Assembly (NCBI GenBank): GCA_033782935.1 | Contig: JAWQEG010001354.1 | Location: 351,001-415,000 of the forward strand | From: Petrolisthes cinctipes | Taxonomy: Eukaryota > Arthropoda > Malacostraca > Decapoda > Porcellanidae | DNA: 64,000 bases | Direction of reading: 5' to 3' | In this document: positions 1 through 64,000 of the stretch, one piece after another | Layout of the letters: every line of letters begins with the position of its first letter | Numbering within the stretch: the first letter of the stretch is position 1 | Translations under genes and position numbers: made by a program | The notes under the pieces: model-generated | Told to the model about the DNA's origin: nothing | Seen by the model: only the letters and a program-made list of their open reading frames with translations | Databases searched by the model: none

Positions 1-330
1 TGAACCTCTGGACTGTATGGTGTCAGTAGCCCGTGACTCTTGTGAGGCCCCGAGATTATCGAGTGTCACACTAGATGAGACAGTGGAGCTTCATGGTGTT
101 GGTAGCTTCTCTTGTGTCCCACTAGATGACCACACCTTATTTATACACGTCACTATCAGGAGAGAGCAGCTACATCGTCACTCACAGCATCTAGAAATAT
201 GGTTCTATGTTATGAGTTGACGACGATGTAGGGGATATTTTGTTGACGTGTCGGCGTAGCCAGAATACTTGACGGACAGCAACAACCTTGGCAACAACCA
301 TCAGATCACCTCGGAAAAAAAAAAAAAAAA

Positions 331-405
331 CGCTTCTCGTGGACTCCAACCTGGGTCCATAACATTGGCAGTCCGTCGCCGTATCCACTCTGCCACCCCC
401 TCCCA
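331..405 (-). repeat. tRNA-Ser-like remnant or SINE head
   Basis: Read on the minus strand, this stretch has a box A-like start (TGGCAGAGTGG), a D-arm/anticodon region close to tRNA-Ser (GCGACGGACTGCCAAT) and a degenerate box B (GGTTGGAGTCC). A run of about 16 T follows at 330-316 and would terminate RNA polymerase III. The ends do not form a good acceptor stem, so it is more likely a tRNA pseudogene or the head of a tRNA-derived SINE than a working tRNA. Confidence 0.5.
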
Positions 406-676
406 AAAATACAAATTACATAATAAATTACGATAATATCTACGACAAAGCCCTAATATATTGTTAAATATCCATGCCTACCATTTATGTATATACACTA
501 CCGCCCAAAAGTTCCTTACCACGGCCAACCAGTTTCCAACTTTTAGATTCATTTGTATCGTCTTTTTCTGGTTGACACCGAGACAATCATCAACATCTGA
601 AGCAGCCTTTTTTAATATAATATAACACTCTTTTATATTCAGTTAATCAATACAATTCTGCCTTTACCCATTTATC

Positions 677-709
<33 letters not shown>
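677..709. repeat. (AAT)n microsatellite
   Basis: Eleven or so AAT units in a row. A second short AAT run lies at about 988-1021. The rest of 412-776 is AT-rich and shows no gene. Confidence 0.9.
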
Positions 710-776
710 TAATATTTTGTCACAATACTTTTTGTATCAAGTATTTCAACGAGTCAAAATATTATATAACGTTGAA

Positions 777-961
777 TTAAGGTGATAGTAAAGTATTGGT
801 AATTCTGGATCAACTAATTATTCCTCCAAACTATTCCAAGCAACAACAGACCATCATCATTGTTATTGTTTATTTTTGGTGCTGCTGTTTCCTGGCATAC
901 TATGGAGGAATTCAAGGCGCTACAATGTTACAAAGTATTGTATACTGTACTGTCCCCTTAA
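777..961. mobile_element. TTAA-flanked hairpin MITE, copy 1
   Basis: The 177-bp body at 781-957 is bounded by TTAA on both sides (777-780 and 958-961). It starts GGTGATAGTAAAGTATTG and ends with the approximate reverse complement. Inside is the family's hallmark, a CCTCCAAACTATTCCAAGCAAC arm (read in two pieces) facing a GGCATACTATGGAGGAATTC arm. It has no coding capacity. TTAA duplication is typical of piggyBac-type insertion, but the ends are not those of classic piggyBac. Confidence 0.75.
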
Positions 962-1069
962 TGGGCTGCCACTGATTATTTCCACCCTAATAATGATAAT
1001 AATAATAATAATAATAATAACATCATGTTGGAAGGTTGACCTCTGGATGCAGTGGCTGGTAATAATGAG

Positions 1070-1116
1070 TGTGTGTGTGTGTGTTCCTAGATGACTGTGT
1101 GTGTGTGTGTGTGTAT
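1070..1116. repeat. GT-rich simple repeat
   Basis: Two GT runs are separated by a short GTTCCTAGATGACT spacer, which appears again after the second run. From here to 1718 I see no gene. Confidence 0.8.
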
Positions 1117-1718
1117 GTGTGTTCCTAGATGACTGAGTGTGTGTATAGGTGAGTCAAAACAATATTGTTCATGTCACAGCTTCTGCTTGAACTGGTGTTC
1201 ACTAAGACGTGTGACTGTGTTAGAACACCGATGTACAGTCGGCAGCAGAAATTCTTCCTACTCTGCTGTAGTAATGAGAGCCTGGAGATCTGGTACTACT
1301 GTATGAGAGAGACTGAGGGAGGGAGGGAGAGAGTGAGGGAAGAGTTAGTGTTAAAACAGAGTTAATATTCACACCTCGGTTAGGGTATCAAAGCTTCGAA
1401 TGACTCCAGGAACGTTATCTCGACGCTGAATTGGTTTCAAAGTTCTTCAAGTTAGAAAAACATGAAAGTCCACAACCAATAATAATAATAGAATGCACCC
1501 AAATAATGCATAATGATATGATTTTCAGTATCAATATTATCATCAATACACACTTTTAGGTAAATATTGCGATTATCTGCGTCCTCGATTTTCACACATT
1601 GTCATCCGAAATCGCCCATTTCTTTTCCCTTTTTATTTAGGAGACTGTTATATTATGTGGAAATATGTAAAAACATGAATAACATTTGTATGGATTTACT
1701 TTGAAATGGGAGCGCGGC

Positions 1719-1790
1719 TTACCTAGCGGGTTCCCGGTGTAGCAGTAGGAAGTGGAATGCCACTGGAACGTATCAACTGCGCATGCGTGT
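1719..1790 (+). promoter_or_regulatory. ETS/NRF1-like repeated module, copy 1
   Basis: A block of about 70 bp recurs in reverse orientation at 22465-22533. The shared core holds AGGAAGTGGAA (ETS-like) and ACTGCGCATGCGT (NRF1-like) at a fixed distance. Both motifs are known from housekeeping promoters, but no adjoining gene is visible, so a dispersed repeat is equally possible. Confidence 0.4.
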
Positions 1791-1799
1791 GGGCCCAAC

Positions 1800-3775
1800 A
1801 TGTCATACCGCGCCACAGTCCACAAAACACACGACCTTTGTTATGATAAGACGTCTCTCCCTATGTATTTTATTATGGGAAAATGCTCCGGCAGTAATTT
1901 ATTTTCCAATTTCGCATTTCGTTTACTATGTCAATATTTATGTATGAAATAGCAAACTCGATATGATTTGCAAGCGATTGGCAACAAAAACAGCGCATGG
2001 AATATCCCGAGTAAGGAATAAATGTCATAAATAAGTAGTCGCTGTACGAGGAGGGCATGATGAGCGCTGCTCCGTACCACCACACCCGCACCCGCTCTGC
2101 GTACCACATACCTTGATCGCGAGAATGTGCAGTGACAAGCTAAATCATTATTTTCCCTTGCATAATTCATGTTTCAATACAATAAGCATTCAATTATCAT
2201 TCGTACTTGTAACATACCAAGCTCAATAAATATATATGTCTCCCTCCATTACATCATCGCTGTATATGACTTAATATATGTTACCGATATTCTAGACAAG
2301 CTTACATATCTTAACCCTCTCATATTCTAATAAAATATATCAATACAAACTTTGTTGTATATACAGTGCATACAGTATATTAAATTACGGTATAATTTAC
2401 AAAATTACATGACTGTTTTTCTTCCTTCTTCTCTTTAATTGTCAATTATTTTGTTTAGATGTTTAATTTCATTCTCAAGTACACATATTATACATCAGAA
2501 CACTACATCTTTGGGTAAATCAATTCCCACACGTTCTATTAGAGAAGCAATTAAGTGAGCCTTCAAGGCTTTCACCATGAACTGCTTTAAACATTTATCT
2601 CATTTTAACCGAGAACAAATTTATCTGAAGGGAGATAGTGCATAGCTTACCTCTATTAATCCTTTCAGTCCATGATTTGCTTAATTAATTAAGCAAACAG
2701 TGGCACAATTGATGGCCTTATTTCCTAAATATGGATATGTTCCTGCAATTTTTTTTTAGTATATAGCCACCTATGAAGCTAAGAGCTTTCTCTTCTATCA
2801 CTGTCTTTACCTTCCAAATCGAAATCTAAGTCTTTAAATAAGATACTAGTTAAGCACATCTCCACACCTAGAACACTTTCATCATAGTGTGTATGCTGTT
2901 TGTGCAGAAATATAGCCTCAGTATGACTGGTTATGCAATCATAATATTCTTCCCAGCATCATAATTTTCTTCCCTCCAGTGAAAAATGCAAGTGTGAAGT
3001 GGGGTCACCTCACCCTTACACCAACTGTATAGGGAATCTCATTTCACCTCTGTTAAAGAAGCATGACTCATTGAAGAAGTGAAGAAACAAGAGGTTCTCT
3101 CCAGTATCACCCTATAATGAGGCATATTTTAATTTTCGCTAAACTTTGGCTAGAAGTAGAGATTGACAATATTTCAATTCTTAAGGATGAGATGAATGTG
3201 CCTGTACTATAATTATGTACAAAAAACCAGTACTGTAATATTTTTAAATTGATCAACCTTGACTATTTTAGGCCTATGTTCTTTTGCCACAAGTAAATGA
3301 ATACACTAAGTAGCTAGCTGAATTATTGGGCAAATTTGGCTCATGATGACATTACATAATACTATACTCTTTCTTGTATACAGTATCAAGATTAGCATCA
3401 GCAGGTCCTAATGGGTCTTATGTCACTCCAGCAGTGTATGAAATCTATGGATGATAGGGGATATATCTGAGCTGTATGAAGTTAAATGCTTGGCAATAAA
3501 TTAGTTTCAAACAGAAAACTCTTAAGTAATGTGACAGAGAATGTAGGGAATTCGCAGAGTTCAGACAGAGAAGGGCCGAGACCCTAAGATAGGATTATAA
3601 AACTATATTAGTGACAAAATATCACATACAGTATAAATACAATAAGGTAGGGTCTTGCAAAACATCAAGTACAGTATAAAGAACTTTATTTCCTATAATA
3701 AATTGTTAATATTGTACAAGACTCAAAAGACATACTTTTATAACAGCTGGTACATTATAATTGTGGGTTAAATCT
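1800..3775. other. AT-rich non-coding stretch
   Basis: Nothing recognisable was found in this 2-kb interval: only short ORFs without known motifs, no clear splice-flanked exons and no repeats beyond short AT runs. Confidence 0.6.
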
Positions 3776-3779
3776 TAGT

Positions 3780-5165
3780 GTACTGGGGAAGGTGTATGGG
3801 AAGGTTCTTACTGAGAGACTGATAGAAGTAACAGGGAATAAAGTTAGTGAGGAGCAAGGAGGGTTCAGAAAGGGTAGAGGATGTGTGGACCAGATCTTTG
3901 CAATAAAATCAATAGTGAAGAAATATATTGGGAAGGGTAGGAAGTTGTATGCTGCCTTCATGGATTTGGAGGAGGCATGCGATAGGGTTGATAGGAGAGC
4001 TATGACAGATGTATTAAGGATTTACGGAGTTGGTGGGCGCTTGCTGGAGGGGATTGAGGCCTTCTACAGAGAGGCAAAAGCTTGCGTGAGGGTCGAGGGT
4101 GATTTGAGAGAGACCTTTGATATCAGTGTAGGATTGAGGCAGGGGTGTGTCATGTCATCATAGCTGTTAAATATCTTTATGGATGGTTGCATGAGAGAGA
4201 TTATGGCAAAGGTGGAGGGCCTGGGTGCAAAACTGAGGTTGAATGAAGCAATTGGTCCTTGGTTGCAAGCTTATTTGCGGATGACACTGTGCTGCTGGCC
4301 GAGAGTGAAAGGGAGTTACAGAGGGTGGTGGATGAGTTTCAGTCCGTGTGTAAGTGAAGAAAACTGAAGGTAAATGCTGGTAAGAATAAGGTGATGGTAT
4401 TTGAGAGGACTAAAACAGAAGTAATTGACTTTGCTACACCCTACAGTGTGGCTGTGCCAACTGGGATGGAATGCGAGATAACTAGAGGGTGAGAGGATGG
4501 AGGAGGTGAGGGAATTTAAGTATCTGGGAACAGTTTTGTGTAAACATGGAAGGAGAAATCAGGAAGAGAGCAGTGAGGGGCAGGCAGGTCATAGGATCAC
4601 TGGGGAGGATAATGAAGGGTAGGAGTGTGAGTATGGAAGTGAAAAAGTGACTGAGAAATAGTATAATCCTGCCAACACTAGCATATGCATCAGAGACATG
4701 GACATGGAGTAGGGCTAATCAGTCTAGAATAGGTCCAGCGGAAATGAGTTATCTGAGAGGAGCATGTGGACTTACTAGGTGGGATGGAGAAAGTAATGGG
4801 AGTGTGTATGAGAGGTGTGGTATGAGTGAGAAGGCAATTGGTATTGAGTGTGGAGTGGTTGAGAGAGTGAAGCGTAATATACTGAGATGGTTTGGACATG
4901 TGGAGAGAATGCAAGGTGAGGAGTTTGTAAAGAAGGTGTACGATAGTGAAGTTGTGGCACCTGGTGTGAGAGGCAGACCTCCAGTTAGATGGCAGCACAG
5001 AGTGGAAGAGTATGTGAGAGAGAGAAGTGTGAGGGGGGGAGGGGGGATGGAGCAAGTGAGGAGGGAGTGTTGAAACAGGGCAGAAGAGTCTCCTTCTGCC
5101 GTGGCCACCCCCTTGGTGGGAGTTCCCGGAGGGAACGAGGCGTCAGAGCTACAGATAGATAGAGA
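3780..5165 (+). pseudogene. RTE-like LINE reverse transcriptase, decayed
   Basis: This is the RT-to-3' part of a non-LTR retrotransposon. The first open piece (3792-4163) carries the fingers/palm motifs GGFRKGRGCVDQIFA and AAFMDLEEACDRVD and ends at the RQGCVMS motif, where a stop replaces the usual continuation. The catalytic FADD box is readable at about 4268-4285 but in another frame, so several frameshifts lie between 4160 and 4740. The last piece (4744-5073) has the C-terminal LRWFGHVERM and GVRGRPPVRW signature. The endonuclease half is absent, so it is a 5'-truncated dead copy. It ends near a short GATA-like tail at about 5150. RTE clade is judged from motif style only. Confidence 0.8.
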
Positions 5166-5199
5166 GATTTTAGAAAATATGGACAAAATTAATCAACAT

Positions 5200-5573
5200 T
5201 ATAATTCTTAGTATTACTGTAAATTTTTTTTATCAAATATCAAATATAGCATTCCATCTCTTGTTGATATATTTGTTAAATTAACAACAAATATCTGTCA
5301 AAGTCAAGTGTGACAATGCAGAAGTAAGGCAAATTTACCTGAATGATGTGTGCATCTTATAAGTTTAAGATTATTAAAAATCAATTATATGGCCAAACAG
5401 AAGCACAATGTCGTCAATGCGCTAGATGATGGTTAGCTAAATTCCGACCTATGTTTTAAACAAAATAATTATGTATTCTTTTGTTATACGTTATATATTA
5501 ACTACATTAATAGGCCTCTATACATATATATATATAACAAATCCTACACACCACAGAAACTGGACATAACCAC
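5200..5573. other. AT-rich non-coding stretch
   Basis: AT-rich DNA with no ORF or repeat family that I can identify, except an AT dinucleotide run at about 5522-5536. Confidence 0.6.
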
Positions 5574-5697
5574 ACCAGTATGTGTCTCCAGACGGATTCG
5601 AACCGCTGTGCTACCAGTATGTGTCTCCAGACGGATTCGAACCGCTGTGCTAAGACATTAAGCACACAGAGCCTTATGTGCTCGGCCACCACTGGGG
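5574..5697 (-). repeat. tRNA-derived SINE fragment with duplicated box B
   Basis: On the minus strand a box A-like TGGCCGAGCACATAAGG (around 5688-5672) is followed by a perfect box B GGTTCGAATCC (5643-5633), the internal promoter of a Leu/Ser-type tRNA. A 39-bp unit containing box B is tandemly duplicated (5574-5612 and 5613-5651), giving a second box B at 5604-5594. The fragment stops only about 6 bp short of the left end of the DIRS element. Confidence 0.6.
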
Positions 5698-5702
5698 GGA
5701 CT

Positions 5703-5965
5703 ATAATAGTGCATTTGTCGCGGCTTCTAGCCGCTTAAATTGTATGTATTGGTTTGTGAAACCAGTACAGCTGGTTGCTATAGAATAGGCCCCTTCACAA
5801 GCCCAGGCCCCGTGTAGGCATAATCTGGGTTGGAAGGGTCAATTCCGTGACGTTCATCAGAAGTAAATAAAATTCAAATCTGGCGCTGTACTGATAGTGG
5901 AGCCACCTGGTGGTGGTGAGGTGAGGTATTAAGCCCCTCCTCCGCTGAATACCGCTCGTCCACTC
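5703..5965 (-). repeat. DIRS element 3' inverted terminal repeat
   Basis: The stretch from about 5755 to 5965 is the reverse complement of 12938-13145 with few differences. The outer 5703-5760 part, with its small GCGGCTTCTAGCCGC stem, is unique to this terminus and is copied in inverted form at 6030-6090 in the internal complementary region. Confidence 0.9.
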
Positions 5966-6017
5966 CAATGAGAAAGAAGTGAGTGCCTGCCGCATCGGGA
6001 GGTGGGTGGGACAGTAG

Positions 6018-6121
6018 AAGCTGTACTGGTTTCACAAACCAATAAATACAATTTAAGCGGCTAGAAGCCGCGACAAATGCACTATTATTGGTATAGTGAA
6101 ACCAGTACAGCTGGTTGCTAA
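6018..6121. repeat. DIRS internal complementary region
   Basis: Here the complements of both element ends are fused. 6018-6090 is the reverse complement of the left end (5703-5772), and 6087-6121 is the reverse complement of the right end (about 13128-13162). They meet at a shared ATAAT. This is the arrangement used by DIRS1 elements as a template to complete the termini and circularise. Confidence 0.88.
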
Positions 6122-6713
6122 GCATGCGATGCGGTAGGTGGGAGGTGAGGTGGAGGCAATCACGTGCTAGTTAAGAGTGGTTGAGAGCGGAGGGCAGGAA
6201 AGGTAACCGAGCCCGGTGAGGCAGCAGCTAACGCCCCTCCCGACACTGGCTAGGTGAAACGCCGTGGTGGGGGAGAAGTAGCTTATACCATATAACCGTA
6301 GACCATTCTGTTATAGACCAGAATTGTTACACATAAAGTCTTTATAGGTAGACTCGAGGGTTCGGGTCTAGGAGAGGAGGGGGGAGGTTCCCATGGATAC
6401 TCCCCCCCCCCTTTTCCTCCCCCCCCCCATTCCCCCCCCCCCTTATTCAAGTCTTCTGAGTTAGGGCTATGGCCCTCGCTCAGGTAATGTGATCCCGAGG
6501 GGATGAAGGAGGACACTAGGATCCAGATATCCTGTGTAATAATATCTCCTGTCACTCATCGTAGTTAATAATTGTTTGGAAAATGAATACACAAGAATTC
6601 CGTAACAATGTAATTTATTATAGACTCTCTTTCACCATATGTACACGTGAAGAATGGGGATGAGTATGAAGCTGTACAAGATGTGGATGAGGTATGGGAT
6701 GATGTGACGGGAC

Positions 6714-7790
6714 TTAAATCACCCGACCTTTTCTCTTCGGGCGGCCCCTCCCCCCCATGTGTCTCCCGCGGGGACCCTGGGGAATAGGAGGTGGAGTACC
6801 CATAGCCACACAGGGGGTAGGGGAGAGCGAGTGGAACAGGTACCTCGTCCTGAAGGAGGAAGTGGACGCCCAGCCCCCTAAATCCCTGACCCTCTCCACC
6901 GAGTGAGTCCTGAGGAAGGCGAGGGAGGCGGCCACGCCCCTAACGCTGTGAGCCCTCGGGGCGTGTCCGGGATCCCCGTTCTCTATCACTCGGCAGAGAA
7001 GGCGAGCGATTGACCTAGGGAAGAGAGGGTTACCGGACCTAGAGTTGTAGAAGAGGTGGTCCGGAGAAGCCCCTCTCGTCGCCTCCACGTATGCAACAAA
7101 GGCGTGGACTGGGCAGAGGGGGTGGAAATTTCCATCCCTCAGGAACGAGGGTACTGCGAGAGGGCCAATTCTGTCGTCAGCCTGCTCGTTCTTAGCTAGA
7201 AAAGCAGGGGAGGGGGAAATGGTTAAGGAAGTAAGGTTAGGGGTTACTGAAGAAAAGGCTGTGTGACGGGTCAGGGCTGCCAACTGAGAAGCCCTGTAAC
7301 CTGTAGCTAAGGCGAGCAGGAAGAGAGCTTTCTGGAGGAGGTGACAAACCTCCAGAGGGACCCCCTCGAAGGTCAGGTAGGAAAGGACACGATGAAGGGA
7401 CCAGGAGGGTGCCTGGGCCCGGTGAGGTGCGGTCCCCGCCCGAATCCCCATCCTCAGGAGAGAGAGAGGCCTCTCCGAAACCTTAATGTTAAAACCCAGG
7501 AGGAGGGGATCAGACAGGGCTGCGTGATGCGCAAGCACCGTCGCCGGGGCCCTGTTGGTGGAATCGGCGAGCCACGTGAGGAATTCCAGGACTGTGTCCT
7601 CCGAGATGACCCTGGAGGGGTGTCTTCGCAAGAAGTCCTGGAATCTTTTCCAGCACGATTCGTATTGTCGCACCGAAGACTGACGATGAGCCCTCAACAT
7701 CTTGTCCACTGTCTCCTTAGTGAACCTTTTGCTGAGGACTCCCCGTAGAAACTCCAAGCGTGTAGTTTCAGTGACGCTTGGAGTGGTGCA
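6714..7790 (-). CDS. DIRS tyrosine recombinase (ORF3)
   Basis: This ORF encodes the integrase of the element. The frame is open far upstream, to 8993, but recognisable protein begins near TTRLEFLRGVLSKRF (about 7765), overlapping the end of ORF2 by about 75 bp in another frame. An SAM-like core-binding segment (SSVRQYESCWKRFQDFL) is followed by the catalytic domain. The first catalytic Arg lies in ATGYRASQLAALTRH, the HxxR box is HSVRGVAASL, and the last conserved residues are in LGGWASTSSFRTRYL with the nucleophilic Tyr. All expected active-site residues are present and the ORF is uninterrupted. How it is translated (own start or frameshift from ORF2) is not visible. Confidence 0.85.
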   Translation of the reverse strand, partial: CTTPSVTETTRLEFLRGVLSKRFTKETVDKMLRAHRQSSVRQYESCWKRFQDFLRRHPSRVISEDTVLEFLTWLADSTNRAPATVLAHHAALSDPLLLGFNIKVSERPLSLLRMGIRAGTAPHRAQAPSWSLHRVLSYLTFEGVPLEVCHLLQKALFLLALATGYRASQLAALTRHTAFSSVTPNLTSLTISPSPAFLAKNEQADDRIGPLAVPSFLRDGNFHPLCPVHAFVAYVEATRGASPDHLFYNSRSGNPLFPRSIARLLCRVIENGDPGHAPRAHSVRGVAASLAFLRTHSVERVRDLGGWASTSSFRTRYLFHSLSPTPCVAMGTPPPIPQGPRGRHMGGRGRPKRKGRVI

Positions 7791-9694
7791 GACAGGGTGC
7801 TGGAGAGGCACGCCGATCCCAACTGAAGGGGATGCGGGCACCACCGGGACAACTCTCCGAACCACGGCTGTGCTGGCCAGCGGGGGGCTATGAGGAGAAC
7901 CCTCCCCCTGAAAGTGCGCAGCTTGAGGATCGCCTTCAGGAGGACTGAAGTGGCTGGGGGTGGGAAGAGGTAGAGATGACCCCACCTGTTCCAGTCCTCC
8001 GTGAAGGCGTCCGGGCCTTCCGCCTCTGTTCTGGATGAGAAAGTCAGGAACAGAGGGAGTAGGGCCGTGGATGGGGAGGCGAATAGGTCCACCTCCGGTG
8101 TCCCGTAGCGAAGGCAGAGAGACTCGAACACAAGGGGACGCAGTTGCCACTCGACTGACGTCCCCCTGAACCTGGATAGGGCGTCCGCCCAATCGTTCTC
8201 CCGCCCTGGCACGTAGCGGGCTGAGAGGTGAATGTCCCTCTTGGCCGCTATTGCGAAAATCTGTTCTGACAGGGACAGGAGAATTTCCGACCGTACGGTG
8301 CCCTGTTTCTGTAGGCACTGCACGGCCGCAACGTTGTCCATATCGAAGCGGACGCCTATCCTGGCAAACTGAGGGTGTCTGTTGAGCCATTCCTTCGCTA
8401 CCATCAACTCCCGGGCGTTGATGTGCAGTAGCCTTTCCCCTTCCTTCCATCCCCCGCACCGTTGATGTCCCAGGCAAGACTGGTATCCCCAGCCTACGTC
8501 CGATGCGTCTGTCGCCACCGTAATCCCCGGGGGAGGGAACACCCAGGGGACCCGCTGACGCAGGGCACCGGGACGTAGCCAGGGGCGAAGGAGGCGGTGG
8601 AGAGAGGGGGACACTTGCCTGGGAAGGTCCCTGTGTGCGGGGGACAGGTGGAGGTTTACCTCCCGCGTCAGCCTCCTGTGTTTCAGTCGTCCCAGGGGCA
8701 TTGCAGGGGCCGCGAAATTTAGGGACCCGAGCAATGATTCCCACTGGCGGCGAGAGAAAGTACGGGAAAAATGCGCCCGGCAGACGTGGCGGAGGGTCCG
8801 GCGGGCGTTGTCTGGAGCGAGAGAGAGGGTGGCCGAAAGAGAGTCCCACTCTATTCCTAGCCAACACAGCTTGCGAGTGGGGGTGAGAGAGGACTTGGGG
8901 ATGTTCAACAGAAACCCCATTTCCTCTAGCACTCCCCTCGCTACCCGGACGTTGTTTGCTACCTGCTCCTTGGAAGGGGCGTGAAGCAACCAATCGTCCA
9001 GGTACATGAGGGTGGGGACACCCGCCTCTGCCAGACGGGATGCCACCACCCTCACGAGTTTTGTGAAGACTCGCGGAGCTAGAGAAAGACCGAAAGGGAG
9101 CCTGGTAAACTGGAACGTCTCGGTCCCCACCTGGAAGGCCAGAAAGCGGCGAAACCTGGGGTGGATCGGGACGTGCCAGTAAGCATCCTTGAGATCCAGG
9201 GATGCTAACCAGTCTCCCTTCCTCAGAACTGTGCGGACCTGAGCAACCGAAACCATCCTGAAATGTAATGTTTTCACGAATTTGTTTAGCCTGCTCAGGT
9301 CCATCACCAATCTCGTTTTTCCCTGATCCTTTTTGGGGACCGTGAATAAACGAGAAAGAAAGACCCTTCCCGTCGCCCGCTCCACTACCCCTTTTTCCCG
9401 CATTTCCAACACATGCGGGACGACCGAAAGTGACACTTTGGTTGAGGCAGGAGGTAGACGTAGTGGCTGTAACGGGAGAAGACAGGTGTCAGTGAGAGTA
9501 CCGTTAATCCTAATCCCCCGGGGCCCGAGGGACCCGGGGTGGTTGGGGGGAGAATGACAGGAGAGGCAGAGATTTTGACCGCAAGGGAAAATCTGATTTT
9601 GACCTAACGGTAGCCCAAGGACGGGATTAGGCATAATTCATATGTCAGAAAGTAAGGATGACAGTTACTCACCGGAACAGTAATCCAGGGCCAT
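7694..9694 (-). CDS. DIRS RT-RNase H-methyltransferase-like polyprotein (ORF2), spliced
   Basis: Inferred as join of 9694-9673 and 9603-7694, about 643 aa. The first exon gives only MALDYCS plus one base. Intron 9604-9672 has GTGAGTAA and CGTTAG ends, and the frame is kept. Reverse transcriptase follows, with VPKKDQGKTRLVMDLSRLN, the Asp of SLDLKDAYW, RLPFGLSLAP and the catalytic YLDD at 9004-8993. RNase H comes next, with TDASDVGWG, NARELMVAKEW, FDMDNVAAVQ and GRENDWADALSR. The last part (VDLFASP, about 8085; then LFPPP and LIAPRWPAQPWF) matches the DAM-like methyltransferase region of DIRS1 elements. The in-frame ATG at 9634 lies inside the intron, so it would be used only in unspliced RNA. 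Confidence 0.85.
9604..9672 (-). other. Spliceosomal intron before DIRS ORF2
   Basis: Minus-strand donor TCCG|GTGAGTAA and acceptor GGGCTACCGTTAG|G bound a 69-bp interval. Splicing is phase 1 and connects the ATG at 9694 to the RT frame without a stop, whereas unspliced RNA meets a TAA inside the donor. Confidence 0.7.
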
Positions 9695-9781
9695 GACAGG
9701 CCCTGGCGAATTATCCTTGCTGCCCAGCCGTGGGTGGGCCAGGCTGCTGACCACCCTGTGAGGCAGCCCAGAGTGGGACCC

Positions 9782-12152
9782 TCAAGTGGCGCGGTCCTTC
9801 TGGGCGGGGTGGTTGAAGGAGGACTTGGGCTTCGAGTAGGGCTTGGAGCCCTGTCCCCTTCCTTGAAAGGGCTGCTGGCCCCTCTGGGAGGGCCTGTTGT
9901 GTGCTCTCGGGGGAGTGGGATAGGAGGGCCTCGGTAGCCTGGAGGGCTGGGAGGGCCTCCGGGGCTGGTAGGCTGGTCTGGCTGGCTGTGGGGCACGTGG
10001 CCTACGGACAAACAGAATGATTAGGACCCAAAGTAGACCCGAAAATCCTTTCATTTCACCCCCGTGACAACTCGGGTAAGACGAACACGAGAGGTACTTA
10101 CTTGGAGGTGGAAGGCTTTGGTAAATTGATTACCGCTGGGAGGGAGGCGAAGATCGTGTCTGTCGCCGGTTGGTCAAAGAGGGCGGGGGACAAGGGGGCA
10201 GCTCGCCCCACTCCCCTCTGTGCCATCTCCGGCGCAGATTTAGCCGCCGCCTGGCGGGCTGCCAGTCTCGCCTCGGCGAACGCCTTCGCCTCCTCCCGCA
10301 TGAAGTGGGTAGCCATTGCCGCCACGCCCTCCATCACGGTGGCCATGGAAGAGAGGGTGTCACTGTAAGGGGTAAACAAGGAAAAAACCGAGCGAACCCG
10401 GGGATAAGTACCCGGGAGTAACAGGGAGACCCTCTACCCAGCATCCCTAAAAACATGATACACGAGTAAGGTACTCACGCTAGCTGTACACCCGACATCT
10501 CGTGGTAGGAGTTGGTTAGGGCGTTGAGGCAGTCCCTAATCAATGAGGCGGCTGCTCCCGTGGAGATGGTGTGGGCCAGCTCCAGACGGGTAGCAGATTC
10601 CGCCTGCCTCAACTTACCATCGGGCTCCTTCAGCTGATAGGGGACCGGGGGCTCCTTCTCCGTCTTCCACAGGCACTCCCTCAAGCCCGGGGGAGCCCGG
10701 GAATGAGGGAGGATGACGGGGAAAGACGGAGGAGGGGGCTTCCTGGGTGCGTTGTTCCTCTGGTGGTCCAGGGACTTAAGGAGAAGGGCTGGAATATCCA
10801 GGTCCCCTTCACTCTTATCCCCCGGGAAGTACGCGTCCGGGGAAAGGAGGAGAGCCGTGTTACCGTGGGAGCGGTCAATCCTCCAAGCCCCGGACAAGTG
10901 TAGCTGGCTGTACTCCACCAGGAAACCCATCGCGTCCAGGGTCGCCGCAGAGGACACCCTAGCTGAAGTGGGTAAGGGCGCTGAGATAGGACGGACCTTG
11001 TAGAAGGGAATAGCCTCGCCCTTCTCATCCGCCCCCCACTTCACCACGACGTCATCCCTCCGGATCCACACGTCTGGTTGAGCCGTGTCCGGAGACCAGG
11101 CCACCAGTCTGCCCTCCTCCGAAGAGTGGGTCCAAGCAGGAGGGAGGAGAGACCAAGAGTAGGGAAGGTATCCGTCTCCCGAAGGAGGGGGTGACGGGGA
11201 CGGAGGTGCGGAGGTAACCAACTCCTCAGCTACGTCCCCCGACGGAGACTCGAGCCCTGGGGAAACGGGAGGCACGAAAAGGACTCCCACATCCCCGGGA
11301 GGACTCGAGCCTTCGACGGGAGCAGCAGCGGGAGGCGGGGGAACAGGAGCGGGTTCCGTAGCGACAGCCGGAGGCTGCGCGACGGAAGCCCCAGGAAAAG
11401 CGTGAGGAATAAGGGTATGGAAGATCTTAACTATCTTCCTCGACGAGGGGCTGTCCCCCCCCCCGCTTACCCCTGCGGGAATTGCGGGCGGGCGAAGGAG
11501 AGCTCCCCGACGACGAAGAAGAGGAAGAGGACGACGAAGAAGAGGAGGAAGGAGAACGGCGACGAGCACGGGACTTCCTGGAGTGGCGGGACCTTTTAGC
11601 CGAACGCTTGCGTCCTCTAGAGAGGCCTGAGGAGCCAGCTCTAGCAGGAGGCGAAGCTGGGGGTTCCCTGCTGGGCCCTTGTACCGGTGAGGCAGTCGGG
11701 AGAACCAGCGCGACAGACTCGCTCGCTTCCCGGGGGGATAAGCCCCGAGAAGGAGTCGTAGTACCGCCTAGGGAAGCAGGCTCAATCTCTCGGGCCTCAG
11801 GAGGTTCTAGCCCCTGAGACTCCGAGAGACAGGAAGAAGGGTAACGGGTCCTGAATAAACCCAGGTCCGCTCCCAAAATCGGGTCCACCCACGCCAAAGA
11901 AGAACCGTCTCGTTTGTGGGCCATTCTCCTAGCCCTCGTCCACGCCATACGAAGAGAAGCAAGGGCAGGGAGCTTGGAGCGGGCAGAAGGGGAGGTAACC
12001 CGACACAACTCAGCCCAGGGGCGGCACACACCACACGCCAAAGGGTCGTAACCCAAGGGAGTGAAGCAGGGTGCGTGAGGAGAACAGTGCAGGTGTCCGT
12101 CAGGCGAGACCCGCATGGTACATCCTGAGGCAGCACAAAGGGCACGAGTAGG
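9782..12152 (-). CDS. DIRS Gag-like ORF1, multi-exon
   Basis: Proposed exons on the minus strand are 12152-11471, an exon ending at 10479, 10362-10102 and 10001-9782. The first codes for a Cys-containing N-terminus and then an Arg/Ser-rich tract with a long serine run and basic flanks. The next is Pro-rich, then holds a conserved-looking segment ending SYHEMSGVQL. The last exon is Pro/Arg/Gln-rich, as in nucleic-acid-binding Gag tails, and ends at a stop at 9782. Two junctions keep frame exactly (10479 to 10362, phase 2; 10102 to 10001, phase 2). The 12152 acceptor has a strong pyrimidine tract. The acceptor after the donor at 11470 is not settled: 11431 and 11311 both keep frame. The true start codon was not found and should lie in an upstream exon. 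Confidence 0.65.
10002..10101 (-). other. Spliceosomal intron in DIRS ORF1
   Basis: A 100-bp interval with donor CAA|GTAAGTACC and acceptor TTTGTCCGTAG|G on the minus strand. Removing it joins two open frames that are otherwise out of register. Confidence 0.7.
10363..10478 (-). other. Spliceosomal intron in DIRS ORF1
   Basis: A 116-bp interval with donor TAGC|GTGAGTAC and acceptor TTTACCCCTTACAG|T on the minus strand. The unspliced frame stops at the donor (TGA at 10477-10475), and splicing restores it in phase 2. Confidence 0.75.
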
Positions 12153-12937
12153 CTGGGGGAGAAAAGAATACACAAACATGGGTTAACACGTGCAAACACT
12201 GGAACACAAACCCATCCTCCCCGAAGGAAAGAAGCGCGGGACACGCCCGCTGAACCTGGGGACCAGAACACGATCCCCCACACTCGCGCAGCCGCCCAGG
12301 GAAAAACCCCGTAAAACCAGAATCGTCCGCCACATGGAGCGGGTAAAAAAGGGCCCCCCCGGACAGATGAACCAGAAGGAGGGGTAGGAGGGGACCCGAT
12401 AGCCTGAGAAGAAACACTCCAGGCTGAAAATAATGGAAGAACCCCAAAATAAAATAAAAAACCCCCGCCCGGGAGAGGAAGAGAGAACCAGGGCACAATT
12501 CTCACTCCCCCCTACCGAGAGGGGACACATAATAATCGGGGAAGGCAAGAGGAAGGGCTGCAAAGACCCCATGTGGTCACCACGTGGGGTGGGGAAGTCC
12601 CACGTGGCGCCCACTAACCTCGCTAAAAACCCCAGAAAACCCCGATAAAATACACACGAAGAATGTACTAGTGGCAGGAGGGACAGTGAAAGAGGGGACA
12701 GACGGAGAAAAACTCCGAAAACAGGGGCTGAAAAGCCCCCTTCGCTTAAGGAAAGAACTAAGTCCTAACGAAGAAAAAAACCCCATAAACACCTGAAAAC
12801 CCTCCTAGAAAACACACATGATACATCTGCAAAGCAGGCTAGCCACTAGAACACAAAAGAAAACTTAGCAGGAACACGCGACACAATACCATAGCGTAGC
12901 AGCGAGGAGCGTAGATGTTGACAGACGTGTGTTCCGC
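12153..12937 (-). other. DIRS 5' leader region
   Basis: Between the 5' terminal repeat and the first Gag exon lies a leader whose 3' edge is a classic acceptor (TTCTTTTCTCCCCCAG, ending at 12153). A possible donor, GCGAG|GTTAGT, lies near 12618. Several overlapping open frames are present, but none has a protein-like composition, so the first exon and start codon remain undetermined. Confidence 0.4.
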
Positions 12938-13162
12938 GACAGAGTGGACGAGCGGTATTCAGCGGAGGAGGGGCTTAATACCTCACCTCACCACCACCAG
13001 GTGGCTCCACTATCAGTACAGCGCCAGATTTGAATTTTATTTACTTCTGATGAACGTCACGGAATTGACCCTTCCAACCCAGATTATGCCTACACGGGGC
13101 CTGGGCTTGTGAAGGGGCCTATTCTATAGCAACCAGCTGTACTGGTTTCACTATACCAATAA
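12938..13162 (-). repeat. DIRS element 5' inverted terminal repeat
   Basis: Reverse complement of about 5755-5965. The unique outer end, GTTTCACTATACCAATA, is repeated in inverted form inside the internal complementary region (6087-6105). Confidence 0.9.
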
Positions 13163-13174
13163 GAGGTAATTGGA

Positions 13175-13980
13175 GACTCTTCTAAAGGAGGTGTGTGGCT
13201 GGGAGTAAGACTCCCGTCCTAGTTTGGCCATCTGTTTTGGATCACACTCTGTTTTCCCCCTACCATTTTGTGTGGTGGTGTGAAGTGGTGGTAGAGATGA
13301 TGTGTATACATCCTAACTACCCCACTACCTTCTACCTTCCACCACCACAACTCACTCTGTCAGGGTACTTTGGCCACTGCACGACGGCGATGTGGTGGTC
13401 CACGGCAGTGTATCTGTAAACAAGCAAAATGAATTGGTCCTAAAATTCATCACTGAGGTACTCCAATATTTATAGCAGTGGTTCTTAAACGTTTTAGAGT
13501 CACCGAGGTCATTTTTGGAAAGGTCTTCATCACTTATACAGCCCATTGGTTGTATAGTGGATACAGATGTTAACTAATTAATATCTAATCCTCATGAACC
13601 CCAGGTTAAGAATCCATTATTTATTGTTTTTGCCTTAAAACTATTGATGTTTAGAAATAAAATGCATTTTTTGTTTACAAATAATGTCAAAGGATTGGCA
13701 ATACAGTACCTTTTTTTAAGTATTTTTTAGAAAGCTGATAATATTAAAAGACAATACTCAGTGATATAAGTTTTTACCAAAACAAGGCACCTACCAGAGT
13801 TTATCACTTCATCTTTCATTTGCTGTTGCACCTTGTCTCATCATGGGAGAACACAGATGAGAATATTCCCAGCTCTTGTCTCTCTCAGCTGCCCTTAAAG
13901 ATGTAAAGATTATGATAGCAGTATTCTTCCGAACTGGCCTCAGATGAATGGGCAGACAGGAAACTACTGTACTGTGCATT
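13175..13980. other. Non-coding stretch
   Basis: AT-rich DNA to the right of the DIRS element. No gene, exon or repeat family is recognised. Confidence 0.5.
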
Positions 13981-13990
13981 TAAAGGAACT

Positions 13991-14845
13991 CTACTTCTTG
14001 TGTACAGTCACTACAAATAAAAAGGTAACAAGGCACGGAGTCTTATCACAGTTTAAATGAAACACCTGGTTACAGAACAAACATTGAATTAAACTATTTC
14101 CTAAAAACTCTGGCATGCTACATTTACAGCATAAAAGAATATCATAAAAGTTATTATTTGCAGGGGTTAGGTTGGATGGACTAACAGGAATTGTTTGCTT
14201 AAGAATGCATAACTGGGTAATTATAACCAACAGCAAAGAAGCTCCTGAACCAACAAAGATGAAACAATGTTAATACATTACTCACCAATCAGGTCTACTC
14301 CAAGTAACTCAAAGGGTTCCTTGACATTAATGGGACACATTTCTGGGGCCTGAATCTTCAGTGTTGTAAACATCTGGCACTGACTGAAGTAGCAATCTGG
14401 AAAAAATGGTAAAATTACTGGAGAGCAATACAGCAGTGGGATTAGAGAGTAATGCATTCAATATTGAATGAACACTTTCCTAGAATCCAACTCATTTCAT
14501 ATACACTTATCAATGTCTTTGTGTCATGTTATGGTCTACACAAGAAACACACACACATACATAATGCAGGATGTCCTGTGTCATACTTCTCCAATAGGCA
14601 ATAGTACACCTTGGAGATGTTCTCTTATGTTACATTCCAGCCACTGTGTCCTCCAACAGGACTACTGTGGTACAGCTTGAAGACTATGGGCAGGTCATCA
14701 TAATTCCTCAGGACCTTCCTTCTATCTGCAGCTTGTTTGAAATACAGCATCTTGTCTGGAAGTACAGCTCCGGACAGATCAAGGGACCCCACCTCTTCCA
14801 CCAGCTACTTGGTGTGAGCCTCAGTGGATCTGGTATCACTGGCAG
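13991..14845 (-). pseudogene. Decayed integrase gene with PHD-like tail
   Basis: Three exon-like pieces lie on the minus strand. The first (about 14845-14540) reads VLPDKMLYFKQAADRRKV and then the HHCC zinc-binding start YHSSPVGGHSGWN of Gypsy/Ginger-type integrases, but has a TAA where THREKI-like sequence is expected. The second (about 14412-14287) starts after an ATTTTTTCCAG acceptor, carries CYFSQCQ and VKEPFELLGVDLIG, the entry to the catalytic core, and ends at a GTGAGTAATG donor. The third (about 14170-13991) has CCKC and CLFCNQVFHLNC, like a PHD finger with its last cysteines lost. The catalytic core is missing. It could be a transposon remnant or a dead copy of an integrase-derived host gene. 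The palindrome boundary at 14762 falls inside its first exon. Confidence 0.6.
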
Positions 14846-16144
14846 GTGGAGGGGGGGAGGGGAGAAATGTGGGCGGAGTTATATAGGGGGTAATGTGGAG
14901 GCGTTACCAATGTTGAGCCATCCAGAAATTTGAATCCCGAACCACTTGTGATCATGGATGTGAACCACTCACTGGAAGGTGGTAGGAGGGGTTGGGTTGA
15001 GGAGAGGGTGTAAAACTTCACAAGTGATCGAGTAGTAGTATTATAGATGGAGAGAATTATTGGATCAAGTAGCTAAAGATTATAAACGAACAAAGCCGAC
15101 TGTCGCCTTTATTATGTTTTCTTCTGTAATCTAAATCCAACTCTGATGCTACATTCTATAGGATATTATTTGTTTGAAATGAATCCAGATTTTACGTAAT
15201 ACAATTCACACGACACTATTATTTTATGACTAATATATCAAGCCATGCACCACCTACACAGTGTTGAAATAAATTTCAAGTAAATCCTTTATCGTTACCC
15301 TGTATTATTCACGACATTTTCTAAGAAACTTTTAGTGTGTAACTGGTTACCAAAGGATAATAGTTATATAGTGTAAGTTAATCTTTACCCAATAACCACT
15401 CCATCTGTTCTCCCCCACCCCATCCTCCCTTATTCCATTCGCTGTTTCCTCTCCCTCCTTCCCAGCAATCCTTTACTCTCCATCTTACCACCATCACCAA
15501 CATTCTGTGTGTTGCTGCATAATCTGTTAATGCGCAAACAAGACCAGAATAGGAATAAAAGTGATATTTGGTATGCAAATACAATCCGTTATATATGACG
15601 AATATATTTATTACCCTTATTTATTTATCTGAGGTCAACATTCAGACGCCGGTGTTAGTGAACCAATCACAAGATTTAGAGGATATTGTGTCAGCACTAA
15701 TGTTATTACAAATTAAAACAGGGAAAAATTGAAATTAGACATTTATTGGTTATTGTTTACATGACTTGTCACTTTAGGTGAAAACTCCACAAGTCCTCGT
15801 TACGAAGCCTTCCACACCCATAACCCAACTGTGACTAGGCACCACACTGTAAATGATGAACACGTTATATGTATAGTTGTTGTTATTAATTGGTGTCATA
15901 CAATTATAATACCTGTTAACTTAATATAACCTCAAGTTTTTACTTCGACCTCACGTTTGCATTAAGCATGTGTAATGTTTTTTTTTATTATTATTATAAT
16001 CACCTGGATATGTATTGCTTTAGACCCTTAGCCACGATGAGATACAGTGTATACACTATTTATATACGGTACACTTCTATGAACACATTAAGGCTTGAAA
16101 TACTATAGATTACATATTTTATGTTCTTACTCATCAATTTGTTA

Positions 16145-16490
16145 CTAGTATCGTGTCCAGCCACCCTCCTTCTCAATGACAGCCTGCAGTCGCTCGGGCA
16201 TTGAGGCGCCATGCCTTCTCACTATATCGGGTTTTCCCCGAAAAATCTCCCACTGTGCTCTGGTGTGCCGTAACAACTCTGCTGTGGTTCTCTCTCGTTC
16301 CGGCTCCCACGTGTTAACAATAGAACCCCATAGATTTTCTATGGGGTTCATATCACAGTTCTAACTAGACCAATCTATCACCTGCAAATTATCTTGAGCA
16401 GCAAACCATTCTTGAACTATCCTGGCCATATGGATAGGGCATCGGTCGTGTTTAGGACAGATGAGGGTGAGTAGTTGACACTGTCTATTG
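16145..16490 (-). pseudogene. Tc1-like transposase C-terminal exon, left-arm copy
   Basis: Mirror copy of 19741-20086, read on the minus strand. It carries the second and third catalytic acidic residues (HDRCPIHMARIVQEW and NPIENLWG) and a stop between them. Its matching N-terminal exon in the same orientation is not in this arm but across the palindrome centre, at 18600-18288. Confidence 0.8.
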
Positions 16491-17639
16491 TTCACCCCTG
16501 TAGAGAGATACTGATTATTATCATTTGGATATTAAGCAACAAATAACGGAGCCGAAACAATCCCTTTTCTGTCTTCAGCTCTCCCTGTATTCTTTTCGCC
16601 CCTCATGCTGGCAGTCCCCCTCTTTATCTCCTTTTCTCGCTGTAAAATAAATAAACTTATGCCTATATCTTTCAAGTAACTGGCAACCTCACACAACCTC
16701 CTCTCACTTGTCTTCTCTCTCTCACACTCCCCCTTCCTTTCTTGCCTTCTGTAGTATTCTTTATCTTTTCTTTATCATATTTTTAACCTTCTCATTCGTT
16801 CTTTCAAAGTTTTAATCACATAGGCCTTTCTCCCTTATCACCTATAGTGCTTCAAATTTATGCAAGCGAAATGCTGCGGCTGGGATAATATGGTTAATAC
16901 CGTTTTGGTTCTTTGTATTCTGTGGATTTACAAAACAACTAGAAATTCATAGCGAAGGATATGATAATAGTTATGTAGAACAAGTGTTGGCAGATACACA
17001 TTCTTGACGGGATAATCCCAGCCACAGCATTTCGCCCTCTTAAAACAGAAGGACTATAGGTTTCATGCATTGCCATTTGCCAGTCTGTTGCTAGTCAGAA
17101 TATTAACTTGTTAAACCATTTTGCAGGAAAGAGAAATATATATATATTTTTTTTTAAGTTACTTATGGGCATTATTTAGATATATTAACTTACTTTTACT
17201 TACGTCCAGCATTACTGTGCAGAACATGTGACACAATAAGGACCACAAGGACAGTAATGGTGGTCAACGTGATTCTCATTAATCTCTCTATATGCTACTG
17301 AAAACAATGTTTTATGCTCAATTACAGAATTATGTTCTCAGCATGATAATGATAGCCAAAGATAATGAAAACAATATAAACAAATTAACATTTATTGCAC
17401 AACAAATATGCTTATGCCTCGGTGCTACTGTTTCAAGGGAGTAACCAGCCCACACTTAATCACATGGAACCTGAAAAGTTTGAATAAAAGATCAATTATA
17501 TATATATAAATACAATACCATATTATATCTGTTTGTCTATCTACGTCTTTGTGTATATGGCACTTTTATTAATATTCATGATCAGCACTGTGAAATATAA
17601 ATTTAAATTTATTTGGCAAAGCAGAGGACACTGACTAGT

Positions 17640-17943
17640 ATGGCAACCTACCATACGGAAGACCTCCACGTTGCACTACACACCGCAGAAGCCGATGCAC
17701 AGACCTTGCTGTCAGCGAGAGGACCATCAGGAGAGTGTTGCACGAAGCGGGGGTGCATCACCGGACTCCAGCAAACAAGGAATTTTTGACTGACCAACAT
17801 CGCGAGGGAAGGCTACGGTTTGCCCAACAATATGTTGACAAGCCAGAGGAGTTTTGGAAGAGAGTGATCTGGACGGATGAGAAAACCTTCTCATCTTCGT
17901 GTCACGGAAGGCGCCACTGCTGGAGGAGAAATGATACTCGGTG
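17640..17943 (+). CDS. Tc1-like transposase N-terminal exon, left-arm copy
   Basis: This exon encodes the helix-turn-helix DNA-binding region (GRPPRCTTHRRSRC, then SERTIRRVLHEAG) and the start of the DDE catalytic domain, with the first Asp in VIWTDEKTF. It ends RHCWRRNDTR at a near-ideal donor, TCG|GTGAGTATAA. In Tc1 relatives about 60-80 further residues precede the second Asp, and these are not found nearby, so a middle exon is missing or lost. On the same strand the C-terminal exon lies at 19734, beyond the palindrome centre. The first exon start is uncertain. Confidence 0.7.
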
Positions 17944-18054
17944 AGTATAATTTTTGAGGTTGTCGTTTCTATAAACTATTCAGTCATAAGCAACCATAAG
18001 AATATACTCGAATAAAAAATTACTGCCGGGTGACAACCAGTATCGTTACAACGT

Positions 18055-18176
18055 TACAGCAGTGCATATAACCCACACACACACTGTCAAGAAATTTAAT
18101 ACTGCGCAACCCTATATGCCAAAAGTAATTTACTCTGAATCGACTTACAGCAGTATCTGTTTTATTAATGTTGCTG
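18055..18176. other. Palindrome centre spacer
   Basis: This 122-bp non-palindromic spacer separates the two arms. It holds a short CA run and TTACAGCAGT-like fragments but no gene. Confidence 0.9.
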
Positions 18177-18287
18177 ACGTTGTAACGATACTGGTTGTCA
18201 CCCGGCAGTAATTTTTTATTCGAGTATATTCTTATGGTTGCTTATGACTGAATAGTTTATAGAAACGACAACCTCAAAAATTATACT

Positions 18288-18600
18288 CACCGAGTATCAT
18301 TTCTCCTCCAGCAGTGGCGCCTTCCGTGACACGAAGATGAGAAGGTTTTCTCATCCGTCCAGATCACTCTCTTCCAAAACTCCTCTGGCTTGTCAACATA
18401 TTGTTGGGCAAACCGTAGCCTTCCCTCGCGATGTTGGTCAGTCAAAAATTCCTTGTTTGCTGGAGTCCGGTGATGCACCCCCGCTTCGTGCAACACTCTC
18501 CTGATGGTCCTCTCGCTGACAGCAAGGTCTGTGCATCGGCTTCTGCGGTGTGTAGTGCAACGTGGAGGTCTTCCGTATGGTAGGTTGCCATACTAGTCAG
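18288..18600 (-). CDS. Tc1-like transposase N-terminal exon, right-arm copy
   Basis: Mirror image of 17640-17943, read on the minus strand, with the same helix-turn-helix, VIWTDEKTF and splice donor. With the C-terminal exon at 16490-16145 it would form the minus-strand version of the split gene. Confidence 0.7.
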
Positions 18601-19733
18601 TGTCCTCTGCTTTGCCAAATAAATTTAAATTTATATTTCACAGTGCTGATCATGAATATTAATAAAAGTGCCATATACACAAAGACGTAGATAGACAAAC
18701 AGATATAATATGGTATTGTATTTATATATATATAATTGATCTTTTATTCAAACTTTTCAGGTTCCATGTGATTAAGTGTGGGCTGGTTACTCCCTTGAAA
18801 CAGTAGCACCGAGGCATAAGCATATTTGTTGTGCAATAAATGTTAATTTGTTTATATTGTTTTCATTATCTTTGGCTATCATTATCATGCTGAGAACATA
18901 ATTCTGTAGTTGAGCATAAAACATTGTTTTCAGTAGCATATAGAGAGATTAATGAGAATCACGTTGACCACCATTACTGTCCTTGTGGTCCTTATTGTGT
19001 CACATGTTCTGCACAGTAATGCTGGACGTAAGTAAAAGTAAGTTAATATATCTAAATAATGCCCATAAGTAACTTAAAAAAAAATATATATATATTTCTC
19101 TTTCCTGCAAAATGGTTTAACAAGTTAATATTCTGACTAGCAACAGACTGGCAAATGGCAATGCATGAAACCTATAGTCCTTCTGTTTTAAGAGGGCGAA
19201 ATGCTGTGGCTGGGATTATCCCGTCAAGAATGTGTATCTGCCAACACTTGTTCTACATAACTATTATCATATCCTTCGCTATGAATTTCTAGTTGTTTTG
19301 TAAATCCACAGAATACAAAGAACCAAAACGGTATTAACCATATTATCCCAGCCGCAGCATTTCGCTTGCATAAATTTGAAGCACTATAGGTGATAAGGGA
19401 GAAAGGCCTATGTGATTAAAACTTTGAAAGAACGAATGAGAAGGTTAAAAATATGATAAAGAAAAGATAAAGAATACTACAGAAGGCAAGAAAGGAAGGG
19501 GGAGTGTGAGAGAGAGAAGACAAGTGAGAGGAGGTTGTGTGAGGTTGCCAGTTACTTGAAAGATATAGGCATAAGTTTATTTATTTTACAGCGAGAAAAG
19601 GAGATAAAGAGGGGGACTGCCAGCATGAGGGGCGAAAAGAATACAGGGAGAGCTGAAGACAGAAAAGGGATTGTTTCGGCTCCGTTATTTGTTGCTTAAT
19701 ATCCAAATGATAATAATCAGTATCTCTCTACAG

Positions 19734-20086
19734 GGGTGAACAATAGACAGTGTCAACTACTCACCCTCATCTGTCCTAAACACGACCGATGCCCTATCCA
19801 TATGGCCAGGATAGTTCAAGAATGGTTTGCTGCTCAAGATAATTTGCAGGTGATAGATTGGTCTAGTTAGAACTGTGATATGAACCCCATAGAAAATCTA
19901 TGGGGTTCTATTGTTAACACGTGGGAGCCGGAACGAGAGAGAACCACAGCAGAGTTGTTACGGCACACCAGAGCACAGTGGGAGATTTTTCGGGGAAAAC
20001 CCGATATAGTGAGAAGGCATGGCGCCTCAATGCCCGAGCGACTGCAGGCTGTCATTGAGAAGGAGGGTGGCTGGACACGATACTAG
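19734..20086 (+). pseudogene. Tc1-like transposase C-terminal exon, right-arm copy
   Basis: The exon starts after a clean acceptor (TATCTCTCTACAG). The frame gives HDRCPIHMARIVQEW with the second catalytic Asp, then NPIENLWG with the Glu, about 35 positions apart. It ends GGWTRY and a stop near 20086, the usual Tc1 C-terminus. An in-frame TAG just before NCDMNPIEN interrupts it, and the same TAG is in the mirror copy, so the mutation predates the duplication. As written, the product would be truncated before the last catalytic residue. Confidence 0.75.
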
Positions 20087-21469
20087 TAACAAATTGATGA
20101 GTAAGAACATAAAATATGTAATCTATAGTATTTCAAGCCTTAATGTGTTCATAGAAGTGTACCGTATATAAATAGTGTATACACTGTATCTCATCGTGGC
20201 TAAGGGTCTAAAGCAATACATATCCAGGTGATTATAATAATAATAAAAAAAAACATTACACATGCTTAATGCAAACGTGAGGTCGAAGTAAAAACTTGAG
20301 GTTATATTAAGTTAACAGGTATTATAATTGTATGACACCAATTAATAACAACAACTATACATATAACGTGTTCATCATTTACAGTGTGGTGCCTAGTCAC
20401 AGTTGGGTTATGGGTGTGGAAGGCTTCGTAACGAGGACTTGTGGAGTTTTCACCTAAAGTGACAAGTCATGTAAACAATAACCAATAAATGTCTAATTTC
20501 AATTTTTCCCTGTTTTAATTTGTAATAACATTAGTGCTGACACAATATCCTCTAAATCTTGTGATTGGTTCACTAACACCGGCGTCTGAATGTTGACCTC
20601 AGATAAATAAATAAGGGTAATAAATATATTCGTCATATATAACGGATTGTATTTGCATACCAAATATCACTTTTATTCCTATTCTGGTCTTGTTTGCGCA
20701 TTAACAGATTATGCAGCAACACACAGAATGTTGGTGATGGTGGTAAGATGGAGAGTAAAGGATTGCTGGGAAGGAGGGAGAGGAAACAGCGAATGGAATA
20801 AGGGAGGATGGGGTGGGGGAGAACAGATGGAGTGGTTATTGGGTAAAGATTAACTTACACTATATAACTATTATCCTTTGGTAACCAGTTACACACTAAA
20901 AGTTTCTTAGAAAATGTCGTGAATAATACAGGGTAACGATAAAGGATTTACTTGAAATTTATTTCAACACTGTGTAGGTGGTGCATGGCTTGATATATTA
21001 GTCATAAAATAATAGTGTCGTGTGAATTGTATTACGTAAAATCTGGATTCATTTCAAACAAATAATATCCTATAGAATGTAGCATCAGAGTTGGATTTAG
21101 ATTACAGAAGAAAACATAATAAAGGCGACAGTCGGCTTTGTTCGTTTATAATCTTTAGCTACTTGATCCAATAATTCTCTCCATCTATAATACTACTACT
21201 CGATCACTTGTGAAGCTTTACACCCTCTCCTCAACCCAACCCCTCCTACCACCTTCCAGTGAGTGGTTCACATCCATGATCACAAGTGGTTCGGGATTCA
21301 AATTTCTGGATGGCTCAACATTGGTAACGCCTCCACATTACCCCCTATATAACTCCGCCCACATTTCTCCCCTCCCCCCCTCCACCTGCCAGTGATACCA
21401 GATCCACTGAGGCTCACACCAAGTAGCTGGTGGAAGAGGTGGGGTCCCTTGATCTGTCCGGAGCTGTAC

Positions 21470-22440
21470 AATAATGAAAGTTAAACATATGTGAGTTAAG
21501 AAATTCCATGTAAAATCCATATCACACTAATAAGTACACACACAAGATTCTCCTCACTTGCTTTTTATAAACATACCAATTTAATAAATACAGTTCCCTA
21601 CCACTTAAGAAACAAGATTTAATACATTATCAGAATCAAAGAAGTTTGTAACATTTAATTTTCTCATAAACATTAAGAGTTATATTTCCATAGGTATAAA
21701 CTTATCTCAACTATCCATGTGGGTGAAGAAGTCCATTATCTGTGTACCATTCATACTTACTTCATATACCACCCACGAGAGTGAGAAAAAAAAAAAAAAA
21801 AAAAAGAGATGGGAGAGTAATTTCTCTATACCGTACTTGACTGTCTAGTTTCAACACCACAATCTAGAGAGATGTCAGAGAGGGCAGCTCCTACAAAATA
21901 GTATATAATTCCGCTTTCCATGTGATAAGTAGATCTTTAATTAAGTAAATAAATAAATAAGAAGAGACTAAAACAACGTACAAACACTGATTGGGTTTAA
22001 CCTTAGATGTTTGTCAATTTCATATAAAAACTACTGATAGGTTGCTCGCCAAACAGGTATCTAATGTATAATATATTATAATATAACTTGCCTGCTTCAT
22101 TCCACTCAAAAAATGATGAACGCCTCCTTATACAGTACACTCTTCTCGGCTTTGGTGAGTCCGAGCGAGTGTATATCAGTGTTACAATCACTGTTTTTGG
22201 GGGGATAGTCTTTTCAACGGCCCCTCTCTCGTCCTCTTTTTTTTCTTTGTGTTGCCTGATTCTAGTTTTTCTCTTTGTTTTCTCTTATTATCCACATATT
22301 ATGTAATATTTATTTTATCTTTTCTGTCTCTTCTTGCCTGTCTAGCTCAAACAAAGCTTTTCCAATGATTTTGTCGTTATCTTCTTCAAAAAAGTGTACA
22401 TTTTTGCTAAATTGGCAATCCTGCTCTCTTCCCGTCGTCA
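21470..22440. other. Non-coding stretch
   Basis: AT-rich DNA right of the palindrome, with a 20-base A run at about 21786-21806. No gene seen. Confidence 0.5.
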
Positions 22441-22443
22441 CTC

Positions 22444-22537
22444 GTGCGCCTGGCACCTTCAAACCCCCACGCATGCGCAGTTGATGGGTTCCAGTGGCGT
22501 TCCACTTCCTACTGCTACACCGGCTTCCCGCCACTGC
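22444..22537 (-). promoter_or_regulatory. ETS/NRF1-like repeated module, copy 2
   Basis: Reverse-orientation copy of 1719-1790 with the same CACTTCCTACTGC and ACGCATGCGCAGTTGAT core. The flanks differ from copy 1 beyond the block. Confidence 0.4.
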
Positions 22538-22889
22538 GTACAGTGTTGCCATATACAAGAATACTTTCAAATTTTAGGCAAATTTTGTCCACACTTGGGA
22601 AATCGTATGAAGAATGTTCAATTAATAGCCCAGTTGAAGGGAAATTCAATAATTTAAAATTGGGATAAATAATTTTTTGATCACTAGACGAAATAACCTG
22701 ACCTAACCTACAATGTGGCTACCTTCGGGAACTAACTTAATGTCCTTCGAGACCTAACTTAATGTCCTTCGAGACCTTTTATAATAAAATAGATCCTGTG
22801 GATAGGAGCTAAAAGTATTCCGATTGGGTGGGTCAGGCGTATTATACACAACTGTCTGCTGAACCTTCCGTAATTTTGCCAACACTGTC

Positions 22890-23163
22890 CGCCCGACCGC
22901 ATATTATCCAAGTCTGGAAGGGTATGCTTCAGTGCTTGATTTGGTTAGGTTAAGGTTAGGTCCAGTTTAGGTTAGGTTATGTCAGGTTACATTATGTTCA
23001 ATACAGGTAAAATAAGCTGGGAAAGAGAATGAAACTATTTCAAAAATTATCCCATGGTTGGTTTTATCTTTATAACCCAAACGTTATTCTCCTTCCAACC
23101 GCCATGATTTTGGCCCAGCAGTAAGCGCTAGCCCTCCAGACTTGGATAATATGCCGCCCGACC
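22890..23163. mobile_element. Mutator-like MITE with 9-bp target duplication
   Basis: The 256-bp body at 22899-23154 has terminal inverted repeats of about 23 bp (GCATATTATCCAAGTCTGGA). It is flanked by a perfect 9-bp direct repeat, CGCCCGACC (22890-22898 and 23155-23163). Nine-base duplications are the signature of Mutator-like elements. It has no ORF. Its left half contains several TTAGGT units. Confidence 0.75.
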
Positions 23164-23433
23164 TCAGTTCGTCCCTCAGCTACAGAAATGTCCTATCTTA
23201 AAATTGAAATATCTAGCAAAGAATACATTTCCACAAGATAATTCCACTGAATATTGATAAAGGTAACCAAACCCTACCTAACCTAACCTATCCTAACCAG
23301 TAGTTCGCCGGCACAGATAATACCAATATTAGCTCACTTTTATTACATAAAGTGCAGTATATATTAGAAATGAATTCTTAAGGTATTCCTGTTCAAACGA
23401 TCTTTAGTAATTGCCATTTAAACCATAACTGAC

Positions 23434-23435
<2 letters not shown>

Positions 23436-23478
<43 letters not shown>
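23436..23478. repeat. (CT)n microsatellite
   Basis: About 21 uninterrupted CT units. A CA-rich stretch follows at about 23768-23840. No gene is seen in 23164-24330. Confidence 0.95.
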
Positions 23479-23481
<3 letters not shown>

Positions 23482-24336
23482 CAGTATTACCAGATCTCCA
23501 GGCTCCCATCACTACAGCAGAGTGGGACGAATTTCTGTTGCCGACTGTACAATTACAGCCACAATCAAATAACCACCGACACTTTCCTTCCATCATAGTA
23601 AATATATTGGTAATAAAGAACAACACGTGTATGATTCGCAGCACCTCATAATAATAAATAAGGGATTTGAAATGACGTAAAGTGTTGTATGAGTATATTT
23701 TGATATGATACTGATTTTTTTACACAATGGAAGGAATGTGTCGGTGGTTATTTGATTGTGGCTGTACAACACACACAAACACACACACATACACCATGTC
23801 TTTGTATGTGTACACAAACACACACACACACACACACACTCTTTCATAGCAAGCTCAGATTATCGCCTATGCATTTTCACATTCGCACACAAGCATAAGC
23901 AAATACTCCCAGCAATGGATCGTACTCCCACACACTTTTATACATGTACAGTTGAGCAAGTAAAAAGTGCAAAAAAAATCTAGCTGTATATGACAATCTC
24001 TTCACCGCCACTCAAAGTTCAGCCAATCGTGTTCCACCTTACATTGGCTTTGGGTTCCCAGTCATTCATTGATAAAGATACCAGAACTTACTACAAACAA
24101 CTCTCTGCTCGCCATTGAAAAAATAATATTTTATGACACTCGTGATCATTGTCGGAAAACACATCTAATAAACCTGTTAATTAAATAGTATTATGTATAG
24201 TATGAAATAATCGTATAACCATATTTACATAACGTGTTTATCATCAGTATATTGTGAGGCGAGACATTGATTTATATAACATCAATATGTGTGTTCAGTA
24301 ACAATGATCACAGCGTTTGGTTTGACACACTTATTA

Positions 24337-24540
24337 AGGGGAATCCCATTTGGTATTTTTCATTAACAAATCAGACCCAATTTGGTAATGAAAAATCTGT
24401 TTGGTAATAAATAATTATGATTTGGTATTGGACCTGAATGGTATATTACTCTTGCTTTAGTAATTTGGTAATGAAAAGTGCAGGTTGGTAATAAAAATTG
24501 AAGAGTTTGGTAATGAGGCCAATTTCAAATCTGGCAATCC
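24337..24540 (+). repeat. Irregular TTTGGTAAT motif array
   Basis: The word TTTGGTAAT or a one-base variant occurs about eight times at irregular spacing of roughly 20-40 bp, often followed by GAAAA or AAAA. The array ends where a hairpin MITE copy begins. Confidence 0.5.
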
Positions 24541-24543
24541 TGA

Positions 24544-24685
24544 AGGGGATAGTAGTGTGTTGGTAAATCTGGAGCAAGTGATTCCTCCAAAATACTCCAA
24601 GCAATAGGACACCATTATCTTATTCATGGGTTCTGTTTCCTAATATACTTTGGAGGAATCAAGGTACTCCAATGTACCAAGCGAC
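24544..24685. mobile_element. TTAA hairpin MITE, copy 2
   Basis: Starts GGGGATAGTAGTGTGTTGG, contains the facing TGATTCCTCCAAAATACTCC and ACTTTGGAGGAATCAAGG arms, and fades after AATGTACCAAGCG without a clear right TTAA, so it is 3' decayed. No gene is seen between it and 25670. Confidence 0.65.
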
Positions 24686-25670
24686 TGAACCAAACCTGGT
24701 GAAAATGTAAACTTACCATGTACAGAGAACATGACACTGCCTCGATGGTGTTGCTGTTTACTATGTCCACATCTGTACCACAAAGTACTCACACTCACCA
24801 ATGAAACATGTCATGTTGGTGTTGGTAAGTTTTATAACCAAGTCTATACCATCGACCTACTCGTGTAAAATGAACTGAAAATTATAGTTTATACGTAAAC
24901 TTTAAGTTAATGTATTGCTATAACCACACATCAACTCTAACATAAACTTTATAGGTGCACTGATTAAAAATAATTTTAGTGTATTTTACTGAGCCAAACC
25001 ATTTATTGAGAACAGAACCAAATACATGGTGATATTGTTATTGGTCAAGTTGGGGTTTGCAATATACCACTTGTCTTGTCTGGCGTCAATATATTCAGGT
25101 CCACGTCTCGTTTGTCTCCAGATAACTTTCCTTCTTTCATCCTTCTTTCTTTCTCTCTTGTTTTCGTTCTTCCTACAGTCACATTCCATCCACGTCCTCC
25201 ATCTCCTTTCCATCTCCTTCAGAAACAAAAGTGTTGTCTGTTACAACCAGAGTTAGTGTTATATCTTGGCTTGTTGATCATTATTTGTCTTGTTTTCATT
25301 ATCAGTACATAACAAGGTAAAGACACGAGCCATAATAAGTATGTAGGTGTTACTGAAGTTTGGAATTATCTGACATAGCAGTGAACCAAGTACAACTCTT
25401 GTCCGGGCCAAGTACCGTTTTTCTAACTGCTTAGTATAGGCCAGCGACAAGCAACACATCGTGAAGTTAATAACATTTCATATGTTACAGTATAATAATA
25501 TCTTCCTTAGACTCGTCCAACATTGTCATTGTAATATACTTATTATTATTCAACATTATTTCTCTTTCTCTCTCAGATTTCCTTCCTTCTCTTCCTTTAC
25601 TGTCCTCCTTTCATTATGCCTTTCATATCTCCTCTCAAATTCAGCAAACTTTCCTTCTACCTATAATTAC

Positions 25671-25671
<1 letters not shown>

Positions 25672-25729
<58 letters not shown>
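25672..25729. repeat. (CT)n microsatellite
   Basis: About 28 CT units inside a pyrimidine-rich region starting near 25560. Confidence 0.95.
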
Positions 25730-25733
<4 letters not shown>

Positions 25734-25882
25734 CACCTAGCCTTACCCAACATAACTGGAATCCTTATGACCTTTGGAAGGTTTTATGACCAAGAATACC
25801 GATACATTCTGACATAATATTATATTATACGAGTGTAAGGAATACGAACACATATATTTATCACAGATAACTATACTTAACT

Positions 25883-27126
25883 TACAGACCAATAGCTATT
25901 ACTTCCACTCTGGGTAAGGTATTTGAAATTGTAATCAATAATCACATAACTAAACATCTCGAAACCAATAAACTGTTAAACAATAAACAATATGGATTCA
26001 GGCACGGACGATCCACTGCCGATATACTCAGCTATATTACACATAACATTTTTCAGTCAATAGATCATCATGGTGAAACTCATACAATAGCTTTAGACAT
26101 CTACAAGGCCTTTGATAGAGTATGGCACCAATCCTTGGTATCCAAGCTTCCTAACTATGGTCTTACATCACTGGTCCCACATATTTCCTCATATCTCAAC
26201 AACAGGAAAATCCGTGTTATGATAGAAAGAATTTTTTCAACATTCCATTCCATTAATGCTGGCGTCCCTCAGGGATCAGTCTTGACCCCAACTTTGTTCC
26301 TTATACACATCAATGATCTCTTAAATGTCACTTACAACCCTATCCACTCTTATGCAGATGAATCAACACTTCATAGTTCATTCACACTTAATCTAACATT
26401 CGTTAAAACTGATGTTCTAAACTCCAAAACTAACACTGCAATCTCTTTAAATCAGGACTTATCCATAATCAACGAATAGGTACAGACAAATTTGGTCTCC
26501 TTTAATATTAATAAAACTCAATACATTCAATTTTCCAATAGTCAAATCCCTTCTGTATCACTCATAACTTTCAATAATACAAATATTCCTTTATCTTCAA
26601 GTATTAATATTCTTGGTGTATCCTTCAGTGCTAACCTCAGATGGACATCCTATGTTCATTCAATTGTTAAAAAGGCCTCGCCAAAGTTAGGTCTCCTTTA
26701 CAGAGTTCGTGAATTTTTCACTGAAGAGCAGTTAGCTGTAATTTATAAGAGTCATGTTCGTTTTCATATGGAATACTGCGCACCACTATGGAGTGGATGT
26801 GGGGAGGTGGCACTTAGGCTATTAGATAAAATTCAAATTAAAGCTGTACGAATTATCAATAACCCTCTAATCACAAATGAATTCCCTCCCTTACACATCC
26901 GAAAAAATGTTGCATCCCCTGCCTTATTTTATAGATATTATCATGGTAAATGTTGGGATGAGCTTGCCCTAATGGTGCCACCTCATGGCATCTTTCCCCG
27001 TGGTACCAGGTCAGCTGCTAGAGCCCAAGACTTTGCAATCTCTCCTCCCCAATGTAGAACCACTGCTTTTCAGATCTCATTTATTCCCAGAACCACTTCC
27101 TCAAAACTGCTTTCAACCAGTTTTTA
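25883..27126 (+). pseudogene. Truncated LINE reverse transcriptase
   Basis: One reading frame covers the RT palm through thumb and C-terminus, interrupted by a single TAG at 26477. Motifs in order are YRPIAITSTLGKVFE, NKQYGFRHGRSTADIL, DIYKAFDRVWHQ, NAGVPQGSVLTPTLF, SYADES and SINILGVSFSANLRW, then the C-terminal TRSAARAQDF and FIPRTTSSKLL. The catalytic YADD box reads YADE. The endonuclease is missing (5' truncation at about 25880). The motif style is Jockey/CR1-like, clade not certain. The 3' end runs into a duplicated tail at 27175-27330. Confidence 0.85.
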
Positions 27127-27174
27127 ATCCTCGGTCATTTAACTCCAACTGTTACAGACATTATATGAATGAAG

Positions 27175-27330
27175 GATGTCAATAGGCACATGGACTATAT
27201 TTTCATTGTTATTGTTTTTCCTTCCTTCTTTCTGATTCAATGAAAAAAAACAGATGTCAATAGGCACATGGACTTTATTTTCATTGTTATTGTTTTTCCT
27301 TCCTTCTTTCTGATTCAATGAAAAAAAACA
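27175..27330 (+). repeat. Two 78-bp tandem copies at LINE 3' tail
   Basis: Two near-identical 78-bp units each start GATGTCAATAGGCACATGG and end ATGAAAAAAAAC, immediately after the LINE stop region. They look like a duplicated 3' UTR/A-tail. Confidence 0.85.
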
Positions 27331-28105
27331 CCTGCATTTAACACGAAAATAGTAGCTTTGTGGTAACGGACCAAGAGTAGTCATGTTGGTAGGTATATAT
27401 GTAGGTATAAATGGGTAGGTAGGTATATTTAGATATATGTATGGAAGTAGGTAAGTAACTAGATATGCAGGTAGAAATATAAGAATACAAACTTAACCCT
27501 TACAACGTGGGTGTTTGCCGACAACCACAAGTGTGAGTGAGCGCGGGTGTCGACATTTGACGATGATATATTTTTCAAATATGCGCCTACTGACATAGTT
27601 GATTATCTATATAACCGAGGGGGTATGGGCCTAGGAGGGTTCCATGGTCACACCAGGCTTGTCTAGCAGGTGTAGCTTTGTCTCTAAACCCATGAGGATG
27701 TATTTTCAGCTCTCTGCTTTTGCGTTAGTTAACTTATACATACGTAAAAACGACAGTGACGTTATATTTTACATTGTGGTGTTGAAATATGTGATTCTGA
27801 CACATTACAGTCATGACATAATGAGAGTGTGGAATATGTCTTTGAAGTGGTCAGAGAAATGTAAATATGTGCATCATGTTGTCGTCATGCAAGGCTGACT
27901 ACCCGTCCTACAGATGTCCATATAGCCTAGTCTTCATAAGTACATCAGGAGACAGAGAAAAGTTTGTACTTTAATATCATATATCATTATTCATGTAGGT
28001 TTAGTGGTTTACACGCTATTAGCTGTCAAAGGTTTGTTTACGTTTTGTTAAAATATAGCCGTACTTCAGAGCAGCCAAGGTCCAATACAGCTGTGGGTAG
28101 AGGGT
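27331..28105. other. Non-coding stretch
   Basis: A TAGGTAGGTA-type stretch at about 27388-27470, then DNA without a recognisable gene. Confidence 0.5.
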
Positions 28106-28107
28106 AG

Positions 28108-28266
28108 AGGGGGTCGTACACACCTTTAATAAATCTGAAGACATTGATTGATCCAAATCATTCCAAGCAGCAGACCACCATTATTTTTGTTCATCTGGTC
28201 CTGTTTCCTGGCATACTTTAAAGGAATCAAGTTTCTCTATTGTACCAAAAGTGTGTTACCCCTTAA
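28108..28266. mobile_element. TTAA hairpin MITE, copy 3
   Basis: Shows the family's ATTCCAAGCAGCAGACCACC arm and CTGTTTCCTGGCATACTTT arm, and ends TTACCCC followed by TTAA (28263-28266). The left end is degenerate. Confidence 0.65.
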
Positions 28267-28360
28267 TGTCAATACTATAATTATATACCCTTTACCGCAA
28301 AATGCTTATCAAGTCCAGTTTCAATATTCAAGAACATTCATGGTGCATACGATGGTGTGG

Positions 28361-28412
28361 TACCAGTACGATGGCTCCATAAACAACAACAGAGCCATCG
28401 TACCAGTACCAG
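28361..28412. repeat. Strong stem-loop
   Basis: GTACCAGTACGATGGCTC faces its reverse complement GAGCCATCGTACCAGTAC across a loop of about 15 bases. It lies just upstream of a tandem array. Confidence 0.75.
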
Positions 28413-28467
28413 GCCATCGTCAACACCACGGATGTTCATACATACGGCCCCTTGTGACACCTCTGAT

Positions 28468-28701
28468 GACTGTTTATAGTGGAAAGTGTCGACAACACCA
28501 CGAGTTACAGTGTTCCTTTACCATATTATCCAGCCACACAGGTCTGACTGTTTATAGTGGAAAGTGTCGGCAACAACACGAGTTACAGTGTTCCTTTACC
28601 ATATTATCCAGCCACACAAGTCTGACTGTTTATAGTGGAAAGTGTCGGCAACAACACGAGTTACAGTGTTCCTTTACCATATTATCCAGCCACACAGGTC
28701 T
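28468..28701 (+). repeat. Three 78-bp tandem repeats
   Basis: Units start at 28468, 28546 and 28624, each beginning GACTGTTTATAGTGGAAAGT. The unit is a multiple of three, so a 205-codon frame (28148-28765) stays open through it, but this protein resembles nothing known to me and is probably not real. Confidence 0.9.
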
Positions 28702-29274
28702 CGTAGGTTCTTTGATCGACTGTACAGTCGACAGTCGGCCTCAGGAATTCCTACACACACTCTAGGCTTCAAGGGATCACAACACACAGAAAATATAAGT
28801 CTATGTAACTGCAACACAACGAAATAATAGGTTTGTTGTTTTGCAGTCACCGAGTCACTTGGTAGACCATTCAATGCAGTACTTTCACAATAATAATCTC
28901 GCTTCATGATGAGCCTGTGTACGAATTCCTGTGGCCAACTGTAGATATCTTTAGTGAGTAATTTTAAAGTACTGAGTGTGAGCATGTGTTGGTAGACTTG
29001 AAAATGGTGTGTATGTATGTACTGGTCTGTATGTACTGTGTATATATTTATATTCTTGTATTCATGTATTTAAGAATACATAATGCATGCTTATGTGTGT
29101 GCATTTGTAATAATAATAATAATAATATACGGTTTATTTGACATAGTGCAGCCCTAGGGCTAAAAATATATAGGGGTGAGACAATGTAAAAGAATGGTAT
29201 AGTGTGTGTTGTGACATACATATACATATAAATGTACAGGTACATATGGGATATTTATTTATTGTTAATAATAT

Positions 29275-30801
29275 TTACAATAGTAGATATTGGGCTGTTC
29301 TTGCCCTTAAGGGTTTTAATTTGTTGTAGCGACGGGTGGCCCTTAATGGAGGGGGGAGGGCTGGTGGTAGCAGCAGGCGATGGCCAGGTTGTGACAGTAG
29401 CCTCTCTTCAAACTTGGTCAGGTCATGACGGTACCTCTCCTTCAGTGAGGAAAGGTTTAGGGAGATTAACGCCTGTTGATAGGTGGTGTGGGCTGGTCCC
29501 AAAATGATCCTGCATGCTCTTTTCTGTACACGTTCCAGCCAGCACATCTGCGTGGTGTTTAGTGCAGATGACCAGGCAGGAGAAGCATACGTCAGTTTAG
29601 GGAGGATGAAGGTGGTGTAGATATCCCTCAGTTGTTGATGTAGGGCACCCAGGGATTTCATTGTTTTAAGCATGTGCAGCCTGTAGGTGGATGCCTGGAT
29701 GGTGATGGTGGTGTGCAGCTTCCAGTCCAGTTTGTTGTCGATGGTGCTCCCCAGTAGTTTGGTTGATTCCACTACATGAAGTGAGTGGGAGCCAATTGTA
29801 ACAACTTGTGGTGGGACTGGAGTTGTGGCTGTACAGACATGCATCACTACGGTCTTGTTTTGGTTGATGGTAACATGGTTCTCCCTTGTCCAGATTTGTA
29901 GGCTATCGAGGATATTTTGTAGAGGACTGTAGTTTGGAGAGTCGTTGTTGATGGTGATCCCTACAGTGCAGTCATCTACGTATTTCCAGTGATGTTGTGT
30001 GTCCATGAGAGCGTCATTTATTAGCATTAGAAAACATAGAGGCCCCATTTTGGTACCCTGGGGGATTCCACAGGTCTGGTGGTGGTGGTGGGTTAAGTTG
30101 GTGTTCTGGTACCGTGTGACCTGTCAGCGCCCACTCAGGAAGTCACACAGCCAGGAGATTAGATAGTCAGGGAGGCCCAGGTGTATTGCCTTATAAATGA
30201 CGGTAGTGTGGTCAACTAAGTCGAAAGCTTTCCTAATGTCAATGAAGGTTAGAGCGAGGGAGGTTTTGCGTTTGTCAAGATTCTGATGAATAAAATCAAG
30301 CAAACTGACAAGGCAATGAGTGGTGGAGGTTGATTTCATGTTGCCATATTGCTTCTTATTAATTTTTTCACAGATGGTGCTATAGGCCCAGCTGAAGATG
30401 AAATCTTCACAAATGAGACTTGGGATGGGAGTGATGACAATTGATCTGAGATCATTAAGTGTGGGAGGGTTAGGCAACTTGGGGATTGGTGTTATATAGG
30501 CGGTTTTCCATTCAGCTGGGCATTTACTTTGTTTGATGGAGGCATTGATTATTGAGGTGATGGGTACTGCTAGTTCTGGGGCAAATTCCTTATAAATTTT
30601 GAGGCAAGTCAATGGGGGTAGTGGATCATTTTTATTTGAGGCTAAGAAGCTTTTTGGCAACTTGAAATGTTTCAACAGTAGGAGGAGGGGAGGATTGGAG
30701 AAGGTACTCTGGTAGGAGGGAGAGGTTAAGTGAAGGAAAGCTTTGACAGATAGTGGCAAAATGGGTGTTAATCCTTTCTGCTGCCTCCTCCGCTGACACA
30801 T
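29275..30801 (-). pseudogene. LINE reverse transcriptase (CR1/L2-like)
   Basis: Two open pieces (30801-30124 and 30048-29275) lie in the same frame, split by a TGA and a short gap. Motifs are AEWKTAYITPIPK, NKKQYGNMKSTSTTHCL (normally QFG), LTFIDIRKAFDLVDH, then GTKMGPLCFLMLIND and the catalytic YVDD in HWKYVDDCTV, then LGSTIDNKLDW and the thumb. The C-terminal LTKFEERLL part is intact to the stop. Active residues are present but the stops make it non-coding today. Confidence 0.85.
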
Positions 30802-30876
30802 CGGCGAGACAATTAATAGGGTTTAGTTTCTTACCCTGGACAGAGGTCTCTAATCTTTGTGTACCACTGACTCGTG

Positions 30877-31872
30877 TTACTTTGGAGGAGATGGTGAATC
30901 TTGGTATGTCCTCTTGGCCTCACGAATTCCTCGTATGACTTGGTTCCTCAACTGTCGGTAGAGGGTTGTGTTGGTATAGAAAGCCTGGTTACGTTGGTCT
31001 AGGAGTCGCTTGATTCTGGGGGTAATCCAAGGGAGATCAGATGGATGTCTTTTGGATGTTTTGGGTGGGAAGAAATGGTGATAGGCTTCCATGACTGATG
31101 AGTGATAATTCTCCCACTTGATGTTGACATCTTCTGGTGTTATAACCTCCATCCATGGATATGTCGTAATCCACTGTCCGAACTGCCGTAGTGAAGAATC
31201 TGTGAGTGGTCGGTAGGTAGTGGTGGTAGTGCACACCCGTGGTAGGGAGGTGGTGGGGGTGGGAGACCACAGTATAGATAAGTGAGGGCTACGTCCCATG
31301 GGTCGGAGTGGCTGGGGAGGGAGGTACAGGTCCGCCATATCAGTCAGGATTAGATCAAGGGTGTTATGGCCATGGGTGGGGAAGTCCACTATTTGGCGGA
31401 GATTAAGATGGTCAGTTACGTCTCCCATGTCAAGTTCGTTGAAGTCGCCACATATAATCAACCTGCTGGAGGGTAATCTGGTTTTCAGGGTGTCGGCAGT
31501 GGTGATGATGTGGTCGATGAGTTGCGGGCTGGTGGGTGAGCATGGTGGATGGTAGGCAAGGCAGAGGATGACAGCTGCGGTGTGGCACGAATGACGGGTA
31601 GATGTGATTTTGACCCACATAGCCTCTATCTCCCTGGGGATTTCTACACCAAGGCTGCATGGGGACAGGTTCTCATGGGTGAACATCACTAAGCCACCAC
31701 CTCTACGGTCTGTCCTTAGGTGGTGAAACAACCTGTAATTTTCAATAACACATGTTTCGGGGACCACCTGCCATGCTTCTGTGATGGCCACTATGTCAGG
31801 GTTCACTGGCTTCACTGAGGTTATCACTTCATCTAATTTGTTGTTTAGAGATGTCACATTTGAGAGGAGCAC
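30877..31872 (-). pseudogene. LINE apurinic-like endonuclease
   Basis: The endonuclease nicks target DNA for target-primed reverse transcription. Motifs in order are SNVTSLNNKLDEV, PDIVAITEAW (catalytic Glu), RGGGLVMFTHENL, CGDFNELD, TLDLILTD and GRSPHLSILW, where the usual SDH is degraded (SPH). The following segment is the linker toward RT. It stops at 30877 before RT begins. The frame differs from the upstream leader at 31875-32111. Confidence 0.8.
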
Positions 31873-32262
31873 TGACGGAAGGTTATACCAGAGCCTTGAA
31901 ATTTCGAAGTGTTTATATGGTTTGTTTGGCTTCGGTTTGGGTGTTTCTTCTTCCGTTGGATAACAGGAATTGATTTCTGGACGCTTTGGCCTCCCCTACA
32001 TCCACGGGTACGAAACAGTCCACATTGCTTTAGTCTTGCAATGGTATCCAGTGTGGGGTAGCCAGTCTTTGGGCGAAGTTTGTAGAGTAGATGCGTAGCG
32101 TACCGACACATAGTTGCACTTCACAAAAAGTATCCACAATGTACTTGTAGAGTAGTTGATGAATAGTGAGATATGAGATGTGAGGGAGAGTAGTGGAGAT
32201 CAACAGCTGACCTTGGCTGCTCGGAGGAGCGCCTGGTGACACGTTTTGACCGTACAGAGCTA

Positions 32263-32837
32263 CTTGGTTTCATCCCCTTTCTGTTCAACTCTATGTTGCA
32301 AGAGATAATCAGTACTCTCAGTATTTGATATACACAACTGGTCATGTCTGGAACACTCTACCTCCATCCATCTTTCCCCTTTACTACGTAAGACTTATGC
32401 TCCTTCAAACGCAATGTGTCTAGGCATCTCGAACGAACTTATACATGATTTCGGAACTCATACAGTTCATCTCACAAGTAAGGATAATAAGCAAGCTTTC
32501 AGCCTTTAAATAGATAGATAGGTGTGTGTGTGTGTGTGTAGTGTGTGTTCTTGTGAGTGTAAATACATGCATGGATATACTGTACATCCATGGGGCAACT
32601 GACAGTGAGACGTGTGTAAAAGTTTGTTTTAACGCTTCCCAGCCAATAACGAGAACGGCAATAAACCCAGAGCTGTGGCAGGACAAGACTGACACACTAC
32701 ACACACACACACACATATACATGTCTACAGAGGACTCCACAAAGGACACACATATACGGGTAAACACAAACAACACACACACACACACACATATACATGT
32801 CTACAGAAGACTCCACAAAGAACAAACGTATACAGGT

Positions 32838-32872
<35 letters not shown>

Positions 32873-33132
32873 TCTATCTATCAAAAGGCTAAAAGTTTAC
32901 TTAATATCATAACTTGTGAGATGAAATGAATGAGTTCCAAAATAATGTATAAGTTCGTTCGAGATGCCTAGACACATTGCGTTTGAAGGAGCATAAGTCT
33001 TACGTAGTAAAGGGGAAAGATGGATGGAGGTAGAGTGTTCCAGACATGACCAGTTGTGTATATCAAAGACTGAGAGTACTGATTATCTCTTGCAACATAG
33101 AGTTGAACAGAAAGGGGATGAAACCAAGTAGC
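32263..33132. repeat. Inverted duplication of a LINE 3' end
   Basis: Arms of about 265 bp (32263-32528 and 32865-33132) are about 95 percent identical in opposite orientation. The right arm is part of a minus-strand LINE tail that continues to about 33250 (HVWNTLPPSIFPL, C-terminal RT motif). The loop is CA/GT repeat with two similar blocks of about 75 bp holding ACATGTCTACAGA-GACTCCACAAA. The right arm is probably the source because only it continues into coding sequence. Confidence 0.8.
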
Positions 33133-33254
33133 TTGGCAAGTGTTGTATGCTCTCCTGAAGGGAGGAAGCATACACTGAGAGAGTTTAGTGTGTCATTCTT
33201 ACAATTGATTAATAATAGTGTTTGATTCAAGACTGTGTTTATTGTTAACATGGT

Positions 33255-35300
33255 GTATGTATGATAGAATCCAGAGTACCTAACATTACACCTTATTTCA
33301 TTCCTCCAGCCCCTACCTGTTCCAACGTCACTCTTATTACCCCCACCCCTCTACTCCATTCCCTCCTGTTCCAATTCCACTACCGTTCCTTCCGTCTTTC
33401 CCTATTACTTCACTACTCCATTCCCTCCTGTTTCCACTCCATTTCCATTCCTTCCTCCCCTTCCATCTCTCCCAAAGCACACACACACTCTTCCTCCTCC
33501 CTCCAGACCCCAGGCAGTCAGCCACTCTCGTGACTCGTCTCTCGTCAGTTTGCCACTGGCGTTCAGTGCAACCAGTTGGTTGGACGTGTAGCTCTCTCTC
33601 TCTCAGCCCAGGCCAGGTCAGGCTTGGAAGCTCGCTGGTGCACACACACACACACACACACACACAGTCACTTATTCATTCAACCACCTACACTCACACG
33701 GTACCTCACCCCTTCCATGCAGACACCCACCCATCGGGACCTGTATAGAAGCGAGCAATAAAGGAGAAAATTATATGGTGTAAGTGGGTTTTCTGCTCAT
33801 GTGTAAAGTGATAAGTTTGTAATAAGTCTAGTAGACCAGGAAAAAGAGAGGTACAAACTAAGAACAAAATTATAATCTCAATAGAATTCGGAAATCGTTC
33901 AGAAGTGTGATGAATATAAAGTAATAAATTGTGAACAACCGTGATATATATTGACCAGTGATAGATTGTGAGTTAGAACCAAAGGTGTAAGAGTGTGTGT
34001 TCAGTCGTTGGTTGTGGTAATAATTGGTGTACAAGAATGGTGAAGGGCATCGTTAAAAATGCACTTGGAGTGTGTTGGTGGTGGTGGTGAAGGTGAGAGA
34101 GAGATGTTTCATATAGGAAATACAACATAATGTCATACAAACAATGGAATGGATTACATATACTCTGGAAATATTGCACCACGTTGTTCCTACACACTTC
34201 AGTGTTGTTTGAATGTGGTTAGTGTTACAATACTATTGCTTCTATAAACACCAGTGTAATATGGAAGGAAATATGGAAAAATTACTGCTGATATTCTGGC
34301 CATTTAGAATATGAAACTCAAAGTTAGTATAATTTTTTTGTGCAAAAATAAATCAAAGAATATAGTTTAACTAAAAAAATGTAAAGAAGAAAAAATGTGT
34401 AGACTTTCGTATAAAAAATTGAAAAGCGTCAATGCATAACGAGCGAGAGCGGAAATAATATAAACAAAGTGTAAATGTCATAATAAATACCATAAAACCA
34501 ATCCAAGACTTCACTACAAGTTCTTGCAGCAGTTTAAACAAGTACAACTACTCTATCACAAATAGTACAGTGACCTAACTAACTTCTTACAGAGTGTATC
34601 ACACCATCACGTGTACTAGTCGTTCTCTATTTCGTTGTGTCATCAGGTAACACGTTTTGTCAAGATTCGATCATTTTCTATAAAGTTGTCAAATCAAGTT
34701 GGAGTAACTGTTAGTTTGAGCAGAAAACCAAAGTAAAGTAGTATAGTGTGATATTTGTGTTAGTTCCTGCACCAGTTACCAGATAAGAAGTACGAAGAGG
34801 AAGAGAGAATTAATTAATGATAACTAAGAAGTGATAAATATAGTACTCGGGATTAGACAACACAAATTATCTCATTGGTTGAAAATTATTAGCACCGTTG
34901 ACGTGATTGCCTGTTTGTTTCCCGGTCTCCCTTCCTGCCACTCGGTACTTTTGAGTATACGTAGACTGGATTAAACTCAAGAGAATCTGCCTTATCAGGG
35001 ACAGAGTATACCATCCTCCCTCGTCCCTATATTTACTGTACCTATCTGTCTAATACTTGTCTATCTGTCTGTATCTCGGTCTGGAGTACGAGTGTACATT
35101 ATAGACAAACAAAGCTGATTGTTTCACTGGGATGGCAGTGACTTACATCCTCCAGGACTTCCCTGTTTGACATTCCACCCTCCCGTCTGTCTGTCTGTCT
35201 GTCTGTCTGTCTGCTTTGCTCCTTGCCTGTCTCTCGTCATTGGATATGTGAGTGGCTACGAGTCAGCTGAGAGCTCTGTCCCTCTTGGTTCTAAGTGGGG
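33255..35300. other. Mostly non-coding stretch with simple repeats
   Basis: Pyrimidine-rich DNA (33300-33520), a CT and CA microsatellite cluster (33588-33666) and a TCTG run at 35183-35212. No protein-like ORF. Confidence 0.5.
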
Positions 35301-35320
35301 CCCCCGTCACGTAACCTGGG

Positions 35321-35328
35321 TATATATA
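35321..35328 (+). promoter_or_regulatory. Candidate TATA box
   Basis: TATATATA follows a short GC-rich block (GGGGCCCCCGTCACG). No exact arthropod initiator lies 25-35 bp downstream. It is listed because a signal-peptide-like exon with a donor lies about 700 bp downstream on the same strand. Confidence 0.25.
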
Positions 35329-36006
35329 CGAGCCACAGTGTCGTAAAGTATCTGGGTTGAGAGGCACTTGGTAAAGGGGAGCTGCTATCTGGGATTATCA
35401 TTTATCACTCTTCACGGAACACAGGTGACGTGACGCTCTATACTCATGGTTTATACCTTGGAGGAGAATAGTCGTCTTCTTCTGACATATGAAATATAAT
35501 TACATACTCTCGAAAGTTTGTACCACATTATTCCTACACAACTCAGTGCTGTTTGAATGGGGTTAGCGTCTCATTTTCTAAAACGTATTATGTGTTAATT
35601 ACTACTGAACCTGTGGACTCTAGGTGTGCTTCCCATCAAAAAGAAACTATCTGGTGTTGGCTAAAAACAATGTTGATATTGATAAGTGTTTAAAACTTAA
35701 CTATGTATTTACTCAAGTTGGTCATAAACACTTAAACATTTAACATTCACTTGTCGGGAAAAGAAAACCAATAAACAGAAAAATAAGTGTGTGAGGCAAA
35801 TATAAATAAATAGATAAATAAACTACGTAAAACAGATCATCACGTGATAATAACAAATTATAATAACAACTGTTAAACTCACATCATCATAAACAAATAG
35901 TACAAGTGACTTAGAAAGATAGAAGAGAAAATGAGAGACTAATATATATAATAACGTGAGGGTAAAAGGAAGATAAATAATTTTAGTGAAAGGTGAGGAC
36001 ACTGTA

Positions 36007-36044
36007 CCATCACCACCACCACTACCACCATCACCACCACCACT
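36007..36044. repeat. CCA/CAC-rich simple repeat
   Basis: Runs of CAC and CCA triplets lie directly before the putative start codon at 36045. Confidence 0.8.
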
Positions 36045-36117
36045 ATGACTACCATGGTCACCACCACAGCAAGGCTCATCACCACACTCACCATTCTCTG
36101 CCACACTCCTGCTTTAG
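36045..36117 (+). CDS. Candidate first exon with signal peptide
   Basis: ATG at 36045 opens a 24-codon frame with a polar start, a hydrophobic stretch (LITTLTILCHTPAL) and then, at a phase-1 position, a strong donor (TTTAG|GTGAGTCC). This is the usual layout of the first coding exon of a secreted or membrane protein gene. The second exon is not identified in the window, so the product is unknown. The Thr-rich start derives from CAC/ACC repeats, so it could be a chance ORF. Confidence 0.35.
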
Positions 36118-36283
36118 GTGAGTCCTATGAGACGTTATTTATATACAAGACTATGGCTGCTATTATTAAACTTACTCTTCGAAGAAAATGTGTTTTGTCG
36201 TTAAATTCGTATTACAAAATAATAGGAACTGAACAACGAAGAGAACTTTTCCTGGAAGAAGAAGGTTGATAATACCAGACTAT

Positions 36284-36427
36284 GAATGTTGGATATATAG
36301 GACGTATGAGTATATAGGTGAATGTTGGATATATAGGACGTATGAGTATATAGGTGAATGTTGGATATATAGGACGTATGAGTATATAGGTGAATGTTGG
36401 ATATATAGGACGTATGAGTATATAGGA
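36284..36427. repeat. Four 36-bp tandem repeats
   Basis: Units beginning GAATGTTGGATATATAGG start at 36284, 36320, 36356 and 36392, and the last differs only at its end. Period 36 keeps frames open on both strands, which explains short repetitive ORFs there. Confidence 0.95.
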
Positions 36428-36429
36428 TA

Positions 36430-36935
36430 TATGAGGTATTATGTATTATTAATACAATGAGAACTATAACACCAAACACAGAGGGATTATTTGGCACTAA
36501 GATGAACAAGGGAATAATATATGTTAGGGGAGTATACTATAACGAAAGGTTATATACATACAGTTGTCTCCACTAGTAACGAGCACAGCGTCAGGTGGGT
36601 TTGGTGATATGTGGCACCACTGTGTTTGTTTACATAGTGTATTATGGTGTATATTATAACAGGAGTGAGTTCAGTCCATTATTTACTATTACTACGTGTA
36701 AACAAACACAGTGTTGCCACATTTCACTAACCAAACCCACCGGAAGTTGTTCTCGTTATTAGTGGAGGCAACTGTACGTTGTTCATTGACACAGCGCCTC
36801 ACCTTATATTTAAAACTTGGTGATGGAGCAACAAATTACCTCCGTCAGTGTACCTGTGGCGACAAAACACAGAAACCATTAAACAAATTAAAAAATTAAG
36901 GTTAGTCTGGCTAGGTGTTAAAAGCTTTCACCCTG

Positions 36936-36991
<56 letters not shown>

Positions 36992-37705
36992 CGCCTTGAA
37001 CTGCACATTTAAACTGAACATATTGATTTCGGAATGGTTGCCAGTAATGAAATAGGACCCAACTTGCTACATTCTGAATAGGAATGAAGGCAACATTTAA
37101 ACACCAGGGACTGAATCATTAAGACACACAGTATGACCCATGACACTTGTGAGTTAATGGAATCTGAAACAAAGGAGACATGTCAACAATACGTAAAGTA
37201 ATAGATGAACAAAATGATTAAGGATGAGAGAAGACTTGCCAAGGCCTGGAAGACCCTGTAGGTACGATATGACGAGGGAGAAGGTGATAGAGATTTAGGA
37301 CAACAAGTAACAAAGAAATAGAAAGTTAGGAGGGACAGTTGAAGAAGTTATGTAAGAGAGGAAATAAGAAATAAACAGAGGGAAAGATTGGATGGAGACA
37401 GCACAGGTAGAACGAAGGAAGGATAAATGAAAGAAAAGGAAGAAAAGAGAAGAAAATAAGAATGAAGTAGGATTAAAAGGAAGGAGAAAAACTAAGAGGA
37501 TGAGAATAAAAAGAAGGAAGACAGATTATAAGTAGGAAAGCCGAAATATTACAAGAGCAAATGAAAGACATAACCTCCACATGCAAGTATAAAATTAAAC
37601 TAAAAAAAAACAAAGTTGATTGAAGAAGTTGACGGTCCTTAAAGCCGGAGTGAATTTAATACTCACACTCAACCCACGATTTACCACTCTATTATTGCCA
37701 CCACT
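36430..37705. other. Non-coding stretch
   Basis: Contains a CT microsatellite (36938-36988) and a purine-rich region (37360-37560). A GTTTGTTTACATAGTG-type block at 36625 recurs inverted near 36690. No gene. Confidence 0.5.
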
Positions 37706-37834
37706 TTAAGGGCATAGTATACTCTTTGTACATTACAGCGCCTTGATTACTCCAAAGTATGCCAAGAAACAGGACCAGGTGAACAAAAATAAATATTGCC
37801 TGTTGCTTGTAATAGTTTGGAGGAATCAATTTAA
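37706..37834. mobile_element. TTAA hairpin MITE, copy 4, truncated
   Basis: Begins after TTAA (37706-37709) with GGGCATAGTATACTCTTTG and ends inside the opposite arm (AGTTTGGAGGAATCAA) at a second TTAA (37831-37834) where copy 5 starts. Confidence 0.7.
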
Positions 37835-38232
37835 GGGGATAGTATGCTGTACATACTGTTTGTACATAAGAGAGCCTTGAATATTCCAATAGTAATTTTC
37901 TTTCTCGCACCTTCACATACTGTAGAGGAATCATGGTGCTCCAATGTACAGTCACAAACATAAGTTTCTTTACCCCCCTGGCGAGAGTTAGGTCGAAGTC
38001 GTGGTTGGATATGGACTAGACGAACAATAATGGACCAGTTCATAATGTTGGAATGATGCTTCATGTCACTAGAGGTGTTCACTTGAATACAACAAATTTT
38101 ACACCGTCATGAGATACTGACCCCCAGTGTTCCTTTGCCTGGTCCTTCTCCAACAATAATTTCCACCTCATTCTCGCCATGGGGGTAAAGAAACTTATGC
38201 TCCTGACTGTACATACCAAAAGTATACTATCC
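37835..38232. mobile_element. TTAA hairpin MITE, copy 5, interrupted
   Basis: Left end GGGGATAGTATGCTGTACAT and right end CCAAAAGTATACTATCCC belong to one copy, split by a Tc1-type MITE at 37949-38209. Confidence 0.7.
37949..38209. mobile_element. Tc1/mariner-type MITE nested in copy 5
   Basis: The 261-bp body has terminal inverted repeats of about 38 bp. They begin CAGTC, share CATAAGTTTCTTTACCCCC, and are flanked by TA on both sides (37947-37948 and 38210-38211), the target duplication of this superfamily. No ORF. Confidence 0.8.
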
Positions 38233-38298
38233 CGTGATGCTCTGAAAATACAAATGGTAGTCAGGCTGGAAGTGGAGGAACAAGAGGGAATGTAGGAA

Positions 38299-38303
<5 letters not shown>

Positions 38304-38357
<54 letters not shown>
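38304..38357. repeat. (GA)n microsatellite
   Basis: About 26 GA units, directly at the 3' end of the I-like LINE tail. Confidence 0.95.
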
Positions 38358-38359
<2 letters not shown>

Positions 38360-38636
38360 TGATTGATTGATTGATTTAGAAATGCCATGAGGCATTTGGC
38401 GGCGCAACAGCTATGGTCATATACCGCCCAATACAAAGTATTCATCTACATCATTAATAAAATATTTACACAAACTAAACAGACTTCTGCACCCCGAAAG
38501 GGATAGTCAGCATGAATAAAAGAACATACAAACTAAAAGGCACATTTATACTAAAAAAAACCTGACTAATTCAAGTAAAATATATAAAAGATTAGAAAAC
38601 GTTGAACTATCTAAAAAGCCATAAATATAATAAAAT

Positions 38637-41297
38637 TCACAACTTTTGGAGGAGGCCAGCCTCCTCCACATAGGAGAGGGTGTTCCCTCCCACACTACAA
38701 GCCTCCTCCCCGAGCACCTGGGAGAGACTGTAAAAACCGTCACCCTTCCGGTACTCGGAGAGGTGCCTACGACGAAGGTCCCCAAGGCTGGGACACTCGA
38801 CAATAAGATGCCGTACTGTCAAAGGGACAAGACAATCATCACAGTAGGGAGGGTGAGCCCTCTCCATTAAAAAGCCATGAATCAATAATGTGTGGCCAAT
38901 GCGGAGACGGACAAGAGCCGTCTCCCACCGGCGGGACAGGCCACTGTAGCTCCACAAACCAAGGCGCTGGCGGATGTCGCGGAGCTTGTTAGCCCCGACG
39001 GCGTCCCATCTGTCCTGCCAGCAGGAATGAACGGTAGCATCTATGTAGGGTCGAAGGTCCACTGCAGGAACAGGATGACGCCTGGCAGGAGGCCGGGAAT
39101 TGGAGACCACAGCCTTAGCTAGGGCGTCAGCCCGCTCATTCCCATCAACAACCACATGGGCCGTGACCCAACAAAAAGTGACTTTCCGGCCACGACGACC
39201 CAGGAGGACAAGCCACTCAAGAATGGCCAACACCAGGGGATGGGAAGAGTTAAAATTACACAAGGCCTGCAAGGCACTACAGGAATCGCTAAAAATAGTA
39301 AACGAAGGCTGAGGGAGAGTAAAAATCACTTGGAGGGCATATAAAATGTCCGAGAGCTCAGCAGTAAAAATGGACATGACAGAAGGGAGCCTGCCTCCAC
39401 GGCAAAAGTCAGGAAAGACAACTCCAAAGCCAACTCCAGCATCAGACTTTGACCCATCAGTGTACACAGGGAGGGACTCCCTGTGAGTGAAGGCATGTTC
39501 TAAAAAGAGGGAACGAGCCACTGGAGGAGGAAGAGATTCCTTCTTGTCTGTAAAGCAGGTGCAGGGGAAAACTTCTGGAAGAAGCCATGGAGCCACCCTG
39601 GGGGCCCTCACAGGACAAATCTGGAAGTCATCTATGCCCATCTCCTCCATAGCCTTCCTGACCCGGAAGCCAAAGGGCCATGGCGCATGAGAATGTAAAA
39701 AGTAGTACCGAGACATGATATCAGATGACACCTCCAAGCAAGGTAGGGAGTCAGGAAGTCGATGTAATCGATGCCAACAACGAACCATCAAGGACTGGCG
39801 ACGGAGATCAAGAGGTGGCTCATTAGCGTCCACCAGGAGACTGGGGATTTGGGACGACCTGAAGGCTCTGGTCGCCAGACGTACTCCAGCATGATGAACA
39901 GGGTCTAGAACTCTGAGACGGGCATCGGTGGCAGAAGAGTACACCTCACACCCATAGTCGAGTTTTGACCTAATAAAAACATGGTATAGGCGGAGGAGGG
40001 TGGCCCGATCAGCCCCCCAGGATGTATGGCTCAGGACCCTCAACAGGTTAAGAGCCTTGAGGCAAGAGACCTTAAGTGTACGTAAGTGGGGAACCCAAGT
40101 CAAACGTTTGTCAAAAAGGATACCCAAAAAGCGAGTCTCCTCGACACATCGTATCCGATGACCATACATGAATAAGTCCGGATCCGGGTGGACGCCTCGG
40201 ATGCGGCAGAAGTGCATAGCAACTGTCTTGGAAGGAGAAAATCGAAACCCATGAGAACCAGTCCAACGTGACACCCTGTCAAGGGCAAGCTGCATGCGCC
40301 GCTCCGCCACTGACATACGGGAAGCAGCAAACCAGACTGCTAGGTCGTCAACGTACATCGAGTTAGCTATACCGTCTGGAAGGGATGAGGCAATGGCATT
40401 AATTGCTACTGCAAACAATGTAACACTGAGGACGCTTCCCTGGGGGACGCCCTCCTCCTGTGCAACAGATGCTGAGTGGGTTGTACCAACCCTCACAGAA
40501 AAACTGCGACCACTGAGAAACTCCTTAAGAAAGCGTGGAAGGTGACCACGCAGGCCATATAAATGGAGTTGCTGCAGGATGCCATATTGCCATGTAGTGT
40601 CATAGGCTTTCTCTAAATCGAAGAATACACAGACAAGGTGTTGATGTCGTGCAAAGGCCTCACATGCAGCAGCTTCCAACCTGACCAGAGCATCTGTAGT
40701 GGAACGGTATTTACGAAAGCCAGACTGGGACGGAGACAGAAAATCACCCCATTCCAAGAAGTATACCAGTCTGACATTTACCATCTTTTCAAATAGTTTA
40801 CAGAGACAGGAGGTCAAGGCAATTGGTCGATAATTGAGGGCAACACCAGAGTCCTTGCCCGGCTTGAGAAAAGGAAGGATGGTAGCAACCCTCCACCCAG
40901 AAGGGAAGACACCCTCCAGCCAGATTCTGTTATATAAAGCTAAAAGAAATGAGATTGCCTCCTCACCCAAGTGTCGTAACATTGCATATGGGATGTTGTC
41001 TGGCCCAGGAGAAGTGTCGCCGCAGAGAGAGAGAGCAGAATGCAGGTCTCTCAGGGTAAATATATGGTTATAACTTTCATTCTCGTTCCCTGAGAAATCC
41101 AGTACAGTACGCTCCTTGGCTCTTAACTCATGCCTGACAGCCAGAGGTCGAGAGTCGCGGCTGGAGACCTTTGCAAAAGCCTCCGCCATGGTATTGGCCA
41201 CTGTCAAACCATCCATGATCTTAATTCCATTGACCTTAAGTACAGGTGGAGAACTAGGAGAAAACTTCCCCGCCATCTTACGGACTCTCCTGAACAC
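38637..41297 (-). CDS. I-like LINE ORF2, RT and RNase H part
   Basis: An 886-codon open frame. It has thumb/fingers motifs PGPDNIPYAMLRHLG, YRPIALTSCLCKLFEK and SQSGFRKYRSTTDAL, and the first catalytic Asp in FFDLEKAYDTTW. EEGVPQGSVLSVTLF follows, with the catalytic YVDD at residues 315-318 of the frame, then FLGILFDKRLTW. RNase H spans roughly residues 605-740 with VYTDGSKSDAGVG, TAELSDILYAL, FSDSCSALQAL and DGNERADALA. A C-terminal cysteine-histidine segment reads CDDCLVPLTVRHLIVECP. All catalytic residues are present. It is separated from the endonuclease by a frameshift, so the polyprotein cannot be made as is. Confidence 0.9.
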   Translation of the reverse strand: MFRRVRKMAGKFSPSSPPVLKVNGIKIMDGLTVANTMAEAFAKVSSRDSRPLAVRHELRAKERTVLDFSGNENESYNHIFTLRDLHSALSLCGDTSPGPDNIPYAMLRHLGEEAISFLLALYNRIWLEGVFPSGWRVATILPFLKPGKDSGVALNYRPIALTSCLCKLFEKMVNVRLVYFLEWGDFLSPSQSGFRKYRSTTDALVRLEAAACEAFARHQHLVCVFFDLEKAYDTTWQYGILQQLHLYGLRGHLPRFLKEFLSGRSFSVRVGTTHSASVAQEEGVPQGSVLSVTLFAVAINAIASSLPDGIANSMYVDDLAVWFAASRMSVAERRMQLALDRVSRWTGSHGFRFSPSKTVAMHFCRIRGVHPDPDLFMYGHRIRCVEETRFLGILFDKRLTWVPHLRTLKVSCLKALNLLRVLSHTSWGADRATLLRLYHVFIRSKLDYGCEVYSSATDARLRVLDPVHHAGVRLATRAFRSSQIPSLLVDANEPPLDLRRQSLMVRCWHRLHRLPDSLPCLEVSSDIMSRYYFLHSHAPWPFGFRVRKAMEEMGIDDFQICPVRAPRVAPWLLPEVFPCTCFTDKKESLPPPVARSLFLEHAFTHRESLPVYTDGSKSDAGVGFGVVFPDFCRGGRLPSVMSIFTAELSDILYALQVIFTLPQPSFTIFSDSCSALQALCNFNSSHPLVLAILEWLVLLGRRGRKVTFCWVTAHVVVDGNERADALAKAVVSNSRPPARRHPVPAVDLRPYIDATVHSCWQDRWDAVGANKLRDIRQRLGLWSYSGLSRRWETALVRLRIGHTLLIHGFLMERAHPPYCDDCLVPLTVRHLIVECPSLGDLRRRHLSEYRKGDGFYSLSQVLGEEACSVGGNTLSYVEEAGLLQKL

Positions 41298-41353
41298 TTG
41301 GGTGAGTGGAGTTTAATATTAATTGAAGACACATAGGCCTTCCAAGATGCACG

Positions 41354-42360
41354 TCAGGCCTCTTTTAAAACTCGTCTAGCCCGAGCCCTTGCCCGTCGGA
41401 AGTCCTCTAAAAGAGTTGGGTCCCCACGATTGCGACGAAGGCGAGAGAAAGCAGCGCGCTTCTCCCGCACAGCAGTGATGCAGACTGGTGACCACCAAGG
41501 GACAGGACGTTTGGGAAAGTAGCCAGAAGTTCTAGGGATAGAGTTGAGAGCAGCAGAGTGGAGCATATCAGTGAAATATGTTACAGCCTCGTCAGAGCTA
41601 CCGAAATCAGCTACAAAAGAGACCGATGAAGTTAGCTCTCTAAAACACTGCCAGTCAGCCTTCTCTAATTTCCACCAAGGAAGACGAGACTGTGGTTCGT
41701 ACCTGTTACCTTCTAAAAGTATAGGGAAATGGTCACTGCCATATAAGTCAGGCAACACTCTCCAAGTAAAATCCAACAGAGCACTGGGTGAGCAAAGGGA
41801 AATGTCAATGGTGGTAAAAGTCCCAGTAGGGCTATTAAAATGTGTCACATCTCCCGTATTTAAAACCCCTAATCCCTCATCCTCAATAAAAGAAGCCAAT
41901 AAAACACCCCTGGGGTTGACCGAACTGTCACCCCACAGAGGATGACGACCATTAAAATCACCCAATAAAATAAAGGGAGATGGAAGGTCTCGTACAAGAT
42001 GGTTGAGATCACCCCTCTCAACTGTAACACTGGGAGGAAGGTATAGACTGCACACAGTGTACGGGCGGTCCATAAAAACCTTAACTGCAACAGCTTGGAG
42101 TGGAGTGTCAAGCTCCAGGCTCGTGCATGGAATAGCTCGGCGAACTAGGATGGCAGAGCCACCATGATGACCCTGCCCTTCAAATGAATTGGAATAAAAT
42201 GCTGAGTATGCTGGAGGACTGGCAGGAATGTAGTCCCCAAGCATTGTCTCTTGGAGAGAAACACATGCAGGAGAGAAGCTAGAGAGAAGAACTCGCAGTT
42301 CCTCCCAAGAAGCACGCAAGCCACGGCAATTCCACTGAAGGACCTTGAACGGTGTTACTT
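41354..42360 (-). CDS. I-like LINE ORF2, endonuclease part
   Basis: The frame opens before KVLQWNCRG (about 42345) and ends at 41354. Endonuclease motifs are VSLQETM (catalytic Glu), HHGGSAILVRR, VCSLYLPP, LLGDFNGRHPLWG, TIDISLCSP and GSDHFPIL with the catalytic Asp-His. All active residues are conserved. No ATG precedes KVLQWN in this frame, and it overlaps the end of ORF1 (stop near 42355), so re-initiation or frameshifting may start translation. Confidence 0.85.
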
Positions 42361-44381
42361 TAGTACTGATTTTTGGGAAGCCTCACGGAGGTACTTCCCA
42401 CTACCACCTCGACCTGAGGGTTTACTCAAACAATAAGATTTGTCTAATCCTGGGCCACTAGAAGAAGAGCGAACCTGAGGAGTAGTACTTGGGGCAGTAA
42501 TTGGAACCCGTAGATGAGTCCCTGAAGCATCTGATATGTTAGAAGAAGATGAAGGTATATGAGATGGGATATTCTTTGAAACAATTACATTGGTTCTGTC
42601 CTGTACAGCAGTGATATCACTGACAAGGCAGATACATCAACATCCATAATACAGGTGGTAGAATCACTCCACTGCTCAAGCGGAAGAGAAAGTGAATCTT
42701 TTGAAGTCACAACATCCGTGGCATCCACATTAACTTCACGCCCCTCTGATGATCCCGAAGGAAGCTTGCGAGGAGGAACTTCTGTTGAATCAAGAGATTC
42801 ATCAGAGCCACGAGAACGCTTCTAGTGAAATTGAGAGGAAACTATGGATGAGTCCACAGAGATGGTTGCCTCACAAGGTGGAACATCTATAGAGTAAAGT
42901 GCCTCAGAGGAACCTCGAAGGCGTCTCTGTGGCAGTTTAGGTGACTTAAGTTTCCTTTTGGGAGAGCGTGTGGCAGCGTGAACCTCTACCACATGGACAC
43001 TTTTAGCTAAAGTCTGAGAATTGTCATCAGTTGAAGGGTCACCAGAATGAGTGTCTGATAAAGTTTCCAAGACAGAGAAACTATTATGTAGAGTAACCTT
43101 AGAAACGTTCTCACTAGAGCAAAAAGCAGCTGCCTCTTGAGAGGGTTGAGAGGGTGCTGCAACCAATTTAGGGCGAAGGGAGGAGGCGTATGTCTTCACA
43201 CCACCATCCTTCTGTCGCCTGAAGTTGAGTTGCTGTCTGGCACTACCTATGCTAATGAATTGAGTATTAGCCAAGTGGAGGATATCCTGCTCAAGTAGGT
43301 ACATCTTACATTGGCGAGAACACAAGGGGTGAGCATCTCTGCAGTAAAAGCAATAACTCTCTGACCGACACTCAGAAGTAAGATGTGAGTCAAGAGCAGA
43401 ACAATTACCACACCGGGAACGGTTGTTGCAGTTCCTCTTCCCATGACCAAACTCATAACAACAGAAACACTGTAGGGGACGCTCAACAAAAGGCTTCACC
43501 TCAAATGAGGTGGGGTTAATGTTAATGCAATCTGGGATATGCGAGCCATAGAAAGTGAGGATGATCATATTTTTACTGCCTTTCATCTTCGGTACTCGTT
43601 GGACACTGTCTGGGCACATAGCGAGAATGTCCTCTTCTGAGAATTCATACAGGTCCTCATTATATATACGCCCCTTGCTATAATTAAATGTTCGATGTGG
43701 TTTAATAGATTCAAACATGCTATCAGATGGACAGGGGAGATTGAGGAGCATCATGGCCTGTGTAAGATCTTTGGCTCTGATCAAAACGTCCTTACCATAT
43801 TTCTTTATGTGGCCCATTGGTAATAATCCAATTTCTTTCTCCAGATACCTGGAAGCATGGATAAGGTTACCACGTCCCTCCCTGTAGTAAGCCACAAACC
43901 AAAAGGGTGTAGGAACCCGACGTTCCTTTAGGACATGCTCTGCAGAGTCATCAAATATATTAGGGCAGTAGTCATTGTCACTGTCAACTACATTGATGGA
44001 CCGCATCATCTGAACTTTACAATGAGTATCCCCCACCGTCAGAGAATCTTTTGCCTCAAATGCAGCTTTGGCAGCAGCATTTGTATTGAAAGTAATATAG
44101 CACCGATTAGACCTACAATCACTGTCATATGTGATTCGGATTCGGAGGACTACTCCAAAACACTTAAAAATGGAGTGGATAGCGCCATAGGTAAAGGATG
44201 CGAGCACATTCGTTAACATTAACGTGTCCAAATCGCTAACAGGGTTCTTCGACACAACACCCGACCTGCTAGGTCTACTCTTATTTGCAGCTTTCTGCAT
44301 CTTACCACGACCAGAGAGTGACGTCTCGAGGGCCTGGTCGACCACCGCTCGAGGAAGAGATTGGGGCTTTTCTGTATCCAT
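42355..44381 (-). CDS. I-like LINE ORF1, RNA-binding protein
   Basis: A 519-codon frame (44381-42822) continues after a probable frameshift in a Ser/Asp-rich segment (RSRGSDESLDSTEV) to a stop near 42355. Three zinc knuckles lie near residues 310-370: CFCCYEFGHGKRNC, CGNCSALDSHLTSEC and CFYCRDAHPLC. The N-terminal half has an RRM-like fold candidate (RCYITFNTNAAAKAAFEAK). ORF1 proteins of this group coat the RNA and form the ribonucleoprotein. Confidence 0.75.
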
Positions 44382-45186
44382 ATATCATTGGTTTAGTGTT
44401 TTTTGCCCCAGGAGCCAAGAGCTACTACCTACCGGGCAGATGAGGGGACCGAGCGCTGGTCGCCGTGGGCGGGGTACCTCTTCCCCGACGGGGCCACTCG
44501 TTTTAAAAAGCAGCCCCAATGGCTCGAAAGTTCGCCCACGACGGTGCTGAGACCCCCCTCCCCAACATCTCCCGGCCCAGATACCCAACCATCCAACATA
44601 GGACGGCCCCTAGAGGGCAGTCCCTCCAGAGGGCAGCGCTGTTGGCCCGTACTGGCAGCCTAATGCATGGGAACCATTTAGTCTGGTCTCTCACTGGCGA
44701 CCTTACTAGCATGGGAAGCCCTCTCTCCCCGAAATCGGAGCAGAGCAGGGGCCGGAGCCCCCTCTAGTCTAGCTCGCCAGGTCTCAGAGACACGCAAGCC
44801 CCCCCACCACGTCAAGGCGGTTCCCGTTGGGGGGGGAGAGAGAGAGGGAAAAAACGGTGAAAATATCAATGAAAGTGTAAGAGGTAGACGTACGGAGAGC
44901 AGGAGGAAAGAGAGGAAGCATACAAGGAATGAAAGAGAGAGAGAAAGAGAAGGAAATATATTTGCTGCACTGTCTTCCTTGGTGCACTCTTCCACCAACA
45001 CCAGAGTGACGCCCCTGTGAGCGGACCACAGCTGACCTCTGATGAGTTGTCATTCGGAAATTTTAGTGTTGTGAAACTTGAGACAGAGGTGATTCTTACC
45101 TTACAGCTGGTGATATTGTTGGGGTCACATTGTCTAAGTAACTTGCTCTAAACCTTTTTCCAGTGATGACTACAGGATTACAAGAG

Positions 45187-47169
<1,983 letters not shown>

Positions 47170-47271
47170 TCTAATTGAAGAAAGAAAAAACAACAAGGTA
47201 GAAAGAGCACACGAAGGAGGAATGTAAATAAAAGTGTTGAAGATATAGAGACACATAATAAAGGACATAAT

Positions 47272-47461
47272 GAGAATGTAAACCTGATGAATAATGTATG
47301 GAGGAGAAGAGGGATGATAAGAGGAAGATGGATGGTGTAGAGGTGATGCTGTAAACAGAGAATGTAAGGAGAATGTAAACCTGATGAATAATGTATGGAG
47401 GAGAAGAGAGATGATAAGAGGAAGATGGATGGTGTAGAGGTGATGCTGTAAACAGAGAATG
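47272..47461 (+). repeat. Two tandem copies of about 95 bp
   Basis: Copies start at 47272 and 47369 with GAGAATGTAAACCTGATG and run to GTGATGCTGTAAACAGAG. Two differences at most. Confidence 0.9.
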
Positions 47462-47576
47462 GTGATACAATTCCTGCTAACCTGAAGTAGGATATATATA
47501 GTGTTTGTAGTATTTTATATTGTCTGGCGTTATTTCAAACATGTTATCAAACACTCCAAACCTTGTGTAGATAAAA

Positions 47577-47734
47577 GGGGAGATTCTTTTGTTGGTGAAT
47601 TGGAAAGTCTGTGATTGCTTCAAACTATGCCACGAATCAGTCCCCTATGAGTACCAGTTATGGCGTCTGTTTTCTGGCATAGTTAGGAGGAATCAGTAGC
47701 TTTCCTATTTGCCAACAAGAGAATCTGCCCTTAA
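47577..47734. mobile_element. TTAA hairpin MITE, copy 6
   Basis: Left end GGGGAGATTCTTTTGTTGG pairs with right end CCAACAAGAGAATCTGCCC, followed by TTAA (47731-47734). Inner arms TTCAAACTATGCCACGAA and GGCATAGTTAGGAGGAATC face each other. Confidence 0.75.
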
Positions 47735-48111
47735 TGAGGTAGAGATGATGTCAGTGAAATGATGGCAACAATTTCCTCCAATCTATCAATAAGGAAGGGT
47801 CTGTCAGAGAAGGTGGTCTGCTTTGTGACACAGTTGTCTACAATAATTGTCTTGTCTTCTTTATCAATGCGGTAAGTAATCAGTCAGTCAGATGAGGTGG
47901 TGATGGAGGTGATGACAAATATGAAAATGTCAGAGTATTGTACAGAGATAAATCACAGAAGGAAATAAAGAAAGTAGAAAGAGATAAAGAGAGGAGGGAG
48001 GGAAGAAAAAGAGAAAACTGGAAGGCATACAGAAAGGAAAGTGGAAGGAATAAATGGCTGATGGAATGAAAGGGGAAGGAAGAAATAAATTGTCAGGATT
48101 AAAAGACACAA

Positions 48112-48228
48112 CTTTTGCAAGTATGTCAGGAAACAGAACAAGATGAACAAATATAATGGTGGCCTGTTACTTGGAATAATTTGGAGGAATCATTTGCTCC
48201 AGATTTACCAACACTGTAATTCCCCCTT
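48112..48228. mobile_element. TTAA hairpin MITE, copy 7, partial
   Basis: Opposite orientation to copy 2, with AATTTGGAGGAATCATTTGC and AGATTTACCAACACTG leading to a CCCCC end. The left part is eroded. Confidence 0.6.
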
Positions 48229-48229
48229 G

Positions 48230-50730
48230 AACATTATGAAACATGTGATGGTAGGGATGGTAGGGGCAGGGGCTGCGTAATAACAGTAATACCAAGTAAT
48301 TTATGCTGCTGCCCATATTATCATATCTATCCTTCCTTCCCTTCTCCTCTCCTTCCGTCCAAATGTTCTCTGCCTTCTCCTTCATGTTTCCTTCCATCTT
48401 TTTCCCACACTTCAATTTTTCTTCGATTCTTTTTACCACCCTTAATTATTAATTTCCTTCCTTTCTTACATTCAGAGTGTTCTCTGCTTTCTTCCTTCTT
48501 GTTACTAAAGTTTTTTTCTGTCACTAAAATTTCTCTCCTCTTTTTCATATAATTTGTCCGCCTTATCTTTGATGACTGTTAGCCTTTACCTCCTTACTAC
48601 CTCCCTTCCTCCCTTCCTTTCTCTATCCGATTCATTGTCACTTCTCCTTACTTCCAAACCCTTTACAAGTTCGCCACTCTTCCTGCTATCACTTCCCTTG
48701 AGTTATCTTTTCCTTCTCTTCTTCCTAATCCGTCCTCCTTGTTCCATTCCTAATTTACACCATTTCTCATTAATTTACTTCACACTGTACTACAGTGTCT
48801 ATATTTTATTAATTATATCTTTCTGTCTACTGCCTAGAGGCCATAGAATCACTCAGTGGGGGCCATCATCACAGCAAGGCCTACAAGGGTTTCTGTCCCT
48901 TTCCTTCTTCTCACATTACAACTCTAAGTTAAGGCCCATATTTCCACCCCATTCTTTAAGTCTCAGGCCAATCACTCATTCTTTTCACTTCCCCACCACA
49001 ACTCTTTATCACACCTCGTTCCTCCACTCCCATCCCTTCTGAAATCTCTCCCTCCCTCTCTTCCTGCAGTACAATCACATACTCTTTTCCTCTCTTCACC
49101 CGCCTCTACATATTACATTTTCAACTTGTCTTCCCTCTGTCCACACTGACTCTCATTCATCTTTATTCTCTCGGTTCCTCATACTCCCTCGTCGCTGCAT
49201 AATCGAGTTAAGTAAAAACGTTTTGTTTTTTTCAACTTCGTGCAATTTTTGGTAAAGCTTTTGTTGAGAGGTTGGAATGATATATACAACAGTATTTATA
49301 TGTATTGACTAGCCACTCGGACCTTTTCGTCTAGTACCCCAGAAGGAACTTGGATATCGGTTTTCATTGTTTACTCGGTCCAGAAAGTGTTGCCAGCACC
49401 CCTGTGACTGGTGCTATGTAAGGTTGACACTCATGACATACGGAAGGGGTCCCTTACTCCTCCCTCTCACCCCGTCAGTTTTTATGTTTATTGTTTTAAC
49501 TGAGTGCAATGTTTTGTATTATTCAGTAATTAACACAATATTCACATAAATGGTTAAATTATAACGTTGTTTTATACAAGTAAAAAGTCATTGAGTATTC
49601 AATTGATTAAGTATAATAAGTATAATAGATCAGGTAATGATGCATATCAATGCACATCATTACCATCATGATAAACAGTATTTTATCTGAGGAAGTGTGG
49701 CCGTCAATGTTATAATTATTATATATCATGATATATTGATCAGTATATTTAATGTTTTACATATTTAATTAACATTTGGTTTGCCATAGCAGAGAAGAGT
49801 TGCGGACAAAAAACAACAGAGAGTAACAGTAACAAACATCCTCTCAAGCTGACAGCCCGAGGCTGACTGAGGATCAGTTGACTTGAGTCAGCTCAGCGTG
49901 ACATTATTTATATAGTGGTGAGTCACGATGGTCAATCAGACGTCTTGGATTAATGAAGAGTGTCAACCCTAACGATTAACAATATATAAAGTAACGTAGG
50001 GATGGTTCCAAAACTCTTCTTTGCCAAGTGTTCATGTATAATTCTGGCCTCCATGTGGACCTCCTTGACAAAATGACCTAACCAGCCTGTTAAATAGGCT
50101 CTCTTCACAGACCTATTCATTTAGTAGACCAGAAGAAGCTGCGACTCAAGTTTTCTTTGTTCATACATTATAGTACAGTACTCAACTCTGCTGCTACACT
50201 TACATGTACTGACAGACGGTGTTGTACTCTGATGTGACTGTCATCACTGTACACTCCTGTTACACTTGTACTGACAGACTGTGTTGTAATCTGATGTGAC
50301 TGCCATCACTGTAATCTCCTAACATCGACCATTGATCCGGTCGTCATAATGAAGTCTTTAACTCGCATCGTTCGACCGGAAATAACCTCCAGTGACCTTA
50401 CATTCCAGTAACCACACATGACCTCAAAGGTTGGTTTGATTGGTATTGTAACCAATTCTGAGTCATAATGATTCCAAATATGTAGGTCAAGTCCAGGTGA
50501 AATGAAGGGTGAGAGTCGTTCGTGAACAAACCAACCAACAAATAGTAAATGCCCATTATATGTACTCATATATATATAATATATTATATGGTATCTGACT
50601 GACCCTCTATACAAACCTAATAAGCTGGTACCCTAGAGGGAGCTCCAACCCGGGTTTGCCTTGTTCATATATTATTTATATTGTGGGATGAATGGTATGT
50701 TGAGAAATAACTACGTTGATTCAAGATAAA
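48230..50730. other. Non-coding stretch
   Basis: A long pyrimidine-rich zone (48310-49160), then AT-rich DNA. A duplicated block of about 65 bp at 50195-50320 holds TGTACTGACAGAC and TCTGATGTGACTG. No gene. Confidence 0.5.
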
Positions 50731-50852
50731 TTAAGGACCCTGTGGTTGTGTATGAAAATTGGAGGCTTCTGATTCCTCATGACCATGCCACGAAACAAAT
50801 TCCTTCCATTAAAGTGATGTTTCGTGGCAATATTTGAAGGACTCGATTGTGG
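50731..50852. mobile_element. TTAA hairpin MITE, copy 8, partial
   Basis: Starts at TTAA (50731-50734), with TTCTGATTCCTCATGACC and CATGCCACGAAACAAA facing TGTTTCGTGGCA. It runs into a CA microsatellite at about 50856-50878, and the right end is lost. Confidence 0.6.
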
Positions 50853-51347
50853 TGCGCACACACACACACACACACACAAAGGAGTGGCAGGTAGTCACAC
50901 ACGCGGGTCAGGTCAGGTCACAGGTAGAAAGGGTGTGCCCCAGGGTAAGGATTTTCACTCACCTCAGGTCAGATCAGGTGTGTACACACAGACATACAGG
51001 CGGCTGTACCCACAAAGAACATTCTAGACATACCTGGGTAAGCCACGCCTCCCAACTCATACCATTGGCTAGGCCTAGATAGAATTACTTTGATTACTAG
51101 CTCCTCCCACTGTCCTATGATATAAATTGGGACAGACAACAGAGGACGAGGTGAGACGATCAGAGTGAGTCAGAGATCAGAGTAAACCCCAGAACAGCCA
51201 GCCACGGTGAGCCAGCATCAGCCCAAGGAGCTAGCCAGCCAGCCAGACAGACAGCCCAAGGAGCTAGCCAGACAGACAGGATGATGATGGTGGCATAAGT
51301 GAGGGAAGAGTGAGGAGTAGGAGGAGCAGCTACTCCACCTAATTGCC

Positions 51348-53210
51348 ATGCCACCCAAGCGTGGCAGGGATGGTTCCTCCCCCCAAGTGGCCTCCACCCC
51401 CAAGAAGGCTGCTCGTGACCTGGATAGTAGCAGCGACGCCTCGCTGGAGCAGGCAGCCCGGCACCTCGAGCACCTACTCGAGGAGAATGTGGTCACCCCA
51501 CTTGGACTGTCATCCTTGAGTGGCAAGGAGGGGCAGCAGGAGAATGAGGTCGCCCCACTTGAACTGTCCTCCTTGAGTGGCAAGGAGGGGCAGCAGGAGA
51601 ATGAGGGCACCCAACTTGAACTGTCCTCCTTAAGTAGCAAGGAGGGGCAGCAGCAGCCGGAGGACGACCAGGGAGATCAGGGGTGGATACTCGTCGTAGG
51701 GCGCCGTGCCAGCCACCAGCAATCCACGAGGCCCAAGTTCAAGTTGGGCAGCCTTGGGGACCATGGCAGTCCTTACCAGGCCATCACTGCTCTCGAGAGG
51801 GAGCATCCGACCCTGAGGATGGAAGTAAGGCCCAATCTCCAGGGCGAGTACGTCCTCACGCCTAAAGATGAGGACTCCACATCGCTCCTGCGCCGCATTG
51901 CGGAGGAAGGGAACAAGGTGCTACTCCTTGACCCCAGTGAAAGGAGGCATAAGGTGGTGCTTGAGCGGTACCCACTAGACCTGCCCCTCGACGCTGTGGA
52001 GGCTCACCCTCAGGTGGCCTCCGCCAAGCGCCTACACTCCCCAAGGAATAAGCAGCTCACAAGGCAAGTACTTCTAGTGTTTGTGGGGCTGCTGCCCACC
52101 AAACTGGACCTTGGTTGTTGGGGCAGATACTCTCTGCGGTCATACCAAGGAGAGCCGGTCAGGTGCTACAGGTGCCAGCGTTTCGGCCACCTGCAGGCAC
52201 GGTGTGAACATGCTGCCAGGTGTGGAGTGTGCAGCCTGTCCCACCCTACGGAGGAGTGCATTGCCCGCCACAGTGCCAACGAGGCCACCTCCGCCAGGTG
52301 CCCTAACTGTGGGAAAAGCCACCATGCTTGGAACCCCCGGTGCCCAGAGAGGCGCCGCAGACTGCCCCAGCCACCACAGCAGCAACAGCAGCAATACCAG
52401 GCTCCACCGAGGCGGAAAAAACGCAGCCGCCCCCAGGCAACTCGTGACCAGCCCCGACAGCATAGGACCTCCCAGCAGCAGAATAGGACAGGTGCACCAC
52501 CTGGACACGCCCAGCAACAGGCCCACCAACAACGGCAGCCTCCACATGGCCAGCCTCCACACGGCCGGCCCCAACAACAGGCCACCCAGCAGCAGCCCAG
52601 TAGGAATGCACCACGTGGCCAGCCTCAGCAGGCCACCCAGCACCCGCAGCAGCAGTCTCGCACTAATGCATCACGCAGTCAGCACCAGCAGCAGCGGCCA
52701 GGTGGCCAGCCTCGGTCCCGGACCCAGTTACAGCCACAGCAGCAGCGGCGACAGCCAACCGTGGAGACGGAAATGGGTGGCCGCACTCCCTCATACCAGC
52801 CCCCCACTCAGAACAGTGAAGCCTGGCCTTGCCTCCCAAGCAGCAGCAACGGCATACAGGGCAGAGCCCCTCACGGTGACACCCCCGCCCCTGTGATGAT
52901 GGAGAGGAGGAAGTGGAGTGGTATGGCCCCAAGCGAACCTCTCCACGGCGTGGAGGCCCGCCTCAGTGAAGAGACCCGCACAGTGGTCAACTGCATCATG
53001 GCGCGGATGATGCAGCTAATAGCAAAATTGATGGCCAGCCCTGATCACGCCAAACAGGATGATCTGGACGAGCTCCTCCGCCAGGAGACGGTCACGGCCA
53101 TCTCCGATTGCGGCCTCCTGTCACCACCAACCACCTCGGAGGATACATGCATACGCTCCCCCCTCCAACCAGCAGACCACCAACACCATCATGGAGAGGC
53201 GATGTGCTGA
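51348..53210 (+). CDS. LINE ORF1, zinc-knuckle nucleocapsid-like protein
   Basis: 620 aa. It starts MPPKRGRDGSS, a basic N-terminus. A 57-bp unit (LSSLSGKEGQQENE...) is repeated three times at 51507-51677. A middle domain (about residues 120-260) resembles the ORF1 core that precedes zinc knuckles. The knuckles are CYRCQRFGHLQARC, CGVCSLSHPTEEC and CPNCGKSHHAWNPRC. A long Gln/Pro/His-rich low-complexity tail (52360-52760) follows, and the C-terminus is a Cys-poor helical segment. It should bind the element RNA. It ends at a TGA within ORF2, at 53208-53210. Confidence 0.9.
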   Translation: MPPKRGRDGSSPQVASTPKKAARDLDSSSDASLEQAARHLEHLLEENVVTPLGLSSLSGKEGQQENEVAPLELSSLSGKEGQQENEGTQLELSSLSSKEGQQQPEDDQGDQGWILVVGRRASHQQSTRPKFKLGSLGDHGSPYQAITALEREHPTLRMEVRPNLQGEYVLTPKDEDSTSLLRRIAEEGNKVLLLDPSERRHKVVLERYPLDLPLDAVEAHPQVASAKRLHSPRNKQLTRQVLLVFVGLLPTKLDLGCWGRYSLRSYQGEPVRCYRCQRFGHLQARCEHAARCGVCSLSHPTEECIARHSANEATSARCPNCGKSHHAWNPRCPERRRRLPQPPQQQQQQYQAPPRRKKRSRPQATRDQPRQHRTSQQQNRTGAPPGHAQQQAHQQRQPPHGQPPHGRPQQQATQQQPSRNAPRGQPQQATQHPQQQSRTNASRSQHQQQRPGGQPRSRTQLQPQQQRRQPTVETEMGGRTPSYQPPTQNSEAWPCLPSSSNGIQGRAPHGDTPAPVMMERRKWSGMAPSEPLHGVEARLSEETRTVVNCIMARMMQLIAKLMASPDHAKQDDLDELLRQETVTAISDCGLLSPPTTSEDTCIRSPLQPADHQHHHGEAMC

Positions 53211-56200
53211 AGATGCCTCCCATGGGGATCAGACTGCAGGACCCCCCAGGCTCAAAGTCCTGCAGTGGAATGTGCAGGGCCTGCGACCCAAGAGGCACCA
53301 GGTACTGCAGGCTGTCTTCGAGGAGCACTTTGACATTGTGCTCCTCCAGGAAACACTAACGCCCGCTGACTTTGAATGGAGGGTGGCGGGCTACACACTC
53401 CACATGCTCCCTGCCTTGGAGGGCACTCGCGGATGTGCAGCACTAGTGAGGAGCACCATCCCCCACTGTAGAGTAGCAGCCCCAGTCCACTGCGGGGATG
53501 GGGTGGAGGTGCTGGCGCTAGAGCTGCAGGTTGGAGGCCTCCTGCTCCTGGTGTACAACATATACAGGAGCCAGCGACACCAGCTGGAGGCTGGGGAACT
53601 GCTCAGCCTTGCCTCCCACTCCAGTGTCCTGGTGGCGGGAGACCTCAATGCCCACCACCCCATGCTGCAGTCGCCATCCCCAACCAATGAGACGGGCCGC
53701 CACCTGGCTGTGCTGCTCGAGGATATCCCTCACGTCAGCCTTCTCAACACTGGGGAGGCCACCCACACCCGAGGGGGGAGGCTTGACCTCACCCTGGTGT
53801 CTAGTGACCTGGCTGCCGACGCCATCTGGGAAGTGCACCCCACCCTCACCAGCGACCACTTCGCCACCCTCACTTCCCTCCCAGTGGCCCCCCCTGTCCC
53901 GCCCCGTCCTCCCCCTCGATGGAACATAAGGAGGGCGGATTGGAGCAGGTTTCAGGCCTCCCTCAACGAGTGGTGGGCCGATTATCAGCCACCGGACGAC
54001 CTACACCAGCAGGAGAGAGACCTGACAGCGGCCATCCAGACAGCAGCCACCACAGCCATACCCATGTGTGCCCCAAGTCGCCGCCACCGAACAGACTGGT
54101 GGTACTATAATGATGAGGTGCGCGAGCACAACCACCGAGTCAACCTGCACCGGAAACTCTACAAGAAACGCCCCAATCCCAACAACCTGAGACTCCTGCA
54201 GGAAGTAGTGGCCCGTGCACGGCAGGTGTCCCTGAGGGCCAAAGAAGACAAGTGGCTGGAGTGGTGCGCCACTTTTAGCCAGCACACGTCCCTAGGTCAG
54301 ATGTGGAGAAGTGTGAGGACAGCCTCTGGCGCTGCCCCACCCCGCCCGGCAGCACACCCGCACCCACAGCAGGAGGCAGAGAGGCTCGCCACTATCTTCA
54401 CCTCGCGGGGCTCCAGCAACCAGCTTCCTCTCCACACACGACGCACCCAACAGCAGCTCCAGCCACACCGCGACGAGGCTGTCAGGGAGGCGATGGAGGT
54501 AGCTGACATGACTGACCGGCCTTTCTCCCTTCAAGAGTTGCAACAGGCAAAGAGGCGAGGCCGCGACACAGCAACGGGTGCAGACGGTGTGCCATACTCC
54601 ATGCTGGCTCACGCAGGGCCGGCTGGGGACGCCGCGCTGTTAGCCACGCTCAACGCCTCATGGACAGCGGGACGCCTGCCGCCCGCTTGGAAGGAAGCCG
54701 ACATCCAACCGATCCCCAAACCGAGAGAGCCCTCCAAGCTTAGGCCCATCTCTCTCCTCAGCTGCTTAGCCAAAACAGCCGAGAAAATGGTGCTAGCTCG
54801 GCTACAGTGGCACATAGGGCCCTCTCACCCACACATATTTGGCTACACCCGCGGAGTGAGCACAGCAGACAGTATCCTCGCCCTGATGACTCATATCAAC
54901 CACCGCCCCACCGTTGCTGTCTTCATCGACCTGGAGAAGGCATTCGAACTGGCCAGCCCCCACGCCATCCTCGACGCACTTGTGAAGAAAGGGGTGCGAG
55001 GAAGGATGCTGGCGTGGCTTCGCGACTTCCTGCAGCACCGCCGTGCCAGGGTCAGATTCCAGGGCCACAAGTCGAGCTTCCAAGAGATGGAAAATGGGAC
55101 ACCCCAGGGCAGCATCCTCAGCCCCCTACTTTTCAACCTGCTGATGGAGCAACTGGTAGCCCTGCCTTTCCATACCGGCACCGTCTTGCTGAGTTACGCA
55201 GACGACCTCGCCCTCATGGTCACCGGAAAGGGCAACAAGCTCAGGAAAACACAGCAAGCGCTTGACCTCATCAGCGAGAAGTGCCAAGACCTGGGGCTCA
55301 AGATATCAGCAGAGAAGACCCGGGCCATGATGTTAAAGGCGGCGGACCCAGCATGGCAGCTCCGCGTCCAGGGAATCGATCTGGCCTGGACCAACTCCTA
55401 TCAGTACCTCAGTGTGTGGGTCGACAAGCGGCTGTCCTTCACAACCCACGCCGCCTACCTGAGGGAGAGGACGCAGGCCAGGCTGAACGTGATGCGGGCC
55501 ATGACGCGACCCACTGCGGGCGCCACCTTCTCCGTTTTACGCCTGTACTACGTGCAGGCGGTACGCTCCCTGGTAGACTACAGCGCCCTTGTCCTCCTAG
55601 CACTCTCCCCAAACCAGCAGGAGCGGCTCGAGGTAGTGCAGAACACCGCCATGAGGACCATGCTGGGAGCTCCGAGGTGGACCAGTGCATGCGTCATGCA
55701 GAGTGAGACCAGCCTGGTACCCCTCACCACCAGGGTACAGCACATCACAGCCTGCCGCATATCGAGGGTGCTGCAGCGCGACGCGGAGGGTGTGACACAG
55801 AGGAGACTGCGGCTGGCGGCCACCCAGGGCGTCGACACTTTACGCCGCAACCCGTGGCTGCTTCAAGCCACCCTGGCCCACACAAAGGACTGGCTGCAGG
55901 CGGACCTCCCTGCCCCCACCTATCATGCCCCGCCCCCATGGGAGCCCCACGCGGCAGTTTTCTCCGCCACGCAGCTGCCCGCCAGCAAGTCGCAGTGCAT
56001 CACAGAAGTAACTGAACAAGTAACTGAACCAGACAGTGCGGTGTACTACACCGACGGCTCAGTCGATCCTGACAACGGAAGAACGGGTGCTGCTGCCATC
56101 ACCAGAGGGACTGAGTTGTGCGAGAGGACCTCTAATCACTGCTCCACCCTACAGACAGAGCTGGTGGCCATCCAACTGGCTCTGGAGCACGCCCACCACC

Positions 56201-56907
56201 GACAGGAGCCCACCGTGATGCTGCACACAGACTCCAGAGCGGGGCTACAGGCCCTCCAGCAGCCGCATCCCAAAGACAATGTGGGCCTCATCACCACCAT
56301 TCTGGGTATCCTCCAGAGCATCGCCGCGCAGGGGCGGCAGGTGAAGCTCAACTGGATCCCTAGCCACGTTGGAGTACGAGGCAATGAATTCGCTGACGCA
56401 GCCGCCAAGAGAGCCGCTGGTGGCCCCCAGGTGACCAGGCATGTGTCCCCCAGTCTGCGTCAAGTAAAGGCACGTGCCAAGCGCGCCGCAGTCCAGCACG
56501 CCCACCACACACACCGGCAACTGGAAGCGAGGAAGAGACAGGCGGCTTGGTACGCTGCCGCCACCGACTACCAGCCACTGGATGCCTCCCAGCAACAGCC
56601 TAGGTCAGACGGGGTGCTGCTACAGCGCGTAAGGCTGGGCTACTGCACCAGGGAGGAGCTGTACGACGGCTTCCAGGGGCAGGAGTGCGACCACTGCGGG
56701 AAGCACTGCCGCCACCCGCTAGTACACTACCTCGTTTCCTGCCCGACCACGGCCGCCCTCAGATCAGCGCCGTTACCACCAACCGCCGCCCAGCCTGCGG
56801 GTTGGGGACTTCTCAGCAGCCGCCAGGCCAGGGCCGCCCTCCTCGTTCGCCACACACCCACTGACCTGATGCTGCAGGTGCTCAGGGCGGCCCCCCCGCC
56901 CTGCTGA
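53191..56907 (+). CDS. LINE ORF2, endonuclease-RT-RNase H polyprotein
   Basis: 1238 aa from the ATG at 53191, chosen because it is the first ATG before the endonuclease and overlaps the ORF1 stop. The endonuclease has LKVLQWNVQGLRP, LLQETL, AGDLNAHHP, LDLTLVS and TSDHFATL. The RT has ATGADGVPYSMLAH, LRPISLLSCLAKTAEK, FIDLEKAFELAS, ENGTPQGSILSPLLF and the catalytic YADD at residues 669-672. RNase H (from about residue 950) has YYTDGSVDPDNG, TELVAIQLALEH, HTDSRAGLQAL and GNEFADAAAK. A C-terminal zinc motif, CDHCGKHCRHPLVHYLVSCP, follows. No stop or frameshift is present. It nicks target DNA and copies element RNA there. Confidence 0.95.
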   Translation: MERRCAEDASHGDQTAGPPRLKVLQWNVQGLRPKRHQVLQAVFEEHFDIVLLQETLTPADFEWRVAGYTLHMLPALEGTRGCAALVRSTIPHCRVAAPVHCGDGVEVLALELQVGGLLLLVYNIYRSQRHQLEAGELLSLASHSSVLVAGDLNAHHPMLQSPSPTNETGRHLAVLLEDIPHVSLLNTGEATHTRGGRLDLTLVSSDLAADAIWEVHPTLTSDHFATLTSLPVAPPVPPRPPPRWNIRRADWSRFQASLNEWWADYQPPDDLHQQERDLTAAIQTAATTAIPMCAPSRRHRTDWWYYNDEVREHNHRVNLHRKLYKKRPNPNNLRLLQEVVARARQVSLRAKEDKWLEWCATFSQHTSLGQMWRSVRTASGAAPPRPAAHPHPQQEAERLATIFTSRGSSNQLPLHTRRTQQQLQPHRDEAVREAMEVADMTDRPFSLQELQQAKRRGRDTATGADGVPYSMLAHAGPAGDAALLATLNASWTAGRLPPAWKEADIQPIPKPREPSKLRPISLLSCLAKTAEKMVLARLQWHIGPSHPHIFGYTRGVSTADSILALMTHINHRPTVAVFIDLEKAFELASPHAILDALVKKGVRGRMLAWLRDFLQHRRARVRFQGHKSSFQEMENGTPQGSILSPLLFNLLMEQLVALPFHTGTVLLSYADDLALMVTGKGNKLRKTQQALDLISEKCQDLGLKISAEKTRAMMLKAADPAWQLRVQGIDLAWTNSYQYLSVWVDKRLSFTTHAAYLRERTQARLNVMRAMTRPTAGATFSVLRLYYVQAVRSLVDYSALVLLALSPNQQERLEVVQNTAMRTMLGAPRWTSACVMQSETSLVPLTTRVQHITACRISRVLQRDAEGVTQRRLRLAATQGVDTLRRNPWLLQATLAHTKDWLQADLPAPTYHAPPPWEPHAAVFSATQLPASKSQCITEVTEQVTEPDSAVYYTDGSVDPDNGRTGAAAITRGTELCERTSNHCSTLQTELVAIQLALEHAHHRQEPTVMLHTDSRAGLQALQQPHPKDNVGLITTILGILQSIAAQGRQVKLNWIPSHVGVRGNEFADAAAKRAAGGPQVTRHVSPSLRQVKARAKRAAVQHAHHTHRQLEARKRQAAWYAAATDYQPLDASQQQPRSDGVLLQRVRLGYCTREELYDGFQGQECDHCGKHCRHPLVHYLVSCPTTAALRSAPLPPTAAQPAGWGLLSSRQARAALLVRHTPTDLMLQVLRAAPPPC

Positions 56908-57178
56908 CCACACCACAGCTCACTTTTTAGGTACCTGTGAGCACAGCACCTCTCGCCACCACCATGCAACCCAGCACGGGAACACCCAAACTCCAACCGG
57001 CGGGCTGATGCCCGCTTTGTGTAATTCAAGTATATTATATGTATAACTCTGTGCTATGTTTATGTATAATGTATTGTAATGCACAATAAACCTTAAATAA
57101 AAAAAAAAAAATATATAGAGGACGAGGTAGAACATCTCCTGGAGCAGACTAGAGAGGACTCAATATTTACATTATGAC

Positions 57179-57400
57179 CTACTTAAATCCACCAAAACGA
57201 GGGTGGCGTACCAGAAGTTCCTCCAGAACCTGATGGTTCAGCAGGTGTCGACAAACCACATCAAGTGGCAGGCCCCGGGGCAGCAAGTGTCGGACAGTGG
57301 GGCAGGCCAGACTATAGTGTTCTATAGTGTTAGCACGAGGCGCTCGACACAAGCGACTCTCAGTGAAGGGAGGCTCACCCTGCATCCCAGCAACCTGCCA
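57179..57400 (-). pseudogene. Older LINE C-terminal fragment
   Basis: The minus strand reads GAPRANT-like RAPRANTIEHYSLACP, then LLPRGLPLDVVCRHLL and LLVRHPRFGGF. This is the cysteine-histidine tail that follows RNase H in I-group LINEs of arthropods. Its sequence differs from the intact LINE beside it. The rest of that older element is not found left of the insertion, so it is a fragment. Confidence 0.55.
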
Positions 57401-57418
57401 CGGTGATATATGTATGTA

Positions 57419-59030
57419 CTATACGTTTCAGCGCCGGACAGACGGTGTTTTTCGTAAATATCTCTTAAACGAATCGTTGTATCAATATAATATTTCAGCA
57501 CACTGTCTTTAACACCCGGGCGTAATTTATGGCTGACATACCATATTCCTATATGTGTTATGTTAGGAGTTTACTGAGTGATATTAAGCCTAATCCAGTC
57601 ATCATATCTAAGGCGTTATAGAGAATCGGACGAGTGTGGGGTACTCGTGTAACCCCTCCACCAACACCCCGAAATCCCCCTACCATTCCTTCCTTCCCTA
57701 CCCCAATATCTCATTATCCCCCTCCCCGTTTCACTCTTCACCATCCCTCTTCCATTTTATTTTTATGACAGTATGTACAGTATATACGTATCGTTCATTA
57801 GTAATATTGTTTAATACAGTTACCGTTGTGTGTGGACATGAAAACCAGAGTGGGTCAAATTACCATTAAAGCAATAGCTAATCCAGTTGTTAATGGCCGT
57901 ATAGCTGGATAATAACCCACGTGTCTAAGGCCACCAGAAAAATGATTAATTTTGGTTTTGGGCAACCAAATATAATCGTTCATTGTTGCTTCATGTGTTC
58001 TTTACCTTTTTAAATAACCAATTTATGCCTTAATTGAATATTCACAGTCTCCCGTATCCCCTCCCCCTCTCTCTGAGGTATGAGGTACCCCCCAGTCCGA
58101 GGCTATGACTCAAGTAGTGACAGGGTAGAAATCATTGACTGCCGAGGCGCACCTATTAGCAACAATGTTGTCCATTTGCCCCCGTTGATGCAGGACAGCG
58201 TTTGTTCTTCGTCTTGCCACATTGTACAAACGTGAAAGCCAGTGATGATGAAGACGATGACGTTTTCCTTGACAGTGATTGTGAATAAATTTTGTTTTAT
58301 CATGTTTGCATCATTAAATCCTACACTATTATATATATATAATTTGGTGATAATATAAATATAAAAGGGACAAGTCAACAAAATAACATTATATTAACTG
58401 GACCAAGTTGACATTTTATAATGAATAGGTACACAGTATCTAATAACTTTTCCTAGAAGGTCCAGACCACAGGTAATGCCAGTACATCGTGTTCACTTGC
58501 ATGGTTGACCATAAGGACTGCAAACATGGACCTTCTACATACTACATGTATGTAAACATGCTGTTGTACAGTAATTGTCAAAGTGAAATACGTCTTGCCT
58601 CTATATAATTGTACTGCACCATACTCTTAGTGAATAATCATATCTATACATAAACATCTACATAACATTCTAATATATAATACAGTGATGGAAGAAATAG
58701 GGAGGGCCACGAGTGATGAGGGAGGCGAGGAGCTAGGGGGAGAAGAGGAGGAGGGAGGGGTGAGAAGGGGGGGATGTAGTTGTGGTTAGGAATGGTTTGG
58801 GAGGGTGTTGGGGGGGCCACACTTTCCTTCGAATGCGTCAATATGACTGGCTGGCTTTGTGCTATTTTTCACGAGTAAACTCCTCGCATAACACATATAG
58901 GAATATGGTATGTCAGCCATAAATTACGCCCGGGTGTTAAAGATAGTGTGTTGAAATATTATATTGATACAACGATTCGTTTAGGAGATATTTGCGAAAA
59001 ACACCGTCTGTCCGGCGCTGAAACGGATAG
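57419..59030. mobile_element. Non-autonomous DNA transposon with 140-bp TIRs
   Basis: 57419-57562 and 58888-59030 are inverted repeats, about 95 percent identical, beginning CTATACGTTTCAGCGCCGG. TA lies immediately outside both ends (57417-57418 and 59031-59032), so TA duplication is likely. The 1.3-kb interior has no transposase and only C-rich (57645-57740) and G-rich (58725-58815) tracts. The superfamily is unassigned. Confidence 0.75.
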
Positions 59031-59039
59031 TAGGTTATT

Positions 59040-59400
59040 TGTGTTTGTGGGTATGATGTGTGTGTATATTAATGTTGGTAAGTATGTGTGTTTGTGGGTA
59101 TGTGTGTTTGTGGCTATGTGTGTTTGTGGATACGTGTATTTGTGGGTTGTGGGTATGTGTGTTAGTGGATATGTTTGTATGTATGATATTTGTGTGTATG
59201 CTTGTTTGTAGGTATATGTGTGTTTGCATGATATATGTGTGTGTGTGGTTTTTTTTTTAGGTAGGTGTGTGTATGATGTGTGTGAGTGCATGTATGTGTG
59301 TGTGATGATATGCGAGTGTATGTGTATATGTATTTATAGTTATATAAGTGTGTATGTACAGTATTTGTAGGTATATATGTATGTGTGTAATAAAGTTCTT
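59040..59400. repeat. GT-rich low-complexity region
   Basis: Degenerate TGTGTGTTTGTGGGTATG repeats, non-coding although they leave short frames open. Nothing recognisable is seen from 59400 to 59885. Confidence 0.8.
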
Positions 59401-59885
59401 ATCTGTTCCTCAGTTGGTAAACCAATATAAATATAGCCTCACTGATCATTAGGATAACAAAGACAGGCATCTTCTTCACTCTGAATCAGGAACATCCAAG
59501 TCTATTCACCTAAACCTTCCTGTTCATTACCAGCTTGGCTAAGGGTTACATCAGTCACTCAGTCATACAGCTCTTGCCATTATACATTAACAACTCACCA
59601 CTACTAGACGTCTGGGAGGCAAACAACAGGGCCAGTATTCACCAAAGCAAAGTTCACTCTTAACTTAAAATTTTGTTCAACAATGTTTATTCTTGGCAAG
59701 GACTAGGACCCGGCACTGCTTCGAAATGATAATAACAGATCATACCAATAGAATATCAAAGCCATTTACTGCTTCGAAATGAGACCGAAACACCATGATG
59801 AGGTCCAAACTATAAGATGTTTTGTGACTACCGGCCCAGCAGGTCATCATGCTGCTTTGAAATATTGTAATTGATGGTATTATGA

Positions 59886-60020
59886 TTAAGGGGGTCGTAT
59901 ACTTAAACTACAATGGAGCAAATGATTCATCCAAAATATGCCAGGCAACAGACCATCAATATTTTTGCTGATCTGTTCCTTTAGAGGAGTCAAGGTGCTT
60001 CAATGAACCAAACGTTTATT
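59886..60020. mobile_element. TTAA hairpin MITE, copy 9
   Basis: TTAA at 59886-59889, then GGGGGTCGTATACTTAAAC, the ATTCATCCAAAATATGCCAG arm and the TTTAGAGGAGTCAAGGTGC arm. The right terminus is eroded. Confidence 0.6.
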
Positions 60021-60461
60021 TAAACTTTCGGCGAACTGAATAAGGTTTTTAAGTCCACGATGCGAAGAACTAAACCGAGGAAATATTGTTCAGAGGAGAG
60101 AAGATTGATAAATTTAGAGTCAGACAAATGTGTACATACATAGATAAAGAGATGGGTTGAAAAATAATAAATATTTAGATAAAAATATAAACAATTAGTT
60201 GACAGAGAGACAGGGGACATATAGTTACAAAGCAATGTAATGTAATGTGGACTTTTATTGACAACAACTTGGTAATAATGAAAAGAAAATTATATTGTTT
60301 ATTACTCAATTAATTACAGGGCAGGATTATTAGGTGTTGATATTTTTAGCTTCCAGAAGAGTATCATAAATATATAGTGTTTGAATATTATATTTTGGTC
60401 TAAGCTGAAGGTAATGAGAGTGTGGTGCGTCGCTGACACCTTTACGACCACCACCTCCTGC

Positions 60462-60778
60462 AGTGTGTGTGTGTGTAAGATAGAGAGAATGTGTGTGTGA
60501 TAGAGAGAATGTGTTTGTGTGTGTGATAGAGAGAATGTGTTTGTGTGTGTGATAGAGAGAATGTGTGTGTGTGTGATAGAGAGAATGTGTGTGTGTGTGA
60601 TAGAGAGAATGTGTGTGTGTGTGTGTGATAGAGAGAATGTGTGTGTGTGTGTGTGTGTGTGATAGAGAGAATGTGTGTGTGTGTGTGTGATAGAGAGAAT
60701 GTGTGTGTGTGTGTGCGTGTGATCGAGAGAATGTATGTGTGTGTCTGTGATAGACAGAATGTGTGTGTGTGTGTGTGT
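60462..60778. repeat. Compound GT / GATAGAGAGAAT minisatellite
   Basis: Runs of GT are separated by GATAGAGAGAAT about eleven times, with variable GT length. Unit length varies from about 22 to 40 bp. No gene. Confidence 0.95.
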
Positions 60779-60887
60779 ACCAAAGCATTGTAAACCCGGA
60801 ATCATATAATCTCTACTTAAGTTATTTATAATCCAATGTTATTTATAGTCTTGTATTTAAATGAGCATCGCATAAAGTAGATAATTC

Positions 60888-61022
60888 AGTGTTGGTGGTA
60901 AATCTGGAGCAACTGATTCCTTCAAACTATTCCCAGTAACAGGCCGACATTATTTTGATTCATCTGGTCCCGTTTCCTGACATACTTTGGAGGAATCAAA
61001 ACGCTCTAATGTACCAAATGTA
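60888..61022. mobile_element. TTAA hairpin MITE, copy 10
   Basis: Core intact: TGATTCCTTCAAACTATTCC facing ACTTTGGAGGAATCAAAAC, with GTAAATCTGGAGCAAC on the left and AATGTACCAAATG on the right. Outer ends are missing. Confidence 0.65.
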
Positions 61023-61111
61023 AATTAGTAGTTTGCAATCTGGTTGATGACCATTTCGTTAAGAACTCTCAGTGTCTGGGGAAACTTTCAGATGGTTGGG
61101 TGTCACACCGA

Positions 61112-61300
61112 TATGTTTAACTGTATGTAGTTGTGTCAGCCTTCAACAGTGGTATTGGTGCTGGGTAAGTCTTCTATCAGGGGGTCATGTATATTGACTA
61201 TATTCCTGTATATGTTTAACTGTATGTAGTTGTGTCAGCCTTCAACAGTGGTATTGGTGCTGGGTAAGTCTTCCATCAGGGGGTCATGTATATTCCTATA
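61112..61300. repeat. Two tandem copies, 99-bp period
   Basis: Copies start at 61112 and 61211 with TATGTTTAACTGTATGTAG. The second is slightly shorter after GGGGGTCATGTATATT. Confidence 0.9.
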
Positions 61301-61329
61301 TATTCCATCACACTGGTTTATGTTTTCTG

Positions 61330-62440
61330 AACAGTGAGAATGACACCGTGGGTCGATGAAGACATCTTGTGCCTCGTCAGTTCCACTTACCAAACATGTT
61401 TTGTATCGCTGGCTTGGACTTCCATAATTTGGACAAAATTTTTTCAAGGGGGGCAGTTTTCTTTGGAGGCAATTATCCTACGAGGACAGTTATCCTGAGG
61501 GCAGTTGTCCTGGGTGAAATTATCCTATGGAGGCAGTTATTTTTCCAGGCTTCAGGCTTGTCGTCTATATCTGGAAGGAATCTGATGAAATCTGCTTTCA
61601 AGTAACTTAGATGAGTGATTGTTTGTTTCTTTAACTCAGAATCAAGGTTACAGTGAACGAGAGCTGAATCCAAGTTCCTAAAACTGGCTGTATTTCTCTG
61701 CTGAATTCAACATTTCCAGATGTCGAGTTTGGCCATGAAGACTGTAATGGTGTCATGATGCATGATAATGTCGATGTTTGTTTTTTCTTCTGTAGTTTAA
61801 GGTTCACAGCATTCAATGCTTCAAAAATGTCCACCAGGTAAGCAAGAGTTATCTGAAGGCCTTCAGACTGGAATTTGTCATGAAGGTCTGCCTTCTGCTG
61901 TGAATCAGGAAATATTGCTACTTCTTCTCACAGCTCATAAAGACGTCCAAGCATCTTCCCTTTTTATAGCCATCGTACGTTCGGGTGAAAAATCAAGGCT
62001 TCATGTTCCGATTCCATAATTATCCTAACACAGCAGTTTGAAGAGACGACTGTTTAAGGCTCCAGCTTTGATGAAGTTGACAACCTTGATAGCCACGTTC
62101 AGGATATCCCTTATTTCAGCAGGCAAAGTTCTGGATGCTAAGGCTTCACCATGAAGTATGCAGTGTGTACCTATTACAGAAGGATTTTATTCTTCTGTCT
62201 TTGTGATGAACCCAAACTGCAGACCAAGCATGGCTGGAGCTCCATCAGTATACACCCCTACCAACGAGTCCTAAGAAAGTTGACTAACATCCTTAAGAAA
62301 TGGAGTTGGATGGTGACTTGTTTGTGTTTTTCTTGGAATCTTACCTCACACATTTGGAGGCAGTTGGTTCGGCGGTCTGTGGACACACCAAATATTGAAG
62401 CAAAGTTTTGAAACTGTGCACATGATATGTTGAAGAAGAA
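61330..62440 (-). pseudogene. hAT (ZBED5/SCAND3-like) transposase remnant
   Basis: On the minus strand, and in order, one can read GVYTDGAPAMLG (about 62250), VIGTHCILHGEALASRTLP, VVNFIKAGALNSRLFKLLC (about 62050), then VDIFEALNAVNLKLQ (61835), HHDTITVFMAKLDIW (about 61740) and LSYLKADFIRFLPDI (about 61590). These blocks match the RNase H-like domain of hAT-derived ZBED proteins. Several stops and frameshifts separate them, so it is dead. The N-terminal BED finger and the C-terminal dimerisation region are not recognised. Confidence 0.7.
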
Positions 62441-62449
62441 AGCTTTTTG

Positions 62450-63069
62450 TCCTTATTGTTGGTTTCTACCTACAGTACAGTACCTCTTGTATATTGTGCT
62501 GGTCAGTGGGGGGACACTCTGTACTCTAACCAGACCACTGAAGTATCCAATAATACCTGTATAGTTATTGTAATAATTCCATCAAATTACATCATCATAG
62601 TGACATCACTGAACTTCCTTCATCACACTATGAATAATCTTATTACAATCACAACACAAACCAAACCTAATCACACAACCAAGCTACCCTAATTACACCA
62701 TGAACATCTCCCAACTAACCTAACCAGTATGTAAGTTATGTAGTCACACTATTATCACCAGTACTAGTGTCACTCTTCCACTCAGTCCTTTACACACTAT
62801 TATTTTCTCTATATAATTCCGTCTCCTTCATTGATCAATTTGTCGCTAGGTCAAATTGGTTCATTTCATTGTTTCGCCTGGCCTTTCATCACTGACTTTC
62901 TCGTTCTCTCTGTTATCAAGTTGTTTTTCATTGTCATTTTATGCCTTCCCTTCCTTCCTCTCATTAATACCTTCATCATTTCAACTCAGGTTTTTCTCTC
63001 TCTCTTTTCTCACTTCTAATGTCCTAAATCAGTTAGTGGATAAAAACTGACATTCACTTGTAATCTACA
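62450..63069. other. Non-coding stretch
   Basis: No gene or repeat recognised. Short AACCTAATC-type words occur near 62660-62730. Confidence 0.5.
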
Positions 63070-63232
63070 TCAAGGGGAGATTATCTTGTTGGTGAATTGG
63101 AGGGCTACTGATTCCTCCAAACTATGCCACGAAACAGACCACCTTAATGTTACTAATAGGGGATCGGTTTTGAGGCATAGTTTGGAGGAATCAGTGGACC
63201 TGTAATGTACAAAGAAGACAACCTTCCCTTAA
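63070..63232. mobile_element. TTAA hairpin MITE, copy 11
   Basis: The clearest hairpin of the family. The 155-bp body at 63074-63228 has left end GGGGAGATTATCTTGTTGG and right end ACAAAGAAGACAACCTTCCC. Inner arms CTGATTCCTCCAAACTATGC and GCATAGTTTGGAGGAATCAG are perfect complements. TTAA lies on the right, TCAA on the left. Confidence 0.85.
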
Positions 63233-63382
63233 GGAGCCCGTGATGTAGTCAGAATATTGGAGGTTAGTAAGTCCTTCAAGCATTGCCACGAAACACCACC
63301 TGTATTGAATAAGCTTGTTTCATGGCACAGTGAGGAGGAATCAGAAGCCACCAAGTCTCATACACGATCATAGGGCCCTTAA
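63229..63382. mobile_element. TTAA hairpin MITE, copy 12
   Basis: Shares the TTAA at 63229-63232 with copy 11 and ends at TTAA 63379-63382. Left end GGAGCCCGTGATG pairs with CGATCATAGGGCCC. CATTGCCACGAAACA faces TGTTTCATGGCA. Confidence 0.75.
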
Positions 63383-64000
63383 CACCAGTTCCAATACACG
63401 GCACGAAGGCCATTCGTTTGGACCCAACTCCATCTGTGTCAGTTATGTATATATATATTATATATATATATATGGTCTGTCCGGCTATGGCCGCGAATAC
63501 TGCTGGACAGAATGGCCTGAAACTTGGCACAAAGGGGTATTGTTTCCCGAGGAAGAACATGGGCTAGGTGTCGTTGTGCTCAAACATCTTCAATTAGTAA
63601 ATTAGTAAAATGCCTCAAACCTAACAAGATTGTGCAACAAGTCCATGGAATTAAATGTTTCTAAAAAAACTTACTGAGGATGAGGTCAAATCATTAAACA
63701 AACTTAGATTTGGAAATACACTTAAGCCTGCTCAAGAGTCAGATCGCAACAACACATTTACTTTTATGCGCCAGAAGGTAAAACAACGAACATGGTCTAC
63801 CCGGAAGTATTGACACCGTAATCAGAGGTAAGTGTAGACTTCCAATATGAGGAAACCAAGAACTGTAATTTATGTTGACAATATCCAAGTCAGCAGACGT
63901 GAAGTTTATTTCTATAAATAGTGTACACTTTAATTTTTCATTTTTCTAATTACCATCCGTTTTATATAAACCCGAGTGAAGCCGGGTACTCCAACTAGTA

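Follow-up and report, generated by a model that had tools for sequence, protein, structure and literature searches.

A 6.7-kb palindrome in the crab Petrolisthes cinctipes: very probably a Tc1-like transposon with terminal repeats spread over its own transposase gene

The window analysed here, a stretch of 64,000 nt from Petrolisthes cinctipes (contig JAWQEG010001354.1, positions 351,001–415,000), contains a near-perfect palindrome of ∼6.7 kb. Its two arms, 14762–18054 and 18177–21469, are 3293 bp each, contain no indels and flank a 122-bp spacer. These features were given in a preliminary description and hold upon recomputation; the ‘handful’ of arm mismatches mentioned there amounts to exactly two in the self-comparison of the arms (pairs 15015/21216 and 17322/18909). 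The length and identity of the arms exclude chance. Complementarity ends abruptly on both outer sides, and the outermost pair (G at 14762, C at 21469) is part of a GTAC target. The element proper, assuming a TA duplication, covers 14765–21466 (6702 bp). The features of the region are as follows.

14763..14764, no strand: left TA flank, forming GTAC with its neighbours (14762–14765); from the flanks of the listed copies
14765..18054, + strand: left arm (terminal inverted repeat); from arm self-comparison
15015 (mirror 21216): single-arm variant at arm position 253, left arm
15172 (mirror 21059): arm position 410, G in both arms, A in all 35 other aligned arms
16148..16519, − strand: relic of transposase exon 2 in the left arm, with one stop; 53% to L034 exon 2
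17322 (mirror 18909): single-arm variant at arm position 2560, left arm
17594..17941, + strand: relic of transposase exon 1 in the left arm, with one stop and a 19-residue gap region; 76% to L034 exon 1
18055..18176, no strand: 122-bp spacer; from sequence comparison with L034 and L009
18177..21466, − strand: right arm, reverse-complementary to the left arm except at two positions
18290..18637, − strand: relic of transposase exon 1 in the right arm, mirror copy
19712..20083, + strand: relic of transposase exon 2 in the right arm, mirror copy
21467..21468, no strand: right TA flank, forming GTAC with its neighbours (21466–21469); from the flanks of the listed copies
21470..22524, no strand: right flank, part of the multicopy repeat that hosts the insertion

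Judged from its sequence, the palindrome is a single insertion (14765–21466) of a DNA transposon with dispersed copies, and the TA on either side lies within GTAC. Genome-wide, the 24-bp element end has 304 occurrences, of which 301 directly follow GTA, and its reversed control has none. Among the listed copies, all 16 with two ends (13 sites, window included) have G-TA on the left and TA-C on the right, a pattern also present at 14 of 15 single ends. Complete palindromes of the same kind exist at further sites with other flanks. A spacer 27-mer, also contained in the long relatives discussed below, is found 88 times (48 and 40; control 0). For the empty GTAC site there are 210 candidates; each of the 40 hits scored continues across the joint, aligning over at least 398 of 400 bases with 98–100% identity, and copies of the host repeat carry GTAC just once where the site is unoccupied. 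TA is thus present at both ends in 16/16 copies and single in the empty sites, as in Tc1/mariner elements, a picture that a 4-bp GTAC duplication would render identically. By eye, no target duplication beyond GTAC is seen around the 16 copies with two ends.

These data bear on two of the three origins envisaged in the preliminary description. A duplication of local DNA in inverted orientation, arising at this site, would account for two near-identical inverted arms, but the whole 6.7-kb unit is missing from the empty sites and is found elsewhere with other flanks. Fixed ends and a GTAC target mark the unit as a mobile element; the empty-site comparison contradicts formation in place, and practically no credence is left for it. 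The second origin, an assembly error, supposes that the palindrome stems from a hairpin read or an incorrect join. Fold-back artefacts of long reads are a known problem, according to the accessible text of PMC12870357, and the insertion of the window is present on three contigs, more than a diploid needs. Against this, the same ends and spacer recur at unrelated sites, the architecture is common to many loci, the empty sites testify to precise insertion, and the HiFi read N50 reported for the published assembly (12.9 kb) exceeds the palindrome. An artefact is therefore very improbable; the contig beyond the two of a diploid is either a further duplicate or a redundant product of the assembly. 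A palindromic transposon was absent from the options of the preliminary description.

Relics of a transposase gene lie in both arms. In Pfam searches, the exon 1 relic matches HTH_Tnp_Tc3_2 (17639–17941, E 2e-13), and the exon 2 relic gives DDE_3 at E 0.17 (19871–20083), below the cut-off. Both domains are recognized in the longer relative L034 (E 4e-17 and 4.9e-8, respectively), and another, L027, has the same ends as the palindrome and two open transposase exons. In the latter, by hand count, 35 residues separate what we take to be the second D and the E of the transposase. No exon containing the start of the transposase was identified. The homologues have Tc1-like domains, and a Tc1-like transposase, as expected of the Tc1/mariner superfamily, is present in the family. 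Across the centre, exon 1 is followed by exon 2 on either strand. This order might suggest two working, interlocked mirror-image genes, each with its two exons split between the arms. Such genes are extremely improbable and a working one is rejected for the window, where each exon relic is interrupted by a stop and that of exon 1 also has a gap.

Over 96 bp the spacer matches, at 93%, sequence located between the transposase exons of L034, and is probably transposase intron sequence. This resemblance suggests that the terminal repeats probably extended towards the centre across the gene. Growth may have proceeded by template switching or arm-to-arm conversion, covering exon 2 first from one end and then exon 1 from the other, and the transposase of the long relatives would move the palindrome in trans. 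Collectively, the palindrome is very probably a non-autonomous Tc1-like copy, whose terminal inverted repeats spread over the transposase gene until 122 bp were left, which would move in trans and whose arms would recombine after insertion.

The halves of the palindrome appear to overwrite each other, to judge from the alignment of copies. In 12 of 17 copies the arms differ at 0–3 positions, and arms from different sites differ at 8–35. In the tree, arms of the same copy are well-supported sisters in 9 of 13 copies. Homogenization is not general, since four copies (C830, L013, L015 and L016) have 10–17 between-arm differences. Private variants in the 17 copies comprise 45 found in both arms and 67 found in one. 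Most of the 45 could be inherited from the source copy if, the transposon being accepted, the likeness of the arms came from an already symmetrical source or arose during transposition, with no conversion after insertion. In keeping with this alternative, a second shared site (L014/L020) is without a clear both-arm event after insertion; variants comparable in all four of its arms are either confined to one arm or common to three. Source copies would, however, also need homogenization, and contigs carrying the insertion of the window differ in both-arm variants at arm positions 410 and 852, as well as in spacer orientation. This alternative is unlikely.

A comparison of the three contigs sharing this insertion bears on recombination of the arms. 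Two point variants and one 2-bp insertion are present in both arms and confined to one contig. The spacer has opposite orientations on two contigs with identical 0.5-kb flanks (inverted in L009), and the centre is missing on the third. These differences between contigs with a common insertion indicate that, once inserted, the element underwent conversion, inversion and loss of its centre. Homogenized arms and a flipped spacer would both result from arm-to-arm recombination. Of the origins considered in the preliminary description, arm-to-arm gene conversion is thus the one that gains support, from the arm comparisons, the tree and the both-arm variants across contigs. Centre loss affects 7 of the 18 palindrome regions retrieved, with overlaps of 1–5 bases at the joints, and may result from breakage at the centre followed by end joining. 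L015 and L016 have a common deletion joint, yet 15 differences in the compared arms. Between-arm differences number 10 and 12 in these two, 0–3 over shorter stretches in the other centre-deleted copies (L017–L021) and 16 in the intact L013; no trend towards weaker homogenization of centre-deleted copies is claimed from this set.

Long palindromes are unstable, and natural series with replicates of a single palindrome in the same genome, of which we know few, are useful. The present family provides such a series, with dispersed copies and two sites common to several contigs, in which events of conversion, spacer inversion and centre loss can be tallied and set against mutations confined to one arm. 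Its architecture (3290 + 122 + 3290 bp) is Foldback-like in its long terminal inverted repeats. Foldback (FB) elements likewise consist of long inverted repeats and little else, with arms built of short tandem repeats; no family of direct repeats was detected within the crab arms at a minimum length of 60 nt. Tc4/Tc4v and Tc6 of Caenorhabditis elegans are also palindromes whose centre is short; Tc4v is longer and carries a gene in one arm. They measure ∼1.6 kb with arms <1 kb, as against 3.3 kb for the crab arms, and the target duplication of Tc4 is 3 bp.

Mu killer of maize is a derivative in which part of a transposase gene is duplicated in inverted orientation; it silences the parent element, and a hairpin RNA has been proposed (accessible text of PMC3440606). 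Inverted transposase sequence is common to Mu killer and the crab palindrome. Among 21-mers of the longer relatives, 174/385 from exon 1 and 0/496 from exon 2 match the arm, with exact matches of up to 193 nt in exon 1. If read through, the arms would yield a hairpin RNA of ∼3.3 kb that shares long identical stretches with exon 1 of the relatives. Palindromic derivatives might then brake their parent, in a silencing family whose spread relies on the very transposase that it represses, and arm-to-arm conversion would keep the hairpin perfect; this idea is improbable.

No palindromic Tc1-like element of crustaceans appears in the titles or abstract openings of the literature matches listed, a scope with subscription journals mostly outside it. 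The closest counterparts known are Galileo and foldback elements. According to the accessible text of PMC4168063, where Galileo is called Foldback-like, copy 112 of this P-superfamily element in Drosophila willistoni (9021 bp) consists almost throughout of inverted repeats (4246 and 4680 bp), and repeats of other copies have recruited transposase sequence, in a range from nearly complete elements to repeats only. Galileo has a P-superfamily transposase and 7–8-bp target duplications, whereas the crab element has a Tc1-like transposase and a GTAC target. In the crab family Pfam gives Tc1-type domains only; by eye, no 7–8-bp duplication is seen in the flanks of the 16 copies, and the empty site has GTAC once. 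A route by which a cut-and-paste transposon becomes palindromic, its terminal repeats extending across its own gene, has been described for Galileo and would here apply to an element of the Tc1 kind.

The preliminary description's 6.7-kb, near-perfect palindrome is present, with arms of 3293 bp each (14762–18054 and 18177–21469) around a 122-bp spacer; the few mismatches claimed between the arms come to exactly two. Complementarity ends sharply at both outer edges. The ends read G-TA-CAGCTCCGGACAG ... CTGTCCGGAGCTG-TA-C, and because of these end sequences the element proper is placed at 14765–21466 (6702 bp), with a TA on each side. The palindrome is a Tc1-type transposon with palindromic, foldback-like architecture.

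The genome searched comprises 9385 contigs totalling 1.484 Gb, with the window at C1353:351001–415000. The P. cinctipes assembly is described as 1.49 Gb in 9391 contigs, assembled with hifiasm from PacBio HiFi reads (read N50 12.9 kb) of one male (PMC10849366). One arm as query gave at least 72 matches, with scores for 40 of 2775 candidates. Genome-wide, 304 copies of the 24-bp end are present, 152 per strand (control, 0); preceded by GTA, it occurs 301 times. In the first 100 of the listed ends, 42 inverted pairs account for 84 and span 3304–11715 bp, six of them 6701–6714 bp; the other 16 are unpaired.

A G precedes the left TA and a C follows the right TA in all 16 two-ended copies listed (13 different sites). 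The same context accompanies 14 of 15 further single ends, the exception, L037, being broken off. The window copy has a multicopy repeat as its right flank. Both flanks joined at a single GTAC gave a query of 400 bases. All 40 places scored, out of 210 candidates, matched 398 bases or more of it at 98–100%, the top score being common to four; these places are empty sites. Since GTAC yields the same outcome both ways, target duplications of 2 and 4 bp look alike here. Farther into the right flank, 22520–23270 also has 99% matches on C5053, C1284 and C1290 that do not include the neighbouring repeat, as if these contigs lacked its insertion. Copies L010 and L016 have similar flanks on both sides (79% over 78 bp, 90% over 100 bp), as if each had landed at the same point of a different copy of an older repeat.

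For comparison, 32 regions were retrieved, in batches of 18 and 14.

Copy classes in the window and the 18 regions of the first batch
Both arms and spacer present (n = 8): window, L009–L013, L024, L026
Centre missing (n = 7): L015–L021
Otherwise incomplete (n = 4): L014, L022, L023, L025

L011 has an additional arm piece next to its spacer; L012 has a spacer of 120 bp. The seven copies without a centre have lost the spacer together with the inner parts of both arms, to unequal extents, and their joints overlap by 1–5 bases. L014 retains its spacer and is missing 857 bp from one arm; in L022, L023 and L025 one arm survives with little or nothing of the other. L015 and L016, which stand at different sites, have the same joint in mirror orientation. 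This suggests renewed mobilization of a copy already without its centre, although 15 differences separate their compared arms.

Each arm of the window copy holds relics of both exons of a Tc1-like transposase. The exon 1 relic is directed to the centre (76% to exon 1 of the longer relative L034; HTH_Tnp_Tc3_2 at E 2e-13; one stop), the exon 2 relic outward (53% to L034 exon 2; DDE_3 at E 0.17 only; one stop). Longer relatives that share these ends contain additional copies of exons 1 and 2, and the L034 transposase matches HTH_Tnp_Tc3_2 (E 4e-17) and DDE_3 (E 4.9e-8). Exon 2 has a stop in L034/L035 (C830, 11.4 kb); no stop was seen in that of L027 (C7706) within the parts read, and L028 and L031 hold a close copy of exon 2 only. 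A transposase exon with a start codon was not located. Two further stretches about 6.2–7.3 kb into L034/L035, 491 and 251 bp long, are self-complementary (97% and 80%) and lie in a region that the short palindrome lacks. A 96-bp match to the spacer (93%) lies between the two transposase exons of L034, and likewise in L027 (94%), a position from which the palindrome centre probably corresponds to the transposase intron.

Among named proteins, those nearest to the transposase are from P. manimaculis (at most 94%, across 51% of the query); the closest named protein of P. cinctipes reaches 51%. Repeats were soft-masked ahead of gene prediction in both species, according to PMC10849366. In the gene model of the P. 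manimaculis protein P0010, exon 1 and the start of exon 2 are followed by an antisense exon 1 stretch, which matches the antisense translation of L026 exon 1 at 86% identity over 63 residues. This match suggests inverted exon 1 copies in P. manimaculis too. P0010, P0002 and P0012 are deposited P. manimaculis gene models containing transposase exon pieces, and P0002 has the exon 1 sequence twice.

Arms were compared within 17 two-armed copies and, with one arm each from 20 copies, between sites, where differences number 8–35.

Left–right arm mismatches within copies (821–3351 columns each)
C830 17, L009 3, L010 1, L011 1, L012 3, L013 16
L014 3, L015 10, L016 12, L017 2, L018 1, L019 0
L020 3, L021 2, L024 6, L026 1, window 2

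A tree covered 26 arms, two from each of 13 copies; its bootstrap was not fully settled. A copy's own arms are sisters with starred support in nine copies; those of L009 and L015 pair without it, and those of L013 and L016 are not paired. Variants private to one copy number 45 in both arms versus 67 in one arm, columns with gaps or fewer than eight other rows being left out; C830, L013, L015 and L016 supply 45 of the 67. By these comparisons, the arms appear homogenized in most copies.

The same insertion is present on C1353 (window), C4071 (L009) and C3635 (L019); differences among these three copies probably arose after it. The flanks of the window copy and L009 show no difference over 528 and 530 bp; the left flank of L019 is identical over 528 bp and the right has one mismatch in 510. 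At arm position 410, both window arms have G, and the L009 and L019 arms, with 31 of 31 arms elsewhere, have A. At 852, both L019 arms have T; the window, L009 and 30 of 31 other arms have C, the remaining arm having a gap. At position 1073, both L009 arms carry a TG insertion, also found in 4 of 31 other arms. Single-arm variants occur at 253 and 2560 (window) and at 573, 2060 and 2079 (L009); past position 1106, L019 offers a single arm only. L019 lacks the centre and measures 4358 bp including both TAs, versus 6706 in the window. Relative to the flanks, the spacer is in opposite orientation in the window and L009; this would be the first feature to go wrong if a contig were mis-assembled within the palindrome. 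As one insertion lies on three contigs from one diploid animal, at least one contig is a duplicate or assembly surplus. C651 (L014) and C3730 (L020) have a second common insertion site, with different deletions. Where their four arms are comparable, four of five differences are single-arm, and in the fifth the state common elsewhere is found in L014_L alone. At column 1907, the two L014 arms have a state in common; L020_R does not show it, but one other arm does. No clear conversion case was found where these arms were compared.

Other features of the window
5756–13151: high-GC, element-like stretch with 210-nt inverted repeats (5756–5965 and 12942–13151, 100% complementary)
7694–9637, minus: reverse transcriptase ORF (RVT_1, E 1e-22)
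25871–27127: retroelement piece (RVT_1 at 25871–26479)
28467–28701: tandem array, 78-bp unit
29275–31995: retroelement piece (Exo_endo_phos at 30877–31995)
32258–33133: another inverted repeat (arms of 282 nt at 95% complementarity, separated by 312 nt; CA/TG-rich interior)
36283–36462: tandem array, 36-bp unit
38637–44384: LINE-like element (RVT_1 and RNase_H at 38637–41312, minus)
51321–56907: LINE-like element (RVT_1, endonuclease and RNase_H at 53032–56907, plus)
51481–51669: tandem array, 57-bp unit, inside an ORF

The 5756–13151 stretch might be DIRS-like; a 924-aa ORF overlapping its reverse transcriptase ORF has no Pfam match at 0.001.

Exact matches to the arm are found for 174 of 385 exon 1 21-mers in L034, likewise in L027 (longest runs 193 and 148 nt), and three shuffled controls each gave 0 of 385; for exon 2 the count is 0 of 496 in both. 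Given such matches, a hypothetical read-through hairpin RNA could target the parent transposon, as proposed for the hairpin RNA of Mu killer (PMC3440606).

The palindrome probably originated by inward spread of terminal repeats over the transposase gene. Repeats would have grown over exon 2 from one end, leaving it reversed at the other, and then over exon 1 from the other side, with 122 bp of intron left. The transposon family is a useful natural series for palindrome dynamics. Galileo terminal repeats, as described in PMC4168063, recruit transposase sequence, which resembles the first step proposed for the crab palindrome; in one 9021-bp Galileo copy, the repeats measure 4246 and 4680 bp and a transposase segment is lacking. 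Palindromic, foldback-like architecture is already known in another superfamily, and the window example is unusually perfect.
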